DNA of 64,000 bases from Bacteroidota bacterium (lineage in GTDB: Bacteria > Bacteroidota > Bacteroidia > B-17B0 > Aurantibacillaceae): NCBI GenBank assembly GCA_021323535.1, contig JAJONO010000023.1, positions 1 through 64,000 on the forward strand. Direction: 5' to 3'. Below are positions 1 through 64,000 of this stretch, one piece after another. Within the stretch, counting starts at the first letter, position 1, and each line of letters opens with the position of its first letter. A model generated the notes under the pieces. That model saw nothing but the letters and a program-made list of their open reading frames with translations, had not been told where the DNA came from and did no database searches. The translations under genes were made by a program, and so were the position numbers.

Positions 1-189
1 CTCAACTCTGTTTTTTCATACAAAGGAAGAAACTGTTCCTTTAAAATCATCAGACTTGTTATTGACTTGTTAATGTTCTTGCAAGGTTTACTTCTTCTTT
101 ATACCATTGTATCTTTTTAAAAATATTGCATTACAAGGGTGAACTTTTTAAAACGTTATCAGTATTATAATCATCACTACATTATCAGT

Positions 190-2601
190 ATGACTAAAAT
201 TTACTCCCTGTTAATTCTCCTTTGCCTTACACTGGGTTCTTATTCGCAGAATTCTATTAAGGGTCTTGTCACCGACAGTGCCAAAAGCCCCGTAGCTTTT
301 TGTCCCATGGTGCTTTTAAAAGCTTCCGACAGCAGCCAGGTGAAAGGCAACTTAAGTGACAGCGCCGGTGTTTTTGTTTTCGAAAAAGTGAAACCAGGCA
401 CTTATTTCATCAAATTTAATGCTGTGGGTTACACGCCTGCTTCAAGCTCAGTTTTTGCCGTTGATTCTCTTTCACAGATTTCTTTACCGGTCCAGATCTT
501 AGGATCATCGGGGATTAACCTTAAAGAAATATCAGTGGCGGTTTACAGACCCACCATCGAATTTAAAAAAGGTACGGTGATCATGAATGTTGAAAACGAT
601 TTGCTCGCGCGGGGCAATACTGTATTCGATCTTCTTAAACGTCTGCCTGGTGTTATCATTGACGCGCAAAATAACATTAGCATTAACGGTGCCAGCGGCG
701 CACGCTTTTTAATTGACGACCGCATGCAACAAATGCCGGCTCCACAGGTTATAAGTATGCTGTCAGGTATGAGCGCCGATGCTGTTTCAAAAATTGAACT
801 GATAAAAAATCCTCCTGCAAGGTATGATGCTGCCGGAACAGGCGGACTCATTAATATTGTTACCAAACGCGCTAAAGTAAATGGTTATAATGGAAATATA
901 GGTTTCGGAATGAGCCAGGGAAAAAGATTTCGTGTGGGACCCAATGGCTCCTTCAATTATAAATCTAAGAAACTAAGCTTATTCAGTAATTTCTCTTATG
1001 GCCACTGGGACGGAATCAGTGAAAAGACATTGGAAAGGAATATTATTACCAATGGAAATACAGAAAAAATTAACTCTTATGGTACCAACGAAAGTTTCCA
1101 GCAGGTATTTTCAGGAAGCGGAGGTATTGAATACGACATTACCAAAACTACGCTCATTGGACTTTACATAAACGGCAATGTAAATAACGACCTCTATGTT
1201 AACAAAATGAGCACACAGGTTTCCAACAGTACTTTTTTCAATTACGCTAAAACTAACTATAACGTTAACGACCAATACAACGCAGTGGCTCCAAATATCA
1301 ATCTGAGCCTTTTACAAAAAATTGATACAACAGGCGGACAAATAAAACTTAGTTTTGGTTATAATAATTATTTTGAAAAAGAAACAAAGATCATAAGCAA
1401 TCGTTTTTATGATGCCAATGACCTGGAAGTGGCGCCTCTTAGTGGTTACGACAATCATTCCAACAGCTCGTATAATGTTTACACTGCTAAACTCGACCTT
1501 AATAAAACATTTAAAAACAAACTGAATCTTGAAACAGGACTTAGCCTTAACATAGAGGATGATTACCTTGATACGAAACTAAAATTTTCGAACCAGTCAA
1601 CAGGTTTTTTTGTTGGCGATACTTCGTTTTCCAACATCTGTAGATTCAGACAAAATCTGCCGGCGGCTTATTCTACTTTTTCTCGCAATTGGGATAAATT
1701 TGGATTTAGCTTAGGATTACGTGCGGAGCAAACCGATGTTAACATTGATTACATCAGCAACAAATATCTTTATAAACGAAATTATCTGAGCCTGTTTCCC
1801 AGTGGCAGTCTTGACTTCATGCCCGACAAGAAAAATTCATTCACATTTTCTTATAGTTATCGCATTCGCAGACCACATCAGAGCATGCTTAATCCTGTAA
1901 GACAATTTAATGAACAATTGAGTTACAACGTTGGTAATCCTGAGATAAGGCCACAGTTCGCGCATAACTTCAACCTCGATTACAGTTACAATCAGTTTAT
2001 CAACTTAAGCGCCGGACATGAAGAAACCAAGGACTTCACATTCTGGTACACTTACACACCTGATTCGTCGCGGGTAAATATTGATACGTTTTCGAATTTA
2101 CCACGCTTCACTAATACATACCTTAGCCTGTCGGCACAAAAACGGATCAAATGGTATAATTTCCAGACTTATCTTGTAGTAACACATCAAACATTCGAGG
2201 GCCAGTTAATTGGACAAGATGTTAGTTCGCAAACCACTCAATTTTATTTTAACCTGAATCAGGAATTTTATTTACCTAAGGATTTTAAAATACAAATCTG
2301 GGTCAGTCGTGGCTCGGCCATCAGACATGGTCCGCAGGTTTACCTTCCAAGAAGTGCTGTACACATCACCGTGAATAAATCCTTTTTAAAACAAAAACTG
2401 AATATTACATTGGGCCTTTACGATGTGTTGTATAAAGATTATTTTTCGTACACCTCAACTTATACCAATCAGAGTATGTACATGAAGGATCTCGCAGATT
2501 CTCGCAGAGTAAGATTAACGGTTAATTACCGGTTCGGAAAAATGCAGATACAACAAAGGCTTAAAGCTGAAAAAGGAGAGGGCGCAAAAACTGGAAAATA
2601 A
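190..2601 (+). CDS. TonB-dependent receptor / outer membrane beta-barrel family protein with N-terminal carboxypeptidase-regulatory-like domain
   Basis: ORF 139..2601; signal peptide begins at internal Met (MTKIYSLLILLCLTLGSYSQ, 190). Plug-like segment 'VFDLLKRLPGVIID...ISINGASGARFLIDDR...GLINIVTKR' and C-terminal barrel. Confidence 0.85.
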   Translation: MTKIYSLLILLCLTLGSYSQNSIKGLVTDSAKSPVAFCPMVLLKASDSSQVKGNLSDSAGVFVFEKVKPGTYFIKFNAVGYTPASSSVFAVDSLSQISLPVQILGSSGINLKEISVAVYRPTIEFKKGTVIMNVENDLLARGNTVFDLLKRLPGVIIDAQNNISINGASGARFLIDDRMQQMPAPQVISMLSGMSADAVSKIELIKNPPARYDAAGTGGLINIVTKRAKVNGYNGNIGFGMSQGKRFRVGPNGSFNYKSKKLSLFSNFSYGHWDGISEKTLERNIITNGNTEKINSYGTNESFQQVFSGSGGIEYDITKTTLIGLYINGNVNNDLYVNKMSTQVSNSTFFNYAKTNYNVNDQYNAVAPNINLSLLQKIDTTGGQIKLSFGYNNYFEKETKIISNRFYDANDLEVAPLSGYDNHSNSSYNVYTAKLDLNKTFKNKLNLETGLSLNIEDDYLDTKLKFSNQSTGFFVGDTSFSNICRFRQNLPAAYSTFSRNWDKFGFSLGLRAEQTDVNIDYISNKYLYKRNYLSLFPSGSLDFMPDKKNSFTFSYSYRIRRPHQSMLNPVRQFNEQLSYNVGNPEIRPQFAHNFNLDYSYNQFINLSAGHEETKDFTFWYTYTPDSSRVNIDTFSNLPRFTNTYLSLSAQKRIKWYNFQTYLVVTHQTFEGQLIGQDVSSQTTQFYFNLNQEFYLPKDFKIQIWVSRGSAIRHGPQVYLPRSAVHITVNKSFLKQKLNITLGLYDVLYKDYFSYTSTYTNQSMYMKDLADSRRVRLTVNYRFGKMQIQQRLKAEKGEGAKTGK

Positions 2602-2720
2602 TGGAATTTTGAGTGAGTGCTGATTTTATTTGAGTGAAATTTATTTCTTACAGCGAAAGAACAACTATCTTTGCCTATCGAATTCAACTTCTAATTAATT
2701 TTTTAAAAGGAGGTTTGATC

Positions 2721-2765
2721 ATGACAGAACGCCATCACATAAAATCCACGCAATTCATCGCATAA
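2721..2765 (+). other. Possible 14-codon mini-ORF with near-perfect Shine-Dalgarno
   Basis: AAAAGGAGGTTTGATCATG followed by MTERHHIKSTQFIA*. No supporting homology. Confidence 0.2.
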
Positions 2766-3038
2766 AGCGGATTGGGATACTATTGCCTTAACAATTTATT
2801 CTCACTTGCTTCCTTCGGTAAAATACCGGAACGTGATTCGTATTGCCTGGTAAAATCTGAGACTTTTTAACCATCTATGCTTAACCGCGGGCGCGATGCG
2901 ACTTCGCAAAGAAAGCGCAAAGTTCGCGTCACTTTGCGTGAAATAAACCAAGCTTTGATCTGTGTTAATCTGTGACTAAAAATTACGTGTCAGATTTTGA
3001 ATTAAATCAATCCAACAATTATTTAAAATGAAACCTAA

Positions 3039-3770
3039 ATGGACATATCCATATTGGAACACTATGTACTTTGCAGCAGGCTCAGAACAAAAAGAAAAAA
3101 GAAGCAACTGCAGAAACTGGATTCCGACAAAAAATTAATACAACTGAATATACAGTTGAAACAACTTCGTAAAGAAATGCGAAACCTTGGCTACAAAGAA
3201 CTTGTTCCCCCTATTCAACGCGGATGGAAAAGACATTTTGAGCTTAGAGAAGATGTAGCAACAGGTAAGGATCGCGATTTCTTTTTAGCGCTTCTTGAAA
3301 AAGTAAACACGGTGGAGTATAGTCACCGAAAAGATTTTAAATTCAAGAGAAAAAGAAAAGGTAAAAAGGTGGACGTTGTTCGTACCCAGAGTCTGAAACA
3401 TTTTTATGAATGGGATTATCCACGACTAAAACTCACAGATAAACAAAAATTGTATTTTCACGAGCATCTATGGCTTACCGATAAGGGAGAACTCAGGAAA
3501 AAATATTTTTTTGCCGAACCCTGGCGTTATATTCTGAAAGTAAGACCTAACCTTATCACGCGGATAAAGATCATTGATCCACTATTATTACAACAGGAAA
3601 GTGAAATTTCAACTTACCTCGATAAAAGTCATCTTCGCCCAAGATTCGAGAGATTGATTTATGGTTACTATACCTGGAGTAATAAGTGGGAGCTGAAACC
3701 AAAAATGAAATACGTTTCTCTTGTACCTGTAAGTGAACTTGTAGCTGAATATTACGAAGAAAGAGAATGA
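3039..3770 (+). CDS. Hypothetical basic protein
   Basis: 243-aa ORF, Lys/Arg-rich, no recognised motif. Confidence 0.6.
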   Translation: MDISILEHYVLCSRLRTKRKKKQLQKLDSDKKLIQLNIQLKQLRKEMRNLGYKELVPPIQRGWKRHFELREDVATGKDRDFFLALLEKVNTVEYSHRKDFKFKRKRKGKKVDVVRTQSLKHFYEWDYPRLKLTDKQKLYFHEHLWLTDKGELRKKYFFAEPWRYILKVRPNLITRIKIIDPLLLQQESEISTYLDKSHLRPRFERLIYGYYTWSNKWELKPKMKYVSLVPVSELVAEYYEERE

Positions 3771-3780
3771 AGTATATTTT

Positions 3781-3824
3781 ACACATGGAACATTTTCCCA
3801 TCAGGGTAATTTTGTTCCATGTGT
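3781..3824. terminator. Perfect 12-bp inverted repeat between convergent genes (acacatggaaca / tgttccatgtgt)
   Basis: Arms 3781-3792 and 3813-3824, 20-nt loop; lies between the 3' ends of two convergent CDSs. Confidence 0.5.
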
Positions 3825-3859
3825 GTTATCGCAGTTTTTTACTTTTACCACAAAACAGT

Positions 3860-4510
3860 TTATTCCATCACAATGCCTGGCAACATGGGCACAAAATTAA
3901 AATGCCCGCATGCTTCCGTTTCAATTTCGGTATCAGAGATCTTCGTCACCTTGATCATTTGCTGAATGGTTTTATTTACCGGAACCACCATAATGCCACC
4001 GGTTTTGAGCTGCTTTAATAATTTACCCGGAATTTCGGGCGCCGCGGCAGTGATAAGTATTTTATCATACGGACCATTTGCGGGCAAACCCTCATGACCA
4101 TCGCCATAAAATAATTTTATAGCATTGTACCCAAGGCTGGCCAGCTTTTCTTTTGTTTTGTTGAAGAGCGCCTGCTGACGTTCGATGCTGAAAACATTGG
4201 CACCCAATTCAAAAAGTACGGCCGACTGATATCCCGAACCCGTTCCTATTTCAAGAACCTTATCGCCACGGTTCAGCTCAAGTAAGCTGGTTTGAAACGC
4301 CACTGTGTATGGTTGAGAAATAGTTTGACCAAGTCCGATGTCGAGAGGCTGGTCGGTATAAATTTCTTTAAGATTATAATCTTCGTCTACAAATAAATGA
4401 CGGGGAACTCGCTCAATAGCTTTGAGTATAATGTCATTGGTGAATCCTTTTTGCCGTATGCTTTCTACAAGACCGGCACGGTGTTGTTTGTGTTGAATAT
4501 TATCTGTCAT
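3860..4510 (-). CDS. pcm: Protein-L-isoaspartate O-methyltransferase
   Basis: 'LGLGQTISQPYTVAF'-like motif (LDIGLGQTISQPYTVAFQ) and SAM-binding 'VLEIGTGSGYQSAVL'. Confidence 0.92.
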   Translation of the reverse strand: MTDNIQHKQHRAGLVESIRQKGFTNDIILKAIERVPRHLFVDEDYNLKEIYTDQPLDIGLGQTISQPYTVAFQTSLLELNRGDKVLEIGTGSGYQSAVLFELGANVFSIERQQALFNKTKEKLASLGYNAIKLFYGDGHEGLPANGPYDKILITAAAPEIPGKLLKQLKTGGIMVVPVNKTIQQMIKVTKISDTEIETEACGHFNFVPMLPGIVME

Positions 4511-4540
4511 ACTTCAACCATGCAAAGTATGTGCCTGCAC

Positions 4541-5146
4541 TTAGGATTGTTTCCGCAGGATACGGAGATTATTTTCCACAGCCCTCATCGCTCTCTTGTG
4601 AAGTTCCGGATTACTCTGATTCAGTGCTTCCAGGATGAGCTTACACTCCTTCAGAAAAACACCTGCAAAATCACGATCATCTAAAACGATGTCATTCACA
4701 TTGTCGAGAACATCGGCACATTTAATTGTTTGCGCATCGCTGCTGATAACACTCAAACGTTCCACTTCCATTTTTTTTCTTTTTCTGCGGTTCCAGTCCG
4801 GATAATTCTTTTTTGTGTAAATATCTGTAAGATCTGTTACAAGCTCCATGGTACGTTTTGTTTTCTGTTCACCAAATAACGGCGTTAGAAAGGATGTTAG
4901 TTCTTCAGCAGTTACGGGAGTATCTTCTAAAACATCGTGGAGCAAAGCGGCTGCAAGAACTGTTTCATCCAGCGTGTATTCCATACAGGTAGCCATTACT
5001 CTTACCGGGTGTTCTATATACCTTTCGGGACTATATCTCCTGGTTTGATCACCATGAGCCTTATCGGCAAAATCTTTTATTTTCTGAAGTGCGTTATTCA
5101 CAGGAATGGAAACAAAGATAAGGTTTAGGAAAAAACAAAAAAACAA
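4541..5146 (-). CDS. HD-domain phosphohydrolase (RelA/SpoT hydrolase-like)
   Basis: 'YIEHPVRVM...AALLHDVLEDTP' HD signature; true start may be internal. Confidence 0.75.
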   Translation of the reverse strand: MFFCFFLNLIFVSIPVNNALQKIKDFADKAHGDQTRRYSPERYIEHPVRVMATCMEYTLDETVLAAALLHDVLEDTPVTAEELTSFLTPLFGEQKTKRTMELVTDLTDIYTKKNYPDWNRRKRKKMEVERLSVISSDAQTIKCADVLDNVNDIVLDDRDFAGVFLKECKLILEALNQSNPELHKRAMRAVENNLRILRKQS

Positions 5147-5525
5147 GTTATTTTGTTATGATATTAGCAGCTGGAATGAAATACCGTTTCCACATTATTA
5201 AATCAACTGTTAAGGAAGGATCTCCAAAACGCACACTACTTCCTTCAGGCCCTAATGGCTGGCAACTATTGTGGGACATGGCTGGCGGGGATGAAACAAC
5301 TTCCTTAAATCCAGAAATAAATCAGTCAACAATAATTTTTCCTTTTTTTAAAGGCGCCCATCTCTCAAAAATTGTATAACAGCATGCGCCAGCCGGAACA
5401 TCCTTTGATTTTATTTCATTTTAAAGATAGTGAATTAAATTAAAAAGCCTTCGTCTCTTATTCATTAACAAATCTTAGGTTTTCAAATTTCATTCCCGCA
5501 ACCACTTTTATTTATCTTTAAATTT

Positions 5526-6578
5526 ATGAAACAACTAAGTTGGCTCGTTTTAATATTGTTCTTCAACATTTCTTTTGGACAGAAAAATAAAACAGACCCG
5601 TATTTCCTGGAAACACGCGATACTATTTCAACACGCGGACCAGCTTGCATAACCCGTCATATTTTAGAAGACAAAAAAGGAAACATCTGGCTGGCCACCT
5701 GGCAAGGCATTATAAAATACGATGGCAAGGTATTTACTAATTATACATTGAAAGACAAGCTTATTCATTTTCATGTTTATTCTTTAATGGAAGATAAAAG
5801 CGGAAACATCTGGATTGGTACGGTGCGTGGGGGGGCTTATAAGTACGATGGAAAATCATTTACACATTTCACCTATGACAATGGCCTGCCGGACGATTTA
5901 ATAGATTGTATGATGGAGGATAAAACGGGAAACATCTGGTTTGGCACAGATGGCGGGGTCAGCAAATTCGACACATCAGCCACCCGCACAATAAAACCTA
6001 AAACATCTCTGGTTACATTCGCAGATGTATCGCCGTATAAAAAAGGTTTTACCAATTACAATGTGAATAACGGTCTTTGTGGCGATCGTGTTAATTCAAT
6101 GATGCAGGATAAGAGCGGTAAGATCTGGATTGCCACACGAACCGGCGTTAGTGTGTATGACAATAAAACATTCAACCATTTTATGCTTTCAGAAAACAAG
6201 CCATTTACCAACGTACGTTGCGTTAAGGAAGATAAAAACGGAAAAATATGGATTGGCGGAATGGAAGGATTGTATTGTTACGATCCTTCGAAAACAGGAG
6301 AAGCGGCATTGACTAAATTGATGCCAAACTTTATAGGTTATATTAATGAAGATAAGGCTGGAAATTTATGGCTGAGCGCAGGCGAAGATAAAGGAATGGC
6401 CCTGTATAAATACGACGGGAAATCATTGACTAAAATCATAGAAAAAAAAGACAATGGCGATTCGCAGGTTTTTGAGAGCGTAGAAGACAAAAAGGGAAAT
6501 ATCTGGTTTGGTACAATGAGAGGTCCTTGCCTTTACGATGGAAAAACATTTACGTATTTTACTTATATCAAAAAGTAA
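5526..6578 (+). CDS. Secreted two-component-regulator-type beta-propeller protein (stand-alone reg_prop repeats)
   Basis: Repeated 'EDKxGNIWxGTxxGxxxYDGKxFTxF' motifs after a signal peptide. Confidence 0.85.
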   Translation: MKQLSWLVLILFFNISFGQKNKTDPYFLETRDTISTRGPACITRHILEDKKGNIWLATWQGIIKYDGKVFTNYTLKDKLIHFHVYSLMEDKSGNIWIGTVRGGAYKYDGKSFTHFTYDNGLPDDLIDCMMEDKTGNIWFGTDGGVSKFDTSATRTIKPKTSLVTFADVSPYKKGFTNYNVNNGLCGDRVNSMMQDKSGKIWIATRTGVSVYDNKTFNHFMLSENKPFTNVRCVKEDKNGKIWIGGMEGLYCYDPSKTGEAALTKLMPNFIGYINEDKAGNLWLSAGEDKGMALYKYDGKSLTKIIEKKDNGDSQVFESVEDKKGNIWFGTMRGPCLYDGKTFTYFTYIKK

Positions 6579-6607
6579 GAACCTGGAAACAGGAAATTCT
6601 CAAAGCA

Positions 6608-7135
6608 ATGTTAAATATGACTTTTACATCCTTCCCAGTCCTTACAACTGAAAGATTGACACTTAGACAACTTTCAGAAAGTGACAAACAAGATATATTT
6701 GCTCTGCGGTCTGACATTCATATAAACAAGTATCTTGACCGGCAACCAAGCAAATCATTGGAAGACGCAACAAACTTCATTAATAAGGTTAATGACAATA
6801 TTAAGAACAGGACCTCATTGTATTGGGCAATTACAATTACCGGCAACAAAAATATAGTGGGAACAATTTGCTTATTTGACTTTTCGGCCGAAGACGATAA
6901 ATGTGAGATTGGATATGAACTTTTAACCAATTATCAAGGACGAGGGATCATGAAAGAAGCGGCTGAAAAAATCATCGGGTATGCTGTTAAGACAATTGGA
7001 CTTAAAATATTTGAAGCATTTACTCATAAAGACAATCAAAGTTCTACCAGGCTCTTAAACAAACTCGGCTTTAAAAAATCAGCTAACCATGATCAGACAA
7101 ATAAAGATCTTTTTGTATTTAGGTTGGCTGTATAA
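6608..7135 (+). CDS. GNAT family N-acetyltransferase (RimJ/RimL-like)
   Basis: 'LTTERLTLRQLSESD', 'CEIGYELLTNYQGRGIMKEAAEKIIGYA', 'NQSSTRLLNKLGFKK'. Confidence 0.88.
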   Translation: MLNMTFTSFPVLTTERLTLRQLSESDKQDIFALRSDIHINKYLDRQPSKSLEDATNFINKVNDNIKNRTSLYWAITITGNKNIVGTICLFDFSAEDDKCEIGYELLTNYQGRGIMKEAAEKIIGYAVKTIGLKIFEAFTHKDNQSSTRLLNKLGFKKSANHDQTNKDLFVFRLAV

Positions 7136-7339
7136 AATTGACAGTAACGGAGAAGTTATCCAGTAGTACGCACAAGTTTTACTAAACCACAAATCAAGTG
7201 AAACAATAAACTGGAGAACTGGACATTTTTAAACCGGCAGAAAAAATAGTTTCGTTTTACACAACAGTATTAATCCTTGACTTACAGAATTATTTGTTTT
7301 AAAACTGATAAATAAGTTAATAAATGTAATATTAAGTTG

Positions 7340-7361
7340 TATAACTGAAATATAAGTTATA
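7340..7361. promoter_or_regulatory. Candidate BlaI-type operator (tataact-N8-agttata)
   Basis: 7-bp perfect inverted repeat in the AT-rich leader of the M56/BlaI pair. Confidence 0.3.
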
Positions 7362-7393
7362 TAATTGTACCATAATCTTTAAAACCAACGCCT

Positions 7394-8683
7394 ATGCTTA
7401 CTATGTTATTTAATTATTTACTTGAGAGCTCACTTTGCCTGATTCTCTTTATGGCAACATACAGGATGCTGATAGCCAGTCTTACACATTTTTCATGGAT
7501 AAGGTTTTATCTTATTAGCAGCGTTATTTTGAGTTTAGTATTACCATTAATTATTATCCCGATTCAATGGCAGTCTAAATTAATATCCGCAGAATCATTT
7601 ACGAATGTCCTGCAATTAACAACAAAACAAACGGGAACAGTTTTTACAAATAACCACGTGGCAAATTCATCTCCGGCAAATTCATGGTTGTCCGTGCAAC
7701 TAATAGTGGTTTATTGTTTACTGACCGTGTATTTAATTGGCTTTCTTTACAAAACATACTCCTTTGCTAAGAATCTAAAAAATATCTATGACTTTATTAA
7801 AAAGAACCCTAGAATTAAAGAAGCCAATTATTGGATAGTTAGTTTTAAAAGTGAAATTCCAGCTTTCTCTTTTTTTAATTTTATTTTTTTAAATAAAAAC
7901 TTTAAAGATCTTTCTGATAATGATCTTCAAACTATAAAAAATCATGAAATGATCCATGCTAATCAATATCACACACTTGATATTTTATTTATAGAGCTTG
8001 TTGGCGTGTTGTTTTGGTTTCATCCGTTGATGAACTATGTGAAGAAATCTCTCCATGAAATTCATGAGTATATCGTTGACGAAAAAATTGCAGGCAACGG
8101 CGAAAATAAAAAAGCTTATGCCAGGTTATTACTGAACTTAGCGTCGGAAACTAAAGTTTTTAATCTTGTCGCCAATTTTACTGGAGAAGACATAAAACAT
8201 AGAATTCAAATGCTTGCAAAACCAAGGACTTCACCAAAATACAAGCTTATGTTTATTATTCTTGTTCCGCTCACTGCAATGTTGTTACTATCATTCTCTT
8301 GTTTAAAAAACCCTAAAGCAAATTCCAATCCCGATAGCTATCGGGAACAAAATGAAGTTACCGGTATTCAGTTGCAATTAAAAAAATACTGTGGCGTTTA
8401 TCTCCCAACAAAAAGGAATTATGACAAATCACTAGAACCAATGGAAATAATAGTTAAGGGCAATAAGTTATTCGCCAATACAACGGGTGAATTACATTTT
8501 GAATCAGACAGCATATTCTCCTATACTGATAATAAGGCCAGAAGGGTTTTATTCTGGTTCGATAATAAAAAAGAGGTTACAGGTTGTGCTTTAGTAAAGT
8601 TTGTAACACAGGAGCACAGTAATTATTTGGTTTTAGAGGGTGGTGAATATTCGAAACACAAACAGGGTAAATCAGAAAAATAA
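7394..8683 (+). CDS. M56 family metallopeptidase (BlaR1-like antirepressor)
   Basis: Multiple TM segments, 'HEMIHANQYHTLDI' HExxH and 'HEYIVDEKI'. Followed by a BlaI-like regulator. Confidence 0.88.
   Translation: MLTMLFNYLLESSLCLILFMATYRMLIASLTHFSWIRFYLISSVILSLVLPLIIIPIQWQSKLISAESFTNVLQLTTKQTGTVFTNNHVANSSPANSWLSVQLIVVYCLLTVYLIGFLYKTYSFAKNLKNIYDFIKKNPRIKEANYWIVSFKSEIPAFSFFNFIFLNKNFKDLSDNDLQTIKNHEMIHANQYHTLDILFIELVGVLFWFHPLMNYVKKSLHEIHEYIVDEKIAGNGENKKAYARLLLNLASETKVFNLVANFTGEDIKHRIQMLAKPRTSPKYKLMFIILVPLTAMLLLSFSCLKNPKANSNPDSYREQNEVTGIQLQLKKYCGVYLPTKRNYDKSLEPMEIIVKGNKLFANTTGELHFESDSIFSYTDNKARRVLFWFDNKKEVTGCALVKFVTQEHSNYLVLEGGEYSKHKQGKSEK
8329..8346. repeat. 18-bp perfect palindrome tcccgatagctatcggga (copy 1, in frame in M56 gene)
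   Basis: Exact match to 10140-10157; encodes part of 'NPDSYREQ'. Confidence 0.9.
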
Positions 8684-8696
8684 AAAACAATAAATT

Positions 8697-9059
8697 ATGG
8701 ATGAATTAACAAAAGTAGAAGAACGTATCATGCTAATATTCTGGAAGCTGAAAAAAGCGTTTGTAAAAGACGTATTGGCTGAGATTCCTGATAAACCAAA
8801 ACCACCATACAATACTATTTCTTCTGTAGCAAGAATACTTGCAAGTAAAGGGTATTTAAAATATAACACATACGGAAAAACATACGAATACTATCCGGCG
8901 ATTTCTCAGGCGGATTATCGTAAAATAAAACTAAAAAAGATGCTGTCCGGTTATTTTAGCGACTCCCCTTCTTCTCTTCTGTCTTTTATGGTAAACGAAA
9001 ACAAGCTAAGTAAAAAGGAGATAGAAAAAATGAAAGAAATAATAGATCAGATAAAATAA
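8697..9059 (+). CDS. BlaI/MecI/CopY family transcriptional regulator
   Basis: 'LTKVEERIMLIFWKLKKAFVKDVLAEIPDKPKPPYNTISSVARILASKGYLKYNTYGKTYEYYPAIS' winged-helix signature. Confidence 0.92.
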   Translation: MDELTKVEERIMLIFWKLKKAFVKDVLAEIPDKPKPPYNTISSVARILASKGYLKYNTYGKTYEYYPAISQADYRKIKLKKMLSGYFSDSPSSLLSFMVNENKLSKKEIEKMKEIIDQIK

Positions 9060-9266
9060 TTCTGACCTGGGTGCGGCACACATACCTGTAATGAGAATTG
9101 CCTTCGGCGAGTCGCAATGTCGATATTCCTGCAAATAAAAATAATCCCTATAGCGGTTTACTCTTTCTTAAATTCTAATTTGTTATTTTAGCAATAAGGA
9201 ACCTGCAGTAGGTTGATGAAAAATTTTATTAATCTCATCATAAAACAGATAGCAAAAAGAAAAAAT

Positions 9267-9818
9267 ATGAGAAAAGTAGTTGCAGTAATGAATATCACGA
9301 TTGACGGGTTTTGCGACCACACAGCAGGAATTGCAGACGAAGAATTACATAAACATTACTCTGAATTATTAGATAAGTCAGGAGTAATTCTATATGGAAA
9401 GACAACCTACCAACTTATGCAGTTCTGGCAAACACTGCTAAAAAATCCAACAGGAGAAAAATCAATGGACGAATTTGCAGTAGTAATAGACAAAATACCC
9501 AAAATTGTTTTTTCGCATACGCTGAAAAATCCGGAATGGGACAGTGCTAAATTGTCAAATAAACCTATTGAAGAAAAAGTTTCAGAACTCAGACAACAAT
9601 CCGGCGAAGATATTTTAGTTGGAAGTCGAAGTTTAATTATTCAGTTAATGAACCTTAATTTGATCGATGAGCTTCAACTTTGTGTTCATCCTGTTGTAAT
9701 TGGAAAAGGCCTTCCATTATTTGACAAAATAATGGACAGAACCGTTTTTAAACTCTTAAAAACAAAAATTTTTGATTCCGGTGCAATCGTGCTTTATTAC
9801 GAGCCGATACGACCGTAA
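9267..9818 (+). CDS. Dihydrofolate reductase family protein (RibD C-terminal-like)
   Basis: 'MRKVVAVMNITIDGFCDH', 'GVILYGKTTYQLM', 'ILVGSRSLIIQLMNLNLIDELQLCVHPVVIGKGLPLF'. Confidence 0.88.
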   Translation: MRKVVAVMNITIDGFCDHTAGIADEELHKHYSELLDKSGVILYGKTTYQLMQFWQTLLKNPTGEKSMDEFAVVIDKIPKIVFSHTLKNPEWDSAKLSNKPIEEKVSELRQQSGEDILVGSRSLIIQLMNLNLIDELQLCVHPVVIGKGLPLFDKIMDRTVFKLLKTKIFDSGAIVLYYEPIRP

Positions 9819-10089
9819 ACCAGTTAAGCATTTCGCAACAATAAGTGAAGAATTAGGTCAATAACCAGGCAAGGCTCGAACACCTTAACTCACTGAAAAT
9901 AAACTATTTTGAATTCGAAATTTATATAAGAATAAAAAGACCTTCATTTCTGAAGAGTTTTCTAATAGCTACCATTTGCCCCAAAAACAGAATTCGCTTC
10001 ATTCATTCGCTTTAGGACAATGAAACCAGGCCTTCAAGATTTATATTCAAGAAAAAAGCCTGCTTATTAGGGGGCCTTCTGATTCATTG

Positions 10090-10180
10090 TACCCGGGATG
10101 GGACTTGAACCCATACGCTCCTGAAAGCACAGGATTTTATCCCGATAGCTATCGGGACAGCGTGTCTACTAATTCCACCA
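10090..10180 (-). pseudogene. Degenerate tRNA-Leu copy, 5' acceptor arm lost and anticodon arm interrupted by palindrome
   Basis: Near-identical to the intact tRNA-Leu at 10231-10314 over the T-arm, variable arm and D-arm. The anticodon arm contains tcccgatagctatcggga, and the 5' acceptor strand is replaced by AT-rich sequence. Confidence 0.8.
10140..10157. repeat. 18-bp perfect palindrome tcccgatagctatcggga (copy 2, inside tRNA-Leu remnant)
   Basis: Exact match to 8329-8346. Confidence 0.9.
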
Positions 10181-10183
10181 AAT

Positions 10184-10213
10184 AAAAAGCCTCTCATTGC
10201 TGAGAGGCTTTTT
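10184..10213 (-). terminator. Rho-independent-type terminator (aaaaagcctctca-ttgc-tgagaggcttttt)
   Basis: Perfect 13-bp stem, tetraloop, U-tract on either strand; immediately downstream of the intact tRNA-Leu. Confidence 0.85.
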
Positions 10214-10230
10214 ATAATAACAACCTTTTG

Positions 10231-10314
10231 TACCCGGGACGGGACTTGAACCCGTACGCTCGTGAAAGCACAGGATTTTAAGTCCTGCGTGTCTACCAAT
10301 TCCACCACCCAGGC
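10231..10314 (-). tRNA. tRNA-Leu (TAA)
   Basis: GCCTGGG...CCCGGGT acceptor pairing, anticodon loop CTTAAAA flanked by CAGGA/TCCTG, long variable arm, GGTTCAAGTCC T-loop. Confidence 0.92.
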
Positions 10315-10339
10315 AGATACCTGTGTGGTTGTTATTTAA

Positions 10340-10361
10340 AAAACCCTCTTCCGAGGGTTTT
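10340..10361 (-). terminator. Hairpin terminator between tRNA-Gly and tRNA-Leu
   Basis: aaaaccctc-ttcc-gagggtttt stem with T/A tracts. Confidence 0.6.
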
Positions 10362-10396
10362 TCTGATCTCCTTCGTTGAAACTCCGGCTATCGAAG

Positions 10397-10469
10397 AGCG
10401 GAAAACGGGTCTCGAACCCGCGACCTTAACCTTGGCAAGGTTACGCTCTACCAACTGAGCTATTTCCGC
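10397..10469 (-). tRNA. tRNA-Gly (GCC)
   Basis: GCGGAAA...TTTCCGC acceptor, AGCTCAGTTGGTAGAGC D-arm, anticodon stem-loop AACCTTGCCAAGGTT, GGGTTCGAGACCC T-arm. Confidence 0.95.
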
Positions 10470-10641
10470 GTTATCCGTGAAGCGATTGGTTAAAAGAACG
10501 ATTTTGCTTTACGGGACTGCAAATGTAATGGTTTTTTCGGTTCTCCCAAAAAATTTTCTTGAAAAAAGGGGTTTTTCCTGGACTTTGGCGAAGTCCCTGA
10601 TGGCACACAATTTTCCTCTGTATTGTATCGGATTGTGATAT

Positions 10642-12168
10642 ATGATCAGACATCTGTTGATTTTACCCACTATTTTATTCCTCTGCTCCTGCTCCTTTCA
10701 GCGCGCCCGCTTACATAAACTAAATGGTACGCACGCCGAAGAAAATAAGATAGACAACAAAAGCATTCCCGAAGCTCTTCAACTCTCTCCACAACTCCTT
10801 CAATCACACACCGGATTATATTCTCTCGAAAACGGAGGTGAAAGCCTCGCCGCCAGATTATGGCTGTTTGACCACGCGCAGAAAAAAGTTGATATACAAT
10901 ATTACAGTTTCTCTAAAGACATAACAAGCATTGTAGCCTGTCATCATTTGCTCAGGACCGCCGACCGCGGAGTAAAGGTGCGCATTCTTATCGACGATGC
11001 CGCCGCGCGAATGAATACCGATGAAGTACAATTACTCGAATCGCACGACAATATTGAAATTAAAGTTTATAACGCCGGCCTCCGCCTGGGAAGAATGGGA
11101 AAAAGACTCGGAGAGCTGAAGAAAAATTACAATCGCGTTTTACGACGCATGCATAACAAAACACTTACGGTAGATTCCACCGTTTGTATTATGGGAGGAA
11201 GAAATATTGCCGACCGCTATTTTGATTACAGCAAAAAATATAATTTCCGCGACAGGGATCTTCTCATTGCAGGAAAAGAAGTAAATGCGATCTCCCAATC
11301 CTTCGAAGCGTTCTGGACGAGTACACTTTCTGTGCCCTACGCTGATATGACACGCCAACTGAGAAAGAAAAAATTCAAAAAGGCTTCACGGTTCGATGAC
11401 ATTCATCGTTATGCCATTGGTAGTAAACAATTTTCCGATACAATGAGGCAACGTATCCGGAATTATCACGAAGAACTTAAAAGGGCAATAAAGTCAAACA
11501 ATTTTCTATTTACAAAGAGCGTAAATTTTGTGTCGGATATACCGGGTAAGAATGAAGATAAAGCCGAACGAAAAGGCGGTGCTACTTCAGACACTCTGTT
11601 AGCACTTCTGAAACAAAGTCAACACGCAATCGACATCCAGAGCCCGTATTTTATCCTCTCAGATGAAACAACTCCTGTTTTGAAAGAAGCTATAAATCGC
11701 GGCGTGAAAATAAGATTGCTCACCAACAGCATGTGCACCACCGATAATTTTGAAGCGTTCAGCGGTTATCGGCGCGACAGAAAAAGAATTTCTGAATTAG
11801 GAATTCAAATTTTTGAATTTAAGAAAAATGCCAATGTACGTTACAAATTAATGGTGGAAGACATACAGAAAAAAAATAACTACAAAGCAGTTTATGGGTT
11901 TCATCCCAAAACTTTTATTTTTGATAAAAAGATTGCCATTGTAGGTTCCTATAATTTTGATCCGAGAAGCGCGAACTATAACACAGAATGTTTTCTGGTT
12001 ATCCGCTCTGAAGAATTTGTAAAGGATTTACTCCGTGTACAGGAAGAAGAATTTTCACCTGATAACGCCTGGCCCGTAACTTCTGAATGCAATCCCGATC
12101 ACAAGGCAGGATTCAGAAAACGGTTTAAGGTATTCACACGCCGGGTGATTCCGAAAAAACTTCTTTAA
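10642..12168 (+). CDS. Phospholipase D-like lipoprotein (cardiolipin synthase-type)
   Basis: Lipobox 'LFLCSC'; two HKD-type motifs 'MHNKTLTVDSTVCIMGGRNIADRYFD' and 'FHPKTFIFDKKIAIVGSYNFDPRSANYNTE'. Confidence 0.9.
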   Translation: MIRHLLILPTILFLCSCSFQRARLHKLNGTHAEENKIDNKSIPEALQLSPQLLQSHTGLYSLENGGESLAARLWLFDHAQKKVDIQYYSFSKDITSIVACHHLLRTADRGVKVRILIDDAAARMNTDEVQLLESHDNIEIKVYNAGLRLGRMGKRLGELKKNYNRVLRRMHNKTLTVDSTVCIMGGRNIADRYFDYSKKYNFRDRDLLIAGKEVNAISQSFEAFWTSTLSVPYADMTRQLRKKKFKKASRFDDIHRYAIGSKQFSDTMRQRIRNYHEELKRAIKSNNFLFTKSVNFVSDIPGKNEDKAERKGGATSDTLLALLKQSQHAIDIQSPYFILSDETTPVLKEAINRGVKIRLLTNSMCTTDNFEAFSGYRRDRKRISELGIQIFEFKKNANVRYKLMVEDIQKKNNYKAVYGFHPKTFIFDKKIAIVGSYNFDPRSANYNTECFLVIRSEEFVKDLLRVQEEEFSPDNAWPVTSECNPDHKAGFRKRFKVFTRRVIPKKLL

Positions 12169-12171
12169 TTT

Positions 12172-12999
12172 TTATTTCCAATACCTGAACCTGCTTCGTG
12201 TATACGCCCCAAAACAACCAAAACCACCTTTTACATTGGAGTACATGAGGGTTGGCTCACCTGCAGGAGGAAAACTGATTCCTGAGTCATTTCTAAGCGA
12301 CTTATGAAAACTGTAATACGAAACGCTGCAGTTAAAAAGAAAAACATCATAGAATTTTGTAGAATCTCCACTTTGGTAAGATCGTCCTACTATAGATATA
12401 TTTTCTCCATCATTGTTTGCATCGCTATAAAACTCATTGATATGTGCATCGCCTCTAAATGTATCCGGAAGAAACACATTGGTAAAAGCATATAGCGCTA
12501 CCATTCGATAATAATTTACTTTACCGGGTTCATCCGTAAATGAAGCTGTGATATAATCTCTCTTGCCAGCATTTTCAGTAATCGTTTCCAGAGTTACATT
12601 GGTAATAGGAACAACTGTAACCGGAACCTGTGTTTCTGCTGTTGCTACATCACCCTTACTTGTGCTGACTGTCATTTTATAAAATTGCCCTGCCACAACA
12701 GGATATACATTTGTTTTTAGTTCATAGTATTTTGTAGCCTGATTAAAAATAAGCTGTGCTGTTCCCTGGTCGCCGCTTATTCTCACATCTGCATCGGGAA
12801 CTGCCTCCATGATATCTACCTGATTGCTGCTATACAATGGCGAAGAATACGTAAGCTTCAATCTTATAACTGTATCATCGGGACAGATATACGAACACAT
12901 CACCGGCAAAGGTTTTGTGTCTGGTAACTTTACAGTGGCTTCCTTGGTGCAGGAAGCAATCAAAATAAAACAGCCTGATATGAAAAATAGTTTTCTCAT
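12172..12999 (-). CDS. DUF4249-type lipoprotein
   Basis: Lipobox 'FILIASCTKEA', extracellular beta-rich protein directly downstream of a TonB-dependent receptor (typical pairing). Confidence 0.8.
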   Translation of the reverse strand: MRKLFFISGCFILIASCTKEATVKLPDTKPLPVMCSYICPDDTVIRLKLTYSSPLYSSNQVDIMEAVPDADVRISGDQGTAQLIFNQATKYYELKTNVYPVVAGQFYKMTVSTSKGDVATAETQVPVTVVPITNVTLETITENAGKRDYITASFTDEPGKVNYYRMVALYAFTNVFLPDTFRGDAHINEFYSDANNDGENISIVGRSYQSGDSTKFYDVFLFNCSVSYYSFHKSLRNDSGISFPPAGEPTLMYSNVKGGFGCFGAYTRSRFRYWK

Positions 13000-15342
13000 T
13001 TAAAATTTATAACTCCATGAAACACTTGGTAAAATCGGGAACAAAGATACCTGCATTAATTTATTTTTCTTTAAGGCAGGATCGTATTCTGTATAATAGA
13101 AGAACGGATTCTGACGGCTGTACACATTGTAAACACTGAATTCAAAAGTTCGAACACAACGTTTTAATTTTTTATGAAACTGAATTCCAATATCCATTCG
13201 GTGATAAGGCGACATCCGGAAAGAATTCTTTTTTCCATAATCGTTCACATTACCCGGCCAATAATTACCGCCGTATGAAGAAGTGCCTGGAGTAGTATGC
13301 TGTTCTGCGGCATAAGAAGAAATTGGTAATGTAATAGCGTTTCCTGTGCCGTAAACCCAGGTTGAAGAAAGTGTAATGTGATCGTTTATTTTGTAAATAC
13401 CCACAAGGGAAATATCATGTCTTCTGTCGTAACGGGCAGGAAATTTTTCTCCGAAATTCAGTGAATCAAACTGCAACCATGTCCACGATAATGTATACCC
13501 GATCCAGCCTGTAAACTTTCCTACTTTCTTCTGAATCAGAAATTCAGCGCCATAACTTAATCCGTTTCCAGAAACAACTTTATTCTGCCAGTCGTTTTGT
13601 TCTTCGGCATCGTTGTTACTTCCCACATTTAAAAAACTGGAGCCTTCTTTATAGTTCAATACATTTTTCATCCACTTATAATAACCCTCAACAGTAATGG
13701 TCAGATTTTTATCTGTAAGATCTTTCGCTAATCCTAACGCCACCTGCTGCGACTGTTGTGGTTTTACTTTGTTGGTGGCAGGCACCCAGAGATCGGTCGG
13801 GAGGCCTATTCCTGTATTGGAAAGTAAATGCAGATACTGGTTCATCATGGCATACGAACCTTTTACTGAAAAATTGTTTCCCAGCAAATATCTTACAGCC
13901 GCTCTTGGTTCGGGATTGAAAAAATTATCGCCACGACTTGAAAAAACGGAGAGTCTGAAGCCAATGTTCATTTTTAATTTTGATGTTGCGGTCCAATCGT
14001 CTTCTATAAAAACTCCTCCTTCATAAGTATCGATAGCAGGCGACGAATTTTTGAAATCATTGGAAGGATTGGAAGATTTTAGAACGACGGCCTGCGGCAC
14101 AAAATGATGCCAGGTGGAATTGATGCCAAACTTGATGTAGTGTTTAGGATCAGGCATAAAATCAAAACTGTACTTCGCTCCAATATCGCGGATATTCGAT
14201 TTATAATTCAGGTTGTAATAATCGCTTCCGTATTTTTCCTGGCTCTCGATACCCAGTTTATAATTGGTGAAAATTAACGAGAGGTTTGAAAATAAACGAC
14301 TATTGAATAAATGGTTCCATCTTAATGTGCCTGTAGCATTTCCCCAATCAAGTCCGGCTTTGCTTTCGGAATCGGACCGTTTACTCTTAAAATAGAATTT
14401 ATCTTTTCCAAAATAGCCGCTCAGGTATAAGCGATCCTTATCATTGAACACGTAATTGATTTTCGCGTTCATATCGTAAAAATAATAACCTGCCTTCTCG
14501 TCTTTAGGAAGAAATGGATAAATCAGAGCATCGATGTACGTTCTCCTTGCCGACACCAGGAAAGAACATTTATTTTTAATAATCGGCCCTTCAAGCGTAA
14601 AACGCGATGAAATAATTCCTATCCCTGCTTCTCCATGAATTTTTTCTTTGTTTCCATCTTTCATCTGGAGATCGATCACCGACGAAAGTCTTCCGCCGTA
14701 TCGCGCAGGAAATCCTCCCTTGATAAGTTCTACACTTTTTAAAGCATCGCCGTTAAACACCGAGAAAAAACCAAAGAGGTGATTGGCATTGTACACAGGC
14801 GCTTCATCCAGTATAATTAAATTCTGATCGGGGCCACCGCCGCGCACATAGATACCGGCACTGCCTTCACTTCCTTTTTGCACACCGGGCATTAACTGGA
14901 TCACTTTTAAAACATCTTTTTCGCCCATCAAAGCAGGGATCTGTTTAATCTGTTCGATAGGAATATCGATGGTGCTCATCTGTGTTTCTTCACTCACTCT
15001 TTTTGTCTGCTCGGCAGTAACTTCCACTTCCTGCAGATCTTCGGCACCCATTTCAATGTTATGAGTTAAATTTTTATCAAGAAACACATTCAGTTTTTTG
15101 GCTTTAAAATCAACGTAAGTAAAAAATAATTCTACTGAATCTTTCGGTAGAGTAATGGAATAGAAACCGTAATTATTGGAAGTGGTTCCAACTTTTAATT
15201 TGGGAACATAAACAGTAACTCCGGGCAGATTTTCCTTACTTCCTTTTTCGTTGATATAACCGCTGATTGTAAATTTATTCTGTGCATGCAGGCCGTTAAA
15301 GACAAACAATAGCAAAAAAAGACGAAGGACTTTCATGGGCAT
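13000..15342 (-). CDS. TonB-dependent receptor with CarboxypepD_reg-like N-terminal domain
   Basis: 'FTISGYINEKGSKENLPGVTVYVP', plug 'IPALMGEKDVLKVIQLMPGVQKGSEGSAGIYVRGGGPDQNLIILDEAPVYNANHLFGFFSVFNGDALKSVELIKGGFPARYGGRLSSVIDLQMKDG'. Confidence 0.93.
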   Translation of the reverse strand: MPMKVLRLFLLLFVFNGLHAQNKFTISGYINEKGSKENLPGVTVYVPKLKVGTTSNNYGFYSITLPKDSVELFFTYVDFKAKKLNVFLDKNLTHNIEMGAEDLQEVEVTAEQTKRVSEETQMSTIDIPIEQIKQIPALMGEKDVLKVIQLMPGVQKGSEGSAGIYVRGGGPDQNLIILDEAPVYNANHLFGFFSVFNGDALKSVELIKGGFPARYGGRLSSVIDLQMKDGNKEKIHGEAGIGIISSRFTLEGPIIKNKCSFLVSARRTYIDALIYPFLPKDEKAGYYFYDMNAKINYVFNDKDRLYLSGYFGKDKFYFKSKRSDSESKAGLDWGNATGTLRWNHLFNSRLFSNLSLIFTNYKLGIESQEKYGSDYYNLNYKSNIRDIGAKYSFDFMPDPKHYIKFGINSTWHHFVPQAVVLKSSNPSNDFKNSSPAIDTYEGGVFIEDDWTATSKLKMNIGFRLSVFSSRGDNFFNPEPRAAVRYLLGNNFSVKGSYAMMNQYLHLLSNTGIGLPTDLWVPATNKVKPQQSQQVALGLAKDLTDKNLTITVEGYYKWMKNVLNYKEGSSFLNVGSNNDAEEQNDWQNKVVSGNGLSYGAEFLIQKKVGKFTGWIGYTLSWTWLQFDSLNFGEKFPARYDRRHDISLVGIYKINDHITLSSTWVYGTGNAITLPISSYAAEQHTTPGTSSYGGNYWPGNVNDYGKKNSFRMSPYHRMDIGIQFHKKLKRCVRTFEFSVYNVYSRQNPFFYYTEYDPALKKNKLMQVSLFPILPSVSWSYKF

Positions 15343-15457
15343 GGCACTTAAACGTTAAACGGAGGGATTTAGTATGCAAAACTATAAATTTCTACCACTA
15401 AAGCAGAATGAAAAATGAGCAATAAAACCCGGGAAGCGGCGTTTATTTTCACCGCTC

Positions 15458-16012
15458 ATGCCAATGAAATTAAACCTCCTGTGGTTTCTGTACTTTTCAC
15501 CGTTAATTTTATCCAGCCAGATAGTTGTTGATGGACCATGGGCGATGGAATGCGGATTAAGCACGAATACTTTCTTCAGATCACCTGCGAGTGTTAACCT
15601 GAGATACATCTCATCGGCATTCAGATGGTCGGAGGAAGATCTGTCGGAAGAAGAGGAAAAGCATATTGAAAAGTTCAAGAATTCGCGTTTGATGGTTGAA
15701 TTAATTTACACGCCGCCATTAAAGGTTGTGTGCACCGCGTTTAATGTACAATCCCGTTTATTGAGATACAAAAGATTAAGTTTTAATATTTACGGTGGAG
15801 TGAAATTCTTTTTTGTACCCGGACCGGATTTCATAGATATTCCCTATCTCAGTAAGGGAAAAGATCTGTGGTACATGAACATGGGCCTGCTCCTTCAGTT
15901 AAACCTGGGTATCGTAGCGCCTTTTGCTGATATTGGCGGAGATGGAATAATTACTGTAGGCACTGAATTCAATTTCTGCAGGAAACGGATCATTAAACTA
16001 ACCCGTCCTTAA
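15458..16012 (+). CDS. Hypothetical outer-membrane-like protein
   Basis: Signal-like N-terminus followed by amphipathic beta-strands; 184-aa ORF. Overlaps an antisense ORF judged spurious. Confidence 0.5.
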   Translation: MPMKLNLLWFLYFSPLILSSQIVVDGPWAMECGLSTNTFFRSPASVNLRYISSAFRWSEEDLSEEEEKHIEKFKNSRLMVELIYTPPLKVVCTAFNVQSRLLRYKRLSFNIYGGVKFFFVPGPDFIDIPYLSKGKDLWYMNMGLLLQLNLGIVAPFADIGGDGIITVGTEFNFCRKRIIKLTRP

Positions 16013-16186
16013 TTCCTAAAAAATTCTTTAGACGGGTTATCCCAAAAACTAACACATGTAAGATTTTCGCGGTTTTTGTAAGCTGTGCGGAATAGCACCC
16101 GTATATATTTGTTTATCGCATATAACCCCACAGGTTGCTTGTGAGTACCAAAGTACCTGTTACCGTTTCCTTTTAAAAATTTATTT

Positions 16187-19100
16187 ATGAGAAAAAATGT
16201 TGCAATTTATAGTATTGCTATTGTCTTGTTCGTACTCAGCTTTTTATCCTTTAACCGTGCTTATACGGAAATGCAACGTTTTTCGGAGCTTACTAACCGG
16301 AGCGTTTTGGTCGTAAACGATTTTCAGGGGCTCCTGAGACTTGTGATCAATGCAGCAGTTATTAATCCTCAACTTATTGTTGAAACACAAAAGGATGGTA
16401 GCCCGCAACTTTTTTTCTCAGATAGTATATCATTAACACAACAACTTGAAAGGCTCAATAACAATGCGCTGGATACAGTAAATATAAAGGTAGCGAAACA
16501 ACTCGATAAACTTGTAAAAAGCGAAATGTCGTGGTTGCTTCGAAGTAACGTTCCCGATTCCATTGTTCTTCACCAATCGCAAAAACATATTACAGCACTC
16601 AGAACTATTGATTCTCTTATTAAAAAAGGCATGGCACGAACCGGGTTTTTATTTCAATACAGGGAGCGCATGCTTGAGACCTCGATCAACGAGGTGAAAG
16701 TAAGAGTTAGTATCTTTCTTGGGCTTGCATGTACATTGCTTGTGTATACTACAATCAATTTGTTACGGCAATACAAAAAAAGGCGCCTGAAAGAAGAAGA
16801 ACTTGAAAAGCAGGAAAAGAAATTCAGAGCCATGGTGGAAAACAGTCATGATCTCATTGTGATCATTGATGACAATCTGAATGTTTTGTATCGCAGTCCA
16901 TCCACAGAACGCATTACAGGCTTTACCAATGAAGAACGGGAAAAAAGATCCAACCTGGATGATGTTCATGACGAGGACAGAGAAAAAATAAAAAATCACA
17001 TTTCGGAAATGAGACTTAACCCCGGGAAAATAATTCCGGCAAGTTACAGGCTCAGGCACAAAGAGGGACATTACATCTGGCTTGAAGGAACCTTTACCAG
17101 TTTGTTTCATGATACGGGCCTTAAAGGCATCGTCATCAACATGAGGAATGTGAGTGAACAGAAAGCGGCTGAAGTGGAACTGAAAAAAAGCGAAAGACGT
17201 TTCCGCGAAACGCTTGAGAACATGATGGAAGGCGTTCAGATCATAGGATTTGACTGGCGCTACATTTATGTGAATGATGCTTTGACCAAATACAGTACTT
17301 ATACCCACGAAGAAATGCTCGGACGTTCGGTACCTGAAATTTATCCGGGTGTTGAACAAACCAATCTTTATTCCGTATTGAGAGAATGCATGGAAAACAG
17401 AACAAACCATCACCTCGAAAGTGAATTTGTGTTTCCGAATGGTACGAAAAAAATTTTTGAACTTAGCATACAGGCTGTACCCGAAGGTATTTTTATTCTT
17501 TCAGTTGATATTTCTGATCATAAAAAGGCGGAAGTAGATCTGCAGAAAAACATAAAAGAATTATCTGATTATAAATATGCGCTCGATGAATCTTCAATTG
17601 TGGCTTTCACTGACCAAAAAGGAATCATTCAATACGTAAATGATAATTTCTGCAGAATATCAAAATATACACGGGAGGAACTTATAGGGCAGGACCATCG
17701 TGTGATCAACTCCGGACATCATACAAAAGAGTTTATACGAAACCTGTGGACTACTGTCGCCAATGGCCGCATCTGGAAGGGCGAACTTAAGAACAGGGCC
17801 AGCGACGGGAGCATCTACTGGGTGGATACAACTATTGTTCCATTATTGAACTCTTCCGGTAAACCGTATCAATACCTGGCGATCCGAAACGATATCACAG
17901 AGCGTAAAAAAGCTGAAGAGGAAATTATCAAGCTCAACCGTCTTTACGCTTTTATCAGCGCCATTAATCAAAGTATAGTGCATATAAAAGAAGAAGATCA
18001 GCTTCTTAAAAAAGCCTGTGATATTGCTGTTGAGACCGGCGGCTTTAAACTCGCCAGGATAGAAATGTTCGACGACGAAAACAAACTTTTTACGGTTAGC
18101 ATTAGCGGACATACCGAAGGTATCAAAGAAATAAAAAAACAGGCGAGAATAGATTATAGTGATCCTGTATTAAAGCAATCGCCAGTTGGAAAAGTACTTC
18201 AATCGGGACAACACGAAGTAAACAACGATTTGCTTAACGATCCGGCATTGGAAAGCATCAGGGAAATATTTTTACGTATTGGAGTGCGTTCTGCCGTTTC
18301 TTTTCCAATAAAAAAATGGGGTAAAATGGTTGGCGTGTTTAATCTTTCCTCGACACAGGAAAATTTTTTCGATCACAGGGAAATAGATTTACTGAAAGAA
18401 GCGGCCGGTGACATTTCATTCGCGCTTGAAAATTTTGAAAAAGCAAGTAAGCATAAAATCACCGAAGAACAATTACATCATAATGAAAGGCGTTTCCGGG
18501 GACTAATAGAAAAGAGTACGGAACTGAAGACTCTTACCAGCAGCGCAGGCTTGTTCGTTTACGCAAGTCCCAGCATATCAAAAATATTTGGTTACCAGGA
18601 AGAAGAATTTTTAAACAAGCCCGCTTATGATTTTTTTCATCCCGACGATGTTCAGGATTTACTGATAAAACGAACCGGCATATTGGATACTCCGGGTGCG
18701 TCATTTAATTTTCAGTACAGGGTGCGTCATAAAAAAGGGCATTGGGTATGGTGTGATGGTACCCTTACTAACATGCTGCATGAACCATCTATTAACGCCA
18801 TGGTTTCCAACTTCAGGGATATCTCTCAAATGAAACTGGCGGAAGAACAAAAAGAGTTCGACCAAAACAATGTTGCTGCACTGATCAATAATACCAATGA
18901 TCTGTTATGGAGCATCGACAAAGATTACAAACTCATTACATTTAACCGCCCGTTTTATGAAGTAATGAAACAAGCCTCGGGAAAAGAAATGAATAAAGGT
19001 GATGATGTTTTTCAGGCGGCGCTTTCTGAAGAACACGAACAAAGGTTCAGAACCCTGTACGGACGGGCGTTTGCCGGAGAGGCATTTACACATGTTGACG

Positions 19101-19927
19101 TTCAGGAAGGTGAATACGGATATGCAGCTGAAATTTCGTTCTTCCCTATACAACAGGGTAACGACATCATAGGCACAGCATGCTACTCCCGTGATGTTTC
19201 TCAAAGATTAAAACAGGAAAAGGAACGTGAAAAAATGATGGCCGATCTTACACGCTACAGTAAAAACCTTGAACAATTTGCCTATGTGGTTTCACATAAC
19301 CTGCGGTCACCTGTGGCAAATATTATTGGTTTATCGGGCCTGTTGAATAGTGAAATATCGGATGAAGACAAGGTTTTAAGCCAGCAACATCTGGTAAAAG
19401 CCGTAACGCAGCTTGACGTTATTGTAAAAGATCTGAATAAAATACTTGAACTACGCGCAGCGGTGGCTGAGAGTAAAGAAAAAGTAAATCTGAATGAGAT
19501 CGTTCGCGGAATAATGGATAGCATTTATGAAACCATCATCAGTGAAAAAGTTCACATTGACCTCGATCTCCAGGTTACTGATGTAAGTTCGGTTAAAAGT
19601 TACATCTATAGTATTTTTTACAATCTTATAACCAACAGTATAAAATATAAACAAACCCAAAAGAACCCTTTGATCAGGATCAGCTCAAAAGAATTAAACG
19701 GGAATGTGGTTATCGTTTTCAGTGACAATGGAGTTGGTATGAACCTCGACGAATACGGAACAAAAGTTTTTGGTTTGTATCAGCGATTTCATTTAAATGT
19801 AAGCGGAAAAGGAATGGGACTGTTTATGGTGAGAACTCAGGTGGAAGCTCTGGAAGGAAATATAGTTGTAAAAAGTAGTCCGGGACATGGTTCTGTATTC
19901 ACTATTGAGTTGCCTGTTGGAGTATGA
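16187..19927 (+). CDS. Multi-PAS/GAF hybrid sensor histidine kinase (1246 aa)
   Basis: N-terminal TM-flanked sensor; repeated PAS/PAC motifs ('ISDHKKAE', 'ITERKKAE'); GAF segment; HisKA 'YVVSHNLRSPVANIIGLSGLL'; HATPase 'FYNLITNSIKYK...FSDNGVGMNLDE...GKGMGLFMV'. Confidence 0.95.
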   Translation: MRKNVAIYSIAIVLFVLSFLSFNRAYTEMQRFSELTNRSVLVVNDFQGLLRLVINAAVINPQLIVETQKDGSPQLFFSDSISLTQQLERLNNNALDTVNIKVAKQLDKLVKSEMSWLLRSNVPDSIVLHQSQKHITALRTIDSLIKKGMARTGFLFQYRERMLETSINEVKVRVSIFLGLACTLLVYTTINLLRQYKKRRLKEEELEKQEKKFRAMVENSHDLIVIIDDNLNVLYRSPSTERITGFTNEEREKRSNLDDVHDEDREKIKNHISEMRLNPGKIIPASYRLRHKEGHYIWLEGTFTSLFHDTGLKGIVINMRNVSEQKAAEVELKKSERRFRETLENMMEGVQIIGFDWRYIYVNDALTKYSTYTHEEMLGRSVPEIYPGVEQTNLYSVLRECMENRTNHHLESEFVFPNGTKKIFELSIQAVPEGIFILSVDISDHKKAEVDLQKNIKELSDYKYALDESSIVAFTDQKGIIQYVNDNFCRISKYTREELIGQDHRVINSGHHTKEFIRNLWTTVANGRIWKGELKNRASDGSIYWVDTTIVPLLNSSGKPYQYLAIRNDITERKKAEEEIIKLNRLYAFISAINQSIVHIKEEDQLLKKACDIAVETGGFKLARIEMFDDENKLFTVSISGHTEGIKEIKKQARIDYSDPVLKQSPVGKVLQSGQHEVNNDLLNDPALESIREIFLRIGVRSAVSFPIKKWGKMVGVFNLSSTQENFFDHREIDLLKEAAGDISFALENFEKASKHKITEEQLHHNERRFRGLIEKSTELKTLTSSAGLFVYASPSISKIFGYQEEEFLNKPAYDFFHPDDVQDLLIKRTGILDTPGASFNFQYRVRHKKGHWVWCDGTLTNMLHEPSINAMVSNFRDISQMKLAEEQKEFDQNNVAALINNTNDLLWSIDKDYKLITFNRPFYEVMKQASGKEMNKGDDVFQAALSEEHEQRFRTLYGRAFAGEAFTHVDVQEGEYGYAAEISFFPIQQGNDIIGTACYSRDVSQRLKQEKEREKMMADLTRYSKNLEQFAYVVSHNLRSPVANIIGLSGLLNSEISDEDKVLSQQHLVKAVTQLDVIVKDLNKILELRAAVAESKEKVNLNEIVRGIMDSIYETIISEKVHIDLDLQVTDVSSVKSYIYSIFYNLITNSIKYKQTQKNPLIRISSKELNGNVVIVFSDNGVGMNLDEYGTKVFGLYQRFHLNVSGKGMGLFMVRTQVEALEGNIVVKSSPGHGSVFTIELPVGV

Positions 19928-20022
19928 TGCTAAATTGAAAAATAAAAACAGTGGAAATCCCCCAGATTTTCGGTAGTTTCAGTTTTGTATATTTCAGGAA
20001 ATTAACCTAAACTTTATTTAAA

Positions 20023-21360
20023 ATGGCTTTCTCAATTTTATCATTCGATGGTGGTGGCACCTGGGCCCTTATCCAGGCACGTGTTTTAGAAGAAAGATAC
20101 GGCGCTGAAAAAAAGGGGCATGAAATCTTAAGAGAATATGACCTTGTGATCGCTAATTCGGGAGGCAGCCTGGTAATGGCCATGCTTTGCGCGAACAAAT
20201 CGGTAAGCGAAATCAGAAAAACCTTTGAGAATACAGATGTGCTCAAAGCCATATTTAAAAAGAAGTTCTTATCACGTATAAAGAAATGGAGCGTTTTTCC
20301 AAATTACGATACCGAAAATAAATACGAAGTTTTCCGCGAACATCTTCAAAATGAATTTGACGGAGTCAGTGATGAAGATCTGAATAAGATGGGTGTGAAA
20401 AGGATAAACAAAAAAGTTCCTTTCGGAGACGTCCTGCTTCCATATCTTCCGAAGCTGATTGGCAAACCGGAACTCCAGATCATCATTACTAATTTTGATT
20501 ATGACCGTGAAAGAGCAGTTTACTGGCGTTCGAACACCAACAGTAAAATGGAAAGTTCTTATATTGAAGAGCAGACCGGTAACCCGCGAACAGATATTTT
20601 CAAAACAGTAACTCTCGCCGGGGCCATACATGGTTCAAGCAATGCGCCGATTCAGTTCTTTGACGACCCGGCAACAGTTGAAGTAAGCGAGTTTCAGAAC
20701 GAGAATAAAAAATCCACAAAGCGTCTTTATTGGGACGGTGCTGTGGGAGGCAATAATAATCCTGTAAAAGCCGGTGTGCTGGAAGCTTTGGCTAACAGTG
20801 ACAACAGGGAAAAGATGAGAAAAGAAATACGCGTTGTTTCCATTGGCACATCCAATACTATACAACCAGTGTTATATGGTCATGCGGGAGAGTGTCAGCC
20901 TCAGTATGGCTGGCTGGTGCGTTATTCGAAGATCGATGATGTGTTCGAAGACCTGGAACGAATGGCCAATTCCATCATTGCCGATCCACCGGATGCTTCG
21001 GCATTTGATGCGCATCAGGTCCTCGACCTTCCTTATAAGAGTGAAGATCAAAGGTTCATCCGCATCAATCCACTTGTAAAACCTATATTGAAAAAAGATA
21101 GTGGCTCAAGAGATGGCTGGTGTATGCCCGGCGGTGAAAAATGGACTCCTGAAACAATGGAGGATCTTTTTACCCTGGATATGGCTGTATCTACTGAAGA
21201 GGGAGTGAAACTGATCAACCTGTTATGTGATGATTACTTTAAAGGTTTGTTTCACAACCAGGGCATCAGAATTGGTGGCCGTGACATGTCTGCGATACTG
21301 GGACATAAATTGTTCCAACCTGCGATGGACCATTGGAAATCCTGGCCTAATTGGAAGTAA
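20023..21360 (+). CDS. Patatin-like phospholipase family protein
   Basis: 'ILSFDGGGTWALIQARVLEE', nucleophile region 'IANSGGSLVMAM', dyad 'YWDGAVGGNNNPV'. Confidence 0.9.
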   Translation: MAFSILSFDGGGTWALIQARVLEERYGAEKKGHEILREYDLVIANSGGSLVMAMLCANKSVSEIRKTFENTDVLKAIFKKKFLSRIKKWSVFPNYDTENKYEVFREHLQNEFDGVSDEDLNKMGVKRINKKVPFGDVLLPYLPKLIGKPELQIIITNFDYDRERAVYWRSNTNSKMESSYIEEQTGNPRTDIFKTVTLAGAIHGSSNAPIQFFDDPATVEVSEFQNENKKSTKRLYWDGAVGGNNNPVKAGVLEALANSDNREKMRKEIRVVSIGTSNTIQPVLYGHAGECQPQYGWLVRYSKIDDVFEDLERMANSIIADPPDASAFDAHQVLDLPYKSEDQRFIRINPLVKPILKKDSGSRDGWCMPGGEKWTPETMEDLFTLDMAVSTEEGVKLINLLCDDYFKGLFHNQGIRIGGRDMSAILGHKLFQPAMDHWKSWPNWK

Positions 21361-21694
21361 TGATGCGCAGGTATAATAAAACACCAAACCCCTGCTAAAA
21401 AAGCACGGGCCGGTGTTCTAATGTTTTCCTTCCGTCTCGCTTTTACGAGAGTCAAGTTTTGAGGGTATTTTCTCAGATTTCTTTCAAAACCACCCCTAAA
21501 CATTCTGTTAGTATTTGTATCGAAATTCTCGTGCCATCGTTGTAAGGTAACATCCTGGTAATTTACTTACACAATCACTTTTATTTTTCCCGGTATGTAC
21601 AAGACTCTTCTCAAAAACCCAAATTCAGGAGCCGGAACAATTTTAAAAAAAACACCTTAACAATCAATCCTTTAACAAAATATTCTATAAAAAA

Positions 21695-21726
21695 TTTGCG
21701 CAACCGATAAGTTGCGTATATATTTG
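21695..21726 (+). promoter_or_regulatory. Bacteroidota-type promoter TTTG-N20-TATATTTG
   Basis: TTTG at 21695-21698, TATATTTG at 21719-21726; matches the known -33 TTTG / -7 TAnnTTTG consensus. Confidence 0.75.
21700..21715. promoter_or_regulatory. Operator 1: gcaac-N6-gttgc
   Basis: Perfect inverted repeat within the promoter spacer; same arms as operator 2. Confidence 0.7.
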
Positions 21727-21741
21727 CAACTAGTTAGTTGC
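21726..21741. promoter_or_regulatory. Operator 2: gcaac-N6-gttgc
   Basis: gcaactagttagttgc, same arms as operator 1, 26-bp offset, just upstream of the ArsR ATG at 21750. Confidence 0.7.
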
Positions 21742-21749
21742 GTATTATT

Positions 21750-22070
21750 ATGAGAAGAGACATTTTTCACGCTATTTCAGATCCCACACGAAGGGCCATC
21801 ATTGCGCTTATCGCGTTTGGCGGCATGACCCCCAACGCCATTGCCGAACATTTTGACATGAGTCGCCAGGCAGTATCCAAACACCTGCAGGTGCTCAACG
21901 AATGCGAGCTGGTAAAACAGGAACAAGCCGGCCGCGAAATATATTATCATTTACAACCAAAAAAAATGAAACCTATAGCCGATTTCTTAGAGCCTTACAG
22001 ACAGATGTGGGAGAAAAAATATAATCAATTGGATACTGTATTACTAAATTTAAAACCGAAGAAAAAATGA
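21750..22070 (+). CDS. ArsR-family (metalloregulator-type) transcriptional repressor
   Basis: 'RRDIFHAISDPTRRAIIALIAFGGMTPNAIAEHFDMSRQAVSKHLQVLNECELVKQEQAGREIYYHL'. ORF caller's TTG at 21738 lies inside the operator; ATG at 21750 preferred. Confidence 0.93.
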   Translation: MRRDIFHAISDPTRRAIIALIAFGGMTPNAIAEHFDMSRQAVSKHLQVLNECELVKQEQAGREIYYHLQPKKMKPIADFLEPYRQMWEKKYNQLDTVLLNLKPKKK

Positions 22071-22567
22071 GCAATAACAAAACACAGGTCGTAAAGGACC
22101 TCAAAGAAAAATCAATTCTCGTTTCAAGAGAATTCAATGCACCGCTCGAAAATGTTTGGCGCGCCTATACCGAAAAAGAACTACTCGATCAGTGGTGGGG
22201 ACCACAACCCTGGAGAGCGGAAACAAAAACCATGAATTTTAGTCCGGGCGGTTACTGGCTGTATGCTATGGTTGGTCCGGAAGGCGAAAAACACTGGGCG
22301 CGCATGAACTACATAAACATCGATCCTCAAAAAAGCATTCAGCTGGAAGATTTGTTTAGTGATGAGAACGGAAAAACAAATTCTGATCTTCCTGTATCGA
22401 AAGGAAGTATGACGTTTACAAAAACCGCGAACGGAACCAAAGTTGAATTCAAAATGACTTACGCCAAAGAAGAAGATGTTCAGAAAATGATCGAGATGGG
22501 CTTCGAACAAGGAATTACTATTTGTTTCGATCAGTTGGAGACTTTGTTGGAGAAGCAACTTGTCTGA
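22067..22567 (+). CDS. SRPBCC / AHSA1-domain protein
   Basis: 'REFNAPLENVWRAYTEKELLDQWWGPQPWRAETKTMNFSPGGYWLYAM'; 4-bp ATGA overlap with ArsR gene. Confidence 0.92.
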   Translation: MSNNKTQVVKDLKEKSILVSREFNAPLENVWRAYTEKELLDQWWGPQPWRAETKTMNFSPGGYWLYAMVGPEGEKHWARMNYINIDPQKSIQLEDLFSDENGKTNSDLPVSKGSMTFTKTANGTKVEFKMTYAKEEDVQKMIEMGFEQGITICFDQLETLLEKQLV

Positions 22568-22584
22568 TCTTAATTATTGTCCAA

Positions 22585-22614
22585 AAAGAAAGGCCGCGTT
22601 TAATGCGGCCTTTT
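22585..22614. terminator. Bidirectional terminator (aaaggccgc-gtttaat-gcggcctttt)
   Basis: GC-rich stem with flanking A/T tracts between convergent genes. Confidence 0.85.
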
Positions 22615-22631
22615 CATTTATAAGAATAAAA

Positions 22632-24608
22632 TCACATCGCCTTCTGATAATGAGAAAAACTCATACTGAAATCTCCTCTTCCGGAAGTGATGGTTCTTAA
22701 GTCGGTCATGTAACCGAACATTTTAGCAACAGGAACATTCACCTGTATGTATTTGAGGTTTCCTTTATCGCTCAACTCAGAAATTATTCCGTTACGTTTA
22801 TTGAGATCGCTCACAACAACGCCGGTGTAAATTTCAGGAGTAACAACACGTGCCGACATGATAGGTTCCAGCAAATACGGCCCACATTTTGCGAGCACAT
22901 GACGGAACGCTTCCTGCGCGCATAATTCAAACGAATATGCATCGGAATCCACCTGGTGAAAATCACCATCAAACAATCTTACCTTCATTGAATGAATCGG
23001 GTAACCGAATTTTCCATTACTTAAACAACTCTTAAATCCTTTTTCAACAGCCGGAATAAATTCCTTAGGAATAACTCCACCAGTAATTTCATTAATGAAT
23101 TGCAAGCCTTCGGTACCTTCGTCGCCCGGACCAATCTCAAAATGAATCTCCGCAAATTTGCCTTTACCTCCACCCTGCTTACTGAACTGTTCGTGATGTA
23201 CAACTGTGTTCTTCAGACTTTCTTTATAAGCCACTTTCGGAACACCCTTGGTTACTTCAACGTTATAATCCGTTTTCAGTAAATCAATTTTGATATCAAG
23301 ATGCAACTCGCCCATGCCACTGATAATGGTTTGTCCGAGTTCGGCATCGCTCTTTACCACAAACGTAGGATCTTCTTCCACCAACTTCGCCAATGCAAAC
23401 GCGATCTTGTCATAATCGCCCTGCGTCTTAGGCTCAATGGAAACAGAGATCACAGGCGCAGGAAAATTCATTGATTCCAGTTCCACTACATGATCAACAT
23501 CACATAATGTATGTCCTGTTTTTGAATTCTTCATTCCTGAAAGCGCCACAATATCACCAGCACTCGCCATGTCGATATTCTTTTTCACATCAGCGTGCAT
23601 CTGGTAAATACGTGATACACGTTCTGTTTCTCCCGTTATTGAGTTAAGGACCGTATCACCAGTTCTTAATTCTCCATTGTAAATACGCAGATACGTTAAT
23701 TTACCATGCTTATCGGAAACAACTTTAAAGATCAATCCCACAAAAGGTTTGCTCTCGTCGTTTCCTTTATCCAATGGACCTGGCAACAGATCAATCACAT
23801 GATCTAACAAGGCCTGAACGCCTTTATTCTTAAACGCCGATCCACAAAGGACAGGGACAAGTGTATTGGCAATACAAGCCGAACGAAGCGCATTAATAAG
23901 ATCTTCATTCGTGATTTCCTGATCGTTGACAAATTTATCAAGCACATTCATATTCACCGAACAGATCGCTTCAATCATTTTTGAACGCATCTCCAGAGCG
24001 AGATCCATCATGCCCTGAGGAATTTCATTCACTTCAATGTTAATACCCATATCGCCACCCTGACGAATAGCTTTCATTTGGATAAGATCGATAACGCCTT
24101 CAAAATTCTCTTCGGTACCAATTGGTAATTGTATAGCAACGGCGTTTCCTCCGAGTTTTTCTTTTATGTCGGTTATCACTTTAAAGAAATCGGCCCCGGT
24201 GCGATCCATTTTATTTACGAATGCGATACGACTCACATTATAATCATTGGCCAATCGCCAGTTCGTTTCCGATTGAGGTTCCACTCCATCAACTGCCGAG
24301 AATAAGAACACGAGTCCGTCGAGCACGCGAAGCGAACGGTTCACTTCTACGGTGAAATCAACGTGTCCGGGTGTATCAATAATACTTATACCGGTTCCTT
24401 TCCACTCACATTTTGTAGCGGCTGAATTAATGGTGATGCCACGATCGCGTTCCTGTTTGGTATGATCCATCACAGTATTTCCATTGTGAACCTCGCCAAT
24501 TTTATGGGTAGCGCCGGTGTAATAAAGTATGCGCTCAGTTAAAGTTGTTTTTCCGGAATCAATATGCGCAACGATCCCTATATTTCTGATAGCAGAAATC
24601 TTTTTCAT
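22632..24608 (-). CDS. Elongation factor G paralog (translational GTPase, 658 aa)
   Basis: G1 '[19 protein letters not shown]', G3 'DTPGHVDF', G4 'NKMD', C-terminal '[23 protein letters not shown]'. Confidence 0.93.
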
Positions 24609-24883
24609 TTTTCATAAAGTTTAAATGTTGCTGAAAGCAATTAAGAAAGCCCTTCTTTGCTTAATGATTCAGTAAAAAAATTTGAAAATAGGATTGCTAG
24701 CCAACCACCGGGGATTTGGGTGATTGGATCAGGAAACTGCGCGTATAAGAATTTGCGTTTTCACAGGGCAAAGATAAATAAATTTTTGTTCATGAAAGAA
24801 ATTTTTCTCGTGAACATGCTTTTAAAATAAATGAAGGAGCCGATCCATTGAGGGAACACCATAATTCGCTACATTTGTTTTTC

Positions 24884-25729
24884 ATGAAGATACTTTTCAG
24901 ATTATTTATTCTCCTTGCGGCAATACCTGCAGTTAAATCTCAAACCACCGATTCAACTACTGTAAAATTAAAATACAAGCTCTGCATAAAAACAGCTGAT
25001 AAACTGATGAAGGATGGTGTTTGCTTAAAGGCGAAAGAAATGTACAAAGAAGCAGTTGCAACCCTTAGCACGACCGCGTATCCAAAGCAACAAATAGAAC
25101 TGATTGACCTTGCGTGGAAACAAATTTCAGAAAACGGAGCCGTTACCGAAACCACCAAATGCTGTGAAGTAAGTTTAAAAAATGAATCTTATAAAAAACA
25201 AATTGAAAAAGGCGACAACTGCCTCTCCGTTAAAGATTACACGTGCGCAAAAGCATCCTACAATGAAGCGCTCAAAATAAAACCGGGAATGGGCTATCCA
25301 ACCGACAAGATCACTCAAATAAACGCGCTTGAAGAAAAACTAAAGGACACGAATTACATTAAGAAAGCTAAAAAGCATTATAACATGGCGATTGATACGG
25401 CCAACAAACTGTACAGAAAAAAAGATTATGAAGGCGCCGCGAAACTATACCGGGTGGCCAATTCTGTTTCCGAAAAAATGCTATGGAAAAATGATTTCCT
25501 TAAAGACAGTATCGCCTCGTGCAATGACAAAGCCTATTACAAAAAAAAGGATGAGGAACTTAAACAAGGGCTCTACGAAATTTCTCTTAAAATAGGTAAT
25601 GAAGAGTTTGGTAATAAAAATTATAAGGCTGCTATCGGAGCTTTTCAAAATGCTCTGAAAATAAAACCCAACGAAGCTTATCCTAAAAAACGGATCCAGG
25701 AAGCGAAGAAACTAATGGGGAAGAAATAA
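24884..25729 (+). CDS. Secreted TPR-like repeat protein
   Basis: Signal peptide MKILFRLFILLAAIPAVKSQ; repeats 'A...Y..A..IKPG..YP...I..I..LE'. Confidence 0.7.
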   Translation: MKILFRLFILLAAIPAVKSQTTDSTTVKLKYKLCIKTADKLMKDGVCLKAKEMYKEAVATLSTTAYPKQQIELIDLAWKQISENGAVTETTKCCEVSLKNESYKKQIEKGDNCLSVKDYTCAKASYNEALKIKPGMGYPTDKITQINALEEKLKDTNYIKKAKKHYNMAIDTANKLYRKKDYEGAAKLYRVANSVSEKMLWKNDFLKDSIASCNDKAYYKKKDEELKQGLYEISLKIGNEEFGNKNYKAAIGAFQNALKIKPNEAYPKKRIQEAKKLMGKK

Positions 25730-25796
25730 ATCCTCTGTGCTATCCGTGTAACATTCGGTAGGTTCCCATTCGTCTTATTTGATTACTTTTGGCTCG

Positions 25797-28688
25797 ATGT
25801 CAACCCGGCATATATTTATTATCTGTGTTTTATTTTTTCTCCAGGAACACTTTTTTTCACAGTCGCCGCATTTTTACCACTATAGTACAAACGATGGTTT
25901 GCCAAGCAGCGAGTGCTATGACATTAAACAAGACAGTAAGGGTTATATCTGGATAGCTACCGACCGCGGGGTGTGCCGTTATGATGGTTATAAGTTCACC
26001 ACATATACCTCTGAGGACGGATTAACCGACAACACCGTTTTCACCATTCACGAAGATTCTCTTGGAAGGATCTGGTTCCTTTCATTCAATGGAAAACTAT
26101 GCTGGTATAAAGACGGAAAAATTGAAACATACAAGTATAATTTTGTTTTCGATAAACTTTATACAGGTACCAAAATAGCACGGTCCTTTTATATTGACAA
26201 AAAAAATAATATTACCATCAGCTATCTGAACCATGGTATCCTACAGATCTTTGGTGATGGAACATACAAAAAAAATGAGCCGATACTTCCTTTCATTTCC
26301 TTCTTCACCTATGAACTGGATAATAAGCTGATGATGGGAAGCTGGCAACCAATAGCTACCAAAAAGGCAGGATACGGTCTTTACAGCAATCTTTTTGGAG
26401 AACGGAAAACAATCGACCTTCCGCAATCAAACGGACTGTGGAACATCCGGGGACTTAAAAGAAAAAACGGGACTTATGTTTTTTCCGCTATCGACAATGT
26501 TCTTGAAATAGAAAAAGGAAAAGAGAAAGTTACAACGTATCACAAAGATATCACCACGCTGTTTGAAGATAAAGACAGTTGTCTGTGGGTAGGCATTCAC
26601 CAGGGTGGAGTTTTAAAACATAATCGCAATGTTGAATTTAACCTCGCAGAACCGGAAATCTATCTTGATGGACTAACTATAACTTCCGTGATCCAGGACA
26701 TGGAAAACGGATACTGGCTCACTACACTTGAAGACGGCGTTTACTACATGCCATATCAATCGATACGTATTGTAAAAATGAGCGGGCTCTCCTACAAAAA
26801 CGTAGTTACTGAATTAACGGGCGATGGGAAAACGACAATATTCGCCGGAAGTAATAACGGAGATATTGTTCATGTAAAACCGGGCTCGCTCAAAGTTGAA
26901 AAAAAAGATACATCCTTCGATCATATACGCGGGCTTTTTTACGATCAGTTCTCAGATGAACTATGGGTAGCATCATTTCATATGTCTGGAAAATATAAAA
27001 ACAACGAACCATTCAAACCATTTGCCAAATCTTCTATCCGCCAAATTTCAAGGTTATCTGAAAAAACGTTTATCGGTATAATGGGATCAGTTGTCGCTAA
27101 ATTTAACAACGACAGTGTTTTGAAACGCATCTCAACAAACGACAGATCCTTCAGACCAGATGCCATAAAAATTGATAAAAACAATAAAGTTTGGGTGGCG
27201 GCTACTACTGGTTTGTATTACTTAAACGACAGTGTTATTTCAAAAGATACATCTGTTATAAAAAACGAAAGGGTTATTGATATTGATCTTACAGAAGATA
27301 ACAGACTTGTACTGGCTACAATTGGGTCGGGAGTGTTTATTACAGGACAAAACAAAGTTTTGCGGATCGGCACTAAACAAGGTTTGCCCAGTAATATCAT
27401 CAATGGCGTGTCTGTACGTAACAACCAGCTCTGGCTTGCTACCAATAAAGGGTTAAGCTGCGTTACACTTAACGGCGATAATTTTTCAATCAGGAACTAT
27501 GGGCTTAGTAATGGCATCCCCGTAAATGACATCCGGAAAATTTACCTGCAGAATGATAAAGTATGGCTCGGTACAAACGTTGGGCTCATTGCTTTTAATC
27601 CTTCCGGAATTCCTATAAGTAGGAAGCCGGTACTTATTTATCTTGAGAAGGTAAAAGTAAACGCCATACCGGTTCAGCGTAACGCCTTCTTCGCTTACCA
27701 GGAAAATTTTATAGAATTTGCTTTCACCGGAATTTCTTTCAGGCAAAGAGGAAATATTTTGTACCGTTACCGTTTGCTCGGATCTAACAACGAATGGACC
27801 GAAACTATGAATACCAATGTTCAGTTTGCAGCGCTTGAACCGGGAAACTATACATTTGAGCTTATTGCTATGAATCCGGATGGTATCTGGAACACAGCAC
27901 CACTTATTTATTCTTTTACCATTCAAAGTCCGTTCTGGCAGAGACCGCTTTTTTTAGTTTCTGTTTTCATTCTGCTTTTTGTAGCCACATTTTTATGGTA
28001 CCCCTACCGCCTGCGTAATGTAAGGAACCGAAACAAGCTGGTGCTACAGTTACAGGAATACCAGCGCCAGGCTCTTGCTTCCCAGATGAACCCCCATTTT
28101 ATTTTTAATTCGCTGAACTCGATTCACGCCTTTATTCTGAAAGAAAACCGGAAAGACGCTTCGAAATACCTGAGCAGTTTTTCAATGCTCATCAGAAAAT
28201 GTCTCGATCATTCAGGTAAAGAGTATGTACCGTTAAAAGATGAATACAATCTGCTCACAACTTATCTCGACCTGGAAGTTATGCGTTTTAAACAGAAATT
28301 CATTTATGAAATCTCCATTGATCCCAAAGTCTTTGATTCTCCGATACAGATTCCTTCCATGCTGCTGCAACCCTATATTGAAAATTCAATTTATCATGGC
28401 ATCATTCCCTTAGAAACACGTCCCGGAAAAATATCCATCAGAATGTTCCTGTATAATGAGTTCCTGCGTTGTGAAATAGAAGATAATGGAATAGGAAGAA
28501 AACAAGCCGGAATGAACAAAGAAGAAAACCACGAATCAAGAGGCACCGATATTACCGAAAAAAGGATGAAAGCTTATACTAAGAATTCCAATTATGAGTT
28601 TGATCTTAAAATTACAGATCTTCACGACAGTAGCGGCAACGCAACTGGTACAAGAATAAGTTTTAACCTCCCATACATTAAACAATGA
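25797..28688 (+). CDS. Two-component propeller / Y_Y_Y sensor fused to LytS-type histidine kinase
   Basis: 'YSTNDGLPSSECYDIKQDSKGYIWIATDRGVCRYDGYKF' repeats; TM; 'QMNPHFIFNSLNSIHAFIL' His_kinase domain. Confidence 0.93.
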   Translation: MSTRHIFIICVLFFLQEHFFSQSPHFYHYSTNDGLPSSECYDIKQDSKGYIWIATDRGVCRYDGYKFTTYTSEDGLTDNTVFTIHEDSLGRIWFLSFNGKLCWYKDGKIETYKYNFVFDKLYTGTKIARSFYIDKKNNITISYLNHGILQIFGDGTYKKNEPILPFISFFTYELDNKLMMGSWQPIATKKAGYGLYSNLFGERKTIDLPQSNGLWNIRGLKRKNGTYVFSAIDNVLEIEKGKEKVTTYHKDITTLFEDKDSCLWVGIHQGGVLKHNRNVEFNLAEPEIYLDGLTITSVIQDMENGYWLTTLEDGVYYMPYQSIRIVKMSGLSYKNVVTELTGDGKTTIFAGSNNGDIVHVKPGSLKVEKKDTSFDHIRGLFYDQFSDELWVASFHMSGKYKNNEPFKPFAKSSIRQISRLSEKTFIGIMGSVVAKFNNDSVLKRISTNDRSFRPDAIKIDKNNKVWVAATTGLYYLNDSVISKDTSVIKNERVIDIDLTEDNRLVLATIGSGVFITGQNKVLRIGTKQGLPSNIINGVSVRNNQLWLATNKGLSCVTLNGDNFSIRNYGLSNGIPVNDIRKIYLQNDKVWLGTNVGLIAFNPSGIPISRKPVLIYLEKVKVNAIPVQRNAFFAYQENFIEFAFTGISFRQRGNILYRYRLLGSNNEWTETMNTNVQFAALEPGNYTFELIAMNPDGIWNTAPLIYSFTIQSPFWQRPLFLVSVFILLFVATFLWYPYRLRNVRNRNKLVLQLQEYQRQALASQMNPHFIFNSLNSIHAFILKENRKDASKYLSSFSMLIRKCLDHSGKEYVPLKDEYNLLTTYLDLEVMRFKQKFIYEISIDPKVFDSPIQIPSMLLQPYIENSIYHGIIPLETRPGKISIRMFLYNEFLRCEIEDNGIGRKQAGMNKEENHESRGTDITEKRMKAYTKNSNYEFDLKITDLHDSSGNATGTRISFNLPYIKQ

Positions 28689-29401
28689 AAATACGATGCG
28701 TGATCATAGACGATGAACCTGATGCCATTGATGCGCTTCGCATTATGCTTACTGATTTTTTTGGCGACAGGGCCGACGTTTGCGGCACGGCTTCTTCGGT
28801 AAAAGAAGGAATTGATCTGATACGGCGAAGCAACCCTGATCTTGTATTCCTTGATATTCAGATGCCGGACGGAACGGGATTTACAGTAGCCGAAGCTTTT
28901 CCTGAAAAACATTTCAAGCTTGTTTTTGCAACAGCGTATAATCAGTATGCTATCAAAGCCATTAAATTAAAAGCAGAAGATTATTTACTGAAACCCGTAG
29001 ACCATACTGAACTGGAACTTTTGATTTCGCGCACCTGGAAAAAACTATCGGAAAACACTCCCGAAGAACTTCCTTACAGGATTAAAATCCCGGTAAAACA
29101 ATCCATTCTGTTCATAGACCCTGCCGATGTTCTTTACATCAAGGGCGATGGAAGATATTCTGAAATTTTCTTAAAAGGTTCTGTGAACTATGTCGTATCA
29201 AGAAATATCGGGCTCTACGAAAGCGAACTGGAAAAAAATAATTTCCTAAGGGTTCACAAATCGTATCTCGTGAACCTCAAATGCATCAGCAAACTTCTTC
29301 CCGAAGATAAAATCGTTTTGAGTGACGGCTCGCTCATTGAAATTTCGAGAAGAAAAAAACAAGAGCTCAAACAATTACTCGACCGCCGACAGGGAACCTG
29401 A
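28685..29401 (+). CDS. LytTR-family response regulator
   Basis: 'CVIIDDEPDAIDAL', 'PDLVFLDIQMPDGTGF', C-terminal LytTR 'FLRVHKSYLVNLKCISKLLPEDKIVLSDGSLIEISRRKK'; 4-bp overlap with kinase. Confidence 0.95.
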   Translation: MKIRCVIIDDEPDAIDALRIMLTDFFGDRADVCGTASSVKEGIDLIRRSNPDLVFLDIQMPDGTGFTVAEAFPEKHFKLVFATAYNQYAIKAIKLKAEDYLLKPVDHTELELLISRTWKKLSENTPEELPYRIKIPVKQSILFIDPADVLYIKGDGRYSEIFLKGSVNYVVSRNIGLYESELEKNNFLRVHKSYLVNLKCISKLLPEDKIVLSDGSLIEISRRKKQELKQLLDRRQGT

Positions 29402-29509
29402 GCGGTTTTGACATCCTCCATTCGTTACGCCAAATCAACCATTACTTACATGATTCATAAATCTCTGTAAGGTCTGTTGTAGATTTATTTTTATTTAAAA
29501 AATCATATC

Positions 29510-31399
29510 ATGAGTAAATTTATTTATGCGTTATTTTTTATTGTTTCTGTTTCTTTCAATTCAAAAGCACAAATATTTCAATGGGCAAAAAGCTTAGGCG
29601 GAACGGGCACAGACGAGGGAATGGCCATTGCCACCGATGCTGCCGGAAATGTATACAGCACGGGATCCTTTAGTGGCACAATGAATTTTACTGTAGGTTC
29701 AAGCCCCAGTGGGTTTACCTCGACAGGTCCTTCCGATCTATATATCTTCAAGCACAACCCTGCAGGTAACTGCGTATGGGCGGAACACTTTGGAGGCCCT
29801 CTTGCCGAGAAGGGTACAGCCATTGCTGTAGATGCCGCCGGTAATATTTATATCACAGGTATTTTTACAGGTACTCTTAATTATGGAGGAGTTTCCTCAA
29901 CTACAATTGCGTCTGCAGGAATGAATGATATGTTCGTCGCCAAGTTTTATCCTTCAGGTTTAATGGATTGGATCGGACGCATGGGAGGAACCATGGAAGA
30001 TGTCATCAGATCAATTGACATCGATGCGGCAGGAGACATATATGTTGCAGGAGATTTTCAGGGCACAGCCGACCTTCATCCAGGCCTGCCACAGTATTTA
30101 TACAGCAGCTGGAACGGATCAAGGGATTGCTTTGTTATGCGGATCGCAGCTGATATGAGCGGAGGAGGGCCGTCATTTCCTTGTATCTCTCCCCAGGATG
30201 ATTACGGATATTCAGTAGATGTGGGCGCTTCCAATGTGGCCTATTTCACAGGCAGTAATGCAACATCGGGAACCGGTAATATTTCAATAGCAAAAATAAA
30301 TACATCGCTGATGGGCCCGCCAAGCTGGACAACTGTTATTAATACTTCAGGCGGATCCGGAACTTCGGTGATAGTTGATCCCACTGGCAACTACGCTTAT
30401 GCAGCAGGTTATTTCCAGGGGGCAGGCGATTTTAATTTCAGTGCCGGCACATCTTCACTTACTTCGAATGGAAATAAAGATATATTCATTTTAAAAATTG
30501 CTGTTGCAACAAATAGTTTTGTATGGGCAAAGAATATAGGAGGTACAGATGACGATGTTATCAACGCTATGAGATGTGATGCTTCTGGAAACATTTACAC
30601 TACAGGCTATTTTTCAAATGCTGTAGATTTTGATCCGGGAAACGGAACTTTCTTCTTAGCCACACCTACAGGAGCTCGTGATGCATTTATATCCAAGCTT
30701 AATGTCGCCGGAAATTTTATCTGGGCCGGGCAATTAGGGGGTTCAACTCAGGATTATGGTAATAGCATTGCCGTAGATGCCTCAAATAATGTACACAGTA
30801 CAGGACACTTCACAGGCACCGGCGATTTTGATCCCGGAGCAGGATCATTTGTCATGACGACTACTGCCGCAGGAAATATTTATCTTCATAAATTAAGTTG
30901 TTCAGGAGGACCAGCCATTTCGGGCGGCATCTCCGGTAATTCAACAGTATGCTCTGGCGTTACAAATACCTATAGCGTATCACCCGTTGTCGGAGCAACA
31001 TCTTATGCGTGGACATTACCTTCTGGTTGGACAGGCAACAGTTCCACGAATATTATTTCTGCCACACCTGGCACAAGTGGTACGTTTAGTGTAACAGCCT
31101 CTAATGAATGTGCCACAGGCGCTCAACAGATTCTTAATGTCACTGTCTCACCTTGTACAGGAGTTTCTGAATTTATTAATGATACTCAACTGAATGTTTT
31201 TCCTAATCCATTCCATGAAAAATTCACAATCCGTTCAGATAAAAATGAAACGATAAGTATTCAAAATATTCTTGGTGCACTTGTAAAAACAATTTCTGTG
31301 GAAGAAGGAACAACGGAGGTAGATATAAAAGATCAACCAGCAGGAATTTATTTTGTAAAAATCGAAAACGGCGCTTGTAAGAAAATTATAAAAGAATAA
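29510..31399 (+). CDS. SBBP-repeat protein with T9SS type A sorting domain
   Basis: Repeated 'DAAGNIYxTGxFxGTxxF' motif; C-terminus 'LNVFPNPFHEKFTI...AGIYFVKIENGACKKIIKE'. Confidence 0.9.
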   Translation: MSKFIYALFFIVSVSFNSKAQIFQWAKSLGGTGTDEGMAIATDAAGNVYSTGSFSGTMNFTVGSSPSGFTSTGPSDLYIFKHNPAGNCVWAEHFGGPLAEKGTAIAVDAAGNIYITGIFTGTLNYGGVSSTTIASAGMNDMFVAKFYPSGLMDWIGRMGGTMEDVIRSIDIDAAGDIYVAGDFQGTADLHPGLPQYLYSSWNGSRDCFVMRIAADMSGGGPSFPCISPQDDYGYSVDVGASNVAYFTGSNATSGTGNISIAKINTSLMGPPSWTTVINTSGGSGTSVIVDPTGNYAYAAGYFQGAGDFNFSAGTSSLTSNGNKDIFILKIAVATNSFVWAKNIGGTDDDVINAMRCDASGNIYTTGYFSNAVDFDPGNGTFFLATPTGARDAFISKLNVAGNFIWAGQLGGSTQDYGNSIAVDASNNVHSTGHFTGTGDFDPGAGSFVMTTTAAGNIYLHKLSCSGGPAISGGISGNSTVCSGVTNTYSVSPVVGATSYAWTLPSGWTGNSSTNIISATPGTSGTFSVTASNECATGAQQILNVTVSPCTGVSEFINDTQLNVFPNPFHEKFTIRSDKNETISIQNILGALVKTISVEEGTTEVDIKDQPAGIYFVKIENGACKKIIKE

Positions 31400-31404
31400 C
31401 AGGC

Positions 31405-33333
31405 ATGACAATGAAACAATTTTTATTGATAACAGGACTGGTATTAGGGCTGAGCTCTAAGGCCCAGTTTTTATGGGCCAAAAGTTTTGGTAGCGCAAGC
31501 AGTGATATTGCTCACGCAATGACCGTTGATGCGGCAGGAAATGTTTATACGACAGGACAATTCTGGGGAACAGTTGATTTTGATCCGGGACCCGGCACGT
31601 TCACACTCACATCGGCAGGTGGAGTGTGTGATGTTTTTGTGACCAAACTGGATGCGTCGGGTAATCTTCTATGGGCAAGAAAAATGGGTGGTATAGAAGA
31701 CGATAAGGGCCTGGCTATAGCGATAGATGCTGGTGCTAATGTTTATATCACCGGTACTTTTGAGAACACAGCGGATTTTGATCCGGGTGCAGGCTTTGCA
31801 TATCTTGGATCTGTTAACAATGAAGATATTTTTGTATGCAAACTTAATTCATCAGGAAATTATGTGTGGGCAAAAAGTATGGGCTCAACCAACTCTGATT
31901 ATGGCCAGGGGATTGCCGTAGATGCTTCGGGTAATGTATACACAACAGGTATGTTTTCAGGAACAGCCGATTTTGATCCGGGTGCAGCTACCGCAACTCT
32001 TACTACAGTTAGCGCGAATGTTTTCATCTGCAAATTCAACTCTTCAGGAAATTATGTGTGGGCAAAACAAGTGGGAGGAAGCGGAAACGATTCAGGTGAG
32101 AGCATAACCGTTGATGCTTCCGGCAACGCTTTTATCACCGGTTCGTTCCTGCTCACAGCAGATTTTGATCCGGGTCCCGCAACAGCTAACCTGGTCTCTG
32201 CTGGTTTACAGGATGTTTTTATATTAAAACTGGACGCTTCGGGTAATTATGTCTGGGCGAAAAATATAGGAGGTGCAAGTTATGATTACGCCAACGCTAC
32301 CATACTTGATGCCAGCGGTAATATTTACACCATTGGGAGCTTTTCATCAACTTCTGATTTTGATCCCAATGCAGGCACCGCTATTCATACTTCTTCCGGT
32401 TCTTACGATGTTTTCATCAACAAATTAAATTCTACCGGCAATTATCTATGGTCGAAGAGCTTTGGTGGTATTAATAGTGATGCCGGGCGAGCTCTTGCTT
32501 TGGATGCTGCCGGTAACCTGCATGTTACAGGCACGTTCTCCGGTACCGCGGATTTTGACCCGGGTGCAGGCACATATACTCTCGTTAGTACTACACCTAA
32601 TTCCGATGTCTTTGTCAGCAAATTTGATGCGACGGGAAATTTCCTGTGGGCAAAAAATTATGGCGGAGGAGGCAACGACAATGTATGTTCAATTGCTCTT
32701 AATGCTTCGAATGATATTTATACTGCCGGCGATTTTATTTTAACTCCCGATTTTGATCCGGGGCCGGGAACTTTTAATTTAACTTCTAATGGAAACAGCG
32801 ATGTTTTCATTCATAAAATGGGGAACTGTTCTGTTTTCCCAGGTACTCCTGGACCAATTAACGGGCCTTCAATCGTGTGTTTAGGTACTGGCCCGCAAAC
32901 ATACAGCATTGCGCCTGTAAGCGGAGCAACTTCTTATACATGGTCGATACCAATTGGCTGGTCGGGTTCCAGCTCTACCAATACCATTTCCGCAACGCCT
33001 GGGTTAAGCGGCACGTTTACAGTAACAGCTTCTAATTTCTGCGGCGAAAGCGCCGCACAGACTTTAAGCGTAACTATCTCACAATGCACCGGCATAAACG
33101 AAATTAACTCCCCTGATAAATCCATGATCATCTACCCAAATCCTTTCAGTGAAAAAATCACTATTACTTCATACCAAAGCGAAGAATCCATTTTTATATT
33201 CAACACTCTTGGTGAATTAGTGATCAAAACAATAGCGTCGGAACATAAAACCGAACTTGATCTTTCAGAATTATCAAAGGGAATTTACTTTATACGTATA
33301 GGCATAGATACAAAGAAGATGGTTAAAGAATGA
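31405..33333 (+). CDS. SBBP-repeat protein with T9SS type A sorting domain (paralog of preceding gene)
   Basis: Seven 'DFDPGxGTxxLTS' modules; C-terminus 'MIIYPNPFSEKITI...KGIYFIRIGIDTKKMVKE'. Confidence 0.9.
   Translation: MTMKQFLLITGLVLGLSSKAQFLWAKSFGSASSDIAHAMTVDAAGNVYTTGQFWGTVDFDPGPGTFTLTSAGGVCDVFVTKLDASGNLLWARKMGGIEDDKGLAIAIDAGANVYITGTFENTADFDPGAGFAYLGSVNNEDIFVCKLNSSGNYVWAKSMGSTNSDYGQGIAVDASGNVYTTGMFSGTADFDPGAATATLTTVSANVFICKFNSSGNYVWAKQVGGSGNDSGESITVDASGNAFITGSFLLTADFDPGPATANLVSAGLQDVFILKLDASGNYVWAKNIGGASYDYANATILDASGNIYTIGSFSSTSDFDPNAGTAIHTSSGSYDVFINKLNSTGNYLWSKSFGGINSDAGRALALDAAGNLHVTGTFSGTADFDPGAGTYTLVSTTPNSDVFVSKFDATGNFLWAKNYGGGGNDNVCSIALNASNDIYTAGDFILTPDFDPGPGTFNLTSNGNSDVFIHKMGNCSVFPGTPGPINGPSIVCLGTGPQTYSIAPVSGATSYTWSIPIGWSGSSSTNTISATPGLSGTFTVTASNFCGESAAQTLSVTISQCTGINEINSPDKSMIIYPNPFSEKITITSYQSEESIFIFNTLGELVIKTIASEHKTELDLSELSKGIYFIRIGIDTKKMVKE
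31576..32943 (+). repeat. In-frame tandem repeats of about 195 bp (65 aa)
   Basis: 'gattttgaycc' anchor at 31576, 31774, 31969, 32161, 32356, 32551, 32749: spacings of 192-198 bp. Confidence 0.85.
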
Positions 33334-33495
33334 CAGGCTCTCAAGGGGAGATAACAATTTCTCCCCTAACCTGTATCACCAACCGATAAATTTCTCTTCC
33401 GTATCCGCCTCATTCTGAGTCCTCCAAATATTATCAACTTTGCTGAAAATAAAGCGTTATTTTATTACATTAGAATGTTATAAAACCCGCTCCCA

Positions 33496-34698
33496 ATGCT
33501 AAAACCATTCGATTTTCAATACAAGTTAAGGGACCATTTCAGGAAACAGGAAAAAACCTGGAAATGGTTCTCGGAAGTAAAAGTGAAGGAAGAACAAACC
33601 GAGCAGTTCAAAAATGAATTACTCAAGAATACTTACCGTCTTGATCCTTCCTCCGAAACTACAATTTATAAATTACTCGATGAGGCCAAAAATAAACTTG
33701 GTGTCATTGTACCTGTAACAATTTACCAGTCGCAGTATTCGCAGGACAGTAACGCGGGGATTATTTTTATACAGAACGAAGCACACCTGGTGTTATCAGG
33801 GCCAATTCTTAAATCGCTTAGCGAACAGGAACTACTCGCTCTTATTTCGCACGAACTTTCACACGTACTTCTTTATACCATTGATAACGGGGATTTTGAA
33901 GTTACCAGCCGCATCATCAATGCCATTGGGAACGATTACCGCAGCGAAGACGCCTTCAATGAAACTGCGAGATTGTTTAGTCTGTTTACCGAATTATACT
34001 GCGACATTGGCGCCTATAAAGTTTGCGGCAGCGCCGACACTGTTATTTCTACATTGGTAAAAGTGGAAACGGGCCTTGAAAAAATATCGGCTGAAAATTA
34101 TATTAAACAGGCCGACGAAGTTCTTGCAAAAATGGAAAAAGGTTCCGGCGGCGAATCTCATCCCGAATCTTTCATAAGGGCCAAGTCAATTGATCTGTAT
34201 TCTAAAAAAGAAACTGAAGCCTATAAGGAGATCAGCGATATTATTCTCGGGAAGCTGAATTTGTTCCATCTGAATATTTTCTCTAAAGAAGAGGTTCATG
34301 AAATTACACGCGAACTCATTCAACTGGTAATGAAACCGAAATGGATGCAGAGTGAACATCATAAAGCGCATTACCAGCAGTATTTCAAAGAATATAAAGT
34401 GAACAGTACGATCATGATCACTCCTGAGTTCAAGGAAAAAATAAATAAGGGAAGCGCCAGTATGAAAGATTATTATTCTTACGTGATGCTCGACTTTGCC
34501 CTGTGCGATCATGATATCAGCGAGCCGGCGTCGGGACACATACTCGATCTGGCTGAACAAATGGAAATGAGCGAATCCCTGGCAAAAATATTTAAAAAAG
34601 AACTTAACCTCAGTGATAAAAAATTCAATGAGTTCGCGAAAAACGCTGCAACGGCGCTAAACGCGATCCTTGAATCGGAACAGGAAAAAACATATTGA
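33496..34698 (+). CDS. M48-family metallopeptidase, with possible C-terminal TerB-like helical domain
   Basis: HExxH 'LISHELSHVLLY' plus downstream 'ELYCDIGAYKV'; C-terminal 'YVMLDFALCDHDISEPASGHILDLAEQMEMSESLAK'. Confidence 0.82.
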   Translation: MLKPFDFQYKLRDHFRKQEKTWKWFSEVKVKEEQTEQFKNELLKNTYRLDPSSETTIYKLLDEAKNKLGVIVPVTIYQSQYSQDSNAGIIFIQNEAHLVLSGPILKSLSEQELLALISHELSHVLLYTIDNGDFEVTSRIINAIGNDYRSEDAFNETARLFSLFTELYCDIGAYKVCGSADTVISTLVKVETGLEKISAENYIKQADEVLAKMEKGSGGESHPESFIRAKSIDLYSKKETEAYKEISDIILGKLNLFHLNIFSKEEVHEITRELIQLVMKPKWMQSEHHKAHYQQYFKEYKVNSTIMITPEFKEKINKGSASMKDYYSYVMLDFALCDHDISEPASGHILDLAEQMEMSESLAKIFKKELNLSDKKFNEFAKNAATALNAILESEQEKTY

Positions 34699-34699
34699 T

Positions 34700-37600
34700 A
34701 TGACCGTGATGAAAGATATTGCCTTCCACCAGTTTTTACTCGACAGCATAGAACGTGGAGGATTTACCAACGACGACGTTATTGCCGTTATCATGCCACT
34801 CCTTGAAGAAGTGAACTCATTTCACGCTTCAGGAAAAGTGGCGCCTTTGCATAGAATGGATTCTATCCTGATCACCAATGAAAAACTCGACATTGATGAG
34901 AATCTTGTAAAATCTCCAACAGATAATCTCTCTAAAATAAAAGAGATACTTCCCAACAATAATCAAACCTTTGAAGTCAGCGGACAACTCAAACAATCCA
35001 CCAGCATTGGAGAATATAATTCGGTTAAACTAAAGAACCGTCTCGTTGAAACAAATCTCAACGCGCCTATCACCATGCCGGTATATCTTCTCAACTATAA
35101 GTGTTTTGAGATGGAACTGGGTCACCACGATGCCGTAAGTGATATTTTTGTTTTGGGAATGATACTCGCGGGTCTTTCACTTGGGTTGGATCTTTCTCAG
35201 GAAGATGAACTCACCAGCTTTGTAGACAACCGCGAGAGTATGATCTATCTGAACAGTAAGATCCACCCTTCGATTGCAAACATCATTGTGGGAATGACAG
35301 AGCTCGACAGGAGAAAAAGATGGAAGGACCTTTCGGAGATCATTGACAATTTAAAAAATTACAGGGATTACAACCCTGAAGCTGAATTGGATCTTGCAAC
35401 TGTTGCCGCTGCCAAAAACACTCCCAAACAAAACAGGCAGCAATTTATCCAGGGAAAATTAAGGAACCGTCTCTTTGATACCAGCAGAAGGAACCGCCTT
35501 CTTTATTTTAAACCGAATCTGAAATTTTTAAATCTCTCCGTTTCTTCTGTTCCCGCGGTTTTAAATTACAAAAATATCGATCCTGATTCTCTCTTTTACT
35601 GGAACAAAGATGTTGCCGAAAAAATTACCAAAGGAAAAGACATTTCCCTCTCAAAATACATTCGCTTTGAAGACAATTCTTATATAGCTCCGTCTCTCGA
35701 CAGAATTCGACTTGAAGCCAACAAGGATGTGAACGAATATGGTTTCAGTCAGCTTAGACTTGTTGTAAGTTTTCTGAACTGGTACAACACCAAAGAACAG
35801 GTAACAGAGAAGATCACTTCACCTCTCGTTCTTGTTCCGGTGAATGTAGTAAAGAAAAAAGGAGTGAAGGACCAGTTTATCCTCGAGATAATAGACAGTG
35901 AAGCGGAAATAAATCCGGTGCTTTCTTTTATGCTCAAGGATCTGTATGATATCCGCCTCCCGGAAACCATACAGCTCTCTGAAACAAGTCTCGAAGATTT
36001 TTTTCAGAACCTGAAGATGCAGATCGAGAAAACACGTTCCGGAATTGTTCTTGAGTTTGTAAATAAACCAAAGATCAAGCTGATCCATGCCATGGCGAAA
36101 CAAACATTGTCGCAATACAAACGCAGGGTCAACAAGAACAGAAAAATACAATCTTTTCATAACCTCGATTATTCTTACAGTAACGAAAACTTTCAGCCGC
36201 TTGGTTTGCAGTTGTACAGGAACTATGTAAAGCCAGAATATTCTTCACTTGAATTCCTGATCAATAACGACATTAAACCTGCTACGGCTAACTTTACCGA
36301 TCCTGAGCTCAACGAAACCACACGCGAATTATATCAACTCGATGAAGGCGGATCCAACCCGTTCAAGTGGGAATTTGATACCTGCAATATGGTTCTTGGA
36401 AATTTTAATTACAAAAAAATGTCGTTGGTGAGGGACTACGATACTATCATTGACCAGAAAATTGAAAGCTCCGTATTTGATTCTTTATTCAGCGATCTTC
36501 CGAAAAATCTTACACAGGAAAAAACAAACGATGTAAATGTGGGAGAACAATTCAACGTTGTTCAATCTGATCCTACTCAGAATCGTTCGGTGATCTACTC
36601 ACGTAAGGGAGACAGTTATATTATTCAGGGACCACCAGGCACAGGAAAATCGCAAACCATTTCTAATCTTGTTGCCGACTATTTAGCCAGAGGAAAAAAA
36701 GTACTCTTTGTATGCGAAAAGAGAGCGGCCATCGACGTTGTATATTACCGTCTGAAACAACAGGGCCTCGATCAGTTGTGTTGCCTGATTCACGATTCGC
36801 AAACCGATAAAAAAGGATTTATTCTGAACCTGAAATCTACCTTCGAACAATTCACAAAGAAACCTATCCCGGTGAAAGATGCCGAGATCGACCGCAACAA
36901 TGTGATCACCAAGATAAATATTGAACTCGACCTCATCCGCAGATTTCACCAGAGCATGCAGCACAAACTAGATGATGCGGGTGTAATGATACGCGAATTG
37001 CTTGAGGTGCTGGTGCAGACAAAAAAGCATCTGCGACCTGAACACTTAAATATTTCGGATGGACTTTCGGGATACAAACAATGGTTAGAACACGGAGAAA
37101 CGATTGAAAAACTGGCCCTCACGTTAAAAGAAATTTCAGGTGAACCTTTCTTATCAAAACACCCTCTACGTTTTATCAATGAAAAAGTAATTCGTTATTC
37201 TAAAACAGATCATGAGCTACGGGAAGATCTTTCAAAATCGATGGATCTCCTCAATGAAATTTCAGAACGCCTTGAAATGACCGAGATTCCCGATTCGCTT
37301 AAGCAAACCGTAACTTCAATACGTGAACTTCTTGATCACGCTGCTTTCTTACTTCCTTTCAAGGAGCAGGATAAACTCGAACTGTTGACGCATAAAAGTC
37401 CGCTTCACCAGAAACTCACCGACTCTATCGATCAGTTAGAAAAATTAAATAGTTCGGTAAAGGAAGCGGCCGATAAAAATAAATACTGGAGCAATAAATT
37501 CTCCCAGGCCGATGCCGAGAACGCTTACGAAATTGTATGCAAACACGAAGGCTCTTTCTTTTCTTTCCTAAATGGAAATTTCAGACGCACAAAAAAATCG

Positions 37601-40165
37601 GTGCATCAATCGTATGATTTTACAAAGCACCAGGTAAAACCAACATTAAAACAATTACTCGGAAATTTAAAAGCCGAGTACGATGTAAGCAACAATTATC
37701 AGAAGGAAAAACTGAACATTGAGCAATTCTTTAAGCTTGGTGATGTTTTTGAGTTACTCAACAAACTCAAAGAAACGGGGTCGAAGGTCAACACGCAGGT
37801 TATTCAGTATGTAAAAAATCCTGAAACCAGTCTTTCTACTCTTAATGAATTACAGGGAATAAATTCGTTACTTACAACACTTACCACGCTTCTTAACGAC
37901 AATGCCGATAATATTTCTGAAAAAAATCTCAACGCGGTTGAGCAGATCCTTCAGAGCATGATCGACAAATCGAAAGATCTTGCCGCCATTGCTCCATTGG
38001 TAAAAGAACTCAATAACGCGCATGTTACCCTGAGAAAACTGATCCTGGAACAGGCATTAACACCTGTGCAGGTAAAAGGTTTGCTCACGAAAGCGAGTTT
38101 TGATAAATTTTATAATCTTAACCGGGAAGCCGGAAAAATTGAAGGCGAGAGAATTGTTTATCATACTCAGAAAATTAAAAAATTATATAAGGATCTTCTT
38201 CGTGTTAACGCCGCGTACATCATTTCAAAACAGCAGGACCGTCTTAATAAAATGATACAGCGTTCTGAAATGTCGATGGCCGGTAAAACAAATGCAGAGA
38301 AAGAAGAAAAACGTTCGTTGGTAGAAGGACGAAAAATCCTGGAGAATGAATTCGGAAAAACCATTCGTTTTAAATCTATACGTGATCTGGCTACTTCGGA
38401 GTCTGGGCAGATTATCCGTGAACTGAAACCGGTTTGGCTGATGAGTCCGCTCAGTGTTTCGGATACGCTTCCTTTAAAAACAGATTATTTTGATGTAGTT
38501 ATCTTCGATGAGGCCAGCCAGATTACTTTAGAAGAAGGAATTCCACCGGTTTACCGCGCGTCGCAGGCCATTATTGTGGGCGACGAAATGCAGATGCCTC
38601 CGAGTAATTTCTTCAGCAGCACATCTGCCGATCCGGATGATCTTTGGGAAGAAGATGAAGAAGAATCAAAGTTATTGTCTCTTGATGCGGATAGTTTCCT
38701 GACACAAGGCGCACGAAAATTTCCTTCGGTGATGCTAGGCTGGCACTATAGAAGTAAACACGAATCGCTTATTGGTTTTTCGAATGCTTCGTTCTATAAA
38801 AATGAATTACTAACCATTCCGGACGCACAGGACAATCATCGTGAACTGAAAGAGATCGTCGCTGAAAAAATGGAGAACGCTATTGAAAACGCGTCGTTGC
38901 TTCTTGATCGTCCTATCAGTTATCATTTTCTCAAACATGGGGTTTACGAAAGCAGGAGTAATTCTGCCGAAGCGGATTATATTGCCGAACTCATTCGCAA
39001 TTTATTGTTTCGCAAAAACGGCTTGAGCATTGGCGTGGTTGCTTTTTCGATGGAACAACAGGGAGAAATTGAGAACGCCGTGCAACGTTTATGCAATAGC
39101 GACAAAGAATTTGAAAAGATCATGGAAGAAGAATACAAGAGAATTGAAGACAATCAGTTCGTTGGTATTTTCTTTAAGAATCTTGAAAATGTTCAGGGCG
39201 ACGAGCGTGATATCATTATCATGAGCACCTGTTACGGTTACGATCCTAAAGGAAAAATGATCATGAATTTTGGCCCTATTAACCGTCGCGGCGGAGAAAA
39301 ACGGCTCAATGTAATTTTCTCGCGAGCCAAGAAACACATGTGTGTGGTGAGCTCGATCAAATACACCGATATTAAAAACGAGTACAACGAAGGCGCGAAT
39401 TATTTCAGAAAATATTTACAGTATGCTGCACACGCCAGCAAAGGCGATATGGAAATGGCATCGATGGTGCTGCAGTCTGTTATATCGGATGAAAACAGAA
39501 CTTCAAATGATCTGTATCAAAGCGAAGTCATCAACCAGTTGAGCGAAGCTTTAATAGAAAAAGGGTTCTTCACAAAAACACTTGTTGGCCAATCGCATTT
39601 TAAATGTCATATCGGTATCAAACAAAACCAAAGCGATACTTCTTACGTAGCTGGTATTTTAGTGGATGATCTGCTGCATTACACGAATAATGATTTACTG
39701 GAACAATATTTATTTAAACCTGATCTCTTACGTTACAGCGGTTGGAAAGTGGCGCAGGTATTCGCGAAGGACTGGTATGAAGACAGGGAAAAAGTGCTGA
39801 ATAAAATACTGGCTGTGATCAACAATACCGAAGAGCCTGAAATTGTTCATGAAGCTCCTGACGAAGAAGCTCAGATGCATGAACCTGAAAAAACTGAAGA
39901 AAGCAATCAGCCTGTTGCCGAAGAAAAGGAACCTGTTGTTGAGAAAAATTCTATAGAGACAGTGCGTTTAATAAGCACTGAAAATAACAGCCATAAATTC
40001 TGGGAGGCTTTTGTAGAGGAGAATAACCTGGTAATCACTTACGGAAAAGTAAATACAAAAGGGCAAAAGATCATTAAACCTTTTGACACCAAAGAACAGG
40101 CTGAGACAGAGAAACAAAAACTGGTGAGGCAGAAGCTGGGCAAGGGGTATAAGGAGGATAGATAG
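34700..40165 (+). CDS. Giant SF1 (DNA2/NAM7-like) helicase: kinase-C-lobe-like N-terminus, DUF4011-like region, AAA helicase, Vsr-like remnant, WGR
   Basis: Walker A 'IIQGPPGTGKSQTISNLVADYLA', Walker B 'DVVIFDEASQITLEEGIPPVYRASQAIIVGDEMQMPPSNFF', 'NVQGDERDIIIMSTCYG', 'RRGGEKRLNVIFSRAKKHMCVVSS'; 'LRNRLFDTSRRNRLLYFKP' DUF4011-like; C-terminal WGR-like 'HKFWEAFVEENNLVITYGKVNTKGQKIIKPFDTKEQAETEKQKLVRQKLGKGY'. Confidence 0.88.
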   Translation: MTVMKDIAFHQFLLDSIERGGFTNDDVIAVIMPLLEEVNSFHASGKVAPLHRMDSILITNEKLDIDENLVKSPTDNLSKIKEILPNNNQTFEVSGQLKQSTSIGEYNSVKLKNRLVETNLNAPITMPVYLLNYKCFEMELGHHDAVSDIFVLGMILAGLSLGLDLSQEDELTSFVDNRESMIYLNSKIHPSIANIIVGMTELDRRKRWKDLSEIIDNLKNYRDYNPEAELDLATVAAAKNTPKQNRQQFIQGKLRNRLFDTSRRNRLLYFKPNLKFLNLSVSSVPAVLNYKNIDPDSLFYWNKDVAEKITKGKDISLSKYIRFEDNSYIAPSLDRIRLEANKDVNEYGFSQLRLVVSFLNWYNTKEQVTEKITSPLVLVPVNVVKKKGVKDQFILEIIDSEAEINPVLSFMLKDLYDIRLPETIQLSETSLEDFFQNLKMQIEKTRSGIVLEFVNKPKIKLIHAMAKQTLSQYKRRVNKNRKIQSFHNLDYSYSNENFQPLGLQLYRNYVKPEYSSLEFLINNDIKPATANFTDPELNETTRELYQLDEGGSNPFKWEFDTCNMVLGNFNYKKMSLVRDYDTIIDQKIESSVFDSLFSDLPKNLTQEKTNDVNVGEQFNVVQSDPTQNRSVIYSRKGDSYIIQGPPGTGKSQTISNLVADYLARGKKVLFVCEKRAAIDVVYYRLKQQGLDQLCCLIHDSQTDKKGFILNLKSTFEQFTKKPIPVKDAEIDRNNVITKINIELDLIRRFHQSMQHKLDDAGVMIRELLEVLVQTKKHLRPEHLNISDGLSGYKQWLEHGETIEKLALTLKEISGEPFLSKHPLRFINEKVIRYSKTDHELREDLSKSMDLLNEISERLEMTEIPDSLKQTVTSIRELLDHAAFLLPFKEQDKLELLTHKSPLHQKLTDSIDQLEKLNSSVKEAADKNKYWSNKFSQADAENAYEIVCKHEGSFFSFLNGNFRRTKKSVHQSYDFTKHQVKPTLKQLLGNLKAEYDVSNNYQKEKLNIEQFFKLGDVFELLNKLKETGSKVNTQVIQYVKNPETSLSTLNELQGINSLLTTLTTLLNDNADNISEKNLNAVEQILQSMIDKSKDLAAIAPLVKELNNAHVTLRKLILEQALTPVQVKGLLTKASFDKFYNLNREAGKIEGERIVYHTQKIKKLYKDLLRVNAAYIISKQQDRLNKMIQRSEMSMAGKTNAEKEEKRSLVEGRKILENEFGKTIRFKSIRDLATSESGQIIRELKPVWLMSPLSVSDTLPLKTDYFDVVIFDEASQITLEEGIPPVYRASQAIIVGDEMQMPPSNFFSSTSADPDDLWEEDEEESKLLSLDADSFLTQGARKFPSVMLGWHYRSKHESLIGFSNASFYKNELLTIPDAQDNHRELKEIVAEKMENAIENASLLLDRPISYHFLKHGVYESRSNSAEADYIAELIRNLLFRKNGLSIGVVAFSMEQQGEIENAVQRLCNSDKEFEKIMEEEYKRIEDNQFVGIFFKNLENVQGDERDIIIMSTCYGYDPKGKMIMNFGPINRRGGEKRLNVIFSRAKKHMCVVSSIKYTDIKNEYNEGANYFRKYLQYAAHASKGDMEMASMVLQSVISDENRTSNDLYQSEVINQLSEALIEKGFFTKTLVGQSHFKCHIGIKQNQSDTSYVAGILVDDLLHYTNNDLLEQYLFKPDLLRYSGWKVAQVFAKDWYEDREKVLNKILAVINNTEEPEIVHEAPDEEAQMHEPEKTEESNQPVAEEKEPVVEKNSIETVRLISTENNSHKFWEAFVEENNLVITYGKVNTKGQKIIKPFDTKEQAETEKQKLVRQKLGKGYKEDR

Positions 40166-40169
40166 GATA

Positions 40170-40226
40170 AAAACCACCCTTCGTCCGCCGCAGCGGATCA
40201 GGGCAGGCTCCGGACGCAGAGGTTTA
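40170..40226. other. GC-rich, foldable intergenic element after the helicase gene
   Basis: cgtccg (40182-40187) pairs with cggacg (40211-40216); nested tccgc-cgca-gcgga; outer aaacc/ggttt. Local GC far above the surroundings. Confidence 0.45.
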
Positions 40227-40347
40227 TTTTTCTGTGTGGTAAAAAGTAAACATAGGTTTCTATCTTCGACAGAAATGGAAAGCAACGCTGTGAAACAGGG
40301 ACTGGAGTCAAGAATACAACTGGAACATTTTTTTACCAAAATTTTAC

Positions 40348-40845
40348 ATGGAAGAACCAAAGTTTACATTACCTGCACAAACGAGAATAGGTCATGTTCA
40401 TTTGAAAGTTTCAAATCTCCAGCGTGCGCTTGATTTTTATTGTGACAAACTTGGTTTTGAACTCACAACTACTTACGGATCACAAGCTGCTTTTATTTCA
40501 GCAGGAGGTTATCACCATCATATAGGATTGAACACCTGGTATAGCGAGGGACTTGGCTCTGCCCCACAACGCTCAGTTGGATTATTTCATACAGCTATTT
40601 TATTTCCCACCCGCAAAGATCTCGCTACAATCTATTACCGTTTACTTAAACTGAATTATCCTTTAACCGGAGCAAGTGATCACGGAGTCTCAGAAGCATT
40701 GTACCTTAATGACCCTGATGGAAACGGAGTGGAATTATATTGGGATCGCCCACAGGATCAATGGCCAAAAAATGACGATGGTTCTTTGAACATGTATACC
40801 AATCCTCTGGACCTGAATAACCTTCTTGACGAATTAAATCGGTGA
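40348..40845 (+). CDS. VOC family protein (glyoxalase/catechol-2,3-dioxygenase-like)
   Basis: 'IGHVHLKVSNLQRALDFYCDKLGFEL', 'YLNDPDGNGVELYWDRPQDQW'. Confidence 0.93.
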   Translation: MEEPKFTLPAQTRIGHVHLKVSNLQRALDFYCDKLGFELTTTYGSQAAFISAGGYHHHIGLNTWYSEGLGSAPQRSVGLFHTAILFPTRKDLATIYYRLLKLNYPLTGASDHGVSEALYLNDPDGNGVELYWDRPQDQWPKNDDGSLNMYTNPLDLNNLLDELNR

Positions 40846-40961
40846 GTTTATACAAAATAAGTTCTTAAAAGAGTGTGTCTAACAGTAAGTAGCTCATTCG
40901 TTAACATCAGACTCTATAAAAAGAGTTTATCGAAGTCTTGAGAAACCTTGAGCATGCTTAC

Positions 40962-41645
40962 TTAGGCCACATATCCCAGAACATTCAGAACATCGTTTTC
41001 CTGAATCTCATTCGCACCACGTCCCAACGACACCTCCGCAAATACTTCATATCTCGTCTTCATGTTCCATGGACGACGTAACACCGTGATCTTATCACAC
41101 ATAAATCCTCCTTTAAAATAATAATTGTTGAGATTGGAAATTTTATCGAAATCATAATTAGGTACCGAACGGGCGATGGTTAAATGCGGATCAATATCAT
41201 GAACACGCTGGTTGAACGCGCCTAGAAGAATTTCATTCACCTGCTTCACAGGTTTGTCGTCCTGAAACTTGAACACAATCGATTTTTTATAGCCGTGATC
41301 GTATATATCAAGATTTTTAAGGTCTATCCTGAAACTATCCAGCCCTTCCAACGCATTTTTAATTTTTGGTACAATGAGCTGCTCATGCATGGCACTCGCA
41401 AATTTAAACAGGGAAATATGAGCAATGGACCACAGATCCGACTCGCTGATGCCAATTTCATAATTGAGAGCGCTTTTCTTTAAGGCAATCTGACGTTTCA
41501 CGTTTTCATCAGGAGCAATAAGAATAAAATATTCGTAACGTTCGCGTGAGCGCTTTTCGGTGTTGTCGAAACGACCCGGCTTCCTGGTTAATACATCATC
41601 ATAACCAAAAAGATTCAACTGAGCATTCATATCCTGTGTTTTCAT
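40962..41645 (-). CDS. 2'-5' RNA ligase-like 2H phosphoesterase
   Basis: Two HxS/Tx motifs: 'IAHISLFKFA' and 'DPHLTIARS'. Confidence 0.8.
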   Translation of the reverse strand: MKTQDMNAQLNLFGYDDVLTRKPGRFDNTEKRSRERYEYFILIAPDENVKRQIALKKSALNYEIGISESDLWSIAHISLFKFASAMHEQLIVPKIKNALEGLDSFRIDLKNLDIYDHGYKKSIVFKFQDDKPVKQVNEILLGAFNQRVHDIDPHLTIARSVPNYDFDKISNLNNYYFKGGFMCDKITVLRRPWNMKTRYEVFAEVSLGRGANEIQENDVLNVLGYVA

Positions 41646-41708
41646 ATTTCAAAATTACTACAGGATATAGGGAAGTATTGCTACAATTTGTAGAATGCCT
41701 TGAAATCG

Positions 41709-42566
41709 TTACCTGGCCTCCTTTACAAGCTTCTTTACATGTGAAACTGAGCCTGTTTTGTACCTTAAAAAGTAACAGCCCGAAGGTAGATCGGGATCAA
41801 AACCGATCTTCATTTTCTTGTCCTTTACCTCCACATTCATTTTAACTTCTCTTCCCAACAGGTCAGACATCATAATATCCGAAACATCAGCCTCGTTCAG
41901 CTCAATGTAAATTGCATTACTTATCGGATTAGGGTAAATCCTGGGATAATCTTTACGCCCTTCCCTCAATCCGGTAGTGATCTGTGATGAAGAATATTCT
42001 TTGATAAGACAGGTATCCTTTGTACTGCATTGCAGTTTTATCCAGCCATAAGCTGTCATGTTTCCGTTCTGATATTTCACGCCCAGATATTTATCACCGC
42101 CAATCCAATCGTTCACATTTTTATTCCCACCGCCAGCTCCGGAATGATCGGTAAAGTATAAGGTGGTGTTATCCCATACAGTTCCTGAAGCATTGATTTG
42201 CTCACCAGGGTTCAAAGGTTTTGCCACTTTTGTAACATTCCAACCCGGTCCACCCGGTACAAATACCGAATCCCACCTTCCAAAGCTGATGGATACATTC
42301 GGATCGAGGGAAGTTACCTTAATGTAGGCCGCGCTTCCCGAAGAGCTCACTGCGCCATGCGCCGTAAATTCAAGGTCGTATGAAGGGTTGTTAAAGATAC
42401 TCACACTATAAGTATCATTGGTATATGGAACAACCACGTAATTTATCATCACATCAGGGTTGATGTCCATGTAATTTGCAAGAAATGTTCCTGCGGTATA
42501 AACCTGGCTATAAGATCTTGTTAAAAAGGCGATAAAAAACAGGAATAAATTTTTTTTCATGAGCAA
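41709..42566 (-). CDS. Secreted protein with T9SS type A sorting domain
   Basis: Signal peptide; 'RIYPNPISNAIYIEL...LPSGCYFLRYKTGSVSHVKKLVKEAR'. Confidence 0.85.
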   Translation of the reverse strand: MLMKKNLFLFFIAFLTRSYSQVYTAGTFLANYMDINPDVMINYVVVPYTNDTYSVSIFNNPSYDLEFTAHGAVSSSGSAAYIKVTSLDPNVSISFGRWDSVFVPGGPGWNVTKVAKPLNPGEQINASGTVWDNTTLYFTDHSGAGGGNKNVNDWIGGDKYLGVKYQNGNMTAYGWIKLQCSTKDTCLIKEYSSSQITTGLREGRKDYPRIYPNPISNAIYIELNEADVSDIMMSDLLGREVKMNVEVKDKKMKIGFDPDLPSGCYFLRYKTGSVSHVKKLVKEAR

Positions 42567-42645
42567 TGTATTTCTGAAACATTGCTAAAAAAACATACCA
42601 CGGCAATAAGTTTGTTATTACAAGAAGATCGGGAAAAATTTCCTG

Positions 42646-45357
42646 CTAAGAAGTGATTTCGTGAATGAAAAGCTTCCCTTGGTTAGAAAGTGTGGCAAAG
42701 GAATTTCTTTTTACCCGAAGCACATCAATGATATCGACATCTGTTTCCACAACACAAATTGGCTCCGGCTGATCGTTCTGAATATCAAAAACAGTGATCT
42801 TCCTGAGTTCAACAGTCAAAAACTTATTATCGGGAATATGTTTTATCATTACCAGTTTTTGCCCCCCTTCACCGAAATAATGGCTATTAGCTTTAATATC
42901 TTGTGAATCGGCCCTGTAAAGTAAGCAGCCAAATTCGGTTGACGCCATAAAACGTAAAGCGGCGTGATGATCCTGCAATTCCAGTTTGTTGATCACGGCT
43001 CCCGCGTAAAAATCCTGTACGAGCCCTGTTTCATCTATCCTGAAAAGAAGATCGGCGCATTTGAAAAAAATGAATTCTCTACGGTAGAGCAATTCCAACT
43101 CAATAGAACTAAATACGAATTCAGAAGCGGTTTCACTTGAGAAACGACAATCCACAATATTGATAAGACTTCCGCTGAACGAGTAATTATGCAGGGAAAC
43201 TGTTCTGTCATCTCTGCAAAGAAATGTGATCCGGTCCCTTCCGGTAATTACCGCGCCCATTGAACTTTCGGGTATCCAGTTAGGAAATTCGACAATGATA
43301 TGATGCGAAAATTCGCGGGTAACATCAAATAATTTTTTCGCGTGAGAAGTATTTCTCTTCGAACACACAAAAACGCGGTGGGTAAAAAATGTGTCGGTCA
43401 CCACATCCTGCAGATAGAATAATTCGTCGGTCATAGCCGAATGTTCTACATAACCGTTCCAGTTTCCTCTCGCGAAACATATCTGCCGTCCTTTATAACC
43501 AAAAGCCAGGAACTCGTCGCGAATGTTTATAACCTTGATCCAGTTAGTACCCTCCGGCAATTTTATTTCCGATACCGGCTGATTGTATTTTGTAATTTCT
43601 TTCGCGCTGCTCAGGTAACGGTTAAAATCAGAAGGAAGAAAACGATCATCTGGTACAAAACTTTTTAGTTTATACAGGGCCGAAGAATTTCCCTTCATTA
43701 CCTGTTCGCCTACAAGTGAGTACGCCATTTCTTTAGTGGCCGCCCTCATTTCTTCATTTTCTTTTTTGTCGGCAATTCCCGCAAGTACATTTAAAAAGCT
43801 TGACCGTTTTGAGGAAGGTGTTTTGTTGTTATAAACATTATTGATATGCGCCACAAGATCGGCTTCGTCTTTCTGCAGTTTATCAAAGTATTTAGTGAGG
43901 CAGGCTTCCCTGTTGGAAGAATTTTCCCATCCTTCCAGTAATGTTGCCGTAGCTCTTTCGTGTTCTTTCTTTTTTTCTTCCTGCAAGCGGGCCGCCTCAA
44001 TATAATCCTGCGCCGTTAAGGCATTCTCAACACATTTTTCATAATAGATATTTGCATTGTCCGATCGCTCGAGCAAAACATAAAGATCGCCCACTTTTTC
44101 ATTACGGTTGAGCTCAATGTAAAGATCAATGGCTTCGTTGTACAAACCTCCCGACTCGAGACACTCCGCCGCGGCACCTTTATTGTTGAGATGATCTTTA
44201 TAAACGGTCGCTGCCTCGCGGTACATTTTCCCTCTCTTCAAAACATCGGCAGCAGAATGAAAATCATTGAGCAAGTGCGCATAGATGTAGGCAGCCTTTT
44301 TATAATTCTCGTTTTCAATTTCAGTTTGCGCCGCTTTAATATATTTTGTACGAAGATCGTTGTAAAATTTACTAAGGTCCCAGCCATCTACTTTATCACC
44401 ACCTCCCAATTTACCTAAATTAAAACTGGTATCGTTCCTGGTAAGTTTCGCCGATGGTGGCGCCTCTCCCCTGTTGAAATAATTACTTCCAAGAGGAATA
44501 GCATATTGAAGCGCTTCATCTGAATTTTTATCAAACATATCAAGAAGGCGTTTCAGTTCCGACTCACGTTTTTTCTCGAGGTCCTCGATCTTGTTGTCCA
44601 TCCACTTGCTGAACTTATCCATAAGTCCTTCTTCCTCTTTTCCTGAGCCTCCACCCGAATCTCCACCTGCCCCTCCCGATCCGGCTTTCGATCCTGCTCC
44701 AAGTTTACCAATGCCTTCGGTAAGATTTTTTAATCCTTTTAATCCGGCCAGACTTATATCGTCTTTCAATTTTTCAAGACCACTTCTTTCTTTTTCTTTA
44801 AGATCATCAATGGACTTTGTGCCAACATCTTCTTTTAATGATTCTATCAATTGTTCTGGCGGCGGCTCTTCTACATGGATACGATTCAACGGAAGAAAAA
44901 CAGGTTTTACATCGGGAACATCGAGACATCTGGTTTCCATTGGTGGTTCCAGGGTAATAAGATCGTCTACCGTTTTTCTATCCTGCTGTTCATAACCGAT
45001 CAAACCTATCGAAGGATGAAACACCATCACATCAAATAAAATAAGTTGCTTCAATTCATCAGTACTTGTTTCAGGAAACAGGGTTGAATGAAGCGGAATA
45101 AACAATTTTTCGCCTACACATCTGTAAGGAAATTTTACTGTTTCCCTTCTGCATTTTGGTTTTTCATGAAACATTACAAATAATCCGGCGGGAGAAACAG
45201 AATCTAATCCTTTAGGAACAACGTAACAGGAAATATGTTCATACGACACTTCATAACGGTCGAGTTCTCTTAACCATTCCGCAGGATCGGTTCCCCTGAT
45301 AAACGCGCCGTTTATAAGGAAATTGGATTGTTCGATATGTCGTAAACTGAGTTCCAC
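42646..45357 (-). CDS. bpX/TPR/beta-propeller-like component of MoxR-vWA ternary system (903 aa)
   Basis: N-terminal domain, Gly/Ser-rich linker 'GAGSKAGSGGAGGDSGGGSG', TPR-like region 'AAYIYAHLLNDFHSAADVLKRGKMYREAATVYKDHLNNKGAAAECLESGGLYNEAIDLYIEL', C-terminal beta-rich repeats. GTG start abuts the upstream stop codon. Confidence 0.65.
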   Translation of the reverse strand: MELSLRHIEQSNFLINGAFIRGTDPAEWLRELDRYEVSYEHISCYVVPKGLDSVSPAGLFVMFHEKPKCRRETVKFPYRCVGEKLFIPLHSTLFPETSTDELKQLILFDVMVFHPSIGLIGYEQQDRKTVDDLITLEPPMETRCLDVPDVKPVFLPLNRIHVEEPPPEQLIESLKEDVGTKSIDDLKEKERSGLEKLKDDISLAGLKGLKNLTEGIGKLGAGSKAGSGGAGGDSGGGSGKEEEGLMDKFSKWMDNKIEDLEKKRESELKRLLDMFDKNSDEALQYAIPLGSNYFNRGEAPPSAKLTRNDTSFNLGKLGGGDKVDGWDLSKFYNDLRTKYIKAAQTEIENENYKKAAYIYAHLLNDFHSAADVLKRGKMYREAATVYKDHLNNKGAAAECLESGGLYNEAIDLYIELNRNEKVGDLYVLLERSDNANIYYEKCVENALTAQDYIEAARLQEEKKKEHERATATLLEGWENSSNREACLTKYFDKLQKDEADLVAHINNVYNNKTPSSKRSSFLNVLAGIADKKENEEMRAATKEMAYSLVGEQVMKGNSSALYKLKSFVPDDRFLPSDFNRYLSSAKEITKYNQPVSEIKLPEGTNWIKVINIRDEFLAFGYKGRQICFARGNWNGYVEHSAMTDELFYLQDVVTDTFFTHRVFVCSKRNTSHAKKLFDVTREFSHHIIVEFPNWIPESSMGAVITGRDRITFLCRDDRTVSLHNYSFSGSLINIVDCRFSSETASEFVFSSIELELLYRREFIFFKCADLLFRIDETGLVQDFYAGAVINKLELQDHHAALRFMASTEFGCLLYRADSQDIKANSHYFGEGGQKLVMIKHIPDNKFLTVELRKITVFDIQNDQPEPICVVETDVDIIDVLRVKRNSFATLSNQGKLFIHEITS

Positions 45358-47805
45358 TTATTCTAATGCTTTAATGTATTTAAGAATGTAATTCATATAA
45401 AACTCTGTAGCCGTTAACTCGCTTGATTTTTTAGGATCGAAGAAATAATGTGAGCCGCAGACATTTCCATCGGAGGCCCATGCCGCCAGCGACTGACCAA
45501 TGATCATGACAATGGTAATTTCTGGAATTTCCTTCACCGAACTTTTCAAATGAAGAAAACCTCTTGAATCTATGATCAATGTACTTCCATTCTTCCAGTT
45601 GAAACGGTAGAATTTTACAAGCTCGTTATTTAATCCTGCGAAAGAAACTATATCCTGCGTTTGAAAGGAAGTTTTAACTTCGAAATGAATGTGTGTGTCG
45701 AGGAAATTAATTATTCCTGAAGGATTGAGTTTTAAAATCCTTGAATCAATATGAAGATTATTGTTATGATCAATAAATACCCTGTTGGCTTTGCTGAAAA
45801 CACTGTAACCATTATTGATGAATTTTTTAATGGCCCCATCACTGGTGTAACGTACGAGATGTTTAATAGGTTCGGATTTCCATTGTCCTGGCATTGTGTC
45901 TCCATTCAATCCATTAATTGCAATCGTACCGGCCGATTTAAGATTGACATAAAATACGTTGCTATTAAATCTTACATCCGTTACATCAGGATATGTACCT
46001 GCTATCTCATAACGCTTCACTAAATGTGTTGTTACTTCAATCCTGTACAGCACTAATTGATTTTGTTCTGAATGAACAAGCAGAAAAATATCCGGTAATT
46101 CGTAATAACCGTAATAATACATGCCAGGTTCAATACCATACTCCAATTCAATTGCACCTTTAAAAGGATCATTCCAGAAAAGCAAGCGGTTATCCTGCGT
46201 AACACCAATGACTCCAAGATGATTGATCTGAATCGGGTTTTTATTCTTGACCTTAACTTTTGCAGTAGGAAATAATAACGGCGAAGGATCACAATTAAAA
46301 AATGCGGGCGCGTTAAAATATTTCTTTTTGATTTTCTGATGTCCCGGCTGTGATGTTAATATTTCATCCAGATCGAATTCCGCTTCACAAATCTGTTTTC
46401 TTCTTTTTTCGAGGTAATGAAACATCTGTAATTGCCCGTTCCTGTTTACAGAAATAACATAATTCAGTGGTTTCTTAAGGTTGGAAATTGTTGCAGAAAA
46501 TTCCTTCGCCGAAATAATATCTTCATCGGCAATGTAAATACATTCGTGTTCGTCCTTATTGTTCAGTGACTCCATGAATCCCGATAGAGATGTAGCGGAA
46601 CTTAATCCCGGATCTATTACCGTAAGTGATTTGATCACCCCTTCTTTAGTGCTCATATCCAGTTCCGTAAATTTCTTTTCTCCAAGAGCAAATACGAAAG
46701 TGGGATTTTTTGATTTGTTTCCTTCCGAACAGGCCAAGCCCGCCGAAACCGCAAACAATCTTGGCGCACCCCACATTTTAAGTGTGGTATCAATGAGTAC
46801 AAATCGTTTTTTATTTTTATTGTCAGGGAGTTCTTCTCTTCTGAAATACAGGGCCTCGTTATTTGCCAATCTTGCCATTAATGTATCATCGTCGTTAGCA
46901 AGTTCACTTAATAACAGGCGATCAAAATTTCCACGGTTGGTAATATCAGAAACGCCGCCAAACAACTGATCGCTGCTTCCTTTAAAGTGAATAGGGATAT
47001 TAAGTGCTGCAATTAATTTCCTTGTCAGATTTGTAAGACCATAGGTTCTTTCATCGGCGGCGAGCTGGTCGAGAAGATCGCCTTCCTCTTCCTGCAGAGG
47101 AACTTCAAGATCCAGAGGGTCGGGCACTTCAGTGACGCCGGTGTCAAGCACCATTTTTAATTTTTCGAGATACGGATAATCACAAAACGCTTCGTGAAGA
47201 TCGTTGAGATCGTATCTGAAATACTGCCGGGTTATTCCCGATTTATAATAATGTACATGCGCTCCTTCTTTGTAATCCGTTACAGAAAGATTCGGAATGA
47301 TATTTCTGAAAACAGCGTCGTCGAGTGCGCCACTTTCAAATTCTTCAAGCACACCTTTCGATACATCTTTATCCCTCTTCTTGGTAGATTTACTGAAAAT
47401 AGTTTGTATCAGAAGAATTCGTTTATTCCCCGAACGTAAATCTTCAGGCAATTCAGAAACAAGATCCAGAAATTTTAATGTATCCTCAAGATAATTTTTT
47501 ACTGTATCATTGATCGGATTCCCTTTATCGTTTTCTTCAATGTTCCTTAAAATTCCCATCAGAGTTCCACGCGCACCCTGGTTCGCTTTCCAGTTTCCCC
47601 TACAGGCTGCAAGCAACATCAGCAAAGATCCTATTCTTGGCAAACCTTCACCCGATATTGCTCTTAAGATCTGGATAAAATCCTGGCGGTAACAAATAGT
47701 GTAACCGTCGGTCCAGTCAATAATACGGCCATCATCTGCCCACTTCCAAAAATAGTTTTCGGGAGGAGAAAAATAAGTATACGCTATGCTCCTGTATTCC
47801 TTCAT
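45358..47805 (-). CDS. vWA-like protein with N-terminal bpX-like and C-terminal propeller-like domains (815 aa)
   Basis: vWA-like core 'KKRFVLIDTTLKMWGAPRLFAVSAGLACSEG...ECIYIADEDI'; C-terminal 'GVIGVTQDNRLLFWNDPFKGAIELEYGI' beta repeats. 4-bp overlap with upstream gene. Confidence 0.7.
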   Translation of the reverse strand: MKEYRSIAYTYFSPPENYFWKWADDGRIIDWTDGYTICYRQDFIQILRAISGEGLPRIGSLLMLLAACRGNWKANQGARGTLMGILRNIEENDKGNPINDTVKNYLEDTLKFLDLVSELPEDLRSGNKRILLIQTIFSKSTKKRDKDVSKGVLEEFESGALDDAVFRNIIPNLSVTDYKEGAHVHYYKSGITRQYFRYDLNDLHEAFCDYPYLEKLKMVLDTGVTEVPDPLDLEVPLQEEEGDLLDQLAADERTYGLTNLTRKLIAALNIPIHFKGSSDQLFGGVSDITNRGNFDRLLLSELANDDDTLMARLANNEALYFRREELPDNKNKKRFVLIDTTLKMWGAPRLFAVSAGLACSEGNKSKNPTFVFALGEKKFTELDMSTKEGVIKSLTVIDPGLSSATSLSGFMESLNNKDEHECIYIADEDIISAKEFSATISNLKKPLNYVISVNRNGQLQMFHYLEKRRKQICEAEFDLDEILTSQPGHQKIKKKYFNAPAFFNCDPSPLLFPTAKVKVKNKNPIQINHLGVIGVTQDNRLLFWNDPFKGAIELEYGIEPGMYYYGYYELPDIFLLVHSEQNQLVLYRIEVTTHLVKRYEIAGTYPDVTDVRFNSNVFYVNLKSAGTIAINGLNGDTMPGQWKSEPIKHLVRYTSDGAIKKFINNGYSVFSKANRVFIDHNNNLHIDSRILKLNPSGIINFLDTHIHFEVKTSFQTQDIVSFAGLNNELVKFYRFNWKNGSTLIIDSRGFLHLKSSVKEIPEITIVMIIGQSLAAWASDGNVCGSHYFFDPKKSSELTATEFYMNYILKYIKALE

Positions 47806-48515
47806 GAGATCTTCCGGTGAAGTGAATTAATAACTAATCGTGATGTATAGGCAAAAGAAGATAAACTGATTCTCTCACAATGTCCCTCTTTATTAAAAAA
47901 CAAAACAGAATCATGTTCCTCTCCGGCTTTCTTCGAAATAATGGCTGCAAGCGAAGGTGGATCAAAATCAAAGCCAAGAGGCAATAAAATATTTCCATTT
48001 CTCCAGAAGTGTTTCCCGGGTGCGGAAATAAACTGTGAATTAAGAATGATCACTCTTTTGTCTTCGGTAACGGCGAATTTTGTTCTTTGCAGTCTAATCT
48101 CAGAAACGGTATCCGCTAACATTTTCCATTCGTTCCAGGAAATCTCGGTAGCATAAATATCACGTTCCTGTTCGCTTACTTTTAATCCGATCCTGAATTT
48201 ATCTCTCAGTCTGCCTGAATATGCCGCGACAGGAAAATTTACCGGCAACAGATCCTTCAATGGTTTCCAGTTAAGTTTTTCAAGTTTTGCAACTGGTGTT
48301 ATTCCACTCACAGGAAATAACTGGTCATCGTCTCCAATAATAAAATTATTAATGGAAGGAATTCTCGCGGTGACAGGTTCTTCGTCGCTGGTAAAAAAAA
48401 TTCCACGCACCCAGATCTCATCATCGCGTAGCGCGCCCAGTAACCCAGGCACACCGCGTACTTCGGCAAGAGCGCGCTTATCTTTCAGTTCAACTATTTT
48501 TAAAAGTTCTCTCAC
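47802..48515 (-). CDS. bpX-like small protein of MoxR-vWA ternary system (237 aa)
   Basis: Position between MoxR and vWA genes with 4-bp overlaps on both sides; beta-rich sequence, no catalytic motif. Confidence 0.6.
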   Translation of the reverse strand: MRELLKIVELKDKRALAEVRGVPGLLGALRDDEIWVRGIFFTSDEEPVTARIPSINNFIIGDDDQLFPVSGITPVAKLEKLNWKPLKDLLPVNFPVAAYSGRLRDKFRIGLKVSEQERDIYATEISWNEWKMLADTVSEIRLQRTKFAVTEDKRVIILNSQFISAPGKHFWRNGNILLPLGFDFDPPSLAAIISKKAGEEHDSVLFFNKEGHCERISLSSFAYTSRLVINSLHRKIS

Positions 48516-49666
48516 TCTGTCATCATCACTTTTTTCCAGAGATCATTGATCGGTTTCTGAACATACGATCTTTGTTCTTCGTTGCTGATCCATTCTGATC
48601 GTCCGCTGAGATAATGCAAACGATCTTTGATAACAGAACGTTCCGATAAACTGATAGTTTCTCTCTCCCATTCACCGCTGAGCTTTAAAATTTCGGCGTA
48701 CAATTCATCAGCGTTGGGAACACTGTTGATCAAAGCTCTCGGATGAACGCCCTGTGTTTCACTTTCGCTTTCAATTGCAGAATTTACAATTGCGGCGATG
48801 ACTTCCACCTGTTCTTCGGTATCCCAGATGTAACGGAGCACCCACATGTCGGAAAGAATGGCTTTTTTACGTTTACACAATAAAGCGCTTGCTGCAATAA
48901 GTCGTTGTAATTTTACGGCACGGCGATCCGATACAGGAACACCGGCGTTTCTGAGTTTCTGAATGAGTTCAATGTATGCCGGTTTTATTTCATCGAGGTT
49001 CACTTCCGAAACCTGGCTTTGCAAGACCACAATGTCTTCGGCTTTAATATTTGGTTTTTCAGATATTGTTCTCTGCTCCAGTTTCCATCCTGCATTGAGA
49101 ACAGCATTGAGATGAACAGGATCAACATAATTACATTGCACACGAACGAGGAAACGATCGAACAGGGCCTGTAAAGCTTCGTCCTGCGGCAAGTGATTAC
49201 TTGCGCCAATGATCATAAGCGACGGAATATTTTTTGTTTCACGTCCGCGGCGGAACACTTTTTCATTAAGTACCATTAGCAAACTATTCAGGATAGCGCT
49301 ATTCGCATTAAGCAATTCATCAAGGAAAATGAGCGATGCTTCAGGAAGCATTCCTTCGGTGTTTGTTACTAAATCTCCTTCGCGTAGTTTGCGTATATCA
49401 AACGGACCAAACAATTCATTTGGCTCTGTAAATCGTGTGAGAAGGTATTCGAAATATTTTCCATGAAGAAGTTTTGACATTTCCTTTACCATGGCACTTT
49501 TAGCTGTGCCGGGAGGACCAAGAAGAAATAAATTCTCTCTTCCTGCAAGACAAATTCCCATGAGGTCAATGATGTCGTCTTTTCCTACGAATGTTTGTTT
49601 AAGGTGATCGAGAATGCCGTTGAGTTTATCAGTTAAAACCACATCCTCCTGTTTCATAATTTCCAT
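48512..49666 (-). CDS. MoxR/RavA-family AAA+ ATPase
   Basis: Walker A 'LLGPPGTAKSAMVKEMS', Walker B 'LIFLDELLNANSAILNSLLMVLNEKVFRRGRETKNIPSLMIIGASNHLPQDEALQALFDRFLVRV' (RavA-like). Confidence 0.92.
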   Translation of the reverse strand: MEIMKQEDVVLTDKLNGILDHLKQTFVGKDDIIDLMGICLAGRENLFLLGPPGTAKSAMVKEMSKLLHGKYFEYLLTRFTEPNELFGPFDIRKLREGDLVTNTEGMLPEASLIFLDELLNANSAILNSLLMVLNEKVFRRGRETKNIPSLMIIGASNHLPQDEALQALFDRFLVRVQCNYVDPVHLNAVLNAGWKLEQRTISEKPNIKAEDIVVLQSQVSEVNLDEIKPAYIELIQKLRNAGVPVSDRRAVKLQRLIAASALLCKRKKAILSDMWVLRYIWDTEEQVEVIAAIVNSAIESESETQGVHPRALINSVPNADELYAEILKLSGEWERETISLSERSVIKDRLHYLSGRSEWISNEEQRSYVQKPINDLWKKVMMTE

Positions 49667-49670
49667 ACTG

Positions 49671-50324
49671 TTATTGTGTTGTTTTTGTTTCCAGGTAGCC
49701 TGGCCATAGTTCTTTAGAGTAGTTGCCAAGAACGGCTTCCACTTCCTCTTTTAAATTGTTGTTATTTATTTTAGATAGATCTTTTTTATCAATGATCCTG
49801 TCTACATAACTCTTCATAAGCGATCTGTTATCAAAGCTCACTGAACTTTCAGTCTCCGGATTTGTTTTGATACCAACAGAAGAGAAGGGCCATTGTTCGG
49901 CCAGTTGTTTTATTCTTACAACCAGCGGATCATCGGGAGCCAGGCTTACAGCGAATCTTAAAACATCAGGCAGATAACGCAGACAAAGATCGGCAGAGTA
50001 AACAGACGAAGGTGTTGACTCGCTTTTAAAATCCGTAATTCGTTTTTCAATCTCTTCCGCTTCAAGATTTCGTATCATGACAAACTGTATGCATCTGTAT
50101 AAGATCATACTTCCCCACAACGCAGCATCGGCATCAAATTCGGGAACACCCGAAGGCATTTCAGATTTTGATTGCTCATAGATGTTTTTTAAAATGGAAA
50201 CAGATTCCTGTTTTTCGGTCTCTGAAAATTCAGACAATTCCTTTTTCACAGTCACTTCGCCATTCTCAAACAATCCCAACAGGAAAGAAGATAAGCTCGC
50301 ATTCATAACGTTTAAAGATAGCAA
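49671..50324 (-). CDS. Uncharacterised helical protein heading the MoxR operon (217 aa)
   Basis: Minus-strand ORF ending 4 nt before the preferred MoxR start; mostly helical composition. Confidence 0.65.
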   Translation of the reverse strand: MLSLNVMNASLSSFLLGLFENGEVTVKKELSEFSETEKQESVSILKNIYEQSKSEMPSGVPEFDADAALWGSMILYRCIQFVMIRNLEAEEIEKRITDFKSESTPSSVYSADLCLRYLPDVLRFAVSLAPDDPLVVRIKQLAEQWPFSSVGIKTNPETESSVSFDNRSLMKSYVDRIIDKKDLSKINNNNLKEEVEAVLGNYSKELWPGYLETKTTQ

Positions 50325-50392
50325 GGAATAGCGGGCTGGGCAATACCAACCGATAAATCTGGCTACCAGCGCGGCAAAAAAAAGAAGCCTCA

Positions 50393-50453
50393 GATTACAC
50401 AGATTCTCACAGATAAATTTTGTACTGTCTTATCTGTGAAAATTCGCGGAATC
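50393..50453. repeat. Imperfect 24-nt inverted repeat containing (A)TCTGTG motifs
   Basis: gattacacagattctcacagataa / ttatctgtgaaaattcgcggaatc: 19 Watson-Crick pairs plus one G-T out of 24. Confidence 0.7.
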
Positions 50454-50649
50454 CGGCGCCTGTGCCAAAGCTTCAGCGCCAAGTAGCTAAAAACATCAGA
50501 TCTTTCTTAATAAATATTAAAACATCCCCCGAAACCCTTGCCATGTAAGATTTCCAGCAAATCTGTAACAGATAATTTCTGTATTTTTTTATTTTTGTAT
50601 CCGAGTGAAAGGACCGGAATAGAGTGAGAAAAATTCCGAAAAAAAAGAG

Positions 50650-51840
50650 ATGAGATTGAGATTTTTAATGCCCCTGATGGCGTTTTTTACGCTGTTTATT
50701 AATGCGCAGAATAATGCCGGTTTTACACAATTTAACAACATCGACGCTAACGTAAATGAGTTCATGAAAAAATGGAACATTACAGGAGGCGCAGTTGCCA
50801 TTACTAAAAACGGAAAGACCATCTATAACGGAGGATTTGGGTTTTCGGATGCAAAACATGGTACTCCAACAAAAGCTAATGATCTTTTCAGGATCGCGAG
50901 TGTTTCTAAACCAATCACGTCGCTGGCCATTATGAAACTAGTGGAGGAAGGAAAATTATCTCTTGACGACAAGGTATTCGGGAAAGGAAAATTATTGGAA
51001 CAGGCTTATTATCTTGAGGTGATTAATGATCCACGCCTTTATTCTGTCACGGTTCAGAACCTGCTGGAACACACTTCAGGCTGGAACAGAAATGCGCCGG
51101 TGGACGGGTACTCACATTTTGATCCCGCGTTTTTTCCTTTGCATGTAACCGAAACGGAACAGGAACCGAATCCTGTCGGCGATTCTACATTGATCCGCTT
51201 TTCATTGAGAAAAGGATTACAACAAAATCCCGGAACAAAATTCTCTTACTCCAACGTTGGTTATCTGGTGTTGGGAAAGATCATAGAAAAAGTTTCTGGA
51301 ATGAAATATGAAACCTATGTTCAGAAAGAAATTTTTGATCCACTACATGTTCAGGATATTCGTTTAGGAAAAAACCTTCCTGCTAAAAAAGAAAAAAGAG
51401 AAGTGGAATACATAGGCTCTGATCGCGAAGAATCATGTTATGGCAATGGAAAAAAAGTTCCCGCTCAATACGGAGGATTTAATGTTGAAGCCATGAACGC
51501 TCACGGAGGGTGGATTGCTTCTGCCGGAGATCTTACCAGACTTTTGTCGGAACTGGATAAAGAAACCCTTCTGAAATCATCTACCATTAAAACCATGATC
51601 ACACCAGGTGCGTCAAATATTAATTACGCGAAGGGCTGGCAGGTTAATGCGAAAGGAAATATGTGGCACACGGGAAGTCTTGAAGGAACTGCCGCATTTG
51701 TTTGTAAAACTGCCGATGGTTATACATGGGCCTTTCTTTTTAATTCGAGAGCAGATAATAGCGCCGGGTTTTGGAACGAATTGGACAGGCTGCCATGGAA
51801 ATGCGTCGAAATTCTTGATAAATTCGTTGCAGTTAACTAA
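50650..51840 (+). CDS. Serine hydrolase, class C beta-lactamase-like (PBP4*/esterase family)
   Basis: SxxK 'RIASVSKPITSLAIMKL', YxN 'FSYSNVGYLVLGKIIEKVSG', 'HTGSLEG'. Confidence 0.92.
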   Translation: MRLRFLMPLMAFFTLFINAQNNAGFTQFNNIDANVNEFMKKWNITGGAVAITKNGKTIYNGGFGFSDAKHGTPTKANDLFRIASVSKPITSLAIMKLVEEGKLSLDDKVFGKGKLLEQAYYLEVINDPRLYSVTVQNLLEHTSGWNRNAPVDGYSHFDPAFFPLHVTETEQEPNPVGDSTLIRFSLRKGLQQNPGTKFSYSNVGYLVLGKIIEKVSGMKYETYVQKEIFDPLHVQDIRLGKNLPAKKEKREVEYIGSDREESCYGNGKKVPAQYGGFNVEAMNAHGGWIASAGDLTRLLSELDKETLLKSSTIKTMITPGASNINYAKGWQVNAKGNMWHTGSLEGTAAFVCKTADGYTWAFLFNSRADNSAGFWNELDRLPWKCVEILDKFVAVN

Positions 51841-51926
51841 AATTGTAGAGGATTTTCAACGGGCTTTCTTTTTTAAGTCCTACTTTTGAAGTTCAAAATG
51901 TCACAGACCAACGCCTCAAAGTTCTT

Positions 51927-52313
51927 ATGAAAATAAAAGACAAACTCGAAATGCTGCACAAAAAAATGATCGAAGAAGTGCAGGATTACGCTATAGTATT
52001 ACTCGACACTGATGGAACAATTCTTACCTGGAACAAAGGCGCGGAACAAATAAAGGGGTATAAGGAAAGTGAAATCGTGGGACAGAATTTCAGTATTTTT
52101 TATCTTCCAAAAGACAGGCAGGAAGGTTTACCACAGAAGTTAATTGAGCTTGCCCGCAAAGAAGGAAGAGCCCGCCATATTGGGAAACGCGTAAGGAAAG
52201 ACGGTACCACTTTCTGGGGAAGTGTTCTTATAACCGCCTTACACGACGACGACGATACTGTAATTGGGTTTACTAAACTTACAAGGGAACTACGGGATCA
52301 TGAAACTGAATGA
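51927..52313 (+). CDS. Single PAS-domain protein
   Basis: 'YAIVLLDTDGTILTWNKGAEQIKGYKESEIVGQNFSIFYLPKD...FWGSVLITALHDDDDTVIGFTKLTRELRD'. Confidence 0.9.
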   Translation: MKIKDKLEMLHKKMIEEVQDYAIVLLDTDGTILTWNKGAEQIKGYKESEIVGQNFSIFYLPKDRQEGLPQKLIELARKEGRARHIGKRVRKDGTTFWGSVLITALHDDDDTVIGFTKLTRELRDHETE

Positions 52314-52621
52314 TTCGTTTTTCTTTTTTTTAGCAGAACAATCACCGAACCAATAAAAGCCAGTGCCAGAAAAATCCAGCAAAGATTGTCCATTTGGCTC
52401 TCATTACCTGCATTATCATATAAGTAAAACAACAGGAATCCGCAGATTGTCATGATCGTAAACACAAACGACACCATGGCCAGTTTTGAAAAGATATGTT
52501 TGTCTTTTCCCGCGATCTTTACCATCAGGGCCACAAAAATCATAACCAACGCAAATGCTCCCATGGCAAGAAAAAGAAGAAAGGCCACAATTCCATCAAG
52601 GTTTACAAATAGCGGCGTCAT
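52298..52621 (-). CDS. Small three-TM hypothetical membrane protein
   Basis: Three hydrophobic segments; converges on and overlaps the PAS gene by 16 bp. Confidence 0.55.
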   Translation of the reverse strand: MTPLFVNLDGIVAFLLFLAMGAFALVMIFVALMVKIAGKDKHIFSKLAMVSFVFTIMTICGFLLFYLYDNAGNESQMDNLCWIFLALAFIGSVIVLLKKRKTNHSVS

Positions 52622-52625
52622 CTGA

Positions 52626-53393
52626 TCAGAGTTTTTTTAAAATTTCAAGTACATGTTCTTTTTTTCTTCGTGAAATCGGAACCTCGGTACCATCTTTCAT
52701 GAGAATAAATCCGTTTTCTTTTTTGATATACGATTTAATATGCTTGAGATTGACAAGATGCGATTGGTGCACACGTTCAAAACCAAATTCTCTGAGAAGA
52801 TCTTCATAATCCTTAAGAGTTTTGGATACCATCAACGATTTATCCTTCACAAAATAAAACTTCGTATAGTTATGTTCAGATTCACAGCGCGTAATTTCTT
52901 CAACCGGACAGATCCTTACTTCGTTCATGGTGGAAAGGCAGATCTTTTTCTCAGAATCGGTCCTTGACATGTTATCGAGCAATACTTTATATTGATTTGG
53001 ATTTCCTTTTACAAGTTTAAGATTTTTCGCTTTCTCAACGGCTTCTTTTAATTCCTCCGAAATAATGGGCTTGAGCAGGTAATCCACAGCGCTGAAACGA
53101 AATGCCTGTATAGCAAACTGGTTAAAGGCCGTTGTAAAAATAATGCAGAGTTTATTGAAATCTGCTCTTGGAAGATCGCTATCGAGCAGTTTTAAAAGAT
53201 CAAAAGCGTTTCCGTCGGACAGTTGAATATCAAGAAAAATAATGTCAGGTTTTATGTCCGCGATCATTTTCCTGGCTTCGCCAATGCTTCCGCAATCACC
53301 TAACAATTTTACTTCAGGACAGTTTGTCCCCAACACCGATTTAAATGCGGAAAGAAATTTTTTTTCGTCTTCTATGATAACTGCGCTTAGCAA
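52626..53393 (-). CDS. LytTR-family response regulator
   Basis: 'AVIIEDEKKFLSAFKS', 'PDIIFLDIQLSDGNAFDLL', 'FERVHQSHLVNLKHIKSYIKKENGFILMKDGTEVPISRRKK'. Confidence 0.94.
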   Translation of the reverse strand: MLSAVIIEDEKKFLSAFKSVLGTNCPEVKLLGDCGSIGEARKMIADIKPDIIFLDIQLSDGNAFDLLKLLDSDLPRADFNKLCIIFTTAFNQFAIQAFRFSAVDYLLKPIISEELKEAVEKAKNLKLVKGNPNQYKVLLDNMSRTDSEKKICLSTMNEVRICPVEEITRCESEHNYTKFYFVKDKSLMVSKTLKDYEDLLREFGFERVHQSHLVNLKHIKSYIKKENGFILMKDGTEVPISRRKKEHVLEILKKL

Positions 53394-53512
53394 AACTATT
53401 TACTTTTAAATTTAGTCATTTTATCGCAATGTATCCTGGCTCTTGTATCTTGACTCTTGGTTCCCTTTCATGGAGCCAAGATGCAAGAATCAAGAGCCGG
53501 AATAACGTCGTA

Positions 53513-55384
53513 TTACACGTAATCCAACGGAAACCTTAGTGTTACTATTGTACCTGTTATTTCTTGTTTTTCGTTTAATCTGTCATTCGTTGCGATCATA
53601 ATTTTTTCTTTATTCATGGAGTTAATGATCTCTGTTCTTTCTTCAGTTATCTTCATGGCCAGTGAGCGATGTGTTTGTCCGAAACCGGTTTTTCGGTTCA
53701 TAGACTCTACCCTGCCAATACCATCGTCGGTTACTTCACATACAAGATGTTCATCATTATGCACATAAAATCTTACCCATACATGTCCTTTTTCGCTCTT
53801 GGGAACAATGCCATGCAAAATAGAATTTTCAACAAATGGCTGCACAAACATTGGAGGAATGGCCATGGAGGAATCTATTTCGGGATCAGTTGTAATCTCG
53901 AAAGTAAATTTATCGTTATAACGTAATTGCTGAAGGAACAAATACGAATTCAGCATTTTTGCTTCCTGTTGTACTGATACAAACTGTTCGCGCGATTGTT
54001 CGAGATTGTACCTGATGAGTCTCGAAAAAACACCAAGGTACTCTATGGCCTTGTCCTTATCATTTTCAGAAATAAAACCACTGATGGACCCTAGTGAATT
54101 AAAAATAAAATGCGGATCCATCTGTAACGCGAGCGCGTTTCTTTCCAGTTCAAAGTTTCTGCGTTCAAGCGCGCTTTTCTTTTTGATCTGTTGCCTGTTA
54201 TACAATAAGAAGCCAAACAACCCCATTACAACCGCAAGAATAAAAATACTATAGAAAAGCTGTTTCTGTCTTTTGTTTTCCGCGTTCTGCACTTCCTGTC
54301 CCGCTTTCAGTAATCCAATCTCTTTTTCCTTTTTCTGATTTTCATACCTGGCTTCCAGTTCGGCAATACTCTTAATACTGGACTCGTTCTTAATACTGTC
54401 TTCCATTAACTTGTATAACTTGTAATATGCATGCGCCTCTTTGAAATTGTTACGCGCTTCGTAATGATTGGACATAAACAAATACGCTTTTTTAATATTG
54501 ACCTTACTGTTCAGTTCTTTTGATAGTTCAAGTTGTCTCGTATAACACTCAAGCGCTTTTGGCGGCTGCTTTAGTGAATCATAGATCACTCCTATATCGG
54601 AATAGGCTTCGGCGGCGCCACGTTTATCTCCCAGTTCGGTAAGAATGGTGCAGCCTTTCCAAAGAAGCTCAAGTGCTTTTTTATAATTTTTCTGGCTGGA
54701 ATAAATTGCTCCAAGATTTGTATAAATAAGTGCCACACCTTGTTTATCGTTTATTTTTTCATCTATTTTGAGAGCGGCGTTAAAGTAATTCAACGCTGTG
54801 GAATAATCTTTCAGCTGATAACAGGTAAGACCAATGTTATAGAGCAGTTTGGCATGCAGGTATTCATCTTCCCCAAACCCTTTCGCTTTTTCAATATCGA
54901 GATACGACTTCAGAGCCATATCATGTCTGCCCTGAAGATAATACACATTGGCCAATGACATTTTTGAAGAAGTGATACCTCTTTTATCGTTGATCTCTTC
55001 ACGTATCTTAAGAGCGTTCAGATAATTTCCAAGAGCCTTTGGATATTCTCCCTGATCGCACAGAATGATCCCAAGGTTACTCATGATGTCGGCTTCCGAT
55101 TTTTTATCTCCGGCCTGTCGGGCAACTATAATCGCTTTCTCGAAATAGCTTCTTGCTTTCACGTAATCACTTTTGTTCAGATATGAAATCCCCATACGAT
55201 TCAGCGCAACACATACACCCTGCTTATATTCCAGTTTTTCAGCCAACTGAATTCCAAGTTCAAGATACACCAGGGCCTTTTCGTGTTCATGTTCGTTGAT
55301 TAAATATCCACCAACGTCGTTTAAGCGCTTCACACGGTTGGTGTCGTCCCCGGATTTCTGAAGTTCCACAAGCAGGGAATCCAC
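53513..55384 (-). CDS. TPR-containing LytS-type sensor histidine kinase; true N-terminus probably extends upstream to about 55.45 kb
   Basis: TPR repeats, TM, 'LQMDPHFIFNSLGSISGFISENDKDKAIEYLGVFSRLIRYNLEQSREQFVSV', 'DDGIGRVES'. ORF track starts at a GTG. Confidence 0.93.
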   Translation of the reverse strand: MDSLLVELQKSGDDTNRVKRLNDVGGYLINEHEHEKALVYLELGIQLAEKLEYKQGVCVALNRMGISYLNKSDYVKARSYFEKAIIVARQAGDKKSEADIMSNLGIILCDQGEYPKALGNYLNALKIREEINDKRGITSSKMSLANVYYLQGRHDMALKSYLDIEKAKGFGEDEYLHAKLLYNIGLTCYQLKDYSTALNYFNAALKIDEKINDKQGVALIYTNLGAIYSSQKNYKKALELLWKGCTILTELGDKRGAAEAYSDIGVIYDSLKQPPKALECYTRQLELSKELNSKVNIKKAYLFMSNHYEARNNFKEAHAYYKLYKLMEDSIKNESSIKSIAELEARYENQKKEKEIGLLKAGQEVQNAENKRQKQLFYSIFILAVVMGLFGFLLYNRQQIKKKSALERRNFELERNALALQMDPHFIFNSLGSISGFISENDKDKAIEYLGVFSRLIRYNLEQSREQFVSVQQEAKMLNSYLFLQQLRYNDKFTFEITTDPEIDSSMAIPPMFVQPFVENSILHGIVPKSEKGHVWVRFYVHNDEHLVCEVTDDGIGRVESMNRKTGFGQTHRSLAMKITEERTEIINSMNKEKIMIATNDRLNEKQEITGTIVTLRFPLDYV

Positions 55385-55630
55385 AATACGGCTCTGTGAA
55401 TTGATGAAAGTAGCCGTTAAAAAAAGGCAGTTCAGAAGTATGATCCGGAAATATTTTCCAAATGGGGTGATAGAAAGGTGTTTTTTATAAAAGTATAAAA
55501 ATTATTACGAAAAACCCTGATCAAAAGCCCTGGCCGAATTGTAATTCTACCACGCCGAATTGTAATTACATCATTAAACATGCCGCGGGTAATCTAATTT
55601 TGATAGTAATAGTTTTCACAAACCCATAAC

Positions 55631-58384
55631 ATGAAAAAAAATTATAACTCTCTGAAAAAACTGGCAACAACTACACTGTTTTTAATGTGCATTTTTAATT
55701 CCAATTTTACTTTTTCCCAAAACTGGCAATGGGCGCTTTCAGGAAGCGGACTTAACCAGGATCATGCCGGAGACGTTTGCACCGATGCGTCAGGAAATGT
55801 AATCATGATAGGCTCCTTCGGAAGTTCGCCTTTTAATGTTGCCGGAAGTTCTATGAACAACAGCGGCGCTTCAGGAACAGATGTGTTTGTGGCCAAATAC
55901 GATGCCGCTGGAAATCCGTTATGGGCGCAAAAGATAGGCGGCACCGGCTCCGAATCAGCCGGAGGAGTTTGTACCGATGCTGCCGGAAACATTTACGTCA
56001 CGGGCCATTATAACAGTCCCGGACTTTCAGTTTCTCCATTGGGAGTATCAAACTATACCACCAACGGAACGTACGACATCTTCGTGGCTTGTTTTAATTC
56101 TTTCGGAAGCATTCAGTGGCTAAAATCCTACGGACATTTAAAAGACGATTATTCTTCGGATTGCACTTTTTCTAATTCACAATCGAGTCTCTACTTTACC
56201 GGTACTTTCAACTCGGCGCTGTTTACCGTTGGAACAAACACGGTATACAACAGTAATGTGCTTGGGTCCTACTCCGATGTATATGTTATTAAACTTACTT
56301 CGGGCGGTGTTGCTACCTGGGCAAAAGGAACTGGCGGATCGGGAAGCAATGATTATGCATCCGGAATTGTAATGGATGCGAATCAGGATATTGGCTTTTG
56401 CGGAAACTATAATCCTACAACAAATACTACAGTAATAGGCAGCACCACTCTTACATCTTATGGTGGGCAGGACATGTACATTGCTAAATACAATTCGGCA
56501 GGAACACCGCTATGGTCGCGCGGACTTGGGTCTACCAACAGCGGCTCCTCAGATTTTATGGCTTCCATCGGAGCGGATTCCGGCAATAATTTTTACATCA
56601 ATGGTACTTACGCAGGAACACAGCTGATAGCCGGCACGGTTTCATTAACCACCTCGGGAGGATACGATGCTTTTGTATTAAAATATAATACTTCAGGAAC
56701 CATTCAATGGGGACAAAAAATTTCTGCCGCGGGTGATGAATATGCAAATGGAATTACAGTTGATGCCTCCAACAATATTTATTTTTCGGGTGCATTTTCA
56801 GGAACCAATCTTGCTGTAGGAACCACCACTGTTACAAACACCACTCCTGGAATAAAGCCGGATGTACTGGTAATCAAATACAGCGCTACCGGATTCCCGT
56901 TATGGACCAACACTGCAATAGGATCAGATTATGAATGGGGATATGATATCAGTTCAGATGCAGTAGGAAATCTTTACATCCAGGGAACGTTTAATATTGC
57001 CGGACCTCCTGCATTCGGAACAACTACTTTGAGCAGCCAGGGTTCTAATGATGTTTTCCTTGCTAAGATAGGATGTGCCGCTACTTCAATCGGTGGTTCA
57101 TCTTCAGTGTGCGCTGGATCTGCCGCTACTCTGGTGGCAAGCGGAGCTACTTCTTACAGTTGGAGCACCGGCGCAACAACAACAACTTTGGTAATTACGC
57201 CAACAGTTTCGGGAACCTATAGTGTTTCGGGAACATCTGGCTCATGTGCCGCTTCCGGAAGTACATTCAGCCTTACTGTGCTTCCTGCAACTTTAACTCC
57301 GGGATCAAATCTTAATCTCTTATGCAAACAAAAACAAGCCATGAACGCTTCCTGTAATCCCGCTGCAACTTCTGTTACATGGTCGCCCGCGACAGGACTC
57401 AGCAGCACCGGCGTTCTTAATCCAACTGTTCAGGCTTCAGGAACACCGGTTAATTATACCGTGAGCGTAATACTTAATAATGGTTGTGGACTTTCAGGAA
57501 CAGTGAATGTTTCTTCTTACGCGCAGACACCGGACATTTGTATGGTAACAGCCGATAGTCTTGGCGTGAACAATGAAATTTACTGGGAGAAATCACTCTA
57601 TCCGCAAGCCGACAGTTTTATTGTTTACCGCGAAGTAAGCCTGGGAACATATAAAAGAATTGGCGCTTTGAACAGAACAGCGTTCAGCATGTACACTGAC
57701 ACTAACCGCACCATTGGTCCCGCTAACGGAAATCCAAATCTGAGTTACTACAAATACAAATTACAGATAAGAGATTCATGCGGAAATTACAGTTCATTAG
57801 GTCCATGGCATGAAACCATTTTTGTTCAGGATCAGCAAAACGGAAACTTTAATTGGAACGCTTACGCGATCGAATCTACGACCTCGCCGGTGTCGACCTA
57901 CAATTTAAAACGCAGGGATCTTTCCAGTGGAATTGAAACATTGATTGTAAATACTGTAGGAAGTCTGGCAACCGACCCCAATTACAGTTCGTTCTCAAAC
58001 ACCAATGTAAAATGGCTGGTAGATGCCGTTGGATTTAACTGTAATCCTACAAACAAGGTAATGCTTCAAAAAGTGAGAACAAAAAGTAACCAGTCTAACG
58101 ATAAAAAATTCCCGATCGGTGTAAAAGAAAATAATTACACGGCTGTTAATTTTGAAGTATTTCCTAATCCTGCTTCGCATGCATTTAGTCTTAAGATTAA
58201 TTACTATGCCGGAGAAACACTTGAATATGAAATCGCCAATGTGATCGGACAGGTAATTCATTATTCGGAGCTAAAAAATCAATTGACGAATATTAATTGT
58301 TCGGAATTAACATCCGGAATTTATTTCGTGAATATTAAACAGAACAATAAACTCATTGCTACTAAAAAAGTTGTTGTGGAATAG
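55631..58384 (+). CDS. SBBP-like repeat surface protein with T9SS type A sorting domain
   Basis: Repeats 'DASGNxYxTGxF'; 'FEVFPNPASHAFSLKI...SGIYFVNIKQNNKLIATKKVVVE'. Confidence 0.9.
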   Translation: MKKNYNSLKKLATTTLFLMCIFNSNFTFSQNWQWALSGSGLNQDHAGDVCTDASGNVIMIGSFGSSPFNVAGSSMNNSGASGTDVFVAKYDAAGNPLWAQKIGGTGSESAGGVCTDAAGNIYVTGHYNSPGLSVSPLGVSNYTTNGTYDIFVACFNSFGSIQWLKSYGHLKDDYSSDCTFSNSQSSLYFTGTFNSALFTVGTNTVYNSNVLGSYSDVYVIKLTSGGVATWAKGTGGSGSNDYASGIVMDANQDIGFCGNYNPTTNTTVIGSTTLTSYGGQDMYIAKYNSAGTPLWSRGLGSTNSGSSDFMASIGADSGNNFYINGTYAGTQLIAGTVSLTTSGGYDAFVLKYNTSGTIQWGQKISAAGDEYANGITVDASNNIYFSGAFSGTNLAVGTTTVTNTTPGIKPDVLVIKYSATGFPLWTNTAIGSDYEWGYDISSDAVGNLYIQGTFNIAGPPAFGTTTLSSQGSNDVFLAKIGCAATSIGGSSSVCAGSAATLVASGATSYSWSTGATTTTLVITPTVSGTYSVSGTSGSCAASGSTFSLTVLPATLTPGSNLNLLCKQKQAMNASCNPAATSVTWSPATGLSSTGVLNPTVQASGTPVNYTVSVILNNGCGLSGTVNVSSYAQTPDICMVTADSLGVNNEIYWEKSLYPQADSFIVYREVSLGTYKRIGALNRTAFSMYTDTNRTIGPANGNPNLSYYKYKLQIRDSCGNYSSLGPWHETIFVQDQQNGNFNWNAYAIESTTSPVSTYNLKRRDLSSGIETLIVNTVGSLATDPNYSSFSNTNVKWLVDAVGFNCNPTNKVMLQKVRTKSNQSNDKKFPIGVKENNYTAVNFEVFPNPASHAFSLKINYYAGETLEYEIANVIGQVIHYSELKNQLTNINCSELTSGIYFVNIKQNNKLIATKKVVVE

Positions 58385-58466
58385 TGTGTGTGATCAGTGA
58401 AGAAAGCGGCGCAGGCTTCGCGTCGCTTTTATTTTAGTCGCTCCAAATTATTTCAAACCAATAAAA

Positions 58467-58489
58467 AAAGGGTCAGCTAGTGACCCTTT
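58467..58489. terminator. Bidirectional hairpin aaagggtca-gctag-tgacccttt
   Basis: Perfect 9-bp stem with flanking A/T tracts between convergent genes. Confidence 0.8.
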
Positions 58490-58512
58490 CAATTTTAAAA
58501 GAAATTTCTTTT

Positions 58513-58815
58513 CTAATTCCAGGATTCCATGGGCGAATATTTATCTGAACCGTGGGTTTTTACAACCTTGTTATATAAACCCATGATAAGGATCGGTGCG
58601 GCGAGAGAACCTACGAACTGACCAACTTTGTTCATTCCAAAAATTCTCAATATTGCCGAAGCACCTAAACATCCAATACCTGTCCAAAGGAAAACGTCCG
58701 ATGGAATCTTTGCTGTTTGATTTTCAATTTCTTTTGCTACTCTTCCTTCCGAATGATCATGTTTACCATTCGTGGCCACATTAACGGCCTTTCTAACTAA
58801 TTCTTTGGTTTCCAT
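58513..58815 (-). CDS. Small membrane-associated hypothetical protein
   Basis: 100-aa ORF with two hydrophobic segments in its C-terminal half. Confidence 0.65.
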   Translation of the reverse strand: METKELVRKAVNVATNGKHDHSEGRVAKEIENQTAKIPSDVFLWTGIGCLGASAILRIFGMNKVGQFVGSLAAPILIMGLYNKVVKTHGSDKYSPMESWN

Positions 58816-58974
58816 TATTTCCGGTTTTTATATCCTCCGAAGCTTGTGCCACGGAAGAAGAGTTCATAAATAATTTTGTATCAACTGATACTATCCTTTA
58901 TTTACAAGTACCGGACCAAAATCCTTTATTTTTTTATGGTGGAAAATACTGGTTTTCAAATGAAATAAAAGCTT

Positions 58975-59029
58975 AAAAAAACACAATGAGGACTTATGGT
59001 TTTATTTTGAGAGATCTGTCCTCATTGTG
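58975..59029 (-). terminator. Terminator of the YceI gene
   Basis: cacaatgaggac (58982-58993) / gtcctcattgtg (59018-59029); on the minus strand the stem is followed by a T7 tract. Confidence 0.65.
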
Positions 59030-59113
59030 ATAATAGCTCGCATAGGTTATAGAGTCAACGAATATATTCTCCGCATATCGATATATTTTGCAGTTCCTCA
59101 GCGAGAACCAGAA

Positions 59114-59815
59114 TTACTTCGCTGCAGTGGTCTCTGTTCCTATCCTGTTCGCTTTTAAATTCAATTCGATATTTACTTTTTCAGAGATGAATTTATTCCC
59201 GAGTGTTTTATCGTTTCCGTAATTCATGTTCCACTGCGTGCGGTCTATATCAAAATCCGCTTTACCTTTAAGTGTCATATCATCCAGATCCACTTTCGCG
59301 GGAAAAGTTACATTCCTTGTCACATCTTTAATAGTAAGATTCCCGCTGATATTGAAATTAGCACCTTCCACAATGGAAGTATCCTTACTATTAGGATTAT
59401 AAGGCTCAACGGATGTAATTTCAAATTTTGCGGTGCCGAATTTTTCAGCGTCGAAAAAATCGCCACTAAGCAAATGTGGTTTTAATTTTTCCTGGAACAT
59501 ATCGCCTTTCTCTTCTACAGCCAGCGAACGTACATCGATTGTAAATTCACCGCCTGTGATCCTGTTTTCTTTTACAGCTACAGTTCCCATGGTAACTTTA
59601 AAATTCCCGGGGTGATTTTTCCCCACGCCGTAACCTGTGAACCTTATTTTTGATTCAGCGGAATCCACAATATAGTTTTGCCCAACCGCGTCGGTGGCTT
59701 GCTTTTCTTCAGTGATTACAGCATCGTCTCCCTTAGGAGCCCTGTCGCAGGCACAGATGACAATTGTTAAAGTTCCCGCAACGAAAAAAGGTTTGATAAG
59801 TGATTTTATATTCAT
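59114..59815 (-). CDS. YceI family lipoprotein
   Basis: 'NYIVDSAESKIRFTGYGVGKNHPGNF', 'GGEFTIDVRSL', 'FNISGNLTIKDVTRNVTFPAKV'; lipobox near 'VICACD'. Confidence 0.92.
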   Translation of the reverse strand: MNIKSLIKPFFVAGTLTIVICACDRAPKGDDAVITEEKQATDAVGQNYIVDSAESKIRFTGYGVGKNHPGNFKVTMGTVAVKENRITGGEFTIDVRSLAVEEKGDMFQEKLKPHLLSGDFFDAEKFGTAKFEITSVEPYNPNSKDTSIVEGANFNISGNLTIKDVTRNVTFPAKVDLDDMTLKGKADFDIDRTQWNMNYGNDKTLGNKFISEKVNIELNLKANRIGTETTAAK

Positions 59816-59915
59816 GATTATTTTTTATGCAATCCGCACAAAAAACATGCCAGCTCATGCGACTTTTGTTATCAGTGACATCGTAGTAGAAGGAACTCTT
59901 AAATATAATACTACC

Positions 59916-60021
59916 GTCACCCTGAGCGTAGCCGAAGGACAGGGAGACAAATAAATAAAACTGATTGCAAGATACTTTCAAATTACGATCGGCGTATCTC
60001 TTCGGCTGCGTTCAACGTGAC
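59916..60021. repeat. Imperfect 22-bp inverted repeat flanking 62 bp (gtcaccctgagcgtagccgaag / cttcggctgcgttcaacgtgac)
   Basis: Arms 59916-59937 and 60000-60021; intergenic. Confidence 0.7.
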
Positions 60022-60055
60022 ACGTCATAAAAGAATCGAAAGGAAGAATAAAGAA

Positions 60056-60796
60056 TTAAACTTTCCCGAAGAGCTTCAGAAAATCTTCACGTTTGCGCGA
60101 CGATACATCTGCAACCGACTCGTCGGATAATAAGAGCTGATTAGTGTCCTTCAGAAACTTACGAATGTGATTGAGATTAACGATCCACGACTTATGTGTT
60201 CTGAAAAAAACAGCAGGGTCCAGTAATTCTTCAAACTCTCCAATGTTTTTGGTAGATAAAGATTTTAAGCCACTCGCCGTTGTTATTTTCGTGTACTTTC
60301 CGTCCGCTTCAAGACTGAGAATTTCATTTGTGCTGATAAAGTTATAACCATCCGAAGAAGGTACCGCGATTTTTTTCAGGATCTGATCGCTTTCTTTAAG
60401 ATTGCTTACCAGTACATCTACATTCTTTGGCTCTTTCTTTGTTACGTTTTCAAGTTTTGAAACCAGGCTCACAACTTCACTTACATTTACAGGTTTCATT
60501 AAAAAATCAAAGCAGGAACTTTTTATAGCTTTGAGCGCGTACTTTTCGTGAGCCGTTGTAAATACAACTTCAAAATCAGGGTTACTGAAAAATTTAAAAA
60601 GATCGAAACCCAGTTCATCATTGATCTCCACATCAAGAAAAACCAATTGAGGCTTCTGTAAATTAATAAGTTTCACGGCATCATTCACAGAGGAAGCTGT
60701 ACCCATAATCTGTAATTGCGGGCAATATTCTTTTATAATTGCTGTTAAAGCGCTTATGCATTGTGAATCGTCGTCGACTATGACGCAGTTGATCAT
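60056..60796 (-). CDS. LytTR-family response regulator
   Basis: 'CVIVDDDSQCISALTAI', 'PQLVFLDVEINDELGFDLF', 'FFRTHKSWIVNLNHIRKFLKDTNQLLLSDESVADVSSRKRE'. Confidence 0.94.
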   Translation of the reverse strand: MINCVIVDDDSQCISALTAIIKEYCPQLQIMGTASSVNDAVKLINLQKPQLVFLDVEINDELGFDLFKFFSNPDFEVVFTTAHEKYALKAIKSSCFDFLMKPVNVSEVVSLVSKLENVTKKEPKNVDVLVSNLKESDQILKKIAVPSSDGYNFISTNEILSLEADGKYTKITTASGLKSLSTKNIGEFEELLDPAVFFRTHKSWIVNLNHIRKFLKDTNQLLLSDESVADVSSRKREDFLKLFGKV

Positions 60797-60809
60797 GGGA
60801 AATTGGTCT

Positions 60810-62723
60810 CTAGTATTTATACATTAAAGGTAAACAAATTCTGATTGTTGTACCAACAGGAAGATAAGGCTTTGAAATGATCTGGAAATATTCTTCTTTC
60901 ATCTGCATCTTCTGCGCTTCGAAGAGGATCTTGAGCCGCGACGAAATAATAGAAAGCGCGTGCGATGTCTGAATAATATTTTTATTCTCGATACCTTTTC
61001 CGTTGTCTGTAATTTCTATGGTAAGTAATTTATCTTTCTCTTCAATACGAAGATGAATGAAAGCATTCTCAACATTTTGCAGGCCCGCGTGTTTGAAGGC
61101 ATTCTCAATAAAAGGTTGTATCATCATTGGAGGAACCAGTATTGCATCTGTTTCCTCCGGAATTTCGTAACCGAATTTTATTTTATTCTGAAAACGTTCC
61201 CCTTCAAACGCCGTATATAATTTCAGATACGTTATTTCCTTTTCAAGCGTTATAGTTTCTGTTTCCGAATTTTTCAGGGTTTGTCGCATCAGATCCGAAA
61301 AAAGTTGCAGCTGTGTTACCGTTTTTTCTTTCTGGTTATTCATTACAAAACCCTGAATGTTGTTTAAGGCGTTAAAGATAAAATGCGGATTCATCTGGCT
61401 CTGGTATTTAGAAATAAGCTTAGCCTGGTGACTCAATTTTTCACTTTGTGATTGTATCTCCGTATTTTTTTCCTGGAGCTCGGAGTATGCTTTTTTTCTT
61501 TCACGAATATTTTTTGTAAGGAACACGGAAAGCAGAACCAATAAAATAACCACAACTGCAATGGCAACAATAATAATGATAAGACGGTTTCGCACGGCGC
61601 GGTTCTTCTCCAACTGAAGCTCCTGGATCTCGTTATCCTTGCTTAATTTTGTTATTTCAACCTCTTTCTTTTCTGTTTCATACTGCGTCTTGAGCTCTTC
61701 CATTTCACGGGTATGATTTAGTTTCGAAAGCGAATCTTTCAGATCGATATACTTGTTAAGATAAAAGATCTGATTCTTTGAATCATTAAGGCCGGCATAT
61801 ATTTTGGATTTTGTATCGTAGTTCGCCAGAAGATCATCCGCAAGCAAATTGGCTACGTTGATCTCTTCTGATAAATTCACATAATACAGCGCTTTCTTAT
61901 ATTCCTTGAGTCCGAGATAGTTCTCAGCAAAATTTGCATAGGCCATAGCTGTTCCCTCAGGGTATCCTATATGGAGATAAGCGTCGAGAGCTTTCTGGGC
62001 ATAGTAATTTGCCACTTTATATTGCCCAAGGTTCCTGTAAGATCCGCCTATATTTGTATATAGCAAACCGGTGTCCTCATTTTTTTCTGTAGAATCCATC
62101 ATAGCGAGGGCCTTCCGCGAATAATGGAGGGAACTATCGTGACGATTTAAATCAAAAAAAATGCCTCCCATGTTAAGATAGGTTCCCATAAGATCAATGG
62201 TAACATTCTTGTTTTTATTTTTCGCGAAATATGCCGCTTCATCCAGTTTTTTGGCAATGTTTATATACAGCAGCGCGTCTTTATAATTTCCAATTGATTT
62301 TAAAATAATAGCAAGGGTGCTGTATAATCTTGAGAGGTTCCTGCTGTCGTTGAATTTTTCGAATATTTTAATTGTGCTTAGAATGTATTTGATAGATTCA
62401 TTATATTTTCCCTGTTGAAAAACTATATGACTTATGGTATTATAGCTTTGCCCTTTGTTTTTCTCGTAAAACGGCGAAATGTTTTCAGGTTTGCTCTGTG
62501 CCCTGCTTATTTCATAAAGAGCGCTATCGGCATATCTTCTTGCCACAAACAAATCAAGGTTCGCGTACTGAATGGCCAGATTATTATATGCTTCGATCCT
62601 GATCGTATCAAATGTTGTTTCCCGCAACAATTTTTTAAGCGAATCAATTTGTCTTTGTCCTTTCAGACTTATAAAACAAATGACCAGAACGAATGGGAAT
62701 ATATGTTTAAAGAGTGATTTCAA
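60810..62723 (-). CDS. TPR-containing LytS-type sensor histidine kinase
   Basis: Signal peptide, TPR repeats, TM, 'YQSQMNPHFIFNALNNIQGFVMNNQKEKTVTQLQLFSDLMRQTL', 'ITDNGKGIENK'. Confidence 0.94.
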   Translation of the reverse strand: MKSLFKHIFPFVLVICFISLKGQRQIDSLKKLLRETTFDTIRIEAYNNLAIQYANLDLFVARRYADSALYEISRAQSKPENISPFYEKNKGQSYNTISHIVFQQGKYNESIKYILSTIKIFEKFNDSRNLSRLYSTLAIILKSIGNYKDALLYINIAKKLDEAAYFAKNKNKNVTIDLMGTYLNMGGIFFDLNRHDSSLHYSRKALAMMDSTEKNEDTGLLYTNIGGSYRNLGQYKVANYYAQKALDAYLHIGYPEGTAMAYANFAENYLGLKEYKKALYYVNLSEEINVANLLADDLLANYDTKSKIYAGLNDSKNQIFYLNKYIDLKDSLSKLNHTREMEELKTQYETEKKEVEITKLSKDNEIQELQLEKNRAVRNRLIIIIVAIAVVVILLVLLSVFLTKNIRERKKAYSELQEKNTEIQSQSEKLSHQAKLISKYQSQMNPHFIFNALNNIQGFVMNNQKEKTVTQLQLFSDLMRQTLKNSETETITLEKEITYLKLYTAFEGERFQNKIKFGYEIPEETDAILVPPMMIQPFIENAFKHAGLQNVENAFIHLRIEEKDKLLTIEITDNGKGIENKNIIQTSHALSIISSRLKILFEAQKMQMKEEYFQIISKPYLPVGTTIRICLPLMYKY

Positions 62724-62934
62724 TTCCTAATTATAAAGTTAGAAATAAGATGCTAAACAAAGTATAGTTCCATACCCAAATTTCAAAATGGTTTTAGAAT
62801 TTTGCTCCAAAAACCAGACTTTTACGTTCGTTCCGGATTTAACTACGTTCGTTCCAAAAAGCCCTGCGAAGGTAAAAACCTCAGGACTTGCCTGCATTCC
62901 AACGGTAATTTTGTATTAAATAGGGTTGGATTCA

Positions 62935-63267
62935 ATGAAGAAAATAAGTTTTTTGCTGTTCTTTATCATACTCGGGTTCATAAATACCGTGCAGTCTCAA
63001 TCGGGGCCTGACACAAAAATGAAACACGGTTCATTTCACCGCGAATCAGGTAACCTGAAGTATACGCTCACTAACAATGAGATCATTGCCATCAAACTCA
63101 CCGATTCAAAAGAAAAATACATTAAAGCTTATTTAAATTATGAATTAAAAGAAAAAGGCGAACACGAACAAACAATAAAACTCCCCCCTGATCTCGCTCC
63201 CGGTCTATATTTCCTCACCATTTCCACAATTCACGGTGATAAACTAAGGATAAAAGTAAAAATGTAA
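62935..63267 (+). CDS. Short secreted protein resembling an isolated sorting-domain-like beta sandwich
   Basis: Signal peptide MKKISFLLFFIILGFINTVQSQS; C-terminus 'DLAPGLYFLTISTIHGDKLRIKVKM'. Confidence 0.65.
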   Translation: MKKISFLLFFIILGFINTVQSQSGPDTKMKHGSFHRESGNLKYTLTNNEIIAIKLTDSKEKYIKAYLNYELKEKGEHEQTIKLPPDLAPGLYFLTISTIHGDKLRIKVKM

Positions 63268-63283
63268 CGTAAAATTTATTCCC

Positions 63284-64000
63284 ATGAAAACAAACCGTAT
63301 CATTTTATTAAGCTGCCTCTGCATATCAGGAGTTGCTTTGCAGGCAAAATTACCGGAAACAAAATTAAAATCGCCACCTGCCATTACAAAGAAACCACAT
63401 GCCGGGGCGCAGGCAGAGGTCGCATTCTCAGCACAGCCTTTTGAGGGAAATGCAACCGCTAAAATCATAAAAACTTTTAACGCTTTTGATGAAATATATG
63501 GCCGGGTAAAATTCAGTCAGCCTATTAAATCTTTCTTAAGCAATCCAGAAGAAAATTTTTACAGGGACAATGGTTCCATTGAAATCAATTTTGAAATTAA
63601 AACGGGTGATGGCTCTAAAACACATACGGGAGTTTCGAAAAACCTGAGTAAAGAAGAACTTGAAAAGAATTATTTTGATTTTGATATTGCCCCTGCGCTA
63701 AACAGATCAAACGATGTTTACTTTGTTGATTTCAGTGGTGGAATTGCCGGAACAGATGTTCCATATTTTCAGAAACGTTCGAGCGGATCCTTCATCGTAT
63801 CGTCGTTCATTATGACAAGCAAAGGAGAAAAACTGGAAGAGGTAAAGATGACCGGGGAGTTCACGATTGATTATTCAAAATTGCCTGCAGGGGACGCTGG
63901 CGTCACGAAATTATCCGAATGGGAACGGATGATTGCGCTGGCTGCCAGGTCCGAGCAGGTTGAAGAGAATAAAAAGCGAAAAACAGATAAAGCTTCCGGC
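63284..64000 (+). CDS. Secreted hypothetical protein, truncated by window end
   Basis: Open frame from ATG 63284 (MKTNRIILLSCLCISGVALQAKLPETK...) with no stop to 64000; absent from the ORF track because it is incomplete. Confidence 0.7.
   Translation, partial: MKTNRIILLSCLCISGVALQAKLPETKLKSPPAITKKPHAGAQAEVAFSAQPFEGNATAKIIKTFNAFDEIYGRVKFSQPIKSFLSNPEENFYRDNGSIEINFEIKTGDGSKTHTGVSKNLSKEELEKNYFDFDIAPALNRSNDVYFVDFSGGIAGTDVPYFQKRSSGSFIVSSFIMTSKGEKLEEVKMTGEFTIDYSKLPAGDAGVTKLSEWERMIALAARSEQVEENKKRKTDKASG

What the first reader, a model, noticed from the sequence alone, without database searches (positions are those of the whole stretch)
42646..50324. Five-gene MoxR-vWA-beta-propeller (bpX-type) ternary system operon
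Seen: five minus-strand genes with near-zero or 4-bp junctions: 217-aa helical protein, RavA-like MoxR ATPase, 237-aa beta-rich protein, vWA plus propeller (815 aa), and bpX/TPR/propeller (903 aa). Established knowledge: MoxR-vWA-bpX ternary systems were described by Aravind and colleagues as predicted NTP-dependent conflict systems, and bpX families exist in Pfam. Inference: this is a member, with the MoxR ATPase possibly remodelling a vWA/propeller scaffold. Biochemical function remains essentially unknown, and the exact bpX families cannot be assigned by eye.
Basis: partly seen in the sequence, partly recalled or inferred. Interest (0 to 1): 0.8.

Follow-up and report, generated by a model that had tools for sequence, protein, structure and literature searches.

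The report
Known five-gene MoxR-vWA-propeller operon
This is a complete example of a five-gene bacterial protein-remodelling operon predicted in 2020 but not found experimentally studied; comparing about 95 relatives shows the gene order never breaks and that the operon is nearly universal in Chryseobacterium, which fits a standing cell function at least as well as the proposed role in fighting phages.

Summary
Confirmed. The five minus-strand genes at 42646-50324 match, in order, Pfam bpX4, bpMoxR, bpX2, bpX0+vWA+bpX1, and bpX3+TPR+propeller, all far above the curated cut-offs where Pfam has a model. The operon is an ordinary member of the MoxR-vWA-beta-propeller ternary systems of Kaur et al. 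2020 (PMC7159879), including the odd P-loop GPPGTAKS. I found no experimental work on such a system.

What the comparison adds. (1) Gene order is the same in about 94 independent loci. (2) The ATPase tree splits into two fully supported clades. The window's clade mostly has a ~900-aa third protein ending in a propeller; the other has a ~570-aa one without it. (3) Membrane segments sit at one hot spot of the third protein and come and go; the window has none. (4) Propellers and linker evolve fastest, all under purifying selection. (5) The system is rare in the window's family (3/87) and class (15/396) but present in 92/100 Chryseobacterium species, at a mostly conserved site. Neighbours are not visibly enriched in defence genes.

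Best reading: a RavA-type ATPase plus divergent vWA co-chaperone that remodels its own TPR/propeller scaffold. An anti-phage role is neither shown nor favoured.

The parts
49671..50324 (-). bpX4, all-helical protein (217 codons from TTG)
   Evidence: PF19920, 203.9 bits, E 2.9e-60
48512..49729 (-). bpMoxR, RavA-type AAA+ ATPase; probable true start ATG at 49666 (384 aa)
   Evidence: PF20030, 336 bits, E 6.9e-101; nearest solved structure RavA, E 3e-55; start codon
49496..49519 (-). Walker A GPPGTAKS, the GXXXTAKS variant typical of this system
   Evidence: motif scan; column nearly invariant in relatives; variant described in PMC7159879
49316..49333 (-). Walker B LIFLDE
   Evidence: motif scan; D and E invariant
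47802..48515 (-). bpX2, beta-rich protein, 237 aa
   Evidence: PF19918, 170.9 bits
45358..47805 (-). vWA component: bpX0 - vWA - propeller - bpX1, 815 aa
   Evidence: PF19915 96.2 bits and PF19917 85.6 bits; model, mean pLDDT 86.8
47299..47706 (-). bpX0 helical N-domain (aa 34-169)
46378..46809 (-). divergent vWA core (aa ~333-476), degenerate MIDAS D339-x-T-x-K followed by W345-G346
   Evidence: Asp339, Trp345 and Gly346 invariant in 88/88 relatives; Lys/Arg in place of the second Ser in most; ViaA alignment in register; topology
45616..46236 (-). propeller-like beta region (aa ~524-730) followed by bpX1
   Evidence: strand pattern of model; Foldseek hits to BamB, TolB and WD40 propellers, prob ~1.0 but TM only ~0.25
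45364..45606 (-). bpX1 C-terminal beta domain (aa 734-814)
   Evidence: PF19917
42646..45357 (-). third component, bpX3 - linker - TPR solenoid - propeller, 903 aa
   Evidence: PF19919 134.1 bits; model, mean pLDDT 86.4
44836..45357 (-). bpX3 N-domain (aa 1-174)
   Evidence: moderately conserved
44623..44835 (-). variable linker (aa 175-245): amphipathic helix and Gly-rich stretch here; site of membrane segments in relatives
44467..44622 (-). conserved segment LEKKRESELKRLLDMFDKNSDEALQYAIPL...RG (aa ~246-297)
   Evidence: conserved across long, short and split forms of the third component
43603..44364 (-). TPR/alpha-solenoid (aa 332-585)
   Evidence: model; profile match to IFT144/WDR19 solenoid, E 5e-7
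42658..43593 (-). C-terminal beta-propeller (aa 589-900), absent from clade-B relatives
   Evidence: model; Foldseek to virginiamycin B lyase propeller, E 6e-9, TMt 0.64; missing in short forms

Best explanation
The operon encodes one multi-protein machine of the MoxR-vWA-beta-propeller ternary kind. Shown by sequence or structure prediction: a RavA-type AAA+ ATPase with intact Walker A and B motifs; a vWA co-chaperone with a degenerate MIDAS, a helical bpX0 head and a propeller/bpX1 tail; a third protein with a bpX3 domain, a variable linker, a conserved segment, a TPR solenoid and a propeller; and two accessory proteins, bpX2 and bpX4. Inferred: the ATPase forms a hexameric ring; the vWA protein docks on it as NorD does on NorQ; ATP-driven movement remodels the third protein around the conserved segment between linker and solenoid. 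That would switch a scaffold that sits on or near the inner membrane (through transmembrane segments in many relatives, and possibly an amphipathic helix here) between an idle and an active shape. The fast-evolving propellers would read the client or signal. Its biological use is most likely stress- or envelope-related quality control or regulation: near-core in Chryseobacterium, acquired sporadically elsewhere. I do not think a dedicated anti-phage weapon is the likelier use.
For: Domain assignment. GPPGTAKS variant. Confident solenoid-propeller and helical-vWA-beta models. vWA register with ViaA and invariant D339, W345, G346. Invariant gene order in about 94 loci. Conserved segment kept in long, short and split forms of the third protein. 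Transmembrane segments clustered at the linker. MoxR slowest, propellers and linker fastest, no segment with dN/dS above 1. Near-core, single-copy and mostly syntenic in Chryseobacterium: 92/100 genomes, upstream neighbours shared by most of 22 loci, dN/dS 0.03-0.11 (genus named by a 98% 16S match). No visible enrichment of PADLOC families among nearest neighbours. The NorQD mechanism, in which the AAA+ ring twists and stretches a linker of its vWA partner, is published (PMC13036017).
Against: No client, interaction or phenotype was tested, and no complex was modelled. The window protein has no transmembrane segment and the amphipathic helix is only suggestive. The propeller of the vWA protein superposes poorly on solved propellers (TM ~0.25). 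In the window's own family the system is rare (3/87), which is what an accessory or conflict module would show; relatives occur on a Hymenobacter plasmid and in a clade-specific region of genomic plasticity of Pseudomonas syringae (PMC9677677). A candidate defence helicase pair sits next to two of the loci.
Confidence: 0.5

Rival explanations
1. A biological-conflict (anti-phage or anti-plasmid) system, as Kaur et al. proposed: the propellers sense an invader, the MoxR-vWA pair sets a threshold, and the third protein's variable membrane/linker region acts as effector (membrane disruption or containment).
For: Published prediction (PMC7159879). Patchy in most of the phylum (3/87 in family, 15/396 in class). 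Both clades occur in the same families, and window and G067 carry different clades within one family. Found on a Hymenobacter plasmid. Variable transmembrane content at one hot spot. A rare peptidase-helicase pair scoring to PADLOC candidate PDC-S37 lies within 3 kb in two independent loci (genome co-occurrence P 0.016 on small counts).
Against: Near-core, mostly syntenic and single-copy in Chryseobacterium. All segments under purifying selection. No visible excess of defence families among 139 nearest neighbours compared with 140 control genes. No PADLOC model of a known system for any of the five proteins. No recognisable effector domain.
Confidence: 0.3
2. A dedicated maturation chaperone for one partner enzyme or membrane complex, as NorQD, CbbQO, CoxDE or RavA-ViaA.
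For: MoxR is closest to RavA and the vWA core aligns with ViaA; every characterised MoxR-vWA pair named in the literature read here remodels a target.
Against: No client gene is conserved next to the operon across lineages, whereas NorQD, CbbQO and CoxDE are encoded beside their targets (established knowledge). The five proteins travel as a closed unit.
Confidence: 0.13
3. A coat- or tether-like structural scaffold: the solenoid-plus-propeller third protein polymerises on membranes and the ATPase disassembles it.
For: Profile match of the solenoid to IFT144/WDR19 (E 5e-7) and weak clathrin and Gemin5 repeat hits; propeller fused in clade A; transmembrane segments in many relatives.
Against: TPR similarity is generic; the domain order is the reverse of coat proteins (solenoid first); the propeller is absent in clade B.
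Confidence: 0.05

Closest known systems
MoxR-vWA-beta-propeller ternary systems (Kaur, Burroughs, Iyer and Aravind 2020, subsystem 4; Pfam bpX and bpMoxR)
   Same: All components, P-loop variant, vWA protein with helical N-region and beta C-region, third protein with TPR and propeller, accessory helical and beta-rich proteins
   Different: No transmembrane segment in the third protein here and no L12/ClpS insertion in the vWA protein (7 of 56 relatives have one). The bpX3 N-domain is not the hypervariable part; the linker and propellers are
RavA-ViaA of E. coli
   Same: Closest solved MoxR ATPase (E 3e-55); vWA partner in the same operon, MIDAS in register
   Different: The match covers only RavA residues 20-306 of 500; the vWA protein carries propeller and bpX domains; three extra conserved genes
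NorQ-NorD (PMC13036017)
   Same: MoxR-class ring plus multi-domain vWA protein with a long linker; the mechanistic template used here
   Different: NorQD matures one named enzyme; here no client gene is linked
FtsH ternary systems (Kaur subsystem 3)
   Same: Shared GXXXTAKS P-loop and divergent vWA; ivWA model hits two relatives weakly
   Different: No FtsH-type ATPase in the operon

Membership tests
MoxR-vWA-beta-propeller ternary system | MoxR-clade ATPase of the bpMoxR family | tested here: met
   PF20030 336 bits against cut-off 27
MoxR-vWA-beta-propeller ternary system | GXXXTAKS P-loop (reported as frequent) | tested here: met
   GPPGTAKS
MoxR-vWA-beta-propeller ternary system | vWA domain in the second component | tested here: met
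   Model topology, ViaA register, weak ivWA hit in relatives; standard Pfam VWA models do not hit, so moderate strength
[quoted passage not shown]
   Strand-rich region aa 524-785 with propeller hits at prob ~1.0 but TM ~0.25; bpX1 itself met
MoxR-vWA-beta-propeller ternary system | Third component with N-terminal domain, TPR and propeller | tested here: met
   PF19919, model, Foldseek propeller
MoxR-vWA-beta-propeller ternary system | Membrane-spanning segment in the third component (typical; the survey shows it is optional) | tested here: not met
   No hydropathy peak above 1.6 in the window; peaks in 27/48 long and 12/31 short relatives, so not a defining feature
MoxR-vWA-beta-propeller ternary system | Linked extra helical and mixed alpha/beta proteins (bpX4, bpX2) | tested here: met
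MoxR-vWA-beta-propeller ternary system | Function in biological conflict | not testable with these tools
   Indirect tests do not favour it
RavA-ViaA | RavA full length including its C-terminal regions | tested here: not met
   Match ends at RavA residue 306; RavA equivalog score 166.6 against cut-off 681
VMAP or iSTAND ternary systems | VMAP or iSTAND third component | tested here: not met
   Third component is bpX3; no VMAP or STAND hit in Pfam
FtsH ternary systems | Double FtsH-type ATPase gene | tested here: not met
   No such domain in the five proteins or in the flanking genes scanned with Pfam

The most novel reading that the evidence does not exclude
The beta-propeller ternary system is not primarily a conflict system. 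It is a membrane-proximal AAA+ remodelling machine with a standing physiological role, fixed in Chryseobacterium and passed around sporadically in other Bacteroidota, with two anciently separated forms that differ in whether the scaffold protein carries its own propeller.
Probability: 0.4. Interest if true: 0.6.

Novelty: new member of a known kind. Interest (0 to 1): 0.4.

Why it matters
The system has Pfam families and a published prediction but I found no experiment on it. The survey gives a test bed: a genus (Chryseobacterium) in which 92 of 100 species keep one copy, so a knockout in a lab strain can separate a physiological role from an anti-phage role. It also points to residues worth mutating: Walker B, vWA D339 and W345, and the EAL-x-YAIPL...RG segment.

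Tried and rejected
Defence-island test: PADLOC scan of 139 nearest neighbours of 46 representative loci against 140 control genes from five of the same genomes showed no visible excess; the control happened to include a CBASS-like locus and the sample is small. Arms-race test: no segment with dN/dS above 1 in close pairs, though synonymous sites are near saturation in many. Sixth conserved gene: none across lineages; neighbours recur mainly among close relatives. Empty site in congeners: G011 and G016 keep the response-regulator / TPR-kinase / T9SS block without the operon, but no clean insertion point was found. vWA by standard Pfam models: no hit. Literature by Pfam accession or bpX name: only a passing mention of bpX5 and bpX6 in a Pseudomonas syringae plasticity region. 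Foldseek on the whole vWA model returned only beta-rich hits in the list shown; the vWA core could not be isolated for its own search.

Full report
OBSERVATION. The window holds five minus-strand ORFs at 49671-50324, 48512-49729, 47802-48515, 45358-47805 and 42646-45357. The vWA and bpX3 genes abut; MoxR/bpX2 and bpX2/vWA overlap by 4 bp. The 59-bp overlap of the first two is an artefact of taking MoxR from a TTG; the ATG at codon 22 (49666) lies just after the bpX4 stop and gives 384 aa, the length of its relatives. Pfam assigns bpX4, bpMoxR, bpX2, bpX0 plus bpX1, and bpX3, each well above its curated cut-off. PADLOC has no model of a known system for them, and NCBIfam only sees a RavA-like ATPase below cut-off.

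STRUCTURE. With alignments of 67 and 56 relatives, AlphaFold2 gave mean pLDDT 86.4 for the third protein and 86.8 for the vWA protein. The third protein is an N-domain of strands and helices (to ~133), a poorly ordered linker (142-243), a long helix (245-277), an alpha-solenoid (332-585) and a beta-propeller (589-900). Foldseek places the propeller with virginiamycin B lyase and NHL/WD40 propellers; a sequence profile places the solenoid near IFT144/WDR19 (E 5e-7), which I read as generic TPR kinship. The vWA protein is a helical bpX0 head, an alternating alpha/beta core at 333-476 and a strand-rich tail ending in bpX1. Propeller hits for that tail have probability near 1 but TM only ~0.25, so its blade structure is not settled.

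ACTIVE SITES. The ATPase keeps Walker A in the GPPGTAKS form, Walker B LIFLDE and many invariant columns. Its nearest solved relative is RavA (E 3e-55 over residues 20-306). In the vWA core, Asp339, Trp345 and Gly346 are invariant in 88 relatives; position 341 is Ser or Thr and position 343 is mostly Lys or Arg, so the MIDAS DxSxS has become DxTxK-x-WG. The hhalign match to ViaA aligns this motif in register, at low probability (22%). Pfam VWA models do not detect it; ivWA of the FtsH systems hits two relatives weakly, which agrees with the kinship proposed in PMC7159879.

RELATIVES. A scan of 84,980 species genomes found at least 543 encoded relatives of the ATPase, of which the best 80 were kept; 17 stretches came from whole genomes. 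In about 94 independent loci the components present always occur as bpX4, MoxR, bpX2, vWA, bpX3 on one strand. Departures: loci cut by contig ends, a few with a broken or split bpX3, one over-extended MoxR ORF call (L129), single inserted genes in L091 and L136, and a small extra gene between bpX4 and MoxR in four of 22 Chryseobacterium loci. The ATPase tree has two clades with 100/100 support (35 and 59 rows). The window's clade mostly has a third protein of ~850-1000 aa with a propeller; the other mostly has ~570 aa without it, or in Chryseobacterium and some Flavobacterium two genes. Saprospiraceae, Hymenobacteraceae and the window's own family occur in both clades; window and G023 (same genus) are in the first, G067 (same family) in the second.

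VARIABILITY. Among long-form pairs with MoxR over 90% identical, median identity is 78% for the bpX3 N-domain, 76% for the solenoid, 52% for its propeller, 45% for the vWA protein's propeller region and 42% for the linker. So the fast parts are propellers and linker rather than the N-domain itself. All have dN/dS well below 1, though many pairs are near saturation. The linker carries one or more transmembrane-like segments in many relatives, nine in G180 (L070), and none in the window. In the window it has an amphipathic helix with hydrophobic moment 0.50. Next to it lies the segment EAL-x-YAIPL...RG, kept in all forms.

DISTRIBUTION. bpX2, which rings in none of 14 control genomes, is in 3 of 87 genomes of the window's family, 15 of 396 of the class, 1 of 7 of family f33, but 92 of 100 species of genus g29. 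A 16S gene from g29 matches Chryseobacterium fluminis at 98%, so g29 is Chryseobacterium. There the operon sits beside a tRNA cluster in the loci checked, with upstream neighbours shared by most of 22 loci; MoxR is 90% identical at the median and dN/dS is 0.03-0.11 per gene. In the whole family it is in 32 of 150 genomes and 4 of 27 genera, so it looks gained once or a few times and then kept. One copy is on a Hymenobacter plasmid. No phage record in the collection holds a close relative: best identity 34%.

CONFLICT OR NOT. Kaur et al. infer conflict from variable regions and distribution. My indirect tests point both ways: patchiness and clade mixing for; near-core status in Chryseobacterium, purifying selection and the absence of a visible defence-gene excess among neighbours against. 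One positive hint: a peptidase/helicase pair 2.5 kb from the window operon recurs 264 bp from the clade-B operon of G261 (46-49% identity). The pair is rare (7/396), and excluding the window genome it co-occurs with bpX2 in 2 genomes (hypergeometric P 0.016), on very small numbers.

MECHANISM. By analogy with NorQD, where the AAA+ ring turns a vWA finger and strains a linker (PMC13036017), I propose that the bpMoxR ring and vWA protein remodel the third protein at the conserved segment beside the linker, switching a membrane-proximal scaffold whose propellers read a client or signal. Gene content, motifs and order are shown; complex formation, client and phenotype are inferred.

VERDICT. A textbook member of a known, computationally predicted system with no experiment found. 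The new information is comparative: invariant order, two clades, optional membrane anchoring, and fixation in Chryseobacterium, which makes the function testable.

Noticed in passing
window 33496-40165, +: Pair of a 400-aa M48/SprT-like zinc-peptidase protein and an 1831-aa DUF4011 - SF1 helicase - MTES_1575 nuclease - WGR protein (PADLOC candidate PDC-S37, 667 bits). A homologous pair sits 264 bp from the bpX operon in L058 (932-7605); found in only 7 of 396 class genomes.
   Followed up: partly
L061:13056-15789 and L064:12880-15601 (Chryseobacterium): Third component split into two membrane proteins: bpX3 domain plus 4 TM-like segments, and 2 TM-like segments plus TPR.
   Followed up: partly
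L070:3464-7261: Third component of 1265 aa with about nine TM-like segments inserted between the bpX3 domain and the solenoid.
   Followed up: no
L212-L231: In the Chryseobacterium loci examined with Rfam the operon lies next to a large tRNA cluster, in L212 also next to an rRNA operon.
   Followed up: partly
L091: A contig binned as Thermoanaerobaculia (Acidobacteriota) carries an operon nested among Bacteroidota in the tree: transfer or mis-binning; it has an 1185-aa ORF inserted between bpX2 and vWA.
   Followed up: no
window 25779-29401 and 52626-55384: Two histidine-kinase / LytTR response-regulator pairs (one with Reg_prop propeller and Y_Y_Y domains) and several T9SS-sorted proteins (29510-33333, 41709-42566, 55631-58384) flank the operon.
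   Followed up: no
genome contig C111:34146-38618: Same genome carries an ordinary MoxR gene with several VWA genes (looks like a Bat-type operon), separate from the bpX system.
   Followed up: no
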